In this document: one piece after another, positions 1 through 64,000 of the stretch | Numbering within the stretch: the stretch's first letter is position 1 | Layout: each line of letters begins with the position of its first letter | DNA from: Nothopassalora personata | Lineage: Eukaryota; Ascomycota; Dothideomycetes; Mycosphaerellales; Mycosphaerellaceae | Direction: 5' to 3' | NCBI GenBank assembly: GCA_033816765.1 | Contig: CM066289.1 | Location: forward strand, 3,968,001 to 4,032,000 | Length of the DNA: 64,000 nt | Notes under the pieces: generated by a model | Database searches by the model: none | What the model saw: only the letters and a program-made list of their open reading frames with translations | What the model was told of the DNA's origin: nothing | Program-made: the position numbers and the translations under genes

Positions 1-158
1 ACGTAGGTAAATGGACCGGACCTAGCTCCGCGGATGACTAAGCTCGGCCCGAGCGTCGCTCGCGACTTTATCCCTTCGCGACGCTCTTAGACTCTCTTTC
101 TCTCCTTAGCTATTCGGTCTAATTAAAATAAGACCTTTCACTTACTTACCTCTCTAGG
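1..158 (+). repeat. 158-bp repeat R, copy 1
   Basis: First of three copies of a 158-bp repeat, cut by the window edge or complete to within a base. It recurs directly at 177-334 (offset 176) and inverted at 5966-6123. It contains an internal hairpin built on GAGCGTCGC and GCGACGCTC and shows no reading frame. Its ends share a weak inverted AGGTAA-like motif, so it may be a MITE or a solo terminal repeat; the class is not resolved. Confidence 0.7.
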
Positions 159-176
159 GGTAGTGTTACGGCCGCT

Positions 177-334
177 ACGTAGGTGAATGGACCGGACCTA
201 GCTCCGCGGATGACTAAGCTCGGCCCGAGCGTCGCTCGCGACTTTATCTCTTCGCGACGCTCTTAGACTCTCTTTCTCTCCTTAGCTATTCGTTCTAATT
301 AAAATAAGACCTTTTACTCACTTACCTCTCTAGG
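177..334 (+). repeat. 158-bp repeat R, copy 2
   Basis: Direct copy of the repeat at 1-158, separated from it by an 18-base linker. With 14 further bases (335-348, CTCGTAATATTAC) it is matched in inverted orientation at 5951-6123, giving an inverted pair about 172 bases long that encloses a 5.6-kb segment. Confidence 0.75.
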
Positions 335-347
335 CTCGTAATATTAC

Positions 348-592
348 TTTAGAATGCGCTAATACTAGTTGTTACTTAATAGGACCTTATAACCGTAATT
401 GTTGCTAAATACCTTAGACCTTAAGTGTTTTCGACCTTAGTCGACCTTAACCGTAAATCTTAACCGTAAACCTTAACCTTAAGTAATAACCTTAACCGTA
501 AACCTTAGACCTTAAACCGTGATTTTAACCTTATAAACTAGATGCTAATACGCTGCCGGGTGTACACTTAATACCCCCCCCTTATAGGCCTC
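348..592 (-). other. RIPped leader of a family A/B Gypsy element
   Basis: This stretch matches the untranslated leader of the intact Gypsy element at 30815-31010 base for base, apart from CA-to-TA and TG-to-TA changes and an expansion of its short GACCTT/ACCGTAA repeats. It ends in the same run of C. It is oriented opposite to the gag relic at 6124-7584, from which it appears to have been separated. See the inversion finding. Confidence 0.8.
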
Positions 593-599
593 GACCTTA

Positions 600-3480
600 G
601 AACCTACTTCTCTCTTCAGCTATCGACTTTGTTAATACTACACCCCTGCACTCTCGCACTGTAGCCTCGTGACACTAGGTGCATCTAGTACGTAGACGTA
701 ATATCCTCTATAGCGATTGCGGATGTAGATAAAACCGCTTATAGTAATAGCATTAGCGTCGTCTATCTTTTATTAGCGTAACATTATGTAGGGTTCTTCT
801 ACGTTAAGTTACCGCATTGCTTACTACATCTTAGGCGTAGCATACGCGGCGCGGACCTCGTTTATAAGTTCGGTGTCTTCTCGTAGGTGTAGCGGCGGTA
901 TAACATCTATAGGGCAAAGTAGTACTATATCGCCGCTAGCTAGATGTATCTAATAAGCGCATAGCTTCACCTAGTCCTATGCTATAAACCTGCTCTCCGG
1001 TAGTAGTACCTAGCGCTAATGTTACGTACGGGCGTCGTTCTTATTAGCTAGCACGTCCTAAGGTCTACGCGTAAGGGTATCTAGCTTAACGTTCGTCTTG
1101 CCGGGGATGTACACGATCTTAAAGAAGAACTAGGATAAGAACTCGGACTATCGAGCTTACCGGCGATTTAGTTACTTTATTAATGTAAAGTATTCTAGGT
1201 TCTTATAATCGGTATATACTAGTACGGGCTTTCCGCTCTCCGGGTCTACGAAGTTCTTAAATATCGCGTCCTCGCTGTCGATGTCGCCTAATATAAGTTT
1301 AGGCTTCCATTCTTCGAAGGCCTTTACGATAGTAAGGAGCTCCTTATCGTAGATGTCGTAGTTACATTCGGCTAGGGACATCTTCTTCAACATAAATGCT
1401 ACGGGCCTCTAGTTCTCGCTATCGTACTACGATAAAATAGCTACTATTACGTAATCCGATGCATCTATTTCGAGCTTTATCTCGCGCCCGGGCGTAAAGT
1501 AGGCGAGGACGATGTCTTCCTTAAAGGCTTCCTTCATTACTTCGAAAGCACGCTAGTAGTTAGTAGTCTAGTCCTAAGGCACGTCTTACTTCGTAAGTTA
1601 GGTTATTAGGAACGCGATGCCGGAGTAGTTCTTAATAAAGCGACGGTAAAAGTTGTAGAAGCCTAAGAATAAGAGCACGTCTATCGTATTACGAGGTGTC
1701 TCCTAGTCTTAAATAGCGGCAATCTTTTCGGGGTCTATACGGATGCCGTCTATACCGATAATTAGGCCGAGATACTTAGTCTACTAGACATAGAATTCGC
1801 ACTTGTCGATGTCTAGCTATAGACCCGCATCGAGTAGCTTTTACATTACCTTTTCTACGTGCTCGTAGTGTTCCTTAAGAGTATCGCTAAATACTAGGGC
1901 ATCGTTAAGGTAGGCTAATATGAAGTTATCTAGATATTCGCGAAGAGCATCGTTAATGTAGGACTAGAACGTTCCGGGGGCGTTATATAAGCCGAAAGGC
2001 ATAACTAGACATTCGAATTGTCTATAGCGTGTCGTGAACGCTGTCTTCTATTTATTACCTTCTACGATACGTAAGCGGTTAAAAGCTACGATAACGTCTA
2101 GCTTAGTAAAGTACTTCTTCCCGCTAATGCGGTTTATAGTGTCTTAGATTAAAGGTATTAGGTACCTTAACTTTATAGTTAGGGCGTTAAGGGCGCGATA
2201 GTCAATGTAAACTCGTAACCCGCTACTAGGCTTACGTACTATAATGATAGGCGAGGCGGCTAGTGAATTGCTACGTTAGATGTTACCCTTCTCTAGTTAC
2301 TCGTCTACCTAGGCTTTAATGACTTTAGCCTCCTTATTTGACATAGGATACGGTTGCTTAAAAGGGGGTGTCGATCCTTCTTTAAGCTTAATTTCGTGAT
2401 CTAAACCGGGCCTATGTAGTAGTAGTTTATCTAAATCTTACTTAGAGAATAGGGGTTATAGGTAGTAATACCGTTTAGGCAGTTTACCTAAGATCTCCGG
2501 TAGTTTCGGCTTTCTATGTAGCTTCTCTATAAAGGCGTCGTAGTTAGAGGCGGCTATAGTATATAAGTCGGTACGCTCGCGGCGACCTTCTAGCGACTAG
2601 GCGTACGCGTCCTTAACATACATAGCGTATATAAAGGCGCTCCTTATAGCTTACACTAGTCGCGCCGTTATCGCGTGAAGCCCGAGTACTTACGTAGACA
2701 CGTAGTCTACTACGCTCTTAGTAGCGTAAGATTCGCGCGGATTGATCTATATAGTATACACTTTAGCACCCTTCGTGCGGGCGATGCGGTTTAGCTAGGC
2801 TAAGCTAATCTATTCTATGTCGATATCGCTACCTCGCCCGACGTCCTAATAGTTAACATTTTGTATAGGCTTAGGCAGTAGTAAGCCCGTAATGTCGGGC
2901 CGCTAGAGCTAGCTATAATCCGGCGGTAGTAGAGTAGGTTTAGGAAAGATAACTAGTAGTATAACCTCCTTATAGAGACTATGCCCGTAACACTTAGGCT
3001 TGTCGAATACGAGTAGGTTACGATCCTAGTCCTTATTCGGAGAGTGCTTCTTATGCTAGCCGGAGCCTAATAGGATGTCGTAGGCGATATTGCTAACGAA
3101 GTAGTGTAGTGTCTCCTAGTAACCGCTAAGGTTAAGTTCTACTATAGCTATCTCTATAAGTAGAGAGGAAGAGGTTAAGTTATCGCCGAGGCTAAGGATA
3201 TATAGTCTCACACGGCGAGTAGGAATATAATACTTACGTACGAAGGTAGTGTTAATTAGTTTAGAGTTAGATCCGTCATTAAGGAAAGTTCGAGCTACAT
3301 GTCTATTTACCCTACCCTTAACTACGAAGTAATATAAGAGTTAAGGTTCGTTACTATCTACTTCTACTATAGTTATAGGTATGTTCGATTAGGCTTATAA
3401 GGAGTGTGCCTAAACCGTGTGTAGCGATGTAATTAGATAAGGATGTAAATAATCTAATACTACTTATATCGGACTATTAG
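600..3480 (-). pseudogene. pol: Decayed Gypsy pol (element E)
   Basis: RIP-destroyed pol of a Ty3/Gypsy element (E) on the minus strand. The reverse transcriptase can be read around 1880-2300: the FG-L-NAP-TF region is followed by a YLND remnant of the YLDD catalytic box. RNase H is the clearest part (1172-1393), with [17 protein letters not shown]. Next downstream is the tether ending in the IPGKTNVK-D-L-RRP motif near 1080-1150. Integrase is missing: only about 500 bases follow before the leader fragment at 348-592, so the 3' end was lost. Dozens of in-frame TAG/TAA codons rule out function. The family is distinct from the window's other Gypsy elements. Confidence 0.75.
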
Positions 3481-3499
3481 CTATTACGCTTAGCTAATG

Positions 3500-5636
3500 C
3501 CTAAGCATTTTCCGAAGCGCCTACTAGTGCTATAGCAGTTACGCTATTGCTAACGAAAGGTCTCGGGCGCTTATACGGATCGAGTAGGTAGGATGCGTCT
3601 CCTACTAAGTATTTAACCTAGCGGTAGCGTAAGTACCCGTTATTAGTGTTAAGGTAATTGCGGATCTCCTATGTTATCTTCGGCAGTCTCTTAAACTGCT
3701 CCGGACGGTCCTTAAACGGAAGTAGCGGCTTACTAGTATAAGGAGAGCGGCTAAGCGGTGTAGTAGAATTAGCCGGTATAGCGGCGGCGAAGGTCTAGCT
3801 AGCACCTATAGTAGTATTACTATTACTATTAGTATTACTAGCGCCGGTGCCCTTCGGCTTCTTATCCTTACTGTCCTTCTTAGTAGCGGTCTTCTTAGGT
3901 AGGTCGTAGTCGAGCTACTTAAGCTCGTTCTTAAGCTTATAGTAGTAGTTAGCGAGCTTATCGACGCGGTTAAATGTAAGGCCGATAATGCGGTTACGAT
4001 ACTTGTAGTTAAGCTTCTTCTTAAGATCGCGGGTAGCTTACTTACTACTAGAGGGCGGAGGTAGCTAAGTAGCTAAAGCTTAATACTTTACATAGAGGAC
4101 GCTAAAGGTATTATCGCCTTACTTTAGCGTATCGAGTGCATCGCGAGCCTTATTCTTAGGATCGTAGACGCTAAAGTTCTTATATAAGAACTTAATAGCT
4201 TAGCGGACGGTCTTAAAGGGCTTATGTACCTTAGTAGCTTTACCGAGGTTAATCTTCTAAGGTATGCGGTGCTTAATAGAGGACAGTACTAATCCGGTAT
4301 AGCAGTCCTAGAAGAAGCGGAGGGCGTAGTCGACATCCTTAAACTTCGTAATACCGATCTTATTACCGAATTAGGTGAGAAACTCGTCTAGAGGTGTAAC
4401 TAGGTTACCCTTCGCATCCTTCTTACCGGAGAACTTAGGGTTTAGCATGTCTACCTTAGTATAGGTGTCGAAGTCTCCCTTACACTTCTTCTTATATATA
4501 ACGATATCGTCCTAGGGGCGTATGTCGCGGGACTTATTATTATTAGAGTCGTAACTAGACTTAGAATCGGATAACTCTAATAACGAGTCGTCCTTACTCT
4601 TCTTAGCCTTACGCTTACGTAATAGCTTCGTACCGTAATCGCTATCGGAGTTAGATAATAAAGACGAGTCGCTAGGATTATTACTAAAGCGCTTACGTAA
4701 TAACTTAGACTTCTTCTTACGCTTACCTTCGGACTCGTCGTTAGGTATATTAGTAGGCTTATCTACTAGCTTATCCGCTAGGGTGTCGGTAGGCTTCTCG
4801 CCGCGGCGTTTATAGGACTTAGATAGTAATCGTGCTAAGCGATTCTTATCTTTATCCTTACGCTACTTAGATTGGCCGCGCTCTAAGGCGGCGAGCTTAG
4901 CCTTAAGGGAGGTAATCTCGGTCTTAAGGGCGTCGACATCTACTTATGTTAGAGTAGCCTCGTCGGGCATAAGTGCTTTAAGTTCTAAGACCTTAGTCTT
5001 AAGAGCGGTAATTTTAGCGCGCCGCTACTTCTCCTTATTATACTAGCTATTAGTAGAATTCTTCTACTTATTACGGTTAGCTATTATCTTATATAGCTCG
5101 GTGTTCTTATTACCTAGCTCCTTCTTATAGGTGTCTTTCTATTTGGAGAGCTACTCTTTAAGAACCTTAGCTACTTTAGCTACGTACTAAAGCTAGCCTT
5201 AAGCTTCTTCGTACTTAGCCCTATTAATCTCGTTTACTTTATATAGTACCTCCCTATCTAGGATAGCTTAGCGGTAATCGGCTTCGAGTTTATAGAGGGC
5301 ATTATAGATAGTATCTAGGTCCTTATTCACCACGGCCGTTAGACGAGGCGCATCTAGCTCTTACACTTCCTTAATCGGTAAGCGATAAGTAACTTACGCG
5401 TCTAGATCTATAGGTATACTAAACTTAGCCGTAAAGTCCTATGCTCCCAGTACTCTCTTCCTATCTGGTTAGAGTCGAGGAACGATGTCTTAGTTACGTA
5501 GGACTTTCGAGAGGTCGAGGCGCACGGGTATAGTGTCGTCGCCGTTTATTATCGTATCGGAGGACTCGCGGCGTTCGGGTAGCTTATTAAGGATCGCATT
5601 CTCCTTATCTTAGTACTTAGAGAGATCGGGGTACAT
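3500..5636 (-). pseudogene. gag: Decayed Gypsy gag (element E)
   Basis: Reading the minus strand from the ATG at 5636, one frame can be followed for about 700 codons and is broken only by TAG/TAA codons that fit RIP of CAG, CAA or TGG. It begins MYPDLSKY. A lysine/leucine-rich coiled-coil lies around 4900-5180 (KITALKTKVLELKAL), then a basic/serine-rich linker. A capsid-like helical region is found near 4000-4450. The product would be the structural gag protein of element E. It lies directly upstream of the E pol remnant, as in Ty3/Gypsy elements. No zinc knuckle could be identified. Confidence 0.65.
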
Positions 5637-5950
5637 AATGTCGTCGTTGTCGGTTTATGTAAACGCTTCTTCGGGGTTCGTAAAGAGGAGTGATTATCGG
5701 GTTAGTCGCTTCGCGCGTTTAACGCGCCCTAGTACGCTAAACTAGGTGTTATTAACTATAACGGTCGCTATACTAAGTAAGTGTTGTAAGATAAGTGTCG
5801 CGCGCCCTTATAGCGTCTTATGTTAAGAAAAGAGAGTCGTAAATGGCGCAACCTATGCGCGTTTACTAAGGGGTGTTAAGATGTCGCGTGTTATTAAACC
5901 CGCGCGAATACTTATAGCGATAGTATCCTACGTAGGCATAGGCGAGCTAT
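5637..5950. other. No gene; presumed leader of element E
   Basis: Non-coding, RIPped sequence upstream of the E gag start. I see no LTR boundary here, and no tRNA or promoter that can be supported. Confidence 0.4.
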
Positions 5951-5965
5951 TCGTAATATTACGAG

Positions 5966-6123
5966 CCTAGAGAGGTAAGTGAGTAAAAGGTCTTATTTTA
6001 ATTAGAACGAATAGCTAAGGAGAGAAAGAGAGTCTAAGAGCGTCGCGAAGAGATAAAGTCGCGAGCGACGCTCGGGCCGAGCTTAGTTATCCGCGGAGCT
6101 AGGTCCGGTCCATTTACCTACGT
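5966..6123 (-). repeat. 158-bp repeat R, copy 3 (inverted)
   Basis: Reverse-complement copy of the repeat at 177-334, same length. It sits inside the leader of the old Gypsy element B, about 30 bases upstream of the decayed gag start codon (near 6157). Sequence resembling the leader bases AAGTAA...TACG is found on both sides, which may be a target duplication. Confidence 0.75.
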
Positions 6124-6156
6124 AGCGGCCGTAATAAGTAAGCACTACGTAATAAT

Positions 6157-7584
6157 AGATACGGCTACATTACTAGGAAAACTTAGCACCTTTGTCAATA
6201 TAGGTAGAGGCTACGAACAGCCTATAAACCCTACGAAAATAGAAGGGGTCTATAGGGACTCTATCCCTTATAAGGGGATAGAGGAATCGGAGGAAGGGGA
6301 AACACCTAAATCTAGTAAAGAAGGGAGAAGCGGAATTAACGCCGCTAAATTAGGTATAGGTATAGGAACGAATAGCACAATTAGAATAGATACTATAACT
6401 ACCCTCTTTAGACGATTAGTAGTAGTAATAGAAAACGCTAGCCCTCGCTTTCTACCTCTAGGAGGTGCTAAGAATCCGTTCTTTAATAGCACTAATGCTA
6501 CTAAGTTCTAGGAGCGGTTTAGCGACCTAATAGACTAGTATCCGCCTCGGGCATCTATTAAGAAGGATAATTTCTAGGGTAGGTTCAAGCGCAATTGCGA
6601 AACTACTATCCGGCGCGTAGTTATAAGACTACCTAGGTAGCTTACTAATAAGGCACGTTTTAGGAGAGCGTTCTTATTAGAGTTCTTAAGGTTTAACGCC
6701 TACTCGATATTAGGGAGTCGGGAATATCTTAAGGAGATTATTAGGGCGTAGTAAGGTAAGAGGCCCGAAGAATAAGATGTAAAGGAATTTATCCGTCTAT
6801 TTATATCCTTAAGTGACCTAATTGAACCTAAGGATTTAGATAATAGCTCCCGGAGTCGCCTCCTTCTTTAGGGATTACTAGAGGTAGTCGCGAAAGCGGG
6901 CTATAAGGCTTACGGGCTTTACCTAAAGCAACCTAAGAAGTTTAGGGACTTTTAGAGGATCCTCGATAAAGCTACTAGTATCGTAGATAGTAAGGAGGGA
7001 TAGAAAGCTATATATATAGATTTCCCTCTTACTTTACCTTAGCTATACCGCTTAGTCGTAAAGTAAATGCCGCGTCTTAAGCCTAAGATTAATACGCTTA
7101 AGAAGGCTACCTCTAGGACTGTTATTAATAATAACCTAATCTAGAAGGTAGCTAAAATGAGTATACGTATATACTAGCGCGGTCGCGTCGCGGACGCGGG
7201 TACCTTCTACCCGAGCGAGAATTAACGCTCTATATAACCGGAGAGGCACGACCTAGATACTAAACTGTAGGTTTACGTAATGTAGCGTCCCCCGTCCTAG
7301 AATCGCGAACAGTCTAAAGTAATAGATAGTTGTTACTATAACTGTAGCAGTTCGAAGCACTAGGCTAGCAATTGTAGGGCGATAAGGTCCTTAATATCCC
7401 GGGGCTACGTATACCTCGCCCCGAATAACTAGTAGTATCTAGGGAAAGAAGGCAATCCGCGTCCTACTAAATTTAACTTTTGGAGGGACTATAGTAAACC
7501 GAAACTACTCTATATACTCCCTCTACTTAAAGAACATTATAGGCCGATCGAGTTTAATATCTAGTATAAGATTCCCGTACTACG
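6157..7584 (+). pseudogene. gag: Decayed gag N-terminal part (element B)
   Basis: Colinear with codons 1 to about 477 of the intact gag at 27887-30799, with almost every difference a CA-to-TA or TG-to-TA change (the ATG start is now ATA). The CCHC zinc knuckle is still recognisable near 7330-7375, although stops interrupt it. The alignment stops at 7584, where chromovirus C is inserted, and resumes at 38237 after the 5-base duplication CTACG. Comparing this copy with the intact one gives the cleanest proof of RIP in the window. Confidence 0.9.
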
Positions 7585-7782
7585 TGTAAGGGCCGTAAGG
7601 CTATAAGGGGATGTCGTAATGTATAGCACGCCTACGATCTTCTAATCGTAGATAAACTAAAGCTTACTTTCTTCTATCGACGCTATACGCGTCTCCTAGT
7701 ATACGTATACGCGTCACGTGCGGTATACTAAGCCGGGTATAGCCGTATTACATATAAGGGTTAGCTATAGGCTACCCTTATA
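7585..7782 (-). repeat. 3' LTR of chromovirus C
   Basis: 198-bp LTR beginning TGTAAGGGCC, matching 38039-38236 apart from RIP-type differences (the right copy starts TATAAGG). A purine-rich tract on the minus strand (positions 7783-7800) abuts it and is the polypurine tract candidate. Confidence 0.8.
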
Positions 7783-8847
7783 ACTGCCTCCCTTCTAGGA
7801 CGAGCTACCCTTAGCTCGCGGCTTTAGGAGATTTCTATATAAGTAATCTATCTACTTCTCGTAGATTCCGTTACTATGCGACCTACCTACGGGTCTTATA
7901 CGTGTCGTTATCGTAGTGTAGGTAGGTGTAAAGTTGTAGTTACCGGGTTAACTAACTCGAGGGTTTAAGAAGCGTACCCTCTCCCTCCTTTTCTTTCTTT
8001 TTCCCTTATACTACGTTCTCGTAGCGCACTATACCCGTACTACTAGCGATCTACTAGCTCCTCGCTAGCGACTACCTAGCGACCCGCTAGTACTACTATA
8101 GCTTTAGAGGAAGCTATCTAAGACTAGCTCCGCTAGGAGGCCCTTATAGGGGGCCTATTAGTACTACTAACACTATTACTAGCACTACGAGCATAGATGT
8201 CTAGTGCGCTTAGCGCACTAGATACGCTAGCGAAGCGTAAGTTTAGCGCACTAGGGCCGCTAACCCCTAAGTCCTTACTAGCTAGGCGCCTAGGTACCGA
8301 CATTAAGATATATATACGTTATCTACTATACTTCGTAGCTAGTAAGTATTCGCTACGCTCTTCGCTTACAATACGCTTACTAATAGTATAGTAGACGAGT
8401 AGGATACATGTAATAGTATTACTACCGGCGAGTTACTTAAGAAGTATAGGCGCTATAGAGACATTAGGCACCCCTACGTTAGTAATACTAGCGTCGCTAT
8501 CGCGTAGCTAGTAGCTCGCCTACGCGCCGCTCGCGCCTAGCGCGATAAGCTTATCTAGGGGCTTAGTAACCCTATTACTAAATAAGAGTAGGATGCTCTA
8601 GACTAGTAGTACGAGCTCTACGCCTAGCTAGGCGAGTAGATCCTAGAGGTAAGTACTACGCCTCGCTAGCGCTCCCTACGCTCGCCGTGTACGGCGTACT
8701 ATCGCTCCCTATGTAAATCGGCTAACCTCCTCCTAGGCTAAGAGGCAGTTCTCTACCTATAAGAATAAGCGTATAGGGGACACCCGCGTACGCTTCGCCG
8801 GCGCCTCTACTACTACTGCCCCCTCCTCTACCGCCGCTACTACGTCC
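7783..8847 (+). pseudogene. Antisense accessory ORF of chromovirus C, part 1
   Basis: RIP-damaged reading frame on the strand opposite to C gag-pol, in the region between integrase and the 3' LTR. It begins at an ATG at 8197 (MSSALS) and contains TDIKIYIRYLLYF (about 8300-8335), a TGELLKKYRRYRD block (about 8425-8465), VARLRAAR (about 8510-8535) and RQFSTYKNKRIGDTRVR (about 8753-8803). The same blocks, in the same order and with conservative replacements, are found on the antisense strand of chromovirus D (45075-46095). TAG codons sit where the D copy has Q or W. Function unknown; no family recognised. The frame is interrupted at 8852 by the family A array and resumes at 31407. Bases 7783-8190 show nothing recognisable. 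Confidence 0.6.
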
Positions 8848-8852
8848 GTAGT

Positions 8853-9229
8853 AATGTCTACCAACCACCCTATGTAGGCCTGTCCGAGTTGTGGTGGTAT
8901 GGAGCGGTGCTTGCGTAAGCAGGGGTATTTGCCGGTCCTGGGACCGGGAAATCAGGTCACGTGACGAGCAGCGCAGTAGCCAGATAAAACAAGAGGATTG
9001 GCGGACCCTAAACCCCTATACCCTCTACTCGAGAGGTATGAATTGAATTGTTGCCTTGATGCTACGCTTACAATACTCAACTGCGCAGTATATATCTCAA
9101 TGGCCATACCAGGTCCTGCTGGCTTGCCCAAATGTCCAATCAAACCTAAATGAATTTGGGCAAGTTGGACCCAAGGGACCCCTTCCCAAACCCAAACCCA
9201 AGGTCAACACAACCCATTAGTCGTCAATA
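8853..9229 (-). repeat. Family A LTR, copy 1
   Basis: 377-bp LTR. On the plus strand it runs from AATGTCTACC to GTCGTCAATA. These limits are set by the two edges of the element, by comparison with the internal copies, and by the GTAGT duplication. It includes a TATA-like TATATATC (9089-9096, minus strand sense GATATATA), CACGTG (8958-8963), a palindrome (8927-8952) and an 11-bp hairpin (arms 9123-9133 and 9154-9164). It is the 3' LTR of unit 1. Confidence 0.9.
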
Positions 9230-9702
9230 TATCCTCCCCCATTACGAACCTGTCCTCAGGTTCCAAAGCAGTAAGCCCGGGCCTACCATTCAGCTTGACA
9301 TACAAGATGTCAGGCAATCCGTGATGGTGACGTCAATAATCCGCGACTCGCGCCCGTCGCACTGCGTTGACGTATGCCACGAGACTGGCGAGGGGTTGGG
9401 CAGCTATGTCAGCATCAATCGAACAGGCCAGATGGTCGAACAATGTAAGCGCCATTCATGAGACAAGTGAGTGTCAGTACCAGTAACCTGATAAATCCAA
9501 AGACGAGTCCATCGCGTGGCCAGAAAGTGAGTCAAGGGAAGATAAGTGACCATAAGAAACAAGTAAGATCTAAGGACCAGAAGCACCCGTACCCGAAGCA
9601 TCAACCAGAACCAGAACCAGAATCAGAACCAGAAACCCATAGGCTACAGCTGTAGCCGGAAATCAACCAGAAACCAGGAGCCCATAAACCCGCACCAACC
9701 AC
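9230..9702. other. 3' untranslated region of family A, with PPT
   Basis: Between LTR and ORF3 stop. The minus-strand tract GGGGGAGGATA (9230-9240) directly beside the LTR is the polypurine tract that would prime plus-strand DNA synthesis. A short (CCAGAA)n-like run is at 9608-9637. Small ORFs here are not supported. The same sequence recurs in the other three copies (14686, 20142 and 58544 onward). Confidence 0.6.
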
Positions 9703-12606
9703 TCAGTTCCACTCATTCTCACACAACTCCTTTGTCCAGACCCACTCGTTGTCGTGGCCAACACCAATCTCACTAGACGCGTCCCCAAGTGGCTGGTTGG
9801 TGAAGTTCCCATGGTAGTTGCGGAAGACGCTCTCATCACGCCCTTCGCTTGTGAAGCACATCTGCTCGAGAGCAGTGACCAAGCTGAGCTGCTTGTCCAT
9901 CAACTTCACAGCTCGGACGCGCCATTCATGCATCTTCTTGTGGAAGAGCTCCGAGTCTGGGCGGACCGCAGCATCAAGCCACCTTCTAGCATCAAGGATG
10001 ACTTCGTTGTCGTTCCAGGACTTCAAACCCGCTAGGGCATCGGACAGGGGGCTGATGCCACTGAGGTGTACGGCCGCAGGGAAAGGATGGCCAGGTACTG
10101 GGCGTCGATACTCAAACCCTGCAGCGCTCTCACTTGGCGTCTTGAAGTCACGATGGAGGTCCATCACCTGGTGCATGCTCCAGCTTCTCTGGAGTTCAAG
10201 ATAGTCATCGTCGCGGATCGCGATAAAGCAAGGGTCAATCTGACGCAGCGTCTTCTTGTGTGCGGCCTGCCTCATTGGAACGCCTGCAGTGGTCACCCGC
10301 ATTTGCCCAGCGCTTAGGTCCTCTCTGAACCAGCTGATGCTGTTCTTGCTCAGGTAATTCTGAACCCCAACCGAGAAGAAACGCTTAAATCGGCCGTCTT
10401 CTATGCAGTCGTTGATCTGGCACCACTGGATGAACTCTGCAGCATTCCCTTGCTTATGAAAACCGTGTAAAAACTCCGGCCCACTGGTGCCCTCTGAGTC
10501 AAGAGAGTACAGCATGTTGAGCCGGTTGCTAGTCCAGTAGTTTTCAATTTCGAGGTTCAAGTCGACCCCAGCATGCTGCACCATGGTGTTCGCATCACCC
10601 CCCTGATGAGCCCTGTCAAAGCTGAAAATCGTAGGCCTGGGGAAGGAGATGAACCGAGTGCAGTGTTGAGGGTGCAGCGCCACTTGCAAGAGCCACAGCC
10701 CGGGGTCTTGTCGCATGATCTGTTGGCTCAGAGAATACCACATGTTCTGGCAGACGCCGCCGTTGCTGACCTTGTTCAACTCTCGCAGGTGCCATCGGTA
10801 CACGTCGAATTCTCGACTCATCATCTCTCTGACTGTTTTAACCCGCGGCGCTAGTTCAGCGTCATTGTACCAGTACAGCATGTTGCCATTGATGTAGGTA
10901 CCGGTGCTATCGAGATCGGCTTGGTCAGCTTCATCAATGCCAAATTTGTCGAGGATCTGATTGTAGTTGGCATGCGTGACGATGCCACTCGTGGTGCCGG
11001 CTTTGCCTCGAACACGGAGGCAGCCAAGCGGGTTGACAGTCTTCTGACCACGCTTGTCAGGGCGAAACCACGACCCATTCTTCACCTTGATAGCTGAAAA
11101 ACTCTTGCCTTCAAAGAGCCAGTCTTGGACCTTGAGCGCGCGCTCACACAGGGTATTGGTGGTGATACCGGGATTCGTGACGAAGTGGAGGGCCTTGTGG
11201 CAGAAATCTCGGACATGCTGATCGCACATCACAGCGCTAACCTTGCCATCCCTCTCAAGAACCTGCGAGACCGCATATTCGAGCATCTCAAGGCCCGCCA
11301 TCCGGTGCTCAGGTAGCCAGTCAATGCCATCCACATCAATCGAGTTCCTGAACTTGATGCCACAGTACCGCTCATTGCAGGTGCAGTTGGCGCGCTTGAT
11401 CCGGAGGGCCTCGTCTTCCTGCAGGATCTGATCCTTGAAGACTGATACATCCCTGATCACAGCCGAAGGTGACATGGTGAGTATCGGATTGCCACCCTCA
11501 GTCAGGGCCGGAGTGGATCGTGGGGTGCCAACCGGTGTACCCAGCGGACTGCCTTCGCGTATGGGTGCGCCGTCCAGCGTTCGGTTAGGCGAGGATTGAG
11601 CAGGCGCAGTCATGCCCTCACCTATGCTCTCGCTCATGCGGAGCTGCTCAAGTCGACTCGACTTGCGACCGCCTCTCGATGGGACTGCAGGCTGGGTAGA
11701 GGCTGGTGGAGTTGGCGTGGTAGTCTTTGCACGTCCTTTGCCTTTGCCACCCGGTGGTGGCTGAGTCTGTTGCTGGCCAGATGGTCCAGGTTGACCTGTG
11801 CTGTCCTCTGGGGACGCGGACTTCTCAGTGATAGTACCCTCCATGAAGTATGGAAGGCCATCCTCATAGACGGCTAGGCGGTGTCTTCTGATGATCTCCC
11901 TGCTCTCAGCCGACTGCGGATCAATGCTGCGTGCTTCAGCCTCCCTGTCGCACCGGGTAAGATCACCAGGCTCCAGAATTCGCTTGCGATCTATGCCCTT
12001 GCGGCCGATCCTCATACGCCAGATCAATGCCCTCTGAATTCTGCCAACAGCCTTGCTGTAGTCTGGGTACTTGTTGATGAAGGCCGTGAACTGGCGGCGC
12101 CCACTGTCAGTGCTGCAAAGCTCGGAGATGACGCGTCGATCAAGAATCTTGTTGTCCATCTGCTGTGGCCAGTGGCGGGTAAGCGTGGCGCGAAGAGTCC
12201 TCTCTCGGTTACGAATCTCTGAACCGGTCTTGCGAATCTTGCCGACGATGGGAAACAAGACATCGAGCTTCCTGTTACCAAGGAATTCATCCTGGTAGGT
12301 CTTGCCCATGCCGCTCTCAACTTCCTCGAAAAACAGGTCAACCCAGACGGAGCAGTCTTCGAACACCTTCTCGAAGCCCTTGCAGAAGTCCTTCAACACC
12401 TCAACCCGCTTCTGAGGACTGAGCTCTCGGAACATGACATTAGCGGCGGACTTCGGCGTGTTCGTGTTGGCAAGGACATGCTTGACGTTGTCCGGCAAGC
12501 GAAGGGACTCGAACAAGGTCTGAGGTGGGCGGGTGAGCCCAGTAACAGTGCTAGTGAGCGCTGTGCTCGAGCCAGCCGGGCGTGACGATGGACCAGCTGA
12601 AGCCAT
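9703..12606 (-). CDS. ORF3, accessory protein of family A (unit 1)
   Basis: 967-codon gene in the same orientation as gag-pol, lying between integrase and the 3' LTR. I do not recognise it. Residues 1-250 are charged and helix-rich. About 255-385 is a low-complexity Pro/Ser/Gly/Gln linker with basic patches (GGKGKGRAK, RGGRKSSR). The C-terminal 580 residues look globular, with a Cys cluster (C408, C410, C415; CTCNERYC), a second Cys/His group (C461, H464, C469, H470) and a conserved-looking FDRAHQGGDANTMVQHAG block (663-680). No signal peptide, membrane segment or RT/IN/protease motif is visible. The ATG lies in a good context (TATCATGGC). It is open in all four copies of the window. A structural, Env-like or DNA-binding role cannot be told apart from sequence alone. 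Confidence 0.85.
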   Translation of the reverse strand: MASAGPSSRPAGSSTALTSTVTGLTRPPQTLFESLRLPDNVKHVLANTNTPKSAANVMFRELSPQKRVEVLKDFCKGFEKVFEDCSVWVDLFFEEVESGMGKTYQDEFLGNRKLDVLFPIVGKIRKTGSEIRNRERTLRATLTRHWPQQMDNKILDRRVISELCSTDSGRRQFTAFINKYPDYSKAVGRIQRALIWRMRIGRKGIDRKRILEPGDLTRCDREAEARSIDPQSAESREIIRRHRLAVYEDGLPYFMEGTITEKSASPEDSTGQPGPSGQQQTQPPPGGKGKGRAKTTTPTPPASTQPAVPSRGGRKSSRLEQLRMSESIGEGMTAPAQSSPNRTLDGAPIREGSPLGTPVGTPRSTPALTEGGNPILTMSPSAVIRDVSVFKDQILQEDEALRIKRANCTCNERYCGIKFRNSIDVDGIDWLPEHRMAGLEMLEYAVSQVLERDGKVSAVMCDQHVRDFCHKALHFVTNPGITTNTLCERALKVQDWLFEGKSFSAIKVKNGSWFRPDKRGQKTVNPLGCLRVRGKAGTTSGIVTHANYNQILDKFGIDEADQADLDSTGTYINGNMLYWYNDAELAPRVKTVREMMSREFDVYRWHLRELNKVSNGGVCQNMWYSLSQQIMRQDPGLWLLQVALHPQHCTRFISFPRPTIFSFDRAHQGGDANTMVQHAGVDLNLEIENYWTSNRLNMLYSLDSEGTSGPEFLHGFHKQGNAAEFIQWCQINDCIEDGRFKRFFSVGVQNYLSKNSISWFREDLSAGQMRVTTAGVPMRQAAHKKTLRQIDPCFIAIRDDDYLELQRSWSMHQVMDLHRDFKTPSESAAGFEYRRPVPGHPFPAAVHLSGISPLSDALAGLKSWNDNEVILDARRWLDAAVRPDSELFHKKMHEWRVRAVKLMDKQLSLVTALEQMCFTSEGRDESVFRNYHGNFTNQPLGDASSEIGVGHDNEWVWTKELCENEWN

Positions 12607-13207
12607 GATAACTAGGATTCACTATCAGTGAGATCGTAAGAGCTGGCTATCTCGTGGTGCCACTCTGGAGTGTTGGTAAGCTTTGAAAGCTTGGTATCGG
12701 GGTGGGCTTTGAAGGTCAAGGTCGTGAAGAGAGAGAGGCCAGAGAACCGTCTGATGTGTGGTGGTAGGTGGATGTGTTGGTGGTTCTGGTGATGGTGCTA
12801 GTGTTTGAAGAAAAAGAGAGGAAGTAGCAGGCAGAGAGCTGCGCTTAAGGATGCCTCTCAGCGTATGTCCCTGTGACCGTTGCAAGGCAGCAGCGCCGAG
12901 ACCGGTCTCATAAGTGGCAAGAGCAGTGCCATTGAGATCACACTGAAGGTCCGATGGCCCTGCATGTGACCGAAAACCAGTGCTGGTGACCACCTAGGTG
13001 AGCATTCGGCAGGGGGCATGCCACGCTGTCACGTGATCCGATTTACCGGTCCCGGGACCGGTAAATGTGACTCTACTAACTGAGGTCCAACCAAGGCAAG
13101 AACACCCCATGAAGTGAAGTCCAGATAACCGAATCGGCTTAACAAACTGAAGGGCATGCGCAACACATGCCTAAGGGAAGTGAACTCCGTACGCCATTGC
13201 CAACTGA
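12607..13207 (-). promoter_or_regulatory. Spacer with probable ORF3 promoter
   Basis: 600-base spacer between pol stop and ORF3 start. Reading toward ORF3 it contains a 26-bp perfect palindrome (13041-13066, core CCGGTCCCGGGACCGG), then CACGTG (13030-13035), then a long CT-rich tract and a CA-rich leader (about 12770-12815) of the kind common just upstream of fungal genes. A stop-to-stop frame at 12625-12993 has no ATG and is not counted as a gene. The palindrome and CACGTG pair is also found in the LTR, in the same sense order. I infer that ORF3 has its own transcript; the sequence alone cannot prove it. Confidence 0.5.
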
Positions 13208-14320
13208 TTAGTTCTCAGCCTCGATCCTGCTGAACTGTGAAATTTCGGCTGCAGAAAGGTCATGAGGCCTGACCCATAGCTTCTTGGATTCCGGTTCAGG
13301 ATACGATCCCCTTTCGTCAATTCCTACAGGTAGCACGTCTTCGTCGGCGATGGGCTCGATCTCGTTCGAATCACTGCTGTCTTCGCTATCAGCGACTTCT
13401 CCCTCCCCCATTACGAGATCGATCCCATCATCCAGGCCTGGTACTCCTATGTTATCCGGGCGAAGCTCTGGAACTAGCTTAAGGTTTTCTCGTGCCTGAA
13501 CTCCCTTCATTGGCGTGCCATCAAGTTCCTCAAGAATATAGGTACCAAACTTCCTGGAGACACTGGACACCCGATATGGACCTTGCCATCGGTAACCGAT
13601 CTTGCGTGAGAAGTCATCCTTATATGGCTTGTCGAACCTCATGACAAGGTCGCCCTTCTGGAAACCAGCAAAGTCAACATTTCGGTGAGAATCGAAGTAG
13701 TCCTTGCTAAGTTCTCTTAGTCGCTTCCTTCGAGCATGCAGCTCTTCCAAACTAAGGTCTCGAGCCTGGAGTTGACGCGCACGTATGGCAAGCAGGTCCT
13801 CAGTCGTTCTCACCGATCCCCATTGATAATTCGCCCACGTCGGGTACTCAACCTCAATTGGCAGAATCGTGCGATGGCCATACAGGACCTGAGCCGGCGT
13901 CATTCCAGTAGTACGACAGGTCGTGGTCCTATCAGCCCATAACACAGCGGGTACCCATTGCTCCCATCCGCGGTATGTGTTCCTTGTAAGCTTTGCTAAC
14001 GCTGCAAGAATCGGACGGTGCCCAACCTCGACCGGAGCATTAGACTGCGGATGGTACGGTGATATTCGGATCCTTCGAACACCAAGTCCTACGAGCAACC
14101 GCTCAACCTCAGCCGCATGAACCGTAGCGTTATCAAGCACAATTTCAGCACAGCAGCCGTGCCTACAGAAGACATCTTCGTATAGAAACTTGGCAACTGT
14201 CTTCGAGCTGGGAGGTGCCCTTGTCACTCTAGCCTCGATCCAGTTGCTGAGTGCTTCGCGCGCAACTAGGAGGTATCCATTTTTGTGCACCTGGACGGGG
14301 TCCAAAATAATGTCTACCAA
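13208..14320 (-). pseudogene. Integrase core/C-terminal remnant (unit 1)
   Basis: Last 364 codons of pol, beginning exactly at the first catalytic Asp of integrase (DPVQVHK) and keeping the second Asp (VLDNATV), the Glu (APVEVGH), the GPY motif (WQGPYRV) and the acidic tail. The N-terminal zinc domain and everything before it are deleted. The frame stays open into LTR-derived codons (VDIIL) but has no ATG. The next LTR, at 14309, supplies the upstream sequence. Probably untranslated. Confidence 0.85.
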
Positions 14321-14685
14321 CCACCCTATGTAGGCCTGTCCGAGTTGTGGTGGTATGGAGCGGTGCTTGCGTAAGCAGGGGTATTTGCCGGTCCTGGGAC
14401 CGGGAAATCAGGTCACGTGACGAGCAGCGCAGTAGCCAGATAAAACAAGAGGATTGGCGGACCCTAAACCCCTATACCCTCTACTCGAGAGGTATGAATT
14501 GAATTGTTGCCTTGATGCTACGCTTACAATACTCAACTGCGCAGTATATATCTCAATGGCCATACCAGGTCCTGCTGGCTTGCCCAAATGTCCAATCAAA
14601 CCTAAATGAATTTGGGCAAGTTGGACCCAAGGGACCCCTTCCCAAACCCAAACCCAAGGTCAACACAACCCATTAGTCGTCAATA
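14309..14685 (-). repeat. Family A LTR, copy 2
   Basis: Same 377-bp LTR, at an offset of exactly 5456 from copy 1. It serves as the 3' end of unit 2 and the 5' end of unit 1. Confidence 0.9.
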
Positions 14686-15158
14686 TATCCTCCCCCATTA
14701 CGAACCTGTCCTCAGGTTCCAAAGCAGTAAGCCCGGGCCTACCATTCAGCTTGACATACAAGATGTCAGGCAATCCGTGATGGTGACGTCAATAATCCGC
14801 GACTCGCGCCCGTCGCACTGCGTTGACGTATGCCACGAGACTGGCGAGGGGTTGGGCAGCTATGTCAGCATCAATCGAACAGGCCAGATGGTCGAACAAT
14901 GTAAGCGCCATTCATGAGACAAGTGAGTGTCAGTACCAGTAACCTGATAAATCCAAAGACGAGTCCATCGCGTGGCCAGAAAGTGAGTCAAGGGAAGATA
15001 AGTGACCATAAGAAACAAGTAAGATCTAAGGACCAGAAGCACCCGTACCCGAAGCATCAACCAGAACCAGAACCAGAATCAGAACCAGAAACCCATAGGC
15101 TACAGCTGTAGCCGGAAATCAACCAGAAACCAGGAGCCCATAAACCCGCACCAACCAC

Positions 15159-18062
15159 TCAGTTCCACTCATTCTCACACAACTCCTTTGTCCAGACCCA
15201 CTCGTTGTCGTGGCCAACACCAATCTCACTAGACGCGTCCCCAAGTGGCTGGTTGGTGAAGTTCCCATGGTAGTTGCGGAAGACGCTCTCATCACGCCCT
15301 TCGCTTGTGAAGCACATCTGCTCGAGAGCAGTGACCAAGCTGAGCTGCTTGTCCATCAACTTCACAGCTCGGACGCGCCATTCATGCATCTTCTTGTGGA
15401 AGAGCTCCGAGTCTGGGCGGACCGCAGCATCAAGCCACCTTCTAGCATCAAGGATGACTTCGTTGTCGTTCCAGGACTTCAAACCCGCTAGGGCATCGGA
15501 CAGGGGGCTGATGCCACTGAGGTGTACGGCCGCAGGGAAAGGATGGCCAGGTACTGGGCGTCGATACTCAAACCCTGCAGCGCTCTCACTTGGCGTCTTG
15601 AAGTCACGATGGAGGTCCATCACCTGGTGCATGCTCCAGCTTCTCTGGAGTTCAAGATAGTCATCGTCGCGGATCGCGATAAAGCAAGGGTCAATCTGAC
15701 GCAGCGTCTTCTTGTGTGCGGCCTGCCTCATTGGAACGCCTGCAGTGGTCACCCGCATTTGCCCAGCGCTTAGGTCCTCTCTGAACCAGCTGATGCTGTT
15801 CTTGCTCAGGTAATTCTGAACCCCAACCGAGAAGAAACGCTTAAATCGGCCGTCTTCTATGCAGTCGTTGATCTGGCACCACTGGATGAACTCTGCAGCA
15901 TTCCCTTGCTTATGAAAACCGTGTAAAAACTCCGGCCCACTGGTGCCCTCTGAGTCAAGAGAGTACAGCATGTTGAGCCGGTTGCTAGTCCAGTAGTTTT
16001 CAATTTCGAGGTTCAAGTCGACCCCAGCATGCTGCACCATGGTGTTCGCATCACCCCCCTGATGAGCCCTGTCAAAGCTGAAAATCGTAGGCCTGGGGAA
16101 GGAGATGAACCGAGTGCAGTGTTGAGGGTGCAGCGCCACTTGCAAGAGCCACAGCCCGGGGTCTTGTCGCATGATCTGTTGGCTCAGAGAATACCACATG
16201 TTCTGGCAGACGCCGCCGTTGCTGACCTTGTTCAACTCTCGCAGGTGCCATCGGTACACGTCGAATTCTCGACTCATCATCTCTCTGACTGTTTTAACCC
16301 GCGGCGCTAGTTCAGCGTCATTGTACCAGTACAGCATGTTGCCATTGATGTAGGTACCGGTGCTATCGAGATCGGCTTGGTCAGCTTCATCAATGCCAAA
16401 TTTGTCGAGGATCTGATTGTAGTTGGCATGCGTGACGATGCCACTCGTGGTGCCGGCTTTGCCTCGAACACGGAGGCAGCCAAGCGGGTTGACAGTCTTC
16501 TGACCACGCTTGTCAGGGCGAAACCACGACCCATTCTTCACCTTGATAGCTGAAAAACTCTTGCCTTCAAAGAGCCAGTCTTGGACCTTGAGCGCGCGCT
16601 CACACAGGGTATTGGTGGTGATACCGGGATTCGTGACGAAGTGGAGGGCCTTGTGGCAGAAATCTCGGACATGCTGATCGCACATCACAGCGCTAACCTT
16701 GCCATCCCTCTCAAGAACCTGCGAGACCGCATATTCGAGCATCTCAAGGCCCGCCATCCGGTGCTCAGGTAGCCAGTCAATGCCATCCACATCAATCGAG
16801 TTCCTGAACTTGATGCCACAGTACCGCTCATTGCAGGTGCAGTTGGCGCGCTTGATCCGGAGGGCCTCGTCTTCCTGCAGGATCTGATCCTTGAAGACTG
16901 ATACATCCCTGATCACAGCCGAAGGTGACATGGTGAGTATCGGATTGCCACCCTCAGTCAGGGCCGGAGTGGATCGTGGGGTGCCAACCGGTGTACCCAG
17001 CGGACTGCCTTCGCGTATGGGTGCGCCGTCCAGCGTTCGGTTAGGCGAGGATTGAGCAGGCGCAGTCATGCCCTCACCTATGCTCTCGCTCATGCGGAGC
17101 TGCTCAAGTCGACTCGACTTGCGACCGCCTCTCGATGGGACTGCAGGCTGGGTAGAGGCTGGTGGAGTTGGCGTGGTAGTCTTTGCACGTCCTTTGCCTT
17201 TGCCACCCGGTGGTGGCTGAGTCTGTTGCTGGCCAGATGGTCCAGGTTGACCTGTGCTGTCCTCTGGGGACGCGGACTTCTCAGTGATAGTACCCTCCAT
17301 GAAGTATGGAAGGCCATCCTCATAGACGGCTAGGCGGTGTCTTCTGATGATCTCCCTGCTCTCAGCCGACTGCGGATCAATGCTGCGTGCTTCAGCCTCC
17401 CTGTCGCACCGGGTAAGATCACCAGGCTCCAGAATTCGCTTGCGATCTATGCCCTTGCGGCCGATCCTCATACGCCAGATCAATGCCCTCTGAATTCTGC
17501 CAACAGCCTTGCTGTAGTCTGGGTACTTGTTGATGAAGGCCGTGAACTGGCGGCGCCCACTGTCAGTGCTGCAAAGCTCGGAGATGACGCGTCGATCAAG
17601 AATCTTGTTGTCCATCTGCTGTGGCCAGTGGCGGGTAAGCGTGGCGCGAAGAGTCCTCTCTCGGTTACGAATCTCTGAACCGGTCTTGCGAATCTTGCCG
17701 ACGATGGGAAACAAGACATCGAGCTTCCTGTTACCAAGGAATTCATCCTGGTAGGTCTTGCCCATGCCGCTCTCAACTTCCTCGAAAAACAGGTCAACCC
17801 AGACGGAGCAGTCTTCGAACACCTTCTCGAAGCCCTTGCAGAAGTCCTTCAACACCTCAACCCGCTTCTGAGGACTGAGCTCTCGGAACATGACATTAGC
17901 GGCGGACTTCGGCGTGTTCGTGTTGGCAAGGACATGCTTGACGTTGTCCGGCAAGCGAAGGGACTCGAACAAGGTCTGAGGTGGGCGGGTGAGCCCAGTA
18001 ACAGTGCTAGTGAGCGCTGTGCTCGAGCCAGCCGGGCGTGACGATGGACCAGCTGAAGCCAT
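15159..18062 (-). CDS. ORF3, accessory protein of family A (unit 2)
   Basis: Same 967-residue protein as at 9703-12606, with no amino-acid difference. It is intact, with the same start context and the same promoter-like spacer upstream (18063-18663; palindrome 18497-18522). It adds a dose of ORF3 to a unit that cannot itself make gag or reverse transcriptase. Confidence 0.85.
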   Translation of the reverse strand: MASAGPSSRPAGSSTALTSTVTGLTRPPQTLFESLRLPDNVKHVLANTNTPKSAANVMFRELSPQKRVEVLKDFCKGFEKVFEDCSVWVDLFFEEVESGMGKTYQDEFLGNRKLDVLFPIVGKIRKTGSEIRNRERTLRATLTRHWPQQMDNKILDRRVISELCSTDSGRRQFTAFINKYPDYSKAVGRIQRALIWRMRIGRKGIDRKRILEPGDLTRCDREAEARSIDPQSAESREIIRRHRLAVYEDGLPYFMEGTITEKSASPEDSTGQPGPSGQQQTQPPPGGKGKGRAKTTTPTPPASTQPAVPSRGGRKSSRLEQLRMSESIGEGMTAPAQSSPNRTLDGAPIREGSPLGTPVGTPRSTPALTEGGNPILTMSPSAVIRDVSVFKDQILQEDEALRIKRANCTCNERYCGIKFRNSIDVDGIDWLPEHRMAGLEMLEYAVSQVLERDGKVSAVMCDQHVRDFCHKALHFVTNPGITTNTLCERALKVQDWLFEGKSFSAIKVKNGSWFRPDKRGQKTVNPLGCLRVRGKAGTTSGIVTHANYNQILDKFGIDEADQADLDSTGTYINGNMLYWYNDAELAPRVKTVREMMSREFDVYRWHLRELNKVSNGGVCQNMWYSLSQQIMRQDPGLWLLQVALHPQHCTRFISFPRPTIFSFDRAHQGGDANTMVQHAGVDLNLEIENYWTSNRLNMLYSLDSEGTSGPEFLHGFHKQGNAAEFIQWCQINDCIEDGRFKRFFSVGVQNYLSKNSISWFREDLSAGQMRVTTAGVPMRQAAHKKTLRQIDPCFIAIRDDDYLELQRSWSMHQVMDLHRDFKTPSESAAGFEYRRPVPGHPFPAAVHLSGISPLSDALAGLKSWNDNEVILDARRWLDAAVRPDSELFHKKMHEWRVRAVKLMDKQLSLVTALEQMCFTSEGRDESVFRNYHGNFTNQPLGDASSEIGVGHDNEWVWTKELCENEWN

Positions 18063-18663
18063 GATAACTAGGATTCACTATCAGTGAGATCGTAAGAGCT
18101 GGCTATCTCGTGGTGCCACTCTGGAGTGTTGGTAAGCTTTGAAAGCTTGGTATCGGGGTGGGCTTTGAAGGTCAAGGTCGTGAAGAGAGAGAGGCCAGAG
18201 AACCGTCTGATGTGTGGTGGTAGGTGGATGTGTTGGTGGTTCTGGTGATGGTGCTAGTGTTTGAAGAAAAAGAGAGGAAGTAGCAGGCAGAGAGCTGCGC
18301 TTAAGGATGCCTCTCAGCGTATGTCCCTGTGACCGTTGCAAGGCAGCAGCGCCGAGACCGGTCTCATAAGTGGCAAGAGCAGTGCCATTGAGATCACACT
18401 GAAGGTCCGATGGCCCTGCATGTGACCGAAAACCAGTGCTGGTGACCACCTAGGTGAGCATTCGGCAGGGGGCATGCCACGCTGTCACGTGATCCGATTT
18501 ACCGGTCCCGGGACCGGTAAATGTGACTCTACTAACTGAGGTCCAACCAAGGCAAGAACACCCCATGAAGTGAAGTCCAGATAACCGAATCGGCTTAACA
18601 AACTGAAGGGCATGCGCAACACATGCCTAAGGGAAGTGAACTCCGTACGCCATTGCCAACTGA

Positions 18664-19776
18664 TTAGTTCTCAGCCTCGATCCTGCTGAACTGTGAAATT
18701 TCGGCTGCAGAAAGGTCATGAGGCCTGACCCATAGCTTCTTGGATTCCGGTTCAGGATACGATCCCCTTTCGTCAATTCCTACAGGTAGCACGTCTTCGT
18801 CGGCGATGGGCTCGATCTCGTTCGAATCACTGCTGTCTTCGCTATCAGCGACTTCTCCCTCCCCCATTACGAGATCGATCCCATCATCCAGGCCTGGTAC
18901 TCCTATGTTATCCGGGCGAAGCTCTGGAACTAGCTTAAGGTTTTCTCGTGCCTGAACTCCCTTCATTGGCGTGCCATCAAGTTCCTCAAGAATATAGGTA
19001 CCAAACTTCCTGGAGACACTGGACACCCGATATGGACCTTGCCATCGGTAACCGATCTTGCGTGAGAAGTCATCCTTATATGGCTTGTCGAACCTCATGA
19101 CAAGGTCGCCCTTCTGGAAACCAGCAAAGTCAACATTTCGGTGAGAATCGAAGTAGTCCTTGCTAAGTTCTCTTAGTCGCTTCCTTCGAGCATGCAGCTC
19201 TTCCAAACTAAGGTCTCGAGCCTGGAGTTGACGCGCACGTATGGCAAGCAGGTCCTCAGTCGTTCTCACCGATCCCCATTGATAATTCGCCCACGTCGGG
19301 TACTCAACCTCAATTGGCAGAATCGTGCGATGGCCATACAGGACCTGAGCCGGCGTCATTCCAGTAGTACGACAGGTCGTGGTCCTATCAGCCCATAACA
19401 CAGCGGGTACCCATTGCTCCCATCCGCGGTATGTGTTCCTTGTAAGCTTTGCTAACGCTGCAAGAATCGGACGGTGCCCAACCTCGACCGGAGCATTAGA
19501 CTGCGGATGGTACGGTGATATTCGGATCCTTCGAACACCAAGTCCTACGAGCAACCGCTCAACCTCAGCCGCATGAACCGTAGCGTTATCAAGCACAATT
19601 TCAGCACAGCAGCCGTGCCTACAGAAGACATCTTCGTATAGAAACTTGGCAACTGTCTTCGAGCTGGGAGGTGCCCTTGTCACTCTAGCCTCGATCCAGT
19701 TGCTGAGTGCTTCGCGCGCAACTAGGAGGTATCCATTTTTGTGCACCTGGACGGGGTCCAAAATAATGTCTACCAA
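18664..19776 (-). pseudogene. Integrase core/C-terminal remnant (unit 2)
   Basis: Identical to the remnant at 13208-14320, including the in-frame fusion of LTR-derived codons to the integrase catalytic core. No ATG. Confidence 0.85.
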
Positions 19777-20141
19777 CCACCCTATGTAGGCCTGTCCGAG
19801 TTGTGGTGGTATGGAGCGGTGCTTGCGTAAGCAGGGGTATTTGCCGGTCCTGGGACCGGGAAATCAGGTCACGTGACGAGCAGCGCAGTAGCCAGATAAA
19901 ACAAGAGGATTGGCGGACCCTAAACCCCTATACCCTCTACTCGAGAGGTATGAATTGAATTGTTGCCTTGATGCTACGCTTACAATACTCAACTGCGCAG
20001 TATATATCTCAATGGCCATACCAGGTCCTGCTGGCTTGCCCAAATGTCCAATCAAACCTAAATGAATTTGGGCAAGTTGGACCCAAGGGACCCCTTCCCA
20101 AACCCAAACCCAAGGTCAACACAACCCATTAGTCGTCAATA
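19765..20141 (-). repeat. Family A LTR, copy 3 (3' LTR of unit 3)
   Basis: 377-bp LTR shared between unit 2 (as its 5' end) and the complete element (as its 3' end). The polypurine tract lies beside it at 20142-20152. Confidence 0.9.
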
Positions 20142-20614
20142 TATCCTCCCCCATTACGAACCTGTCCTCAGGTTCCAAAGCAGTAAGCCCGGGCCTACCA
20201 TTCAGCTTGACATACAAGATGTCAGGCAATCCGTGATGGTGACGTCAATAATCCGCGACTCGCGCCCGTCGCACTGCGTTGACGTATGCCACGAGACTGG
20301 CGAGGGGTTGGGCAGCTATGTCAGCATCAATCGAACAGGCCAGATGGTCGAACAATGTAAGCGCCATTCATGAGACAAGTGAGTGTCAGTACCAGTAACC
20401 TGATAAATCCAAAGACGAGTCCATCGCGTGGCCAGAAAGTGAGTCAAGGGAAGATAAGTGACCATAAGAAACAAGTAAGATCTAAGGACCAGAAGCACCC
20501 GTACCCGAAGCATCAACCAGAACCAGAACCAGAATCAGAACCAGAAACCCATAGGCTACAGCTGTAGCCGGAAATCAACCAGAAACCAGGAGCCCATAAA
20601 CCCGCACCAACCAC

Positions 20615-23518
20615 TCAGTTCCACTCATTCTCACACAACTCCTTTGTCCAGACCCACTCGTTGTCGTGGCCAACACCAATCTCACTAGACGCGTCCCCAA
20701 GTGGCTGGTTGGTGAAGTTCCCATGGTAGTTGCGGAAGACGCTCTCATCACGCCCTTCGCTTGTGAAGCACATCTGCTCGAGAGCAGTGACCAAGCTGAG
20801 CTGCTTGTCCATCAACTTCACAGCTCGGACGCGCCATTCATGCATCTTCTTGTGGAAGAGCTCCGAGTCTGGGCGGACCGCAGCATCAAGCCACCTTCTA
20901 GCATCAAGGATGACTTCGTTGTCGTTCCAGGACTTCAAACCCGCTAGGGCATCGGACAGGGGGCTGATGCCACTGAGGTGTACGGCCGCAGGGAAAGGAT
21001 GGCCAGGTACTGGGCGTCGATACTCAAACCCTGCAGCGCTCTCACTTGGCGTCTTGAAGTCACGATGGAGGTCCATCACCTGGTGCATGCTCCAGCTTCT
21101 CTGGAGTTCAAGATAGTCATCGTCGCGGATCGCGATAAAGCAAGGGTCAATCTGACGCAGCGTCTTCTTGTGTGCGGCCTGCCTCATTGGAACGCCTGCA
21201 GTGGTCACCCGCATTTGCCCAGCGCTTAGGTCCTCTCTGAACCAGCTGATGCTGTTCTTGCTCAGGTAATTCTGAACCCCAACCGAGAAGAAACGCTTAA
21301 ATCGGCCGTCTTCTATGCAGTCGTTGATCTGGCACCACTGGATGAACTCTGCAGCATTCCCTTGCTTATGAAAACCGTGTAAAAACTCCGGCCCACTGGT
21401 GCCCTCTGAGTCAAGAGAGTACAGCATGTTGAGCCGGTTGCTAGTCCAGTAGTTTTCAATTTCGAGGTTCAAGTCGACCCCAGCATGCTGCACCATGGTG
21501 TTCGCATCACCCCCCTGATGAGCCCTGTCAAAGCTGAAAATCGTAGGCCTGGGGAAGGAGATGAACCGAGTGCAGTGTTGAGGGTGCAGCGCCACTTGCA
21601 AGAGCCACAGCCCGGGGTCTTGTCGCATGATCTGTTGGCTCAGAGAATACCACATGTTCTGGCAGACGCCGCCGTTGCTGACCTTGTTCAACTCTCGCAG
21701 GTGCCATCGGTACACGTCGAATTCTCGACTCATCATCTCTCTGACTGTTTTAACCCGCGGCGCTAGTTCAGCGTCATTGTACCAGTACAGCATGTTGCCA
21801 TTGATGTAGGTACCGGTGCTATCGAGATCGGCTTGGTCAGCTTCATCAATGCCAAATTTGTCGAGGATCTGATTGTAGTTGGCATGCGTGACGATGCCAC
21901 TCGTGGTGCCGGCTTTGCCTCGAACACGGAGGCAGCCAAGCGGGTTGACAGTCTTCTGACCACGCTTGTCAGGGCGAAACCACGACCCATTCTTCACCTT
22001 GATAGCTGAAAAACTCTTGCCTTCAAAGAGCCAGTCTTGGACCTTGAGCGCGCGCTCACACAGGGTATTGGTGGTGATACCGGGATTCGTGACGAAGTGG
22101 AGGGCCTTGTGGCAGAAATCTCGGACATGCTGATCGCACATCACAGCGCTAACCTTGCCATCCCTCTCAAGAACCTGCGAGACCGCATATTCGAGCATCT
22201 CAAGGCCCGCCATCCGGTGCTCAGGTAGCCAGTCAATGCCATCCACATCAATCGAGTTCCTGAACTTGATGCCACAGTACCGCTCATTGCAGGTGCAGTT
22301 GGCGCGCTTGATCCGGAGGGCCTCGTCTTCCTGCAGGATCTGATCCTTGAAGACTGATACATCCCTGATCACAGCCGAAGGTGACATGGTGAGTATCGGA
22401 TTGCCACCCTCAGTCAGGGCCGGAGTGGATCGTGGGGTGCCAACCGGTGTACCCAGCGGACTGCCTTCGCGTATGGGTGCGCCGTCCAGCGTTCGGTTAG
22501 GCGAGGATTGAGCAGGCGCAGTCATGCCCTCACCTATGCTCTCGCTCATGCGGAGCTGCTCAAGTCGACTCGACTTGCGACCGCCTCTCGATGGGACTGC
22601 AGGCTGGGTAGAGGCTGGTGGAGTTGGCGTGGTAGTCTTTGCACGTCCTTTGCCTTTGCCACCCGGTGGTGGCTGAGTCTGTTGCTGGCCAGATGGTCCA
22701 GGTTGACCTGTGCTGTCCTCTGGGGACGCGGACTTCTCAGTGATAGTACCCTCCATGAAGTATGGAAGGCCATCCTCATAGACGGCTAGGCGGTGTCTTC
22801 TGATGATCTCCCTGCTCTCAGCCGACTGCGGATCAATGCTGCGTGCTTCAGCCTCCCTGTCGCACCGGGTAAGATCACCAGGCTCCAGAATTCGCTTGCG
22901 ATCTATGCCCTTGCGGCCGATCCTCATACGCCAGATCAATGCCCTCTGAATTCTGCCAACAGCCTTGCTGTAGTCTGGGTACTTGTTGATGAAGGCCGTG
23001 AACTGGCGGCGCCCACTGTCAGTGCTGCAAAGCTCGGAGATGACGCGTCGATCAAGAATCTTGTTGTCCATCTGCTGTGGCCAGTGGCGGGTAAGCGTGG
23101 CGCGAAGAGTCCTCTCTCGGTTACGAATCTCTGAACCGGTCTTGCGAATCTTGCCGACGATGGGAAACAAGACATCGAGCTTCCTGTTACCAAGGAATTC
23201 ATCCTGGTAGGTCTTGCCCATGCCGCTCTCAACTTCCTCGAAAAACAGGTCAACCCAGACGGAGCAGTCTTCGAACACCTTCTCGAAGCCCTTGCAGAAG
23301 TCCTTCAACACCTCAACCCGCTTCTGAGGACTGAGCTCTCGGAACATGACATTAGCGGCGGACTTCGGCGTGTTCGTGTTGGCAAGGACATGCTTGACGT
23401 TGTCCGGCAAGCGAAGGGACTCGAACAAGGTCTGAGGTGGGCGGGTGAGCCCAGTAACAGTGCTAGTGAGCGCTGTGCTCGAGCCAGCCGGGCGTGACGA
23501 TGGACCAGCTGAAGCCAT
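20615..23518 (-). CDS. ORF3, accessory protein of family A (unit 3)
   Basis: 967-residue ORF3 of the complete element, identical in protein sequence to units 1 and 2. It follows pol by 600 bases. This is the context in which the gene belongs: gag, pol, then ORF3 on one strand between LTRs. The position matches that of env-like or other accessory ORFs of some plant and animal Gypsy elements. No signal peptide or transmembrane stretch is seen, which argues against an envelope protein. Confidence 0.87.
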   Translation of the reverse strand: MASAGPSSRPAGSSTALTSTVTGLTRPPQTLFESLRLPDNVKHVLANTNTPKSAANVMFRELSPQKRVEVLKDFCKGFEKVFEDCSVWVDLFFEEVESGMGKTYQDEFLGNRKLDVLFPIVGKIRKTGSEIRNRERTLRATLTRHWPQQMDNKILDRRVISELCSTDSGRRQFTAFINKYPDYSKAVGRIQRALIWRMRIGRKGIDRKRILEPGDLTRCDREAEARSIDPQSAESREIIRRHRLAVYEDGLPYFMEGTITEKSASPEDSTGQPGPSGQQQTQPPPGGKGKGRAKTTTPTPPASTQPAVPSRGGRKSSRLEQLRMSESIGEGMTAPAQSSPNRTLDGAPIREGSPLGTPVGTPRSTPALTEGGNPILTMSPSAVIRDVSVFKDQILQEDEALRIKRANCTCNERYCGIKFRNSIDVDGIDWLPEHRMAGLEMLEYAVSQVLERDGKVSAVMCDQHVRDFCHKALHFVTNPGITTNTLCERALKVQDWLFEGKSFSAIKVKNGSWFRPDKRGQKTVNPLGCLRVRGKAGTTSGIVTHANYNQILDKFGIDEADQADLDSTGTYINGNMLYWYNDAELAPRVKTVREMMSREFDVYRWHLRELNKVSNGGVCQNMWYSLSQQIMRQDPGLWLLQVALHPQHCTRFISFPRPTIFSFDRAHQGGDANTMVQHAGVDLNLEIENYWTSNRLNMLYSLDSEGTSGPEFLHGFHKQGNAAEFIQWCQINDCIEDGRFKRFFSVGVQNYLSKNSISWFREDLSAGQMRVTTAGVPMRQAAHKKTLRQIDPCFIAIRDDDYLELQRSWSMHQVMDLHRDFKTPSESAAGFEYRRPVPGHPFPAAVHLSGISPLSDALAGLKSWNDNEVILDARRWLDAAVRPDSELFHKKMHEWRVRAVKLMDKQLSLVTALEQMCFTSEGRDESVFRNYHGNFTNQPLGDASSEIGVGHDNEWVWTKELCENEWN

Positions 23519-24119
23519 GATAACTAGGATTCACTATCAGTGAGATCGTAAGAGCTGGCTATCTCGTGGTGCCACTCTGGAGTGTTGGTAAGCTTTGAAA
23601 GCTTGGTATCGGGGTGGGCTTTGAAGGTCAAGGTCGTGAAGAGAGAGAGGCCAGAGAACCGTCTGATGTGTGGTGGTAGGTGGATGTGTTGGTGGTTCTG
23701 GTGATGGTGCTAGTGTTTGAAGAAAAAGAGAGGAAGTAGCAGGCAGAGAGCTGCGCTTAAGGATGCCTCTCAGCGTATGTCCCTGTGACCGTTGCAAGGC
23801 AGCAGCGCCAAGACCGGTCTCATAAGTGGCAAGAGCAGTGCCATTGAGATCACACTGAAGGTCCGATGGCCCTGCATGTGACCGAAAACCAGTGCTGGTG
23901 ACCACCTAGGTGAGCATTCGGCAGGGGGCATGCCACGCTGTCACGTGATCCGATTTACCGGTCCCGGGACCGGTAAATGTGACTCTACTAACTGAGGTCC
24001 AACCAAGGCAAGAACACCCCATGAAGTGAAGTCCAGATAACCGAATCGGCTTAACAAACTGAAGGGCATGCGCAACACATGCCTAAGGGAAGTGAACTCC
24101 GTACGCCATTGCCAACTGA
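23519..24119 (-). promoter_or_regulatory. Spacer with probable ORF3 promoter (unit 3)
   Basis: Same spacer as 12607-13207, here in the complete element: palindrome 23953-23978 and CACGTG 23942-23947. One base (23810, A instead of G) distinguishes it from unit 1. This was the only clear difference I noticed between units in this region. Confidence 0.5.
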
Positions 24120-27100
24120 TTAGTTCTCAGCCTCGATCCTGCTGAACTGTGAAATTTCGGCTGCAGAAAGGTCATGAGGCCTGACCCATAGCTTCTTGGA
24201 TTCCGGTTCAGGATACGATCCCCTTTCGTCAATTCCTACAGGTAGCACGTCTTCGTCGGCGATGGGCTCGATCTCGTTCGAATCACTGCTGTCTTCGCTA
24301 TCAGCGACTTCTCCCTCCCCCATTACGAGATCGATCCCATCATCCAGGCCTGGTACTCCTATGTTATCCGGGCGAAGCTCTGGAACTAGCTTAAGGTTTT
24401 CTCGTGCCTGAACTCCCTTCATTGGCGTGCCATCAAGTTCCTCAAGAATATAGGTACCAAACTTCCTGGAGACACTGGACACCCGATATGGACCTTGCCA
24501 TCGGTAACCGATCTTGCGTGAGAAGTCATCCTTATATGGCTTGTCGAACCTCATGACAAGGTCGCCCTTCTGGAAACCAGCAAAGTCAACATTTCGGTGA
24601 GAATCGAAGTAGTCCTTGCTAAGTTCTCTTAGTCGCTTCCTTCGAGCATGCAGCTCTTCCAAACTAAGGTCTCGAGCCTGGAGTTGACGCGCACGTATGG
24701 CAAGCAGGTCCTCAGTCGTTCTCACCGATCCCCATTGATAATTCGCCCACGTCGGGTACTCAACCTCAATTGGCAGAATCGTGCGATGGCCATACAGGAC
24801 CTGAGCCGGCGTCATTCCAGTAGTACGACAGGTCGTGGTCCTATCAGCCCATAACACAGCGGGTACCCATTGCTCCCATCCGCGGTATGTGTTCCTTGTA
24901 AGCTTTGCTAACGCTGCAAGAATCGGACGGTGCCCAACCTCGACCGGAGCATTAGACTGCGGATGGTACGGTGATATTCGGATCCTTCGAACACCAAGTC
25001 CTACGAGCAACCGCTCAACCTCAGCCGCATGAACCGTAGCGTTATCAAGCACAATTTCAGCACAGCAGCCGTGCCTACAGAAGACATCTTCGTATAGAAA
25101 CTTGGCAACTGTCTTCGAGCTGGGAGGTGCCCTTGTCACTCTAGCCTCGATCCAGTTGCTGAGTGCTTCGCGCGCAACTAGGAGGTATCCATTTTTGTGC
25201 ACCTGGACGGGGTCCGAGTACCACTTCTCACCAATGACCTGAGGGCTCGATGAGTGAAGCTCACCAGCGCGCTGGTTGCCTTCGCGAAACCTACAAGGAG
25301 CACAACTTCGAACCCACGCAGAGACATCGGCGAAGCACCCGTCCCAGTAATACCGATCGGAAATAAGGTTGTACACGACCTCAGCGCTGCGATGACCGTG
25401 TCTTTCATGGCATTCTATGACGATCTCCTTCTGAGCCTCATCATCGTCAATCACAAGTTGCAACGGTGCTCCTCGGCGCTTCTGGAAGAACAGCAATTGG
25501 TCTCGGACAAAGAAGTTGACGCTCTTCTTCCCCAGCCGCCGGTACTCAGCACGGGTAACACCATCGGGCCGGGTCCTGGTTTCTATAACCTGAGCAAGCT
25601 GCTGAGAGCCCTCAGAATATTGGTCCCCGAGATGTCGTGTTTTCTGGATTTCAACTGGATAGGTGTCGACCGGCTCCGGGTACCTGAACAGCTTATCATC
25701 AATCATCTGGTCGACTTCGTCTTCGTCAGCTTTCCTGGGTTCTTGAGGTGTAGAGGGCCTTCGAGACAGGGCATCTGGGCCAGTGTGTCTAGTCCCCGCA
25801 ACGTGCTTTACCTCGAACGTGAACAACCTGATCCATGCGACCCACCGGGCCATTGCCGAGTTTGGCAGGTCCGAAGCCGGCCGGTTAAGCTGCCATACAA
25901 GTGTCTTGGCATCAACCTCAAGGACAAAATCAACGCCAGTGATATATCTCTGGATCTTCTTAAGCCCCTTAAGGACCCCAAGGCATTCCCGCTTCCCAGC
26001 ATCATATCTGGATTCTGACGCGCTCCAGATTCCACTCTCATACCGCACCGGGTGACGCCGTCGGGTACTGTCCATTGATTCTTGAGAAACGATACATCCC
26101 CATCCAGTGCCGCTAGCATCAACTGAGACAAAGATGGACCCAGCACCAGGTGAGTAGCAGAGGGTAACTAAGGCTGGAGCCTGCACAAGGTACCTAGCAA
26201 CCTCTTCTTTTGAGAACTGCTCATTTTCTGTCCAGGTGAACTCGGCGTCCTTCTTCAGCAGTTTGTACATTGGTCGAGCGATGATAACGAACCAGGGAAT
26301 CCATATCCGGAAGTACACACACAGCCCCACATAGGTGCGGACCTCCTTGATACAGGTAGGCGTAGGCCAATCCAGGATCTTGGCCACAACCTTTGGGTCA
26401 GGATAGCGACCATCCGGGCCAGTAACGTACCCAACAATCTTGAGCTTTTCGTATAACCATTGGGATTTGCCTCCAGCAACTACCGCACCAGCTCTTTCCA
26501 GGTCAGCAAGAACCAGATCCAGGGAAACGATGTGCTCAACGACCCATTTTCTCAACCCAGGCTCTAGTTCGGCATTCCCATAGTCCTCAGTTGGTCCCTT
26601 AATACCGATGTCATCGAGAAACGGCTTCGCTCGATGCGAGATATGATCAAGCAGAATCTTTGTTACCGCACGCACGAACTGAGCAACTGAATTGGTAGCT
26701 CCTTGAGGCAGAGTCGTGTTGCGTACTAGGCCAAGAGGGGTCATGAAGGCTGTTAAGTCCCGGCAGGACTCATCCAAAGTAATCTGATCATAACCTGAAA
26801 ACAGGTCCACAAGTGAAGCGACTCGGCACCCGGCAAAATCCTCTGAGAAGCTATCCGTGTCCGGTGGAATGTTAGCATCGCGCATAGTAACCTCATTCAG
26901 GAGCACAGCTGAGTTGATCAACCGATATGGCACATCGCTTCCAGAGGCATCAACCTTCTTTGCGACCAGGAACCAGCTATTGGAATATGCCCCTTGTGAG
27001 TATTCTAGGATGTTATTCTTGATCCGGGCTCTAATCATGCGCTCAACAATTGCCCTAAGACTTGGGTGCAACCGGATAGGGCGTGCCTGCCATGGCCTAT

Positions 27101-27941
27101 GAGGGACCGTGTTAATCTTCTGAGGTGGCACGACGTCGTGCCTAATTTGCCTCATGTGACTGAAATCCCAAGCGAGGACTGCCTCCCGGTTGTAGAGCAT
27201 CTCATCGAATAAGGCCCTTTCCATTGGCAATAGCTTGATGCCAACCTTGATTGAGGTAAGTCGTTCTGGAGTGATCCGGCTACCTCGCTCAATACTTGAG
27301 AATTTCTTAGTCAAGTACTTCCCATCAAACGGACCTTGTCCTTCAGGCATCTTGGATTCCAGGTACAGTGCCCTGCGCTTCGATTCCATATCTCCCTCAA
27401 CTCGTGATTCTGGGCGTTCGTGAACGCTCGCGTCCACTGGCTTTTTCTTGTCCGCCTTACGCTTGTACATCGTGAAGACCTGCGGCATCCTAATGTTAGC
27501 TATATGTAGGCCTGCTTGTTGCTTCCGTGCCTGAGCATTCAATGCAGATTGTCTCAGGATCTCGGAGGGCCAGTCCCCTTGAACTGAATAAACGTTAGCA
27601 ATAGAATCTCCCTCAAACGCGCCTGTTCCAATTTCTGCAACTCGTTCCTTTGCTACAGCAGTCCTAAGCAATCCCAATAAGTGAGCTGAATGGTTGCTAG
27701 GCGTTAGAGCCTTGCCGGGTTCCTGCAGATGCGTCGTGTCGTGGTCGTATCCGTTTTCCTCACTATAGCTATTTACCGGTCCCGGGACCGGCAAATCAAA
27801 GTCCGAGGTTTCTCCGAGATAGTGCGAGAACCTCACTGATTTTGTCAAACCCGGCTTTAGCAAATCGGTGGGTTGAGCGCCGTAACTCAACCCACCATTC
27901 CATTTCCCGACGCTTTCAATAGTTCCTGAAGGGTTTTGCAC
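24120..27941 (-). CDS. pol: Pol polyprotein: RT, RNase H, integrase
   Basis: Pol of the complete family A element, made from the gag mRNA by -1 frameshifting: the frame overlaps gag by 55 bases and has no usable ATG (first possible start is GTG). The reverse transcriptase (about 285-510) shows LVDLFSGYDQI (377-387), LPQG (411-414) and a variant catalytic box FLDD (441-444). RNase H (603-725) has D608, E652, D677 and D723. Integrase shows a zinc domain (H845, H850, C880, C883), catalytic D910, D966 and E1001, and the GPY motif WQGPYRV (1148-1154), followed by an acidic tail without a chromodomain. It copies the element RNA into DNA and integrates it. The same palindrome seen in LTR and spacer is embedded at codons 49-57. 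Confidence 0.93.
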   Translation of the reverse strand: MQNPSGTIESVGKWNGGLSYGAQPTDLLKPGLTKSVRFSHYLGETSDFDLPVPGPVNSYSEENGYDHDTTHLQEPGKALTPSNHSAHLLGLLRTAVAKERVAEIGTGAFEGDSIANVYSVQGDWPSEILRQSALNAQARKQQAGLHIANIRMPQVFTMYKRKADKKKPVDASVHERPESRVEGDMESKRRALYLESKMPEGQGPFDGKYLTKKFSSIERGSRITPERLTSIKVGIKLLPMERALFDEMLYNREAVLAWDFSHMRQIRHDVVPPQKINTVPHRPWQARPIRLHPSLRAIVERMIRARIKNNILEYSQGAYSNSWFLVAKKVDASGSDVPYRLINSAVLLNEVTMRDANIPPDTDSFSEDFAGCRVASLVDLFSGYDQITLDESCRDLTAFMTPLGLVRNTTLPQGATNSVAQFVRAVTKILLDHISHRAKPFLDDIGIKGPTEDYGNAELEPGLRKWVVEHIVSLDLVLADLERAGAVVAGGKSQWLYEKLKIVGYVTGPDGRYPDPKVVAKILDWPTPTCIKEVRTYVGLCVYFRIWIPWFVIIARPMYKLLKKDAEFTWTENEQFSKEEVARYLVQAPALVTLCYSPGAGSIFVSVDASGTGWGCIVSQESMDSTRRRHPVRYESGIWSASESRYDAGKRECLGVLKGLKKIQRYITGVDFVLEVDAKTLVWQLNRPASDLPNSAMARWVAWIRLFTFEVKHVAGTRHTGPDALSRRPSTPQEPRKADEDEVDQMIDDKLFRYPEPVDTYPVEIQKTRHLGDQYSEGSQQLAQVIETRTRPDGVTRAEYRRLGKKSVNFFVRDQLLFFQKRRGAPLQLVIDDDEAQKEIVIECHERHGHRSAEVVYNLISDRYYWDGCFADVSAWVRSCAPCRFREGNQRAGELHSSSPQVIGEKWYSDPVQVHKNGYLLVAREALSNWIEARVTRAPPSSKTVAKFLYEDVFCRHGCCAEIVLDNATVHAAEVERLLVGLGVRRIRISPYHPQSNAPVEVGHRPILAALAKLTRNTYRGWEQWVPAVLWADRTTTCRTTGMTPAQVLYGHRTILPIEVEYPTWANYQWGSVRTTEDLLAIRARQLQARDLSLEELHARRKRLRELSKDYFDSHRNVDFAGFQKGDLVMRFDKPYKDDFSRKIGYRWQGPYRVSSVSRKFGTYILEELDGTPMKGVQARENLKLVPELRPDNIGVPGLDDGIDLVMGEGEVADSEDSSDSNEIEPIADEDVLPVGIDERGSYPEPESKKLWVRPHDLSAAEISQFSRIEAEN
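27867..27908 (-). promoter_or_regulatory. Programmed -1 frameshift signal (gag-pol)
   Basis: On the coding strand, the slippery heptamer GGGAAAT (27902-27908) is in the correct phase with gag (G GGA AAT). Five spacer bases (GGAAT) follow, then a perfect 11-bp hairpin: GGTGGGTTGAG pairs with CTCAACCCACC around an 8-base loop. The pol frame is exactly -1 relative to gag. This matches the X-XXY-YYZ plus spacer plus stem arrangement known from retroviruses and luteoviruses. The heptamer and the stem survive in the RIPped copy B (39703-39744). Confidence 0.82.
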
Positions 27942-30799
27942 CTGTCCGAGCCAACTAGGGCAGTAAACATGACACTTTCACCTTTGCGGCTGGCAATAGT
28001 CCCCTCCCATGAACCATCATCGCAGTTACGGGCAGTGAGCCGCACCTTGCGGGCCCACGGACGTCCTAGGATTGTTGGCGAGTTTGGATCCGAGGAGATG
28101 AACATGTCCACTTGGCAGTGAACCCCAAATACCCAAACATCCAAATTGCCCACAACACCTTTGAACTGGGCCCGCCCTCCAGCACCTCGAAAGGCAAGCT
28201 GAGCACTCGACATTACTGGTAACCCAAACCTATGAGCGTTCCTCTGGCCGATGATATTCACCTCGGAACCCTCATCAATTAGGCACCTGATCTGGTTCTT
28301 GTTCGTCCCAAATTCCGCTACTACCCAAGGACTAGGGACCATAGCAAAGTTGTCAAGGACACTAGAGAGCCCGATCTTCTCAACATCCTCATATAGCTCA
28401 GCAGCAGGGACCGCACCCTTGGAGCAAAGCATGGTTGAATACACTCCGACATACTGGGCCTGACCATCTTCGCGGAAGACCTCCTCATTATACTCAGGTT
28501 CATCTTCACAGGTGACCACTTGTCCAGTGCGAACCTCAGGGTCCTTTCCTGCAAGACGTCGCACTGTAGCGAGCTTCTCCTGAAGAGCGGGGGTGTTAGC
28601 AACGCGACCGAAGAGGGCAGCCTCGAACCAGCGACCATATCGAAACCAATCTTGGGCGTTCACACTGGGAAACGTTGTCTGGAGGATCTGATCAATCCAG
28701 TAGATGATACCCTCTTCCTTTGTAACCGGGCCATCACCAGCCGAACCATACTGTCGGACGTAGTTGTCAATCCTCATAGTCTTGGCATTCTGCATACGCT
28801 TCCTTTGTGCGAAGGGGGCGTTCACGGGACCAACAGGCATATCCTTAGGCAGTCCTTTGTTAGCATCGTTCCCTGGTCTGTTCACTTGGGCATCACTTCC
28901 CCTTCCTAGGGTTACCCCGGATCCAGCTGATGACTGAGTTTCGCTCATTTGAGCACTGACTTCGTCAATCATTTCAACCTCCTGCTGGTCAATCTCAGCT
29001 TGCCGGATCTCCTGTTCCAATTGCAGGCGAACTTTCTCAGCAGCCTCAGCTCGGGCTCGCAGATCCTGGGCTGAGGACCGGGTCCTCGGGTACGGATTCT
29101 TCAGAATACCTACGGGTGCCTTCCCTTTCACTTTGTCAGACTGCACAGGATAGGCAGATACCTCGTCAAGCTCGCCCAAGTCGGTTGCCTGCTCCGCTTC
29201 ACTTTCTCCGAATGAGACCCAATATGTCCCAGCAGCCTTCTCCTTTTGGCCAGACCGCGCGTCCTGAGGGCCATACTCCATTAAATGCCTGAAGTTAGGA
29301 GGGGGCTTAGAATGATCAGGAGGCGTGACCTTAGTCACCCCAGCGTAGTCCCTACCCATCCATTGCTTACGCAGTGCGGGAATCTCATACTGGTTGTCAA
29401 ACTCGATCGGTCCATAATGTTCTTCGAGCAGAGGGAGCATGCAGAGCAGTTTCGGTTTGCTGTAGTCCCTCCGAAAGTTGAACTTGGTGGGACGTGGATC
29501 GCCTTCTTTCCCTAGATACCACCAGTTGTTCGGGGCGAGGTATACGTAGCCCCGGGATATTAAGGACCTCATCGCCCCACAATTGCTGGCCTGGTGCTTC
29601 GAACTGCCACAGTTGTAGCAACAACCATCCATCGCTTTGGACTGTTCGCGATTTTGCGATGGGGGACGCTGCATTGCGTAAACCTGCAGTTCAGTGTCTG
29701 GGTCGTGCCTCTCCGGTTGCATAGAGCGTTGATTCTCGCTCGGGTAGAAGGCACCCGCGTCCGCGACGCGACCGCGCTGGTATGCACGTATGCTCATTTC
29801 AGCTACCTTCTGGATTAGGTCATCATCAACAACAGTCCTGGAGGTGGCCTTCTTAAGCGTGTCAATCTCAGGCTTGAGGCGCGGCATTTGCTTCACGACT
29901 GAGCGGTGCAGCTGAGGCAAAGCAAGAGGGAAATCTGTATGCACAGCTTTCCATCCCTCCTCACCATCTGCGATGCTAGCAGCTTCATCGAGAATCCTCT
30001 GAAAGTCCCTGAACTTCTCAGGTTGCTTTGGGTGAAGCCCGCAAGCCTTGTAGACCGCTTTCGCGACTGCCTCTGGCAATCCCTGAAGGAGAAGGCGACT
30101 CCGGGAGCTGTTATCCAAATCCTCAGGTTCAATTAGGTCACTTGAGGATACAAATAGGCGGATGAATTCCTTCACATCTTGTTCTTCAGGCCTCTTGCCT
30201 TGCTGCGCCCTAACAATCTCCTCAAGATATTCCCGACTCCCCAACATCGAGTGGGCGTCAAACCTTGAGAACTCTGACAAGAACGCCCTCCTGAAACGTG
30301 CCTTGCCGGTGAGCCACCCAGGCAGCCTCATGACCACACGCCGGATAGTAATTTCGCAATTGCGCTCAAACCTGCCCCAGAAATCATCCTTCTTAATGGA
30401 TGCCCGAGGCGGATACTGGTCCATTAGGTCGCCAAACCGCTCCCAGAACTCAGTAGCATTGGTGCCATCAAAGAACGGATTCTCAGCACCTCCTGGAGGT
30501 GGAAAGCGAGGGCCAGCGTTTTCCATTGCTACTGCCAATCGTCTAAAGAGGGCAGTCATAGCATCCATTCCAATTGTGCTGTTCATTCCTACACCCATAC
30601 CCAATTCAGCGGCGCTGGTTCCGCTTCTCCCTTCTTTACTAGATTCAGGTGTTTCCCCTTCCTCCGATTCCTCCATCCCCTCATGAGGGACAGAATCCCT
30701 GTAGACCCCTTCCATTTTCGTGGGGTTCACAGGCTGTTCGTAGCCTCTGCCTATGTCGGCAAAGGTGCTAAGTTTTTCTGGTGATGCAGCCGTATCCAT
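27887..30799 (-). CDS. gag: Gag polyprotein with C-terminal protease
   Basis: 970-residue structural polyprotein of the complete element. The ATG has a good context (CAACAATGG). It has an acidic N-terminus and a capsid-like helical region (about 105-300). A CCHC zinc knuckle for RNA packaging follows (C394, C397, H402, C407). A helical Glu/Gln-rich stretch lies at about 578-615. An aspartic protease ends the protein, with the flap/ILGRPW motif at 910-915. The protease active site reads LIDEGSEVNII (840-850), that is Asp-Glu-Gly instead of the usual Asp-Ser/Thr-Gly. The RIPped copy at 39330 (NKGSEVNII) goes back to the same DEG. Gag ends at a TGA just after the frameshift site. Confidence 0.93.
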   Translation of the reverse strand: MDTAASPEKLSTFADIGRGYEQPVNPTKMEGVYRDSVPHEGMEESEEGETPESSKEGRSGTSAAELGMGVGMNSTIGMDAMTALFRRLAVAMENAGPRFPPPGGAENPFFDGTNATEFWERFGDLMDQYPPRASIKKDDFWGRFERNCEITIRRVVMRLPGWLTGKARFRRAFLSEFSRFDAHSMLGSREYLEEIVRAQQGKRPEEQDVKEFIRLFVSSSDLIEPEDLDNSSRSRLLLQGLPEAVAKAVYKACGLHPKQPEKFRDFQRILDEAASIADGEEGWKAVHTDFPLALPQLHRSVVKQMPRLKPEIDTLKKATSRTVVDDDLIQKVAEMSIRAYQRGRVADAGAFYPSENQRSMQPERHDPDTELQVYAMQRPPSQNREQSKAMDGCCYNCGSSKHQASNCGAMRSLISRGYVYLAPNNWWYLGKEGDPRPTKFNFRRDYSKPKLLCMLPLLEEHYGPIEFDNQYEIPALRKQWMGRDYAGVTKVTPPDHSKPPPNFRHLMEYGPQDARSGQKEKAAGTYWVSFGESEAEQATDLGELDEVSAYPVQSDKVKGKAPVGILKNPYPRTRSSAQDLRARAEAAEKVRLQLEQEIRQAEIDQQEVEMIDEVSAQMSETQSSAGSGVTLGRGSDAQVNRPGNDANKGLPKDMPVGPVNAPFAQRKRMQNAKTMRIDNYVRQYGSAGDGPVTKEEGIIYWIDQILQTTFPSVNAQDWFRYGRWFEAALFGRVANTPALQEKLATVRRLAGKDPEVRTGQVVTCEDEPEYNEEVFREDGQAQYVGVYSTMLCSKGAVPAAELYEDVEKIGLSSVLDNFAMVPSPWVVAEFGTNKNQIRCLIDEGSEVNIIGQRNAHRFGLPVMSSAQLAFRGAGGRAQFKGVVGNLDVWVFGVHCQVDMFISSDPNSPTILGRPWARKVRLTARNCDDGSWEGTIASRKGESVMFTALVGSDRCKTLQELLKASGNGMVG

Positions 30800-31024
30800 T
30801 GTTGCGTGGTGCTTGCTTCAGAATGTGCTGATACTAGTTGTTGCTTGACAGGACCTTGTGACCGTGATTGTTGCTGAATACCTTGGACCTTGAATGTTTT
30901 TCGACCTTAGTCGACCTTGACCGTGAACCTTGGACCTTGAACCGTGATTTTGACCTTATAAACTGGATGCTGATACGCCACCGGGTGTACACTTGATAAC
31001 CCCCCCCTCATTGACCACCAAAAT
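30800..31024 (-). promoter_or_regulatory. Leader with primer-binding site candidate
   Basis: 225-base leader between the 5' LTR and gag ATG. On the coding strand, TGGTGGTCAATGAG (complement of 31007-31020) starts four bases after the LTR and is a plausible tRNA primer-binding site, as it begins with TGG. The rest is a patchwork of short GACCTTG/GACCGTGA repeats. The truncated units 1 and 2 lack this leader. Confidence 0.55.
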
Positions 31025-31401
31025 AATGTCTACCAACCACCCTATGTAGGCCTGTCCGAGTTGTGGTGGTATGGAGCGGTGCTTGCGTAAGCAGGGGTAT
31101 TTGCCGGTCCTGGGACCGGGAAATCAGGTCACGTGACGAGCAGCGCAGTAGCCAGATAAAACAAGAGGATTGGCGGACCCTAAACCCCTATACCCTCTAA
31201 TCGAGAGGTATGAATTGAATTGTTGCCTTGATGCTACGCTTACAATACTCAACTGCGCAGTATATATCTCAATGGCCATACCAGGTCCTGCTGGCTTGCC
31301 CAAATGTCCAATCAAACCTAAATGAATTTGGGCAAGTTGGACCCAAGGGACCCCTTCCCAAACCCAAACCCAAGGTCAACACAACCCATTAGTCGTCAAT
31401 A
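31025..31401 (-). repeat. Family A LTR, copy 4 (5' LTR and promoter of unit 3)
   Basis: 377-bp 5' LTR that should drive gag-pol. In transcription order it shows the hairpin region, a TATA-like box (31261-31268), CACGTG (31130-31135) and the imperfect palindrome (31099-31124, core GCCGGTCCTGGGACCGG). Its right end is followed by GTAGT. Confidence 0.85.
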
Positions 31402-31406
31402 GTAGT

Positions 31407-31950
31407 TCTATAGTAAGAGTAGAATAGGGCCCTTAATAGGCTCTTCGAGCTCGGCCGTACTATAAGTAACATACGTGTCGTATACGTGTCCTATACTAAC
31501 CGTAGTTATAGTTCCTATAGGCTAGAAACATCGATACTACTACGGCCGATAGGGCCTTCTTACTACTAGCCCTACGGGGCGAGTATAATAAGGAGGATAA
31601 TAAGGAGGATAATAACGAGTAATCGCGCGCTCCGCGTATGTTAGCCGCCTACTACGCGCCTATGTTCTATCTACGTAGCGCCGTAGTGCGCCTATAAAAG
31701 TTTGTTTTTAAAATAAATACTCTTCTCTCTACTCTTCTCTCTCCTTACCTCCCTCTCTAATGTTATTACTATCGGGGGTGTTTACTCGACTAAGTAAGCG
31801 AGCCTTTTAGTCCGATAGAAGACACTATAGGTTAGTGTCTTCTATGCTAGTTATAGCTAAGTTTACTATTAGGGGTAGAGGTCCTTATATCTAGCTACCG
31901 AAGGGTTAAGGTCTAAATATATAACCTATGCCCTTATTTTAGCGCCTTAT
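31407..31950 (+). pseudogene. Antisense accessory ORF of chromovirus C, part 2
   Basis: Continuation of the plus-strand frame broken at 8852. When the array is removed, sequence from 8820 through 31407 to about 31600 lines up with the antisense region of chromovirus D (about 45130-45370). From 31600 to 31950 I can only see AT/CT-rich, RIPped sequence with no identifiable gene. Confidence 0.5.
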
Positions 31951-31959
31951 ACTACCTTC

Positions 31960-34900
31960 GTAGGCACCTTATATTCGACTACTATACGCGTAGCCTTCGC
32001 GGATCCTTCCGCCGGCTTATACCGTCTTCGCTAACGCCTTATATTCGGCTACTATACGCGTAGTATTCGCGAGTCCTTATGCTAGCTCCTAGCTATTATA
32101 CTCTTCTAGCTAGCCCTTCTATTACACTAGGTACTATACTTTGCCCTTATGCTTACGCTTTCCTAGCACTACCTCTACTTTATATTCCCCGTCCTTATTA
32201 GCGAGGGCTATAGTACCTCTATCCTTCTCGCTACCCGCGTACGGCTCGAGGAGGGATACATAGAATTCATTATAAATTCTTAAGTCGGCTAGTAGTGCTA
32301 GGCGGTACGCCTACGAACCGATAGCGTCGATAATGCGGTACGGTCTAATAAACTTCGGACCTATCTTCTTCTTCGGTAATACTAACCTTAGGTTCTTCGT
32401 AGATAATAAGACTATGTCGCCTATACGATAGCTCTTAGCCTTATAAGTCTTATTATAGTAGCGAGTCTAATCGGCTACTACGATTTCCTAACGCTTCGTA
32501 AGCGTAGCGCGTATCTCTCGTATACGGTTAACTAAGTCTACCGCTACTAGTACCTCCCCTTCCCGGATCTCGCCTCGAGATCCTATAGGTATTAGGGTAA
32601 TCTTAGGTCTCTAACTATACGCTATTTCGAATAGGCTTATACGTAGCGTAGGGTAGACGCTATTATTATATACGAATTTAGCAATAGCTAGCTACTTAGC
32701 CTACTCTATCTAGTTCTCGCTATAGTAATAACGAAGGTACTGTTCTAGGGTTTAGTTTACCCTCTTAGTCTAGCCGTTAGTCTAAGGGTAGAAAGCTATA
32801 GATAGCTTACGCTTTACCTACGCCTCGAAGTAGAAGTTACTCTAGAACTTACTCGTAAACACTAACCCGCGGTCACTTACTATACCCGCTAGTATACTAT
32901 AATGCCGCACAACTTTGTCTCGTAAGATCCTCGTAAGCTCCGCCGCTATGTATATCTTAGTCGTAGGAATGTATAAGTTTATTTTAGAGTAGCGGTCGAC
33001 GATTACTAGGATTGCATTATATACGTATTCTCCTCGCTTACTTAGCGGTAGGTCCGTAATGAAATCTATAGTAATTTCCTACTATAGACCGTCTAGCCTA
33101 GGTAGTAGCTATAGCTCGCCGTAGGGTCGATAGCGCCTCGCCTTTAAGGTCTAATAAGCCCTACAGTTTCTAACATACTCCCTTACATCCTTACTAAGTG
33201 ATTCCTACTAGTAATAACGTCGTAGTAGCTCTTTAGTCTTTACCTTACTAAAGTACCCTACTAGTAGGTCGTTATAATATATATATAGAGTAGCTATACT
33301 CTTACTATATAGTCTTTAGGTACTATAATCGCGTCCCCGCGATAGACTAACCCGTCTTTTATATACTAGTCCTTAGCGTCCCCTTCGCTAGGCGCCTACG
33401 ATAAGTATACGACGCACCTATCGTCTCTCCCCTATACGATTTTTATTAGTAGTGTAAGTAGTTTACCTAGGCCGCCCTACATTATTATAGCGTATACTCT
33501 TACTAGTAGCGATCGGGTCCCCTACGGCTCGTAGGCTACTACTGCTATTATCGTCGCCTTATCCTACATCTTCTCGTAGGTAGCGGTTACGCGCCTTACT
33601 ATAGGCTCGTCCTCTCTTAATAGGGATTCCTTCTAGAAAGATAGCTTACTTTATAGCGTAGGAAGCAAGTTCGACGTCTACTACGCTACGCGTACGTAGT
33701 TACCACGTCGCGATAGCATATCGGCTAGGTTACTCTTCCCCGACCTATGCTCTACTACGAAGTCGAAAGGTTATAGAAACGTCGCCTATCGAGCTTACCT
33801 CCCGTTTAGCTACTTTACTATTATAAAACCCTATAGGTTCGTATAGTCGACTAGTACCTAAACCGTATACGATACGCCTTCGAGGTACGGTCGCTAATGC
33901 TTAAATGCCTCTACTACTACTAGTAGCTCTTAGTTATAGGTCTTATAATTGCACTCGGTAGGTATTATCTTACGAGAATAGAAGGCAATTAGATGCTACT
34001 TAGTCCTAAATAGCTAAGAGACAATGCCTATAATCGTAAAACCTAAGGCATCCGTTTTAACCCTCGTACGTAACGAAGGATCGAAGTGCCTTAGGATAGG
34101 TGCTTCGAGGAACCTAGCTTTTAGCCGTTAGAACGCTTACTCCTCGTAAGCGGACTATATAAGAGGCCCTTACTTCTTACTATTCTTACATCCCTTTAGT
34201 AGGTCTATTAATAGCTTCGCAATCCTCGAGTACCCTTCGATAAAGCGCCTATAGAGGTTATAGAATCCTAGGAAGGATTAAACCTTATAAAAACTCGTAG
34301 GCGTAGGCTATTCCTCGATAGCGGCTACCCTACTACTATCTATCGATACGCCTACGACACTTACGATAAATCCTAGGAACTCGGCATTCTCCTAGAAGAA
34401 GCCGCACTTCTTTAGGTTCGTAAATAGGGCGAACTTTCGTAGCCTCTCTAGCACCGCGCGTACGGCTCGTACGTACTCCTTACGCGTTACGCTATAGATA
34501 AGGATGTTATCTAGGTATACTACGTAGATGTTATCTACTAACCTAGTAAGAGCCTTGTTAATGTACTTCTAAAAGGTAGCTAGTGCGTTAGTTAACCTAA
34601 AAGGCATAACTAAGTACTCGTAGTAACCGTATCGCGTACGAAACGTAGTCTTCTACTCGTCTCCTCGCTTAATAGGAATACGGTAGTAGGCATCCTATAG
34701 GTCGATTATAGTAAAGAGCCTAGCGCCCTATAGCCTATCTAAGGTCTTACTAATTAGGGGCAGTAGGTACCGGTTCTTTACTATAATCTTATTTAGGCCT
34801 CTATAATCTATATAGAGCCTAAGAGTGCTATTCTTCTTTAGCACGAATAGGATAGGCGCACCCGCCTCGCTTACGGATCGCCTAATCCACCCCTTCTCTA

Positions 34901-35761
34901 TTGCTTACGTAAGGTACTCCTTTAAGGCCTCTAGCTTAGTTAAGGACTAGTAGTATAGCGGCTTAAAAGGGAGTTTTCTTCCTTTAACGAGATTAATCGT
35001 ATACTTAACCCCGTCGGGAATCTTACGCTTTACCTACTTATTAGGTGCGTATACATCTCGGAAGTCTACAAATTCTTTAGGCTACGAGGGCCCCTCTCCT
35101 TCGGGTACTACTATAGTAATAGCCCGAACACTTATCGTATAAACCTACTTTAAGCTCTCGAGATCCTTAAGGAACTCGCGTACGTTACGCTACTAAATCG
35201 TAGGCGTCTCTATACCGTAGTACTACTAGTTATCCTTATCGGCCTTTACTATCCAATTACGATGCCGCTAGGGTCTACCTAAAATGACTAACGGCCTACC
35301 TATAGGCGCTATATAGTAGATAGCGTCGCTTACGCGCTCTACTCCTACATCGTTAGCTAGTCGTACGCGAACCGCATAGGCGCCGTAGTAATGCCCCTAG
35401 TCCTACGCGTACGACTCTAGATTTAGAAGCTTTATACTACTAATAGGCTATATCTAGTATCGGAGTATATACTCGTACGACACTAAGCTTAAATCTACAC
35501 CGTTATCTAGAAGAAACGTAGCCTCGTAAAAGCCCTTACGCGTCTCGACGGCGCCTCGTAAGTAACGCGCTAGACTCGTATCGACTTACCTTAAGGGGTC
35601 TATATAGAAACTCGGACTTAGGAGCGACCCTTACCTAGTCCTCTACCTTTTCCCTATTCACCCTTCTTAGTTAAAGCCTCGACAGTTTCTAACCTACGAA
35701 CCGCTTACACGTCGCGGTCCTTCTATAGGTATCTATTCCGGTACTCCGTCTTATAGTAACC
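31960..35761 (-). pseudogene. pol: Decayed chromovirus C pol
   Basis: RIPped protease-RT-RNase H-integrase-chromodomain gene, minus strand. Protease remnant LLDNGVDLSLVS is near 35490-35525. RT lies at about 34300-34950, with YLDNILIYS (from YLDD) near 34505-34530. RNase H is at about 33750-34080. Integrase lies at about 32600-33300, with a GPY-type region near 32320-32380. A chromodomain (EYKVEVVL...KGKVQYLV) is near 32060-32200 and ends about 32017, where a short segment is duplicated. Chromodomains guide integration to marked chromatin. The region 33060-34400 is almost identical to chromovirus D, while the flanks are not. Confidence 0.75.
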
Positions 35762-35922
35762 TGTCACGGTTTACCTTTGCACAGACGCACTTCGGTGTCA
35801 CGTGACCTCGGGCCCGATCTTATCACGCGCTTCTCGCGACTTCTTACTTCTCTTCTTCGTAGAACTTACTCGATACTAAGGCTAATACACGTTTGCGCCC
35901 TGTTGCTGTCTTGTCCGTGTCA
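35762..35922 (+). repeat. 5' LTR of the small LTR element
   Basis: 161 bp, TG...CA ends, contains GTCACGTGAC; by eye identical to 36809-36969. Confidence 0.88.
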
Positions 35923-36290
35923 TTAAGTTCTACCGCGCTCGATCGCCGCAAGCGATCACCCCGACCACGTGTGCACAGAAACGCGCGTGCGACACCGAGT
36001 CCGAATGGCCGCAAACCAGACGACACTCGGAGCAGACGAATCCTAATTCATTCCCAACCTGAACCTTAACCTACTCACGAAGAAGTTCCTCCGCGACGCG
36101 CGCCAACGACAGAACGGCACACTAACCGAAGGACAACGTGAGGTGGAAGACGAGTCAGAGTGGAATCCGGATTTCGACGACACCCAGGGTGTAGAACGAC
36201 TGCGCAAGATGGCGCAAGAGACACAAGACGAGACTCAGGGCCGAGATGGTGCTGAGCAGGCTCGTCAGCAAGAGGAGCACCGGCGGAGCG

Positions 36291-36685
36291 CAGATACAAC
36301 TTGAGGCAAGCTGAGGCTTGATATACAGTTGGTGGACACAAGGCACACTGCGGTGTGATACTGTCTTCGCAGATACAACTTGAGGCAAGCTGAGGCTTGA
36401 TATACAGTTGGTGGACACAAGGCACACTGCGGTGTGATACTGTCTTCGCAGATACAACTTGAGGCAAGCTGAGGCTTGATATACAGTTGGTGGACACAAG
36501 GCACACTGCGGTGTGATACTGTCTTCGCAGATACAACTTGAGGCAAGCTGAGGCTTGATATACAGTTGGTGGACACAAGGCACACTGCGGTGTGATACTG
36601 TCTTCGCAGATACAACTTGAGGCAAGCTGAGGCTTGATATACAGTTGGTGGACACAAGGCACACTGCGGTGTGATACTGTCTTCG
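36291..36685 (+). repeat. Five tandem 79-bp repeats
   Basis: Starts at 36291, 36370, 36449, 36528 and 36607, exact period 79. Each unit contains two small inverted repeats (CAAGC/GCTTG and CACAC/GTGTG). Because 79 is not a multiple of three and the minus strand has no stop, all three minus frames are open and give the same 79-residue cyclic peptide; these ORFs are by-products. There are no spacers, so this is not a CRISPR array. Confidence 0.92.
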
Positions 36686-36808
36686 CTTAAGGCTTGCTGC
36701 GGCAAGATATACATTGGATTGGATTGAATTGGGTAATGGCGATGGATATACCCCATTGCGATTGATTCACGCGTACGAGGGCGTACGGCGGTTTGAGAGG
36801 GGGGGTGG

Positions 36809-36969
36809 TGTCACGGTTTACCTTTGCACAGACGCACTTCGGTGTCACGTGACCTCGGGCCCGATCTTATCACGCGCTTCTCGCGACTTCTTACTTCTCT
36901 TCTTCGTAGAACTTACTCGATACTAAGGCTAATACACGTTTGCGCCCTGTTGCTGTCTTGTCCGTGTCA
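36809..36969 (+). repeat. 3' LTR of the small LTR element
   Basis: 161 bp, copy of 35762-35922, followed by the TAACC target duplication. Confidence 0.88.
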
Positions 36970-36974
36970 TAACC

Positions 36975-38038
36975 CTTCCTACCGTAGCCGTAGTACTCTA
37001 CTTTCGACTTCTAGCTAGTTAAAGACGAGCTACCGGCGTCTCGCTACTAACTCGTACCCGAGGCGCCCGGTACTTAACTCTACTTCTATTACTTTAGGCG
37101 ATTGACCCGCTTATGTACGCCCTTAGCTTTACGCTTACGACGTACATACTACCCGCGGTCGTGCCCTCCGCTACTACCTCGGCGCTCGGTACTTTCGATA
37201 CGCGAGGCTAGGACTACTAGGTCTTCTCTAGTCGTAGGGATATTATAGTAGGTCAACGATAGCGGACCGTAAGCGAGGCGTAAGCTTCGCTAGTAGGTAC
37301 TATATACGTTACGCTTCCGAGTAGTTACCTAACTAGTCCTCTATAACATCTAGCTTAGTCGCGAACTGCCGCGCTGTCTAGTTGTCCTTCTATCTCGTAA
37401 TCTCGTACTCTAATATAACGTTAAGTACGCGATTTATAGGATCGCCGTATACGTCTCGGTAGAACTCCTTAAAGTCCTAGTATATATACCCTACGAGGTT
37501 AACGGCGCTATAGTTAGTATACTATCGCTCGCTTACCTCTCCGCTAAGGTACATAACCCTATATAGGACCTTTAATTCGTCTATCGCGTATATAGTGCCT
37601 AAGAGGGCGAAGATAAGTAAGAGCTCCCGAAGGAATACCCTTACCTTCCTTATCGAATCCCCTCTAAAAGGCGTCGGCTCTTTTAGACGCGGTCGCGTCG
37701 TATACGCTACGGCCGCGCCTCGTACTATAATATTATCGTTAGTAGTTATAGAGATAGAGGTAGGGGTTGTAGTAGGGAGGTAATCTTCTCTCCTCCCTCC
37801 TATACGCTCTAGAGGCGGTACGCTTATAGCGCGTAAGATCTCTAGCCGCTCGATCTCCCGCTATATCTCTTAATCTTTAATCTTAGCCCGTAAGGCCTCT
37901 CTTCTCGTAACTAAGGCTATACGACGCGCCTACTACTATACTCTAGGGCTTAGGGGCGGCGTAGGCGACTCGCCGTCGTGTGCGTCGCGATCGGGCTCTA
38001 TAGCGTATATAGATTATAATAAAGGGAAGCTTTAGAAC
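36975..38038 (-). pseudogene. gag: Decayed chromovirus C gag
   Basis: RIPped gag on the minus strand. Recognised by similarity to chromovirus D gag (for example the block GGHDRG-Q near 37150-37185 compared with 40960-40985). The small LTR element separates it from the protease. The 5' LTR follows at 38039, and the adjoining GTTCTAAAGC on the minus strand is where a primer-binding site would lie; element D has a similar GTTCTAATTC. Confidence 0.65.
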
Positions 38039-38236
38039 TATAAGGGCCGTAAGGCTATAAGGGGATGTCGTAATGTATAGCACGCCTATGATCTTCTAAT
38101 CGTAGATAAACTAAAGCTTACTTTCTTCTATCGACGCTATGCGCGTCTCCTAGTGTACGTATACGCGTTACGTACGGTATACTAAGCCGGGTATAGCCGT
38201 ATTATATATAAGGGTTAGCTATAGGCTACCCTCTCA
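38039..38236 (-). repeat. 5' LTR of chromovirus C
   Basis: 198 bp, ends CTCTCA and is followed by the CTACG duplication; partner of 7585-7782. Confidence 0.8.
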
Positions 38237-38241
38237 CTACG

Positions 38242-39744
38242 TAAGTAATAGATAGGTAGGGACTATACTAGGGTAATAAAGGTTACGCCTCCTAACTATT
38301 CTAAGCCCCCTCCTAACTTTAGGCATTTAATAGAGTATAGCCCTTAGGACGTACGGTCTAGCTAAACGGAGAAGGCTACTAGGATATATTAGGTCTTATT
38401 CGGAGAAAGTAAAGCGGAGTAGGCGATCGACTTAGGCGAACTTAACGAGGTATCTACCTATCCTATATAGTCTAATAAAGTAAAAGGGAAGGCACCCGTA
38501 GGCATTCTAAAGAATCCGTACCCGAAGACCCGGTCCTTAGCCTAGGATCTACGAGCCCGAGCTAAGGCTACTAAGAAAGTTCGCCTTTAATTAGAATAGG
38601 AGATCCGGTAAGCTAAGATTAACTAGTAGGATGTTAAAATAATTAACGAAGTTAGTGCTTAGATAAGCGAAACTAAATTATTAGCTAAATCCGGGGTAAC
38701 CCTAGGAAGGGGAAATAATGCCTAAGTAAATAAACTAGGGAACAATACTAATAGAGGACTGCCTAAGGATATGCCTATTAGTCCCGTAAACGCCCCCTTC
38801 GTATAAAGAAAGCGTATATAGAATACTAAGACTATAAGGATTAATAACTACGTCCGATAATATAGTTTAGCTAGTAATAGCCCGGTTATAAAGGAAGAGG
38901 GTATTATCTACTAGATTAATTAGATCCTCTACACGACGTTTCCTAATGTAAATGCCTAGGATTAGTTTTAATATAGTCGCTAGTTCGAGGCTACCCTCTT
39001 CGGTCGCATTACTAACACCCCCGCTCTTTAGGAGAAGCTCGCTATAGTACGACGTCTTATAGGAAAGGACCCTAAGGTTCGTACTAGATAAGTAGTTACC
39101 TATAAAGATAAACCTAAGTATAATAAGGAGGTCTTCCGCGAAGATAGTTAGGCCTAGTATATCGGAGTGTATTTAACTATGCTTTACTCTAAAGGTACGG
39201 TCCCTGCTACTAAGCTATATAAGGACGTTAAGAAAATCGGGCTCTCTAGTGTCCTTAACAACTTTACTATAGTCCCTAGTCCTTAGGTAGTAGCGGAGTT
39301 TAGGATGAATAAGAACTAGATTAGGTGCCTAATTAATAAGGGTTCCGAGGTAAATATTATCGGCTAGAGGAACGCTTATAGGTTTAGGTTACTAGTAATG
39401 TCGAGTACTTAGCTTACCTTTCGAGGTACTAGAGAGCGGGCCTAGTTTAAAGGTGTTATAGGCAATTTGGATGTTTAGGTATTTAGGGTTTACTACTAGG
39501 TAGACATGTTTATCTCCTCGGATCTAAACTTACTAACAATCCTAGGACGTCCGTAGGCCCGTAAGGTGCGGCTTACTGCCCGTAACTGCGATAATAGTTC
39601 GTAGGAGGGGACTATTACTAGCCGTAAAGGTAAAAGTGTTATATTTACTACCCTAGTTAGCTCGGACAGGTGTAAGACCCTTTAAGAACTATTAAAAGCG
39701 TCGGGAAATAGAAGGGTAGGTTAATTTACGGCGCTTAACCTACC
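38242..39744 (+). pseudogene. gag: Decayed gag C-terminal part with protease (element B)
   Basis: Continues the B gag from codon ~478 of the intact protein to its stop, RIPped. The protease active site is now NKGSEVNII near 39335. The frameshift heptamer GGGAAAT is unchanged (39703-39709), and the hairpin downstream still forms, with 10-bp arms at 39715-39724 and 39735-39744. Confidence 0.88.
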
Positions 39745-39905
39745 GGTAACTTACTAAAGCCGGATTTAATAAAATTAGTAAGGTTCTCGTACTGTCTTAG
39801 AGAAACCTTGGACTTTAATTTACCGGTCCCGGGACCGGTAAATAGCTATAGTAAGGAAAACGGATACGACTACGACACGACGTATCTATAGGAAGACACG
39901 ACGTA
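39745..39905 (+). pseudogene. pol: Decayed pol start (element B)
   Basis: First about 55 codons of B pol up to the insertion of chromovirus D. It includes the 26-bp palindrome (39818-39843) in perfect form, and a short local duplication of GACACGACGTATCTATAGG just before the insertion point. Confidence 0.85.
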
Positions 39906-40101
39906 TGTAAGGGGCAGCCTAGTAGCTAACCCTTACATGTGGCCTTATATGTAACATACGGTCGCGACCGGCTACTAAGCCGCACGTGACACGTATATGT
40001 ACACCTTACGACGCGCAATGCGTCTTAAACAAAAGGCAAGAATTAGTTCTTCTACGACTAGTAGGTCGTAGGCGTGCTATATATTGCGACATCCCTTAAC
40101 A
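39906..40101 (+). repeat. 5' LTR of chromovirus D
   Basis: 196 bp, TGTAAGGGGC to CTTAACA. It matches 46397-46592 and the D' LTR at 54681-54876 with RIP-type differences. It holds GCACGTGACACG and a long inverted motif GGTCGCGACCGG. Confidence 0.88.
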
Positions 40102-40389
40102 GTTCTAATTCTTCCCTTCGTTACAATCTATATACGCTATAGAGTCCGAACGCGACGATAGTAGCGCTACGCCTACGGCTCCCCTAAGCCCTAGGGCCTA
40201 GCAATAAGCGAGGCGTGTAGCCTTAGTCGTAAGGAGGGATGCCCTTCGGGTAGAGGTTAAGGAGAAGGGGATATAGAGGGAGATTGAATAGTTAGAGATC
40301 TTACGGGACGTAAGCGTGCCGCCGGCGGACCCTTAGGGCGAATCCGGCGGAGAACTATCCCCTACTCCCCCTCCCCCTCCTCTATCTAT

Positions 40390-41250
40390 AGTAACTAACG
40401 ATAATATCGTAGCTCAAGGCGCAGTCGTATCGTATATAACACGTTTACGTCTTAAAGAACCTACGCCTTTTAGAGGGGACTCGATTAAGAAAGTACGGGT
40501 ATTCCTAAGGGAGCTCTCTCTTATCTTTACCCTCTTAGGCGGTACGTATACGACGAACGAGTTAAAGGTCCTATATAGGGTTATGTACCTAAGCGGAGAG
40601 GCAAGTAAGCGATAGTACGCTAACTATAGCGTCCTTAACCTTAAAGGGTATATATACTAGGACTTTAAGGAGTTCTATCGAGACGTATGCAGTAACCCTA
40701 TAAACCGCGTACTTAACGTAATGTTAGAGTATAAGGCGGTAAAATAGAAGGATAACTAGACAGTACGTTAGTTTACGACTAAGCTAGATATTATAGAGGA
40801 TTAGTTAGGGGACTATACGGAGGCGTAACGCGTGCGACACATGCTCGCTAAGCTTACGCCTAGCCTACGGTCCGTAATCGTTAAGTTTTATAACATCCTA
40901 ATAACTAGAGAGGAACTAGTAATCCTAGCTTTGCGCATTGAAAGCACGGAGCGTAGTAGCGGAGGGCACGACCGCGGGCAGTATAGTCGCCGTAGGCGAG
41001 AGACTAAGGGCGACTAAGGGCGAAGCGATCGTAGCTCGAAGTAGTAGAAGCATAGTTAGGCGTCGCGCGACCCGGGTACGAGTTACTAGCGGGACGCCGG
41101 CGGATCGTCTATAACCTTCGATAGGACTAAAGCGGAGTACTATAGATACTATAAGAAGGGTTACATTAAGACGGATTACCCGAATAGGCACCTATAGAAG
41201 GACCGTAACGCGTAAGCGGTTCGTAGGGTAGACGCTACGAAGGCTCTAAC
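40390..41250 (+). pseudogene. gag: Decayed chromovirus D gag
   Basis: RIPped but readable capsid region (RLKEPTPFRGDSIKK near 40447; LGGTYTTNELKVLY near 40535) and a longer undisturbed stretch at 40832-41017. A zinc knuckle of CCHC type is near 41138-41185, with cysteines replaced by tyrosines through TGC/TGT-to-TAC/TAT change. The leader 40102-40389 contains no gene I can support. Confidence 0.75.
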
Positions 41251-41260
41251 TAAGAAGGGT

Positions 41261-41458
41261 AGCGACTAGGGAAAAGGTAGAGGACTATAAGGGGGTCGCT
41301 CCTAAGTCCGAGTTTTCCTAAAGTCGACCCTTTAAGGCGAGTAGATGTGTGTCTAGCGTAGCGACTAGGGAAAAGGTAGAGGACTATAAGTAGGTTGCTC
41401 CTAAGTCCGAGTTTTCCTAAAGTCGACCCTTTAAGGCGAGTAGATACGTGTCTAGCGC
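41261..41458 (+). repeat. 99-bp tandem duplication in chromovirus D
   Basis: Two copies at 41261-41359 and 41360-41458, period 99 (33 codons, in frame), between the gag zinc knuckle and the protease. They differ at RIP-type and a few other sites. Confidence 0.85.
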
Positions 41459-41459
41459 G

Positions 41460-44400
41460 TCACTTACGAGGCGTAGTCGAGACTCGTAAGGGCTTTCGCG
41501 AGGCTACGTTTCTCCTAGATAACTATACGGATCTTAGCCTAGTGTCGTATAAGTATGTACTCCGACATTAAATGTAACCTATTAATAGGGTAAGGCTACC
41601 GAAGTTAGAGTCGTATACGCATAACCTAGGGTATTACTACGGCGCCTTTACGGTTCGGCTGCGACTCGCTAATAACGCGGGAGTAGAGCGCGTAAGTGAC
41701 GCTATCTACTACGCGGTACCTATAGGTAGGCTATTAGTAATTTTAGGTAGACCCTAGAGGTACCGCAATCGGATCGTAAAGAGCGATTGTAAGGACTAGT
41801 AGTTCTACGGCGCGGAGACGCATACGGTGAAGTAGCGTAGCGTAAGCGAGTTCCTTAAGGATCTCGGCGACTTAGAGTAGGTGTATACTATAAGTGTTCG
41901 TGCGGTTACTATAGCGTCCGACGAAGGAGAAGGCTTAAACTAGCCTAAAGAGTTCGCTAACTTCCGAGATGTGTACGCACCTAATAAGCGTACGAAGCGT
42001 AAGCTACCCGACGGGGTTAAGTATACGATTAATCTCGTTAAAGGAAAAAAACCCCCCTTTAAGCCGCTATACTATTAATCTATTACGGAGTTAGAGGCTT
42101 TAAAGAAGTATATCGCCGAGGCGATAGAGAAGAGCTAGATTAAGCGGTCCGTAAGCGAGGCGGGTGCGCCTATCTTATTCGTACTAAAGAAAGACGGTAC
42201 CCTTAGGCTCTATATAGACTATAGAGGCTTAAATGAGATTATAGTAAAGAACCGATACCCCCTGCCCCTAATTAGCGAGACGCTACATAGGCTGTTAGGT
42301 TCTAGGTTCTTTACTATAATCGATTTAAAGGACGCCTACTATCGTATCCCTATTAAGCGAGGCGATAAGTGGAAGACTACGTTTCGTACGCGATACGGAC
42401 ACTACGAGTACCTAGTAATGCTGTTCGGGTTAACTAACGCACTAGTAACCTTTTAAGGGTATATTAACAAGGCGCTAACCGGCTTAGTTAATAACATTTA
42501 CGTAGTCTACCTAGATGATATCCTCATCTATAGCGGGGCGCGTGAGGCATACGTACGAGCCGTACGCGAAGTGCTTACGAGGCTACGGAAGTTTACTCTA
42601 TTCGTAAACCCTAAGAAGTGTCACTTCTTCTAGGAGAGCGTAGAGTTCCTTAGGTTTATCGTAAGCGCCGTAGGCGTGTCGATAGATAGGAGTAGGGTAG
42701 CCGCTATCGAGGAATAGCCTACGCCTACGAGTTTTTATAAGGTTTAATCCTTCCTAGGATTCTATAACTTCTATAGGCGCTTTATCGAAGGGTACTCGAG
42801 GATTGCGAAGCTATTAATAGACCTACTAAAGGGATATAAGAATAGTAAGAAGCAAGGGCCTCTTATGTAGTCCGCTTACGAGGAGTAAGCGTTCTAACGG
42901 CTAAAAGCTAGGTTCCTCGGAGCACCTATCCTAAGGCACTTCGATCCTTCGTTACGTACGAGGGTTAAGACGGATGCCTTAGGTTTTGCGATTGTAGGCA
43001 TTATCTCTTAGCTATTTAGGACTAAGTAGCATCCAATTGCCTTCTATTCTCGTAAAATGATACCTACCGAGTGCAATTATAAGACCTATAACTAAGAGCT
43101 ACTTACAGTAGTTAAGGCTTTTAAGTATTAGAGGCTATACTTAGAGGGCGTATCGTATACGGTTTAGGTACTAGTCGACTATACGAACCTATAAGGTTTT
43201 ATAATAGTAAAGTAGCTAAATGGGAGGTAAGCTCGATAGGCGACGTTTCTATAATCTTTTAACTTCGTAGTAGAGTATAGGTCGGGGAAGAGTAACCTAG
43301 CCGATGCGCTATCGCGACGTAGTAACTACGTACGCGTAGCGTAGTAGACGTCGAACTTGCTTCCTACGCTATAAAGTAAGCTGTCTTTCTAGAAGGAATC
43401 CCTATTAGGAGAGGACGAGCCTATAGTAAGGCGCGTAACCGCTACCTACGAGAAGATGTAGGATAAGGCGACGACAATAGTACTAGTAGCCTACGAGCCG
43501 TAGGGGACCCGATCGCTACTAGTAAGAGTATGCGCTATAATGATGTAGGGCGGCCTAGGTAAACTACTTACAATACTAATGAAAATCGTGTAGGAGAGAG
43601 ACGATAGGTACGTCGTATACTTATCTTAGGCGCCTAGCGAAGGGGACGCTAAGGACTAGCATGTAAAAGACGGGTTAGTCTATCGCGGGAACGCGATTAT
43701 AGTACCCGAAGACTATATAGTAAGAGCATAGCTACTCTACATGCATTATAACGACCTACTAGTAGGGCACTTTAGTAAGGTAAAGACTAAAGAGCTACTG
43801 CGACGTTATTACTAGTAGGAATTACTAAGTAAGGATGTAAGGGAGTATGTTAGAAACTGTAGGGCTTGTTAGACCTCGAAGGCGAGGCGCTATCGACCCT
43901 ACGGCGAGCTGTAGCTACTACCTAGGCTAGACGGTCCGTAGTAGGAAATTACTATAGATTTTATTACGGACCTACCTCTAAGTACGCGAGCCGGTTACGT
44001 GTATAACGCGATCCTAGTAATAGTCGATCGCTACTTAAAAATGAGCTTATACATCCCGATAACGAAGACTTACATAGCCGTAGAGCTTACGAGGCTCCTA
44101 CGAGACGAAGTCGTGCGACACTATAGTGTCCCGTTAGGTATAGTAAGCGACCGAGGTCCGGTCTTCACTAGTTAGTTTTAGAGTAACTTCTACTTCGAGG
44201 CGCGTGTAAAGCGTAAGCTATCTACGGCCTTTCACCCTTAGACTAACGGCTAAACTAAGAGGGTAAACTAAACCCTCGAATAATACCTTCGTTATTACTA
44301 TAGTAACAATTAAACTAAGTAGGCTAAGTAGCTTATAGTTACTAAATTCGTAGCTAACAACAGTATCTACCTAACACTACGGATGAGTCCGTTCGAGATA

Positions 44401-45006
44401 GCGTACGGTTAGCGACCTAAGATTGCCCCTACACTAACTAGATCTCGAGACGAGACCTAGGGGGGGGAAGTACTAGTAGCGGTAACAGCTACGAGTCGTA
44501 TACGAAAACTACGCGCTATACTCGAGGAGCGATAGAAGGCTGTAGTAGAAAGCTAGGCTCGCTACTATAATAAGACCTACTAAGCTAAGACCTACCGCGT
44601 AGGTAACTTAGTCCTATTATTAACGAAGAACCTTAAGTTAGTAGTGCTAAAGAAGAAGATAGGTCCGAAGTTTATCGGCCTATACCGCATTACGGACGCT
44701 GTTGGTTCGTAGGCGTACCGCCTAGTACTACTAGCCGACTTAAGGCTCTATAACGTCTTCTATGTCTCTCTCCTCGAGCCGTATATCGGTAGCGATAAGG
44801 ATAGACCCGTACCCCCTCTAGCTAATAAGGACGGAGAGTATAAGGTAGAGGTAGTACTAGATAGGCGTAAGCGTAAGGGCAAGCTATAGTATCTAGTCTA
44901 GTAGAAGGACTAGTTAGAGGAGTACAATAGCTAGGAACCGGCGGAGGGCCTCGCGAATGCGGATCGTATAGTAGCCAACTATAAGGCGTTAAGGAGAAGT
45001 AAATGA
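41460..45006 (+). pseudogene. pol: Decayed chromovirus D pol with chromodomain
   Basis: Protease remnant (LLDNYTDLSLVS, about 41512-41548). RT spans about 42060-42640, with YLDDILIYS. RNase H is at about 42960-43230, followed by an HHCC region near 43800-43870. Integrase core: ITIDFITDLPLS near 43955 and SDRGPVFTS near 44150. A GPY-like region lies near 44650-44700. The C-terminal chromodomain (EYKVEVVLDRRKRKGK, about 44838-44886) precedes the stop near 45004. Numerous TAG codons at former Trp/Gln positions make it non-functional. Confidence 0.8.
42680..43970 (+). other. Tract nearly identical to chromovirus C
   Basis: Across this interval D is almost identical to C (33060-34400, inverted), with the few differences mostly of RIP type. 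On either side identity falls to roughly 80% by eye. The overlapping part of D' (50738-51480) is divergent here but almost identical to D immediately afterward. D therefore appears to be a mosaic. Confidence 0.65.
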
Positions 45007-45074
45007 GACTAGTATAGGAGCATAGGAGTACTAGAGCATAAACAAAACTTTTCTTAACTATAAACAAAACAAAA

Positions 45075-46095
45075 GCTGAAGAGTAGCGCGCCTACTAGGG
45101 GCCACGTAGAGTAGTAGTAGGCGAGGAGCCCGCGAGTAGCGTGTAAGGCGAGCGCCTTAGTTGTTATCGTCGCGTAGTAACTTAGGTAGGAATACCTAGT
45201 CGGCGGCAGTAGTATCGATGTTCTACGCCTATAGGAACTAGGACTACGGTTAGTAGGGTACACGTATACGAGGAATATACGACTTACGGCGCGGCCGAGT
45301 TCGAACAGCCTATTAAGGGCGCGGTTCTACTCCTACTAGAGCGCGAGGGCTACGGCGGAGGGGGCGGCGGCAGTAGTAGCGGCGGCGGGGGCACGTATAC
45401 GGGTTTCCCCGGCACGCTTATACTTATAGGCATTAAACTGCCTAATGGCCTATAGAAAGGGTTAGCCGAAGCATAGGAGACGTACTAGAGCCCCCCCCCG
45501 GCGAGTAGTAGTCGACTCGTAGGAGCGAAGTAGCGACTTACCTCCGTAATGTCGTTACCTAGCTAGGCACATAGGCGGATCTACTCTACTAGCTCCTACT
45601 ACTAGAGGTCTGTAGGCGCCTAGCCTATTATAGCCGTAAGGAAGTCGCGCTAGGAGCGCGCGGCGCGTAGGCGGCTTACTAGCGAGGCGATAGCGTAGCT
45701 AGTGTTAGGCGCGTACTTATATCTATTACGCCTATAGCGGCCGTACTTCCTTAGGAGCTCGCCGGTAGTAATACTATTATAGTCATCGGCCTCGTCTAGT
45801 AAGTAGTTAGTATACGAATCGTAGGCGGCGCGCGTAGAGACTTACCCTTAACGAAGTATAGGAGGTACCGTATATATATATTAATCCTCTACGAGAGCTT
45901 AGCGGCGGGCGAGGGCGTTAGTAGCTACGAGGGAGATACTAGTCGCTTACGACCACTAGGCGTTCTAGGTGCGTCGCGTACTAGAGCCGCCTAGCGGCGC
46001 TCGTCTTCTAAGGCGCTAGTAGTGCTATCGCTACTAATGCTACTAGAGGCGGCGGAGCGGCTAGAGAACGGAGGCGAGGAGGGGACGTTAGACAT
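45075..46095 (-). pseudogene. Antisense accessory ORF of chromovirus D
   Basis: On the strand opposite to gag-pol, starting at an ATG at 46095 (MSNVPSS). A frame interrupted only by RIP-type stops contains the YIRYLLYF block (about 45870-45890), TTGELLRKYGRYRRN (about 45725-45770), SRLRAARS (about 45655-45680) and RQFNAYKYKRAGETRIR (about 45405-45455), then a Pro-rich run. The same blocks occur in C (plus strand, 8197-8847) and D'. Product unknown; roughly 330 codons. Some plant Gypsy lineages also carry antisense extra ORFs in this position. Confidence 0.6.
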
Positions 46096-46396
46096 AATAA
46101 TAATAATGCTAGCGAGGCGCTTACGGTACGGGTGCGGTGCGGGTACGTAGTAGTAGTATAACGAAGGTAGTGCGCTAGGGAACGTGCTAGGAGAAAAGGG
46201 CTAGGTTAGGCTAGAGTTTTATACCCCTAACTAGCTACGTCGGTATAGTAACTAAGCCTCACTTACCTATACCTACATAACGATACGTACGTAACCCGCA
46301 TATAGGCCGTATAGTAACTATAATTCTAGAAGTACGTAGAAACCTCTACGTAGTAACTAGCGAGCTAAGGACAGCTCGTACGGGAGGGGAGGCAAT
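46096..46396. other. No gene; region before the D 3' LTR
   Basis: RIPped non-coding sequence upstream (in antisense direction) of the accessory ORF. It may contain that ORF's promoter and the polypurine tract (GGGAGGGGAGG at 46382-46392, close to the LTR). Confidence 0.4.
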
Positions 46397-46592
46397 TGTA
46401 AGGGGTAGCCTAGTGGCTAACCCTTACATGTAGCCTTACATGTAATATACGGTCGCGACCGGCTACTAAGCCGCACGTGACACGTATGCGTACACCTTGC
46501 GACGCGCAATGCGTCTTGAACAAAAGGTAAGAATTAGTTCTTCTACGACTAGTAGGTCGTAGGCGTACTATATATTGCGACATCCCTTAATA
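46397..46592 (+). repeat. 3' LTR of chromovirus D
   Basis: 196 bp; the final CA has become TA. Followed by ACGTA (46593-46597), the target duplication. Confidence 0.87.
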
Positions 46593-49500
46593 ACGTATCT
46601 ATAGGGACCCGGTAAGGCTCTAATGCCTAGCAACCATTTAGCTTACTTATTAGGATTGCTTAGGACTACTAGAGTAAAGGAACGAGTTATAGAAATTAGA
46701 ATAGGCGCGTTTAAGGGAGATTCTATTACTAACGTTTATTTAGTTTAAGGGGATTGGCCCTCCGAGATCCTAAGGCAATCTACATTAAATGCTTAGGCGC
46801 GGAAGTAATAAGTAGGCTAATATATAGCTAACATTAGGATGCCGTAGGTCTTTACGATGTATAAGCGTAAGGCGGATAAGAAGAAGCTAGTAGACGCGAG
46901 CGTTCACGAGCGCCTAGAATCACGAGTTAAGGGAGATATAGAATAGAAGCGTAGGGCGCTATACCTAGAGTCTAAGATACCTAAAGGATAAGGTCCGTTT
47001 AACGGGAAGTACTTAGCTAAGAAATTCTTAAGTATTAAGCGAGGTAGCCAGATTACTCTAGAACGACTTACCTTAATTAAGGTTAGCATTAAGCTATTAC
47101 TAATAGAAAGGGCCTTATTCGATAAGATGCTCTATAACCGGGAGGTAGTCCTCGCTTAGGATTTTAGTTACATAAGGCAAATTAGGCACGACGTTATACT
47201 ACCTTAGAAGATTAAAACGGTTCCTTATAGGCTATAGTAGGCACGCCCTATCCGGTTATACCTAAGTCTTAGGGTAATTGTTAAGCGCATAATTAGAGCC
47301 CGGATTAAGAACAACATCCTAGAATACTTATAAGGGGCATATTCTAATAGCTAGTTCCTAGTTGTAAAGAAGGTTAATGCCTCTAGAAGCGATGTGCTAT
47401 ATCGGTTAATTAATTTAGCTATGCTCCTAAATGAGATTACTATACGCGATACTAACATTCCACCGGACACGGATAGCTTCTTAGAGGATTTTACCGGGTG
47501 CCGAGTCGCTTTACTTATAGACCTGTTTTTAGGTTATAATTAGGTCACTTTAGATAAGTCCTACCGGGACTTAATAGCCTTCATAACCCCTCTTAGCCTA
47601 GTACGCAATACGACTCTACCTTAAGGAGCTACTAATTTAGTTGCTTAGTTCGTGCGTACGGTAATAAAGATTCTACTTAATTATATCTCGCATCGAGCGA
47701 AGCCGTTTCTCGATAACATCGGTATTAAGGGACTAACTAAGGACTATAGGAATATAGAAGTAGAGCCTAGATTAAGGAAATAGGTCGTTAAGCACATCGT
47801 TTCCCTAGATCTAGTTCTTACTAACTTAGAAAGAGCTAGTGCGGTAGTTACTAGAGGCAAATCCTAATAGTTATACGAAAAGCTTAAGATTGTTAGGTAC
47901 GTTACTAGCCCGGATAGTCGTTATCCTAACCTAAAGGTTGTAGCTAAGATCCTAGATTAGCCTACGCCTACCTATATTAAGGAGGTCCGTACCTATATAG
48001 GGCTGTATGTATACTTCCGGATATAGATTCCCTAGTTCGTTATTATCGCTTAACTAATGTATAAGCTACTAAAGAAGGACGCCGAGTTCACCTAGATAGA
48101 AAATAAGTAGTTCTCGAAAGAAGAGGTTGCTAGATATCTTATGTAGGCTCTAGCCTTAGTTACCCTCTACTACTTACCTAGTACTAGGTCGGTCGTATAG
48201 ATTAGGCTATTTACGTTCGAAGTAAAGCACGTTACGGGGACAAGGCACACTAGCCTAGATGCCCTGTCTCGTAGGCCCTCTATACCTTAGGAACCTAGGG
48301 AAGCTAATAAAGACGAAGTCGACTAAATAATTAATAATAAGCTGTTCGGGTACCCGGAGCCGGGCGATACCTATCTAGTTAAAATCTAGAAAACACGACA
48401 TCTCGGGGACTAATACTCTAAAAGCTCTTAGTAGCTTACTTAGGTTATAGAAACTAGGACCCGGTCCGATAGTATTACCCGTACTAAGTACCGGCGGCTA
48501 GTAAAGAAGAGCGTTAACTTCTTTATCCGGGATTAGTTACTATTCTTCTAGAAGCGCCGAGGAGCACCGTTACAACTTATAATTAACGATAATAAGGCTT
48601 AGAAGGAGATCGTTATAGAGTGCTATAAGAGACACGGTTACCGTAGCGCTAAGGTCGTATAAAACCTTATTTCCGATCGGTATTACTAGGACGGGTGCTT
48701 CGCCGATGTCTCTATATAGGTTCGAAGTTATGCTCCTTATAGGTTTCGCGAAGGCAACTAGCGCGCTAGTAAGCTTTACTTATCGACCCCTTAGGTTATT
48801 AGTAAGAAGTAGTACTCGGACCCCGTCTAGGTACATAAAAATAGATACCCTCTAGTTACGCGCGAAGCACTTAGTAACTAGATCGAGGCTAGAGTAACGA
48901 GGGCACCTCCTAGCTCTAGGACGGTTACTAAGTTTCTATATAAGGATGTCTTCTATAGGCACGGCTACTATACTGAAATTATGCTTAATAACGCTACGGT
49001 TTATGTAGCTAAGGTTAAGCGGTCACTTGTAGGACTTAGTATTCGAAGGATCCGAATATTACCGTACTATCCGTAATCTAATGCTCCGGTCGAGGTTAGA
49101 CACCGTCCGATTCTTATAGCGTTAGTAAAGCTTATAAGGAACATATACCGCGGATAGGAGCAATAGGTACCCGCTATGTTATAGGCTAATAGGACTACGA
49201 CCTGTCGTACTACTAGAATAATGCTAGCTTAGGTCCTATATAGCTATCGCACGATTCTACTAATTAAGGTTAAGTACCCGACGTAGGCTAATTATTAATA
49301 GGGATCGGTAAGGACGACTAAGGACCTCCTTACTATACGCGCGCGTTAACTCTAGGCTCGAGACCTTAGTTTAGTAGAGCTACATACTCGGAGGAAGCGA
49401 CTAAGAGAACTTAGTAAGGACTACTTTAATTCTTACCGGAATGTTAACTTTATTAGTTTCTAGAAGGGCGACCTTATTATAAGGTTCGATAAGCTATATA

Positions 49501-49915
49501 AGGATAACTTCTTACGCAAGATCGGTTACCGATAGTAAGGTCTATATCGGGTGTCTAGTGTCTCTAGGGAGTTTAGTACCTATATTCTTAAGGAACTTAA
49601 TAGTACGCTAATAAAGGGTATTTAGGCACGAGAAAACCTTAAGCTAGTTCTAGAGCTTCGCCCGGATAATATAGGAGTACTAGGCTTAGATAATGGGATT
49701 AATCTCGTAATAGGGGAGGGAGAAGTCGCTAATAGCGAAGATAGTAGTAATTCGAACGAGATCGAGCCTATCGCCGACGAAGACGTACTACCCGTAGGAG
49801 TTAACGAAAGGGGATCGGATCCTAAACCGGAATCTAAGAAGCTATAGGTTAGGCCTTATAACCTTTCTATAGCCGAAATTTTACAGTTTAGTAGGATCGA
49901 GGCTAAGAACTAATT
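46593..49915 (+). pseudogene. pol: Decayed pol, main part (element B)
   Basis: Colinear with codons ~70-1273 of the intact pol at 24120-27941, RIPped. RT box reads FLDN near 47707. Near 48190 about 98 codons of RNase H (corresponding to residues ~603-701) are deleted, joining the strand before the first catalytic Asp to WIRLFTFEV. Integrase and GPY regions are present in order and the end matches the intact C-terminus (near 49912). The following 45 bases match the pol-ORF3 spacer before the SINE-like copy begins. Confidence 0.88.
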
Positions 49916-49960
49916 AGTTAGTAATAGCGTACGGAGTTCACTTCCCTTAGACATGTGTTA

Positions 49961-50737
49961 GTCGTCCTATAGAGAGCGCCTTCACGCGGCGGACGACGTA
50001 AGTATCTTCGTTACGACGAAGAGAAACTAAGACTCTCTCTCTCGAAAAATACAAGCCTACTCGACTCGAAACAAGAAAAGACAGGTCGGACGAACCGAAC
50101 GAACGAGATACGCTCAAAATCTACAAACAAGAACTCCGGAACTGCGAGAAGGGAAAGCGACGTACATAGCGTACACGTCGCTCGAACAACGAAGGCGCTG
50201 TCTACCTGTCGTCCCGGCAAACCACGTAAACTGCCGGCTGGAACCAAGAGAGGCGTTTAGGGGCGCAAACCACGTATACTGCACGGCTGGAACCAAGAGA
50301 GGCCGAGGGGGGGACGACAGCGAGGCCACTGCGACCGAGGAGCTACACTCGAGACCGGAGAACGCGACTGGATTGAAACAGAGGCAACGGGTGTTTCTTG
50401 GGATTTTGCTCGGTGCGTACGGGTACGGCCGGCTTGGCTTTTTAAAACAAGAACGAGACACGGGCGCAAAACTTGTCTCGCCCGGGGCAAGGCGACAAAC
50501 CGCAATTCTCGACAAGACACGACTACCGGGTACGCGCGTACTACGCCGCAATATATTCGATTTACGGTTCGAATAGCGAGCGTTGCTCGCATCTTTTAAG
50601 GAGTTTTTACGTCCGGGGTACGACGGGGCTTTTCTCCTTCTCTCTAATTTTGGTCTCGTTCTCGAGACCCGTGTTGCATAGTCTTTGACTCAAATAGCAC
50701 GTTAATGGAATAATCAATCAATAATCAATCAATCAAT
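49961..50737 (+). mobile_element. SINE-like retroposon, copy a
   Basis: 777-bp element without RIP damage, starting GTCGTCCTAT and ending in an (AATC)n tail. The first 38 bases can fold (GTCGTCC with GGACGAC), and an internal segment (about 50214-50254 and 50266-50304) is a direct ~39-bp duplication. No convincing protein; the small ORFs of both strands lack any recognised motif. Its left flank is element B and its right flank chromovirus D', so it has no target duplication and marks a rearrangement joint. It may be a non-autonomous LINE derivative rather than a true SINE; no clear pol III box was found. Confidence 0.7.
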
Positions 50738-53335
50738 AAATGGGCGGTAAGCTCGATAGGCTACGTTCCTATAGTCTTTTAATTTTATAGTAGAGCATCG
50801 GCCGGGTAAGACTAACCTAGCCGACGCGCCTTTGAGACGTAGTAACTACGTAGCTATAACGTAATAAACTTCGAACTTGCTACCTACCTTATAAAGTAAG
50901 CTATCTTTCTAGAAGGAGTCTCTAGAAGGGATAAGCGAGCCGACGGTGAAGCGCGTGCTTACTACCTACGAGGCAATGTAGGGCGACATAGGCGCGGTAA
51001 TAGTAGTACGGAGAGGTAACCTTCCCTATTAAGACAAGCCGTCGTTACTAGTAGTAGTGTACGCTACAGTAATATAGAGTTAAGCTTATAGCTCGACGGG
51101 TAAGTTAATCCCACTCTTAATAAAGATCGCGTAGTAGTAAGACGACTAGTATATCGTATACTTAGCGTAGGCGCTAAGCGCGAGGGACGCTAAGGGATAG
51201 TATATAAAGGATAACCTTATGTACTACGGAGACGCGATCGTAGTACCTAGGGATCACGCAATTAGGTCGCATCTAATTCGTATGTACTACGACGACGTCC
51301 TCGCGGGTTACTTTAGAAGGACTAAGACTAAAGAGCTATTACGGCGTAATTATTAGTAGGACTCACTTAGTACGGACGTGAAGCAATACGTCCAAGCCTA
51401 TAGAACCTACTAGGGTTCGAAGGCTAAACGCTATCGACCCTATAGTAGGCTATAACCGCTTCCTAGACTAGAGCGGCCGTAGTAGGAAATTACTATAGAT
51501 TTTATTACGGACCTACCTCTAAGTACGCGAGCCGGTTGCGTGTATAATGCGATCCTAGTAATAGTCGATCGCTACTTAAAAATGAGCTTATACATCCCGA
51601 CGACGAAGACTTATATAGCCGTAGAGCTTACGAGGCTCCTACGAGACGAAGTCGTACGACACTATAGTGTCCCGTTAGGCATAGTAAGCGATCGAGGTCC
51701 GGTCTTTACTAGTTAGTTTTAGAGTGACTTCTACTTCGAGGCGCGTGTATTGATTGATTATTCCATTAACGTGCTATTTGAGTCAAAGACTATGCAACAC
51801 GGGTCTCGAGAACGAGACCAAAATTTGAGAGAAGGAGAAAAGCCCCGTCGTACCCCGGACGTAAAAACTCCTTAAAAGATGCGAGCAACGCTCGCTATTC
51901 GAACCGTAAATCGAATATATTGCGGCGTAGTACGCGCGTACCCGGTAGTCGTGTCTTGTCGAGAATTGCGGTTTGTCGCCTTGCCCCGGGCGAGACAAGT
52001 TTTGCGCCCGTGTCTCGTTCTTGTTTTAAAAAGCCAAGCCGGCCGTACCCGTACGCACCGAGCAAAATCCCAAGAAACACCCGTTGCCTCTGTTTCAATC
52101 CAGTCGCGTTCTCCGGTCTCGAGTGTAGCTCCTCGGTCGCAGTGGCCTCGCTGTCGTCCCCCCCTCGGCCTCTCTTGGTTCCAGCCGTGCAGTATACGTG
52201 GTTTGCGCCCCTAAACGCCTCTCTTGGTTCCAGCCGGCAGTTTACGTGGTTTGCCGGGACGACAGGTAGACAGCGCCTTCGTTGTTCGAGCGACGTGTAC
52301 GCTATGTACGTCGCTTTCCCTTCTCGCAGTTCCGGAGTTCTTGTTTGTAGATTTTGAGCGTATCTCGTTCGTTCGGTTCGTCCGACCTGTCTTTTCTTGT
52401 TTCGAGTCGAGTAGGCTTGTATTTTTCGAGAGAGAGAGTCTTAGTTTCTCTTCGTCGTAACGAAGATACTTACGTCGTCCGCCGCGTGAAGGCGCTCTCT
52501 ATAGGACGACTCGAGGCGCGTGTAAAGCGTAAGCTATCTACGGCCTTTTACCCTTAGACTAACGGCTAAACTAAGAGGGTAAACTAAACCCTCGAACAAT
52601 ATCTTCGTTATTACTATAGTAACAATTAAACTAAGTAGGCTAAGAAGCTTACAGTTGCTAAATTCGTAGCTAATAATAGTATCTACCTAACACTACGGAT
52701 AAGTCCGTTCGAGATAGCGTACGGTTAGCGACCTAAGATTACCCCTACACTAACGGGATCTCGAGACGAGACCTAGGGGGGGGAAGTACTAGTAGCGGTA
52801 ACAGCTACGAGTCGCATGCGAAAACTACGCGCTATACTCGAGGAGCGATAGAAGGCTATAGTAGAAAGCTAGGCTCGCTACTATAATAAGACCTACTAAG
52901 CTAAGACCTACCGCGTAGGTAACTTAGTCCTATTATTAACGAAGAACCTTAAGTTAGTAGTACTAAAGAAGAAGATAGGTCCGAAGTTTATCGGCCTATA
53001 CCGCATTACGGACGCTATCGGTTCGTAGGCGTACCGCCTAGCGCTACTAGCCGACTTAAGGCTCTATAACGTCTTCTATCTCTCTCTCCTCGAGCCGTAT
53101 ATCGGTAGCGATAAGGATGGACCCGTACCCCCTCTAGCTAATAAGGACGGAGAGTATAAGGTAGAGGTAGTACTAGATAGGCGTAAGCGTAAGGGCAAGC
53201 TACAGTATCTAGTCTAGTAGAAGGACTAGCTAGAGGAGTATAATAGCTAGGAACCGGCGGAGGGCCTCGCGAATACGGATCGTATAGTAGCCGACTATAA
53301 GGCGTTAAGGAGAAGCAAATAAGACTAGTATAGGA
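50738..53335 (+). pseudogene. pol: Decayed integrase-chromodomain (D')
   Basis: RIPped tail of RNase H, HHCC region (about 51330-51420), integrase core (ITIDFITDLPLS near 51490; SDRGPVFTS near 51687), interrupted by copy b, then the remaining core from 52525, the GPY region (about 52970-53040) and the chromodomain (EYKVEVVLDRRKRKGK, about 53154-53201) with its end near 53322. Divergent from D before about 51480 and nearly identical afterward. Confidence 0.75.
51750..52510 (-). mobile_element. SINE-like retroposon, copy b
   Basis: 761-bp copy of 49961-50737 in opposite orientation, differing at about one visible base plus tail length (for example TCTAATTTTGG against TCAAATTTTGG). It is flanked by a 14-base target duplication TCGAGGCGCGTGTA (51736-51749 and 52511-52524), typical of target-primed reverse transcription by LINE machinery. 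The tail (TTGATTGATT in this orientation) is at its left end. Not RIPped. Confidence 0.8.
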
Positions 53336-53389
53336 GTACTAGAGTATAAACAAAACTTTTCTTAACTATAAACAAAATAAAAGCTAAAG

Positions 53390-54392
53390 AGTAGCGCGCC
53401 TACTAGGGGCTACGTAGAGTAGTAGTAGGCGAGGAGCCCGCGAGTAGCGTGTAAGGCAAGCGCCTCAGTTATCGTTACGTAGCAACTTAGGTAGGAATGC
53501 CTAGTCGGCGGCGGTAGTGTCGATATTCTACGCCTATAGGAACTAGGACTACGGTTAGTAGGGTACACGTATACGAGGAATATACGACTTACGGCGCGGC
53601 CGAGTTCGAATAGCCTATTAAGGGCGCGGTTCTACTCCTACTAGAGCGTAAGGGCTGCGGCGGAGGGGGCGGCGGCAGTAGTAGCGGCGGCGGAGGTACG
53701 TATACGGGTTTCCCCGGTACGCTTATGCTTATAGGCGTTAAACTGCCTAATAGCCTATAGAAAGGGTTAGCCGAAGCATAGGAGACGTACTAGAGCCTTT
53801 CCCCGCGAGTAGTAGTTAACTCGTAGGAGCGAAGTAGCGACTTACCTCCGTAATGTCGTTACCTAGCTAGGCACATAGGCGGATCTACTCTACTAGCTCC
53901 TACTGCTAGAGGTCTATAGGCGCCTAGCCTATTATAGCCGTAAGGAAGTCGCGCTAGGAGCGCGCGGCGCGTAGGCGGTTCACTAGCGAGGCGATGGCGT
54001 AGCTAGTGTTAGGCGCGCACTTATATCTATTACGCCTATAGCGGCCGTACTTCCTTAGGAGCTCGCCGGTAGTAATACTATTATAGTTATCGGCTTCGTC
54101 TAGTAAGTAGTTAGCATACAAATTGTAGGCGGCGCGCGTAGAGACTTACCCTTAACGAAGTAGGGGAGGCACCGTATATACATATTAATCCTCTACGAGA
54201 GCTTAGTAGCGGGCGAGGGCGTTAGTAGCTACGAGGGGGATGCTAGTCGCTTGCGACTACTAGGTGTTCTAGGTGCGTCGCGCACTAGAGCCGCCTAGCG
54301 GCGCTCGTCTTCTAAGGCGCTAGTAGTACTATCGCTACTAATGCTATAGAAGGAGGCGGAGCGGCTAGAGGATAGGGGCGAGTTAGACACAA
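53390..54392 (-). pseudogene. Antisense accessory ORF of chromovirus D'
   Basis: Third copy of the antisense frame, close to that of D and with the same order of blocks. The start codon position (about 54390) now reads GTG. RIP-type stops throughout. Confidence 0.55.
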
Positions 54393-54680
54393 TAATAATA
54401 ATAATGCTAGCGAGGCGCTTACGGTAAGGGTACGATACGGGTGCGTAGTAGTAGTGTAACGGAGGTAGTACGCTAGGGAACGTACTAGGTTAGGCTAGAG
54501 TTTTTTACCCCTAACTAGCTACGTCGGCATAGTAACTAAGCCTTACTTACCTATACCTACATAACGATACGTACGTAACCCGTATATAGGCCGTATAGTA
54601 ACTATAGTTCTAGAAGTACGTAGGAACCTCTACGTAGCAACTAGCGAGCTAAGGACAGCTCGTATAGGAGGAGAGGCAAT

Positions 54681-54876
54681 TGTAAGGGGCAGCCTAGTAG
54701 CTAACCCTTACATGTAGCCTTATATGTAACATACGGTCGCGACCGGCTACTAAGCCGCACGTAACACGCATGCGTACACCTTGCGACGCGCGATACGTCT
54801 TGAAAAAAAGGCAAGAATTAGTTCATCTACGACTAGTAGGTCGTGGGCGTGCTATATATTACGACATCCCTTAATA
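54681..54876 (+). repeat. 3' LTR of chromovirus D'
   Basis: 196-bp LTR, matches 39906-40101; terminal CA changed to TA. The bases after it belong to another Gypsy element, so D' was inserted there or joined by rearrangement. Confidence 0.85.
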
Positions 54877-54879
54877 ATA

Positions 54880-56205
54880 CGAACCTTCTAGAAATAGTCC
54901 TCTTTTGTTCCGTCAGAGTAAATAACGACGTCGTTAGCGTAGGCTAAGGTAAAGTCGTCTAGGTAGTCCCGTAATAAACTGTTAATATACCGCTAGAATG
55001 TTATAGGGGCCCCGGATAAACCGAACGGGTATACTAGCTACTCCTATAGACCGAATCTAGTTTGAAAAGCCGTCTTATACTCTTCGCCTCGAGCTATCCG
55101 GAGGTAATAGAATACGGCAATAACGTTAACCTTCGTAATCTATCTAGCGCCCGTTAGGTTCCGAATAGTTTCCGGGATTAATAGTAGCGGATAACGGTCC
55201 TACTTAGTAATTGAGTTTAATGCTCTATAATCGTAGTAGAACTAAAGTCCTCCCCCGGGCTTCTTTACGAACAAGACGGGAGCCCCCGCTTCTAAGGTAG
55301 AAGGGCGAATGTAACCCTTATACTATAGTTCCGTTAGTAACTTCCGGAGGATAAGTACCTCGTCTTTAGACATACTATAGAGCGGTCCCTAGGGTAATAG
55401 TTCCGGGCTTCCGTCGGCTTTCGTCCGTATCTCGATCTTATAGTTAAGGTCGCCGCGGTATAGAGCTAGTTTATTAGCTTCCCTAGTAGAAAATAGCGGC
55501 AATATATCCTAAAGTTCTAAAGGTAAGCCCTTCTTAAGTTCCTCTCGCGTAGGCGGCTCCTTCTTACTAAGGGCTTTCTTAATATCTTCTACGGTTACCG
55601 CGGCAATCGTAGCGAAACGCTTACCCGACTCGTGTTCTTCGTAGTTACGCCCTTCGGATACCTATTTCTTTACTAAGCTATAGTAGTACCGGCGCTTTTT
55701 AGGCGTAGTCCGGATCTAATTATACGCCTTCTACGGGTTCCCTAGGATTATAGGAAAGTCTAGATTAGGCACGACGTAAGCATAAACTACCTAGTAGATC
55801 CCGGCAATTTCTATACGGAAGGCGACTACTCCTTCGATTAAGTTCCGTATCGCCTTCGTAAACCCTATAGCCTTACGGCTCTCGTTACTAACATACGTAA
55901 GACCGAGGCCTTTCGCTGGGTCTCCGTTAATTATAGCGTAGTATATACATCCTTTATTAATAAGGGTAAACGTTCCGTAACTTTCGTTTAGAAGTACGTC
56001 GGTATATACAAGATTCCTATTTATAGAACTCTTAACTACGTTCTAACCCTTTACTAGTACTTCTTTATCTCCTAGTTCTAGCTTTCGACTAGGAGCTAGT
56101 CTTTTCCTATCTCTTTGGGATCCGACTTAAACCCGTCGTCCTCTAGGATTAGCGCGACCGAGGCCGCGTTAATCCTAGTAGGATTAACTACTACGGCGTA
56201 CGGGC
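54880..56205 (-). pseudogene. pol: Decayed Gypsy pol fragment (element F)
   Basis: RIPped RT of a further Gypsy family on the minus strand. The block YPFGLSGAPITF, then RYINSLLRDYLDDFTLAYANDVVIYSD-like sequence (about 54915-55050), contains the fingers/palm motifs. RNase H and integrase, which would lie to the left, are missing: the gene is cut where D' ends. The protease could not be located with certainty (about 55900-56150). Confidence 0.65.
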
Positions 56206-57340
56206 AATCCTTTACTCGATGTCCGCTCGCTCTATAGCGGAAGTAGAGCTATTCTTAGCGCCTACGATCTCTCTTAGCGGTGTCTACCTATTTTACTCTC
56301 TACCTCCCTTTATCCTCCTTCCGATCTCTACGACTTCTAGAGCGGCCTCCGCTTATCTAGGTTAGTACTATAACGGTGTTACTATCGGTATTAACCTAGC
56401 TACTAGCCGCTCTCGTAAAAGAACGGGTAGTAACTATAGCGGTTACACTAGAGTCCTTATTATTGTCCTTCTAGCTCTTATAGGCTATTTTAAACTAGTC
56501 CGGGTCCTCGAGGTTAGTTATAATCCGTTCGACCTTACCCGTAAACTCGTAGTAGTCCTCCTTTTTCGGTATAGCCGCCGTGTATATCCTAACGGGGTTC
56601 GAGAAGGTATTACGTAAGTAACTAATCCTCGCGTCGTCGCTCTAGTTCTCTCCGCCGGCGCTTAGTAGGAGTCCGTCGAATTTTATCTAGTAATTGTACT
56701 AAGGTTAACCGTTTGTATGTTTAATCTTAGTAAGCTACTCTAGAGCCTTAGCGCGCTCGTTACTATTACCGAAGACTTTCTTAAGTTACGTAAAGAAAGT
56801 AACGGGGTCCTTCCTAAGTTCCCCGTCTCCCTTATCCTAGAAGTGCCGCATCCTAGTACGCTCTCTCGCTAGTAAGGTGTCGTTAATCGCATCCTAGTAA
56901 TACTCCTTAGAGAGCGTCGGTTTTAGGGCGGATCGCACCCTAAAAGAGCTCTTTAACCTTAAGAAGTAATCGCGGAATGTCTCTACCTTACCGTCCTAGG
57001 AAGGTAGGTTCTAACCTCTAGGACCTAACGGTTCTTCTCCGGTACGCGACGAGGGCGCGGCGGCGTTTAGCGTCTATAGTAACTATCTTATTAGGTTACT
57101 AGTAGTTGTCTTATTATAAACTAGTAGCGAGACTATAGGTGTTAACTAACGTTAAGCGTCTTCCGATTCTTTTAAAGCGGCGCGCGTTGCAATTAACTCG
57201 GCTTACATCTCTTCTTATCGCTAGTATAGTTACTAAAGCATAAGTTAGAAGTTTTTATTCGGGGTACTAGTCCTAGGGTTCTCGCTACCTAGCGACGTTA
57301 TTACGTATCCCGTCTCTTTAATAGTAGGTGCCTAGCTAAT
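56206..57340 (-). pseudogene. gag: Decayed Gypsy gag (element F)
   Basis: Upstream of the F pol. The zinc knuckle is readable at about 56206-56250 (YFRYRASGHRVKDC, where both Tyr derive from Cys by TGC-to-TAC type change), preceded by a capsid-like region. Strong RIP damage. It supports that F is a separate gag-pol element in minus orientation. Confidence 0.6.
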
Positions 57341-57540
57341 TCGAATAGATCGAACTTAATGTTACGGGTAAACGACGTATATACTAAAGTTCTATAAAGT
57401 TTGTAATAAGTTCGATATAGAAGAAAGGGGAAGTTATACGCTGTCCGAATAAAAGGTGTCGGAAAGCAATCCGAACGCATAGGCGTAGCCTATGCTAAGA
57501 AACAGGGGCCCGCCCCTTATATAAGGTAATATATAAGCTA
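57341..57540. other. No gene; possible leader/LTR edge of element F
   Basis: RIPped, AT-rich sequence, including an imperfect inverted motif around ATAGGCGTAGCCTAT. No LTR partner in the window, so no boundary can be set. Confidence 0.3.
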
Positions 57541-57549
57541 GTTATTATA

Positions 57550-58166
57550 ATTGATCTATATAATATTCTAAAGGCAGTTAGGCACATTAAGTTAGATGCT
57601 ACAAGACCTAATATATTAAAGTACTATAAAGACTTTTAAGCTTAGGTATATAACTATAAGACTACTATAGAGCAATTTATTAGATTCTCCCTAGTTAATA
57701 ATAAGTTACTACTTAAATCCTTATTTATCCTCCTAGATAGTATCTATAGACTATACTTTATTAAAGGCCTAAACTATGTTAAATAGCTTAGGATATAGAG
57801 ACATAACAATCCCCTAGAATTAACTACCCTAGAGAGAATATTTATAACTCTTAGGAAGGGGTAAGTACCTACTACCTATAAGCCTAGTAATAGCTTTGTT
57901 AAAGTATTCTTAAGCAAGAATAATAATAAGTAGTATATATAGTGCTTATATAAGTATACTAACGCGAACTACTATAAGTAGTATCTAGAGAAGAATCCTA
58001 GGAACAAGTCTAAGAAGAGTAGAGAGACCCTAAAGGATAGGGTAAAGAAGGTAAAGGGTAGCAAGTCCTCTAGGAAGAGGATTACTATAGTAATCAATAA
58101 CTAGTTAGACACATTATCTAATTAGGAGTATAGCTCTAATAGTAATAGCGACTAGAGATAACTATT
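57550..58166 (+). pseudogene. Decayed gag-like ORF, possibly Copia
   Basis: One plus-strand frame reads for about 190 codons with only RIP-type stops: an N-terminal helical part (EQFIRFSLVNNKLLLKSLF near 57665), TLERIFITLRKG near 57825, then a Cys/Tyr-rich block (CLYKYTNANYYK near 57943) that looks like a decayed zinc knuckle, and a lysine-rich tail. This order resembles the gag of Copia-type elements. It is cut at 58166 by insertion of a family A LTR. Very AT-rich, so the assignment is tentative. Confidence 0.4.
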
Positions 58167-58543
58167 AATGTCTACCAACCACCCTATGTAGGCCTGTCCG
58201 AGTTGTGGTGGTATGGAGCGGTGCTTGCGTAAGCAGGGGTATTTGCCGGTCCTGGGACCGGGAAATCAGGTCACGTGACGAGCAGCGCAGTAGCCAGATA
58301 AAACAAGAGGATTGGCGGACCCTAAACCCCTATACCCTCTACTCGAGAGGTATGAATTGAATTGTTGCCTTGATGCTACGCTTACAATGCTCAACTGCGC
58401 AATATATATCTCAATAGCCATACCAGGTCCTGCTGGCTTGCCCTTGGGTCCAATCAAACCTAAATGAAAAAGGGGCAAGTTGGACCCAAGGACCCCTTCC
58501 CAAACCCAAACCCAAGGTCAACACAACCCATTAGTCGTCAATA
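58167..58543 (-). repeat. Family A LTR, right-hand copy
   Basis: 377 bp. It has a cluster of changes at 58444-58475 that replaces the 11-bp hairpin of the array LTRs with a different 12-bp inverted repeat (CCTTGGGTCCAA at 58442-58453 and TTGGACCCAAGG at 58480-58491). The TATA-like region, palindrome (58241-58266) and CACGTG (58272-58277) are kept. Confidence 0.88.
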
Positions 58544-59016
58544 TATCCTCCCCCATTACGAACCTGTCCTCAGGTTCCAAAGCAGTAAGCCCGGGCCTAC
58601 CATTCAGCTTGACATACAAGATGTCAGGCAATCCGTGATGGTGACGTCAATAATCCGCGACTCGCGCCCGTCGCACTGCGTTGACGTATGCCACGAGACT
58701 GGCGAGGGGTTGGGCAGCTATGTCAGCATCAATCGAACAGGCCAGATGGTCGAACAATGTAAGCGCCATTCATGAGACAAGTGAGTGTCAGTACCAGTAA
58801 CCTGATAAATCCAAAGACGAGTCCATCGCGTGGCCAGAAAGTGAGTCAAGGGAAGATAAGTGACCATAAGAAACAAGTAAGATCTAAGGACCAGAAGCAC
58901 CCGTACCCGAAGCATCAACCAGAACCAGAACCAGAATCAGAACCAGAAACCCATAGGCTACAGCTGTAGCCGGAAATCAACCAGAAACCAGGAGCCCATA
59001 AACCCGCACCAACCAC

Positions 59017-61920
59017 TCAGTTCCACTCATTCTCACACAACTCCTTTGTCCAGACCCACTCGTTGTCGTGGCCAACACCAATCTCACTAGACGCGTCCCC
59101 AAGTGGCTGGTTGGTGAAGTTCCCATGGTAGTTGCGGAAGACGTTCTCATCACGCCCTTCGCTTGTGAAGCACATCTGCTCGAGAGCAGTGACCAAGCTG
59201 AGCTGCTTGTCCATCAACTTCACAGCTCGGACGCGCCATTCATGCATCTTCTTGTGGAAGAGCTCCGAGTCTGGGCGGACCGCAGCATCAAGCCACCTTC
59301 TAGCATCAAGGATGACTTCGTTGTCGTTCCAGGACTTCAAACCCGCTAGGGCATCGGACAGGGGGCTGATGCCACTGAGGTGTACGGCCGCAGGGAAAGG
59401 ATGGCCAGGTACTGGGCGTCGATACTCAAACCCTGCAGCGCTCTCACTTGGCGTCTTGAAGTCACGATGGAGGTCCATCACCTGGTGCATGCTCCAGCTT
59501 CTCTGGAGTTCAAGATAGTCATCGTCGCGGACCGCGATAAAGCAAGGGTCAATCTGACGCAGCGTCTTCTTGTGTGCGGCCTGCCTCATTGGAACGCCTG
59601 CAGTGGTCACCCGCATTTGCCCAGCGCTTAGGTCCTCTCTGAACCAGCTGATGCTGTTCTTGCTCAGGTAATTCTGAACCCCAACCGAGAAGAAACGCTT
59701 AAATCGGCCGTCTTCTATGCAGTCGTTGATCTGGCACCACTGGATGAACTCTGCAGCATTCCCTTGCTTATGAAAACCGTGTAAAAACTCCGGCCCACTG
59801 GTGCCCTCTGAGTCAAGAGAGTACAGCATGTTGAGCCGGTTGCTAGTCCAGTAGTTTTCAATTTCGAGGTTCAAGTCGACCCCAGCATGCTGCACCATGG
59901 TGTTCGCATCACCCCCCTGATGAGCCCTGTCAAAGCTGAAAATCGTAGGCCTGGGGAAGGAGATGAACCGAGTGCAGTGTTGAGGGTGCAGCGCCACTTG
60001 CAAGAGCCACAGCCCGGGGTCTTGTCGCATGATCTGTTGGCTCAGAGAATACCACATGTTCTGGCAGACGCCGCCGTTGCTGACCTTGTTCAACTCTCGC
60101 AGGTGCCATCGGTACACGTCGAATTCTCGACTCATCATCTCTCTGACTGTTTTAACCCGCGGCGCTAGTTCAGCGTCATTGTACCAGTACAGCATGTTGC
60201 CATTGATGTAGGTACCGGTGCTATCGAGATCGGCTTGGTCAGCTTCATCAATGCCAAATTTGTCGAGGATCTGATTGTAGTTGGCATGCGTGACGATGCC
60301 ACTCGTGGTGCCGGCTTTGCCTCGAACACGGAGGCAGCCAAGCGGGTTGACAGTCTTCTGACCACGCTTGTCAGGGCGAAACCACGACCCATTCTCCACC
60401 TTGATAGCTGAAAAACTCTTGCCTTCAAAGAGCCAGTCTTGGACCTTGAGCGCGCGCTCACACAGGGTATTGGTGGTGATACCGGGATTCGTGACGAAGT
60501 GGAGGGCCTTGTGGCAGAAATCTCGGACATGCTGATCGCACATCACAGCGCTAACCTTGCCATCCCTCTCAAGAACCTGCGAGACCGCATATTCGAGCAT
60601 CTCAAGGCCCGCCATCCGGTGCTCAGGTAGCCAGTCAATGCCATCCACATCAATCGAGTTTCTGAACTTGATGCCACAGTACCGCTCATTGCAGGTGCAG
60701 TTGGCGCGCTTGATCCGGAGGGCCTCGTCTTCCTGCAGGATCTGATCCTTGAAGACTGATACATCCCTGATCACAGCCGAAGGTGACATGGTGAGTATCG
60801 GATTGCCATTCTCAGTCAGGGCCGGAGTGGATCGTGGGGTGCCAACCGGTGTACCCAGCGGACTGCCTTCGCGTATGGGTGCGCCGTCCAGCGTTCGGTT
60901 AGGCGAGGATCGAGCAGGCGCAGTCATGCCCTCACCTATGCTCTCGCTCATGCGGAGCTGCTCAAGTCGACTCGACTTGCGACCGCCTCTCGATGGGACT
61001 GCAGGCTGGGTAGAGGCTGGTGGAGTTGGCGTGGTAGTCTTTGCACGTCCTTTGCCTTTGCCACCCGGTGGTGGCTGAGTCTGTTGCTGGCCAGATGGTC
61101 CAGGTTGACCTGTGCTGTCCCCTGGGGACGCGGACTTCTCAGTGATAGTACCCTCCATGAAGTATGGAAGGCCATCCTCATAGACGGCTAGGCGGTGTCT
61201 TCTGATGATCTCCCTGCTCTCAGCCGACTGCGGATCAATGCTGCGTGCTTCAGCCTCCCTGTCGCACCGGGTAAGATCACCAGGCTCCAGAATTCGCTTG
61301 CGATCTATGCCCTTGCGGCCGATCCTCATACGCCATATCAATGCCCTCTGAATTCTGCCAACAGCCTTGCTGTAGTCTGGGTACTTGTTGATGAAGGCCG
61401 TGAACTGGCGGCGCCCACTGTCAGTGCTGCAAAGCTCGGAGATGACGCGTCGATCAAGAATCTTGTTGTCCATCTGCTGTGGCCAGTGGCGGGTAAGCGT
61501 GGCGCGAAGAGTCCTCTCTCGGTTACGAATCTCTGAACCGGTCTTGCGAATCTTGCCGACGATGGGAAACAAGACATCGAGCTTCCTGTTACCAAGGAAT
61601 TCATCCTGGTAGGTCTTGCCCATGCCGCTCTCAACTTCCTCGAAAAACAGGTCAACCCAGACGGAGCAGTCTTCGAACACCTTCTCGAAGCCCTTGCAGA
61701 AGTCCTTCAACACCTCAACCCGCTTCTGAGGACTGAGCTCTCGGAACATGACATTAGCGGCGGACTTCGGCGTGTTCGTGTTGGCAAGGACATGCTTGAC
61801 GTTGTCCGGCAAGCGAAGGGACTCGAACAAGGTCTGAGGTGGGCGGGTGAGCCCAGTAACAGTGCTAGTGAGCGCTGTGCTCGAGCCAGCCGGGCGTGAC
61901 GATGGACCAGCTGAAGCCAT
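59017..61920 (-). CDS. ORF3, accessory protein of family A (right-hand copy)
   Basis: 967 residues, same length as the array copies. I count six amino-acid differences from them: E/G at 267, Q/R at 337, G/N at 371, K/E at 509, I/V at 797, and S/N near residue 936. None falls on the Cys clusters. An intact frame in an independently inserted copy supports ORF3 as a real gene of the family. Confidence 0.87.
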   Translation of the reverse strand: MASAGPSSRPAGSSTALTSTVTGLTRPPQTLFESLRLPDNVKHVLANTNTPKSAANVMFRELSPQKRVEVLKDFCKGFEKVFEDCSVWVDLFFEEVESGMGKTYQDEFLGNRKLDVLFPIVGKIRKTGSEIRNRERTLRATLTRHWPQQMDNKILDRRVISELCSTDSGRRQFTAFINKYPDYSKAVGRIQRALIWRMRIGRKGIDRKRILEPGDLTRCDREAEARSIDPQSAESREIIRRHRLAVYEDGLPYFMEGTITEKSASPGDSTGQPGPSGQQQTQPPPGGKGKGRAKTTTPTPPASTQPAVPSRGGRKSSRLEQLRMSESIGEGMTAPARSSPNRTLDGAPIREGSPLGTPVGTPRSTPALTENGNPILTMSPSAVIRDVSVFKDQILQEDEALRIKRANCTCNERYCGIKFRNSIDVDGIDWLPEHRMAGLEMLEYAVSQVLERDGKVSAVMCDQHVRDFCHKALHFVTNPGITTNTLCERALKVQDWLFEGKSFSAIKVENGSWFRPDKRGQKTVNPLGCLRVRGKAGTTSGIVTHANYNQILDKFGIDEADQADLDSTGTYINGNMLYWYNDAELAPRVKTVREMMSREFDVYRWHLRELNKVSNGGVCQNMWYSLSQQIMRQDPGLWLLQVALHPQHCTRFISFPRPTIFSFDRAHQGGDANTMVQHAGVDLNLEIENYWTSNRLNMLYSLDSEGTSGPEFLHGFHKQGNAAEFIQWCQINDCIEDGRFKRFFSVGVQNYLSKNSISWFREDLSAGQMRVTTAGVPMRQAAHKKTLRQIDPCFIAVRDDDYLELQRSWSMHQVMDLHRDFKTPSESAAGFEYRRPVPGHPFPAAVHLSGISPLSDALAGLKSWNDNEVILDARRWLDAAVRPDSELFHKKMHEWRVRAVKLMDKQLSLVTALEQMCFTSEGRDENVFRNYHGNFTNQPLGDASSEIGVGHDNEWVWTKELCENEWN

Positions 61921-62521
61921 GATAACTAGGATTCACTATCAGTGAGATCGTAAGAGCTGGCTATCTCGTGGTGCCACTCTGGAGTGTTGGTAAGCTTTGA
62001 AAGCTTGGTATCGGGGTGGGCTTTGAAGGTCAAGGTCGTGAAGAGAGAGAGGCCAGAGAACCGTCTGATGTGTGGTGGTAGGTGGATGTGTTGGTGGTTC
62101 TGGTGATGGTGCTAGTGTTTGAAGAAAAAGAGAGGAAGTAGCAGGCAGAGAGCTGCGCTTAAGGATGCCTCTCAGCGTATGTCCCTGTGACCGTTGCAAG
62201 GCAGCAGCGCCGAGACCGGTCTCATAAGTGGCAAGAGCAGTGCCATTGAGATCACACTGAAGGTCCGATGGCCCTGCATGTGACCGAAAACCAGTGCTGG
62301 TGACCACCTAGGTGAGCATTCGGCAGGGGGCATGCCACGCTGTCACGTGATCCGATTTACCGGTCCCGGGACCGGTAAATGTGACTCTACTAACTGAGGT
62401 CCAACCAAGGCAAGAACACCCCATGAAGTGAAGTCCAGATAACCGAATCGGCTTAACAAACTGAAGGGCATGCGCAACACATGCCTAAGGGAAGTGAACT
62501 CCGTACGCCATTGCCAACTGA
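61921..62521 (-). promoter_or_regulatory. Spacer with probable ORF3 promoter (right-hand copy)
   Basis: Same length as in the array. Palindrome 62355-62380 and CACGTG 62344-62349 are unchanged. Confidence 0.5.
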
Positions 62522-64000
62522 TTAGTTCTCAGCCTCGATCCTGCTGAACTGTGAAATTTCGGCTGCAGAAAGGTCATGAGGCCTGACCCATAGCTTCTTG
62601 GATTCCGGTTCAGGATACGATCCCCTTTCGTCAATTCCTACAGGTAGCACGTCTTCGTCGGCGATGGGCTCGATCTCGTTCGAATCACTGCTGTCTTCGC
62701 TATCAGCGACTTCTCCCTCCCCCATTACGAGATCGATCCCATCATCCAGGCCTGGTACTCCTATGTTATCCGGGCGAAGCTCTGGAACTAGCTTAAGGTT
62801 TTCTCGTGCCTGAACTCCCTTCATTGGCGTGCCATCAAGTTCCTCAAGAATATAGGTACCAAACTTCCTGGAGACACTGGACACCCGATATGGACCTTGC
62901 CATCGGTAACCGATCTTGCGTGAGAAGTCATCCTTATATGGCTTGTCGAACCTCATGACAAGGTCGCCCTTCTGGAAACCAGCAAAGTCAACATTTCGGT
63001 GAGAATCGAAGTAGTCCTTGCTAAGTTCTCTTAGTCGCTTCCTTCGAGCATGCAGCTCTTCCAAACTAAGGTCTCGAGCCTGGAGTTGACGCGCACGTAT
63101 GGCAAGCAGGTCCTCAGTCGTTCTCACCGATCCCCATCGATAATTCGCCCACGTCGGGTACTCAACCTCAATTGGCAGAATCGTGCGATGGCCATACAGG
63201 ACCTGAGCCGGCGTCATTCCAGTAGTACGACAGGTCGTGGTCCTATCAGCCCATAACACAGCGGGTACCCATTGCTCCCATCCGCGGTATGTGTTCCTTG
63301 TAAGCTTTGCTAACGCTGCAAGAATCGGACGGTGCCCAACCTCGACCGGAGCATTAGACTGCGGATGGTACGGTGATATTCGGATCCTTCGAACACCAAG
63401 TCCTACGAGCAACCGCTCAACCTCAGCCGCATGAACCGTAGCGTTATCAAGCACAATTTCAGCACAGCAGCCGTGCCTACAGAAGACATCTTCGTATAGA
63501 AACTTGGCAACTGTCTTCGAGCTGGGAGGTGCCCTTGTCACCCTAGCCTCGATCCAGTTGCTGAGTGCTTCGCGCGCAACTAGGAGGTATCCATTTTTGT
63601 GCACCTGGACGGGGTCCGAGTACCACTTCTCACCAATGACCTGAGGGCTCGATGAGTGAAGCTCACCAGCGCGCTGGTTGCCTTCGCGAAACCTACAAGG
63701 AGCACAACTTCGAACCCACGCAGAGACATCGGCGAAGCACCCGTCCCAGTAATACCGATCGGAAATAAGGTTGTACACGACCTCAGCGCTGCGATGACCG
63801 TGTCTTTCATGGCATTCTATGACGATCTCCTTCTGAGCCTCATCATCGTCAATCACAAGTTGCAACGGTGCTCCTCGGCGCTTCTGGAAGAACAGCAATT
63901 GGTCTCGGACAAAGAAGTTGACGCTCTTCTTCACCAGCCGCCGGTACTCAGCACGGGTAACACCATCGGGCCGGGTCCTGGTTTCTATAACCTGAGCAAG
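62522..64000 (-). CDS. pol: Pol polyprotein, C-terminal part (runs off the edge)
   Basis: About 490 codons of pol in view, open to the window edge: integrase zinc domain, catalytic D, D, E and GPY as in 24120-27941. It has a Val instead of Gly before KKSVNFF (codon at 63931-63933) and one Gln/Arg difference (NYRW). The true start is outside the window. Confidence 0.9.
   Translation of the reverse strand, partial: LAQVIETRTRPDGVTRAEYRRLVKKSVNFFVRDQLLFFQKRRGAPLQLVIDDDEAQKEIVIECHERHGHRSAEVVYNLISDRYYWDGCFADVSAWVRSCAPCRFREGNQRAGELHSSSPQVIGEKWYSDPVQVHKNGYLLVAREALSNWIEARVTRAPPSSKTVAKFLYEDVFCRHGCCAEIVLDNATVHAAEVERLLVGLGVRRIRISPYHPQSNAPVEVGHRPILAALAKLTRNTYRGWEQWVPAVLWADRTTTCRTTGMTPAQVLYGHRTILPIEVEYPTWANYRWGSVRTTEDLLAIRARQLQARDLSLEELHARRKRLRELSKDYFDSHRNVDFAGFQKGDLVMRFDKPYKDDFSRKIGYRWQGPYRVSSVSRKFGTYILEELDGTPMKGVQARENLKLVPELRPDNIGVPGLDDGIDLVMGEGEVADSEDSSDSNEIEPIADEDVLPVGIDERGSYPEPESKKLWVRPHDLSAAEISQFSRIEAEN

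What the first reader, a model, noticed from the sequence alone, without database searches (positions are those of the whole stretch)
9703..12606. ORF3: a 967-residue accessory gene of unknown family inside a fungal Gypsy element
Four intact copies (9703, 15159, 20615, 59017) lie between integrase and the 3' LTR, on the same strand as gag-pol. The protein has a helical N-terminus, a low-complexity linker and a ~580-residue globular C-terminus with two Cys/His groups and an FDRAHQGGDAN block. It shows no RT, protease, integrase, signal or membrane features. Extra 3' ORFs are known in some plant and animal Gypsy elements, but a 967-residue non-envelope protein in a fungal element is unfamiliar to me. 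It may be a captured host gene, or an anti-silencing or packaging factor; that is inference.
Basis: partly seen in the sequence, partly recalled or inferred. Interest (0 to 1): 0.8.

Follow-up and report, generated by a model that had tools for sequence, protein, structure and literature searches.

The report
Accessory gene in a fungal retrotransposon
A jumping element in a fungal genome carries, besides its usual genes, a third large gene of unknown family with what looks like its own switch, and a DNA palindrome recurs near the start of each of its three genes, so the element may make its own regulator.

Summary
An intact 967-codon ORF lies between integrase and 3' LTR, in sense with gag-pol (window minus strand), in four copies. 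Three form a tandem array, probably grown from one insertion; two of those sit in units lacking gag to mid-integrase. In the genome 34 near-identical full-length copies were scored (19 intact) plus 21 RIP-type mutated ones. Integrase lies upstream of ORF3 in 31 of 32 distinct places examined. Old copies suggest past constraint (indels only 3n, omega about 0.4); recent copies show none, and shortened versions have spread.

No relative was found in Pfam, NCBIfam, PHROGs, PDB sequences, IMG/VR or a 5.8-billion-protein library, where Pol found 170. Folds failed for lack of homologues.

New here: a 16-26 bp palindrome recurs in the LTR, at the start of pol and upstream of ORF3, about 305, 288 and 440 nt before the first ATG of gag, pol and ORF3. 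With a CACGTG box, about 43 bp are shared, inverted, between LTR and ORF3 upstream region, suggesting that ORF3 has its own promoter. Preferred but weakly supported reading: a trans-acting nuclear regulator or anti-silencer. Additional ORFs in Gypsy elements are a known kind.

The parts
31026..31399 (-). 5' LTR of the full-length element (374 bp); 5-bp TACTA flank at 31400-31404
   Evidence: self-comparison, sequence; TACTA recurs at 8849-8853 beyond the last LTR
27887..30799 (-). gag with zinc knuckle and C-terminal aspartic protease, 970 aa
   Evidence: protease and zinc knuckle matches are below Pfam cut-offs
24120..27941 (-). pol: RT, RNase H, integrase, 1273 aa from first GTG; first in-frame ATG at 27488
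   Evidence: D910, D966 and E1001, which I take (from recall) for the integrase triad, are invariant in an alignment with 15 relatives
27776..27791 (.). palindrome CCGGTCCCGGGACCGG inside the start of the pol frame, 288 nt before its first ATG
23953..23978 (.). perfect 26-bp palindrome ATTTACCGGTCCCGGGACCGGTAAAT with adjacent CACGTG, 440 nt before the ORF3 ATG: putative ORF3 promoter module
31104..31119 (.). LTR copy of the palindrome (one central change in the 16-mer), next to CACGTG, 305 nt before the gag ATG
20615..23518 (-). ORF3 of the full-length element, 967 aa
19766..20139 (-). LTR closing the full-length element and opening the first truncated unit
15159..18062 (-). ORF3 in truncated array unit (LTR, C-terminal integrase, ORF3)
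14310..14683 (-). LTR between the two truncated units
9703..12606 (-). ORF3 of the last, truncated array unit (the finding)
13046..13061 (.). palindrome upstream of this ORF3 copy (also at 18502 and 62360 for two other copies)
8854..9227 (-). last LTR of the array; TACTA at 8849-8853
58168..64000 (-). 3' part of a second element (LTR 58168-58541, ORF3 59017-61920, pol running off the window), 99.57% identical
   Evidence: its pol match continues without stops in the genome (C3:4030741-4033884)

Best explanation
ORF3 is a genuine accessory gene of a recently active Ty3/Gypsy element (shown: position and copy number; supported: old constraint). It is probably transcribed from its own internal promoter, built on a palindrome-plus-CACGTG module that also sits in the LTR (inferred from sequence). 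Its product, a basic N-terminal part tethered to a Cys/His-containing C-terminal part, most likely works in trans in the nucleus as a nucleic-acid-binding regulator of the element: it would bind the palindrome near the start of each gene and raise transcription or oppose silencing (inference, not tested). Trans action would also explain why copies with a shortened ORF3 have spread and why extra ORF3 units can pile up in an array without gag-pol. My confidence that ORF3 is a real, once-constrained gene of the element is about 0.85 (lowered from 0.9 on rechecking, because the control classes of the constraint test do not behave cleanly); that it has its own promoter about 0.55; the figure below is for the whole mechanism.
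For: Position: integrase sequence upstream of ORF3 in 31 of 32 distinct places, an LTR hit beyond ORF3 in 30 of 32, one of them only a fragment. Constraint: in 6 of the 21 RIP-type copies listed (the six held as loci) the only indels in 2904 nt are 3, 6, 6, 6, 6 and 9 nt at nt 841-848 in the linker, while the flanking noncoding sequence has, among others, 1-, 2-, 5-, 55- and 64-nt indels; non-RIP-type changes shared by at least four copies are 14 synonymous to 19 nonsynonymous against 23.7% synonymous expected (p 0.013, omega 0.42) and rarer than in noncoding DNA, 33/2901 against 29/1208 (p 0.004). Promoter: about 43 bp with CACGTG and the palindrome are shared between LTR and ORF3 upstream region in inverted orientation, alignment score 59 against a maximum of 39 in 300 shuffles; no ATG in the 302 nt before the ORF3 ATG (102 of 5000 shuffles do as well) and a 27/30 pyrimidine window at -230, not tested against chance. 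Palindrome: 11 sites in the window, none expected; 853 places in the genome against 0 for the reversed control; of the first 50 places listed 36 lie at element spacing from a neighbour, 23 spacings against 0.5 for random positions. Basic N-terminal part and no membrane segment.
Against: Nothing shows that ORF3 binds DNA, RNA or the palindrome; no homologue or usable fold was obtained. The palindrome also folds as an RNA hairpin (z -3.5, -3.1 and, in the LTR, only -1.6), so it may act in RNA, or be a host factor's site. The pol site lacks CACGTG. Recent copies show no selection on ORF3 (18 distinct copies: 11 synonymous to 22 nonsynonymous, 9.2 synonymous expected, p 0.30). In the constraint test changes private to one old copy, which should be neutral if they arose after insertion, show the same synonymous excess (13 of 31 against 22.4% expected, p 0.012), and the integrase control was uninformative (2 synonymous of 7 shared, 32% expected, p 0.72); so the synonymous excess is weaker evidence than its p value. 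The palindrome's survival in RIP-type copies proves nothing, because it holds no CpA or TpG.
Confidence: 0.27

Rival explanations
1. ORF3 is an enzyme or particle factor (captured host gene or shared retroelement module) that helps replication, packaging or nuclear entry, as the GDSL and DEDDy ORF3s of rotifer elements may do; the palindrome is merely promoter furniture for a host transcription factor.
For: The large C-terminal part would suit an enzyme; enzymatic ORF3s are in print in rotifer LTR elements (PMC5408684, abstract and passages). Constraint is compatible.
Against: No match to any enzyme family in Pfam, NCBIfam or PDB sequences; no catalytic motif could be named.
Confidence: 0.3
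2. ORF3 counters a host defence in trans (RNA silencing, DNA methylation or RIP) without binding the palindrome.
For: Older copies carry heavy RIP-type mutation (21 copies with 40 or more TAG codons each), and many Gypsy families with long open frames persist, so selection for a counter-defence is plausible.
Against: None of eight other Gypsy stretches examined in this genome, taken as different families, has an ORF3-like ORF in 3 kb downstream of integrase; no direct evidence.
Confidence: 0.2
3. ORF3 is a passenger that is no longer needed; the recent burst ran on gag-pol alone.
For: Of 34 near-identical full-length copies only 19 keep the whole frame; nine are one base longer by their coordinates (two of these nine were read and both stop after 670 residues), two have a stop at codon 739; recent polymorphism looks neutral.
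Against: Old lineages show frame-preserving indels and an excess of synonymous change, the latter with the caveats given; a useless 2.9-kb gene would be expected to decay; copies with a broken frame can be helped in trans. An assembly error in the longer copies is not excluded.
Confidence: 0.15
4. ORF3 is an envelope-like protein.
For: It has the position of env in sense orientation.
Against: No membrane segment (maximum hydropathy 0.95 over 19 residues), no env-type match.
Confidence: 0.02

Closest known systems
[quoted passage not shown] abstract and passages read)
   Same: [quoted passage not shown] maize Grande gene23 is described there as a nuclear protein with its own promoter, and antisense aORFs as having no clear database relatives
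   Different: Ours is in a fungal element and in sense orientation but not envelope-like; sense plant aORFs are often called env-like, and Grande gene23 is antisense
Boty brtn of Botrytis cinerea (Zhao et al. 2011, seen only as cited in PMC7264820 and PMC8365987)
   Same: Extra gene in a filamentous-fungus Gypsy element
ORF3s of bdelloid rotifer LTR retrotransposons (PMC5408684; abstract and passages)
   Same: Third ORF beyond gag and pol, several of them non-envelope, family-specific
   Different: Those include recognisable domains (GDSL, DEDDy, paramyxovirus-type env); ours matches nothing. They are described as typically expressed from spliced messages; ours appears to have an internal promoter
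VANC anti-silencing proteins of Arabidopsis VANDAL elements (PMC5735166; abstract and section list only; that VANDALs are DNA transposons is recalled)
   Same: Proposed likeness only: element-borne protein plus a repeated short motif in the same element
   Different: Different class of element; our motif is a palindrome near gene starts rather than tandem repeats; no binding or demethylation shown here

Membership tests
Ty3/Gypsy LTR retrotransposon | gag, protease, then RT, RNase H, integrase in that order between LTRs | tested here: met
   (protease and integrase core below Pfam cut-off); 170 Pol relatives of this domain order
Ty3/Gypsy LTR retrotransposon | target-site duplication and polypurine tract | tested here: met
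   TACTA on both sides of the array; AATGGGGGAGGATATA before the 3' LTR
Ty3/Gypsy LTR retrotransposon | tRNA primer-binding site after the 5' LTR | tested here: inconclusive
   TGG starts at the sixth nt after the LTR end; no tRNA was matched
[quoted passage not shown]
   31 of 32 distinct ORF3 places have integrase sequence upstream, 30 of 32 an LTR hit beyond; loci were chosen by ORF3, so element copies without it would not be seen
Additional ORF (aORF) of LTR retrotransposons | conserved as protein | tested here: inconclusive
   old divergence looks constrained, with imperfect controls; recent polymorphism not
Envelope-like protein | transmembrane segment | tested here: not met
VANC-type sequence-specific anti-silencer | short motif repeated within the element that encodes the protein | tested here: met
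   palindrome in LTR, pol and ORF3 upstream region
VANC-type sequence-specific anti-silencer | protein binds the motif and removes silencing marks | not testable with these tools
   needs biochemistry and methylation data
VANC-type sequence-specific anti-silencer | sequence homology to VANC | not tested
   VANC was not fetched
Captured host gene | homologue outside the element in host or other genomes | tested here: inconclusive
   no relative in a library of 5.8 billion proteins by shared 5-residue words; the host-genome search scored 47 of 565 candidates and is crowded by element copies

The most novel reading that the evidence does not exclude
A fungal LTR retrotransposon encodes its own sequence-specific regulator: ORF3 is made from an internal promoter and binds a 26-bp palindrome placed before gag, pol and ORF3, giving an autoregulated, self-protecting element (a retrotransposon counterpart of the VANC system), with trans-acting ORF3 dosage raised further in tandem arrays of ORF3-only units.
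Probability: 0.18. Interest if true: 0.82.

Novelty: new variant of a known kind. Interest (0 to 1): 0.46.

Why it matters
If ORF3 is a self-encoded regulator with sites before each gene, it offers a testable case of a retrotransposon running its own gene control in a host whose old copies are heavily mutated in RIP fashion. Even if not, it is a large sense accessory gene, probably constrained in the past, in a fungal Gypsy element, with a recurring palindrome that makes expression and binding directly testable.

Tried and rejected
Pfam, NCBIfam and PHROGs on ORF3: only chance-level matches (Influenza C NS1 E 0.055; two PHROGs of unknown function E 0.34 and 0.35; none in NCBIfam). PDB sequences: none at E up to 10. 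Protein searches: residues 380-967, 7992 candidates scored, none at E 0.001; residues 645-890, 667 candidates, none at E 10. As a control the same library held 170 Pol relatives (120 listed), so fungal Gypsy proteins are in it; but the search reaches only relatives that share short exact words, so absence is weak evidence. IMG/VR with ORF3 and with a Pol alignment: nothing. GTDB genomes with the Pol alignment: two contigs; one ends inside pol, so its downstream part cannot be judged, the other has no ORF3 match. AlphaFold2 on single sequences, 588 C-terminal and 231 N-terminal residues: mean pLDDT 31.7 and 42.4, so no fold search was made. In the constraint test the integrase rows had an implausible number of private changes (408, misalignment round insertions) and were dropped; the seven shared integrase changes (2 synonymous) are reported. 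L036 was not counted among RIP-type copies (6 TGA, 2 TAA, not TAG-rich). Expression through splicing: no GTRAGT, GTATGT or GTACGT in LTR, leader and first 100 nt of gag (consensus recalled), so not favoured. Envelope: rejected. A genome count of the CACGTG-palindrome module and one of the longer form of an ORF3 base run did not complete, so seven of the nine longer copies rest on coordinates alone. I recalled, from memory and from no call, a resemblance of the C-terminal part to fungal hypothetical proteins; it was not testable and carries no weight here.

Papers: of the ten listings I saw titles and starts of abstracts; none of those named a sense, non-envelope third ORF in a fungal Gypsy element. 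Most subscription papers and Repbase are not held, so this is no claim that it is not in print. PMC8365987 mentions further additional ORFs in Botrytis families (passages) that I could not compare. PMC3248453 (passages) mentions additional domains in complex fungal elements. PMC11952523 (abstract), on a transmembrane accessory protein, does not fit ORF3.
Full report
What is there. Window 8854-31399 (minus strand) looks like one insertion of a Ty3/Gypsy element that has grown into a tandem array. Reading in the element's sense: LTR (31399-31026), gag with zinc knuckle and protease (30799-27887), pol with RT, RNase H and integrase (27941-24120), ORF3 (23518-20615), LTR (20139-19766), then two further units, each made of the C-terminal third of pol, ORF3 and an LTR, ending at 8854. 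Each added unit starts with the LTR and 8 nt after it, joined to the middle of integrase with 2 bp of shared sequence. The same 5 bases, TACTA, flank the whole array, so a single insertion probably expanded in place. A second, separate element occupies 58168-64000 and continues past the window; its pol match has no stops in the genome.

Copies in the genome. The window lies in a 54.5-Mb genome of 40 contigs. DNA search scored 40 of 438 candidates; 34 matches are full-length and 99-100% identical. By protein search (47 of 565 candidates scored) 19 full-length copies have no stop. Of the other 15 among the 34: nine are one base longer by their coordinates, and the two of these that I read stop after 670 residues; two have a stop at codon 739; two on C2 have a TGA and an unmatched stretch; one is one base shorter and matches to residue 854; one on the small contig C23 has stops. 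Another 21 full-span copies carry 40 or more TAG codons each, as expected from repeat-induced point mutation. Since only the best candidates are scored, these are lower bounds. In 38 loci (32 distinct places) integrase sequence lies upstream of ORF3 in 31 of 32 and an LTR hit is found beyond it in 30 of 32, one only a fragment. The loci were chosen by ORF3, so copies of the element without it would not show here.

Is ORF3 constrained? Six RIP-type copies (6 of the 21; those held as loci) were compared one by one with the intact frame. In 2904 nt the only indels are 3, 6, 6, 6, 6 and 9 nt at nt 841-848 in the low-complexity linker; the flanking noncoding DNA of the same copies has, among others, indels of 1, 2, 5, 55 and 64 nt. 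Changes that are not of RIP type and are shared by at least four copies number 33: 14 synonymous, 19 not, against 23.7% synonymous expected (p 0.013; omega 0.42), and they are rarer than in noncoding DNA (33/2901 against 29/1208, p 0.004), where misalignment may add some. Against this: changes private to one old copy, which should be neutral if they came after insertion, show the same excess (13 of 31, 22.4% expected, p 0.012), as do those in two or three copies (6 of 9); and seven shared integrase changes show none (2 synonymous, 32% expected), so there was no working positive control. Among 18 distinct recent copies the 33 variable sites are 11 synonymous and 22 not, with 9.2 synonymous expected (p 0.30): no visible selection. 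The indel pattern is the stronger argument. The reading that fits is a gene kept over the longer term, with a young burst in which broken copies were carried along, in trans or by luck. An assembly error in the one-base-longer copies is not excluded.

What family? None found. Pfam, NCBIfam, PHROGs, PDB sequences, IMG/VR and two searches of a 5.8-billion-protein library gave nothing credible. Pol, in the same library, found 170 relatives, the best 52% identical, some named from Penicillium, Periconia, Podosphaera and Colletotrichum. So the Pol lineage is known and ORF3 is either much faster evolving or peculiar to this branch. Structure prediction without homologues failed. Eight other Gypsy stretches of the same genome, taken as different families by score and frame length and read over 3 kb downstream of integrase, have nothing like ORF3 (best tblastn E 1.8).

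The palindrome. The 16-mer CCGGTCCYRGGACCGG occurs 11 times in the window, none expected: in five LTRs, upstream of the four ORF3 copies, at the start of pol, and in one older fragment. Upstream of ORF3 it is a perfect 26-bp palindrome; in pol it has one change, in the LTR three. It lies 305, 288 and 440 nt before the first ATG of gag, pol and ORF3. Genome-wide there are 853 places against 0 for the reversed control; of the first 50 places listed, 36 stand at an element spacing from a neighbour and 14 do not. Of the six RIP-type loci four keep the perfect 26-bp form upstream of ORF3, but it contains no CpA or TpG and so is immune to RIP; that is no evidence of selection. In LTR and ORF3 upstream region it lies within about 43 bp that also hold CACGTG, in inverted orientation (score 59; 300 shuffles reach at most 39). 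With the ATG-free 302 nt (102 of 5000 shuffles do as well) and a pyrimidine tract before the ORF3 ATG, this points to an internal promoter. An RNA role is not excluded: the sites fold as hairpins with z -3.5 (ORF3), -3.1 (pol) and -1.6 (LTR).

How it may work. Shown: a sense accessory gene that travels with the element, in frame in old copies, shortened in many recent ones, with a promoter-like module shared with the LTR. Inferred: own transcript; nuclear, nucleic-acid-binding product (basic N-terminal part, Cys/His groups, no membrane segment); binding to the palindrome; activation or anti-silencing. Only the first of these inferences has direct sequence support. An enzyme or particle factor, or a counter-defence protein without this site, is together more likely than my single preferred reading; I state it because it is the one that the palindrome layout makes testable.

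Compared with what is known. [quoted passage not shown] In the two passages seen, ICTV's Metaviridae profile names Env downstream of integrase (PMC7879559). The sense orientation, size, lack of envelope features and the recurring palindrome make this a variant of the known kind rather than a new kind. The likeness to VANC (PMC5735166, abstract and section list) is of proposed working, not of family.

Noticed in passing
L053:2359-2907(+), L054:55-660(-), L055:2219-2926(+), L056:2217-2579(+): In 4 of 8 other Gypsy stretches of this genome an ANTISENSE open frame of 120-235 codons lies just downstream of, or across, the end of pol, with a C-x2-C...C...C-x2-C...C cluster spaced like fungal Zn2Cys6 domains (spacing recalled) and, by eye, a charged coiled-coil-like tail; Pfam gives only a sub-cut-off Zn_clus match (E 0.35) for one of five tested. 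The 3' LTRs of these elements were not located.
   Followed up: partly
whole genome G000: The 150 scored integrase zinc-domain matches (of 1471 candidates) show no stops in the rows listed and fall, by score and frame length, into about eight groups with open frames up to about 2079 codons: several Gypsy families look recently active beside RIP-type decay of older copies.
   Followed up: no
8854-20139: Tandem units made of LTR, C-terminal integrase and ORF3, 99.98-99.99% identical: ORF3 units multiplied without gag-pol.
   Followed up: yes
27887-27941 and other copies: Gag and pol are in separate overlapping frames here, but five of the 39 pol matches scored, the right-hand element of the window included, lie in a single open frame of 2230-2232 codons.
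   Followed up: partly
6136-7585, 38235-39894, 46593-48190: Fragments 85-87% identical to gag-pol of the same element, probably older RIP-mutated copies, lie around the array, interrupted by other repeats.
   Followed up: no
36289-36686: Five head-to-tail copies of a 79-bp unit, 100% matching.
   Followed up: no
L047 (NZ_JQJH01000044.1), L048 (NYXK01000080.1): A Gypsy gag-pol contig in a Beijerinckia mobilis assembly (42% identical) and Gypsy remnants in a deltaproteobacterial MAG: probably eukaryotic contamination of bacterial records.
   Followed up: partly
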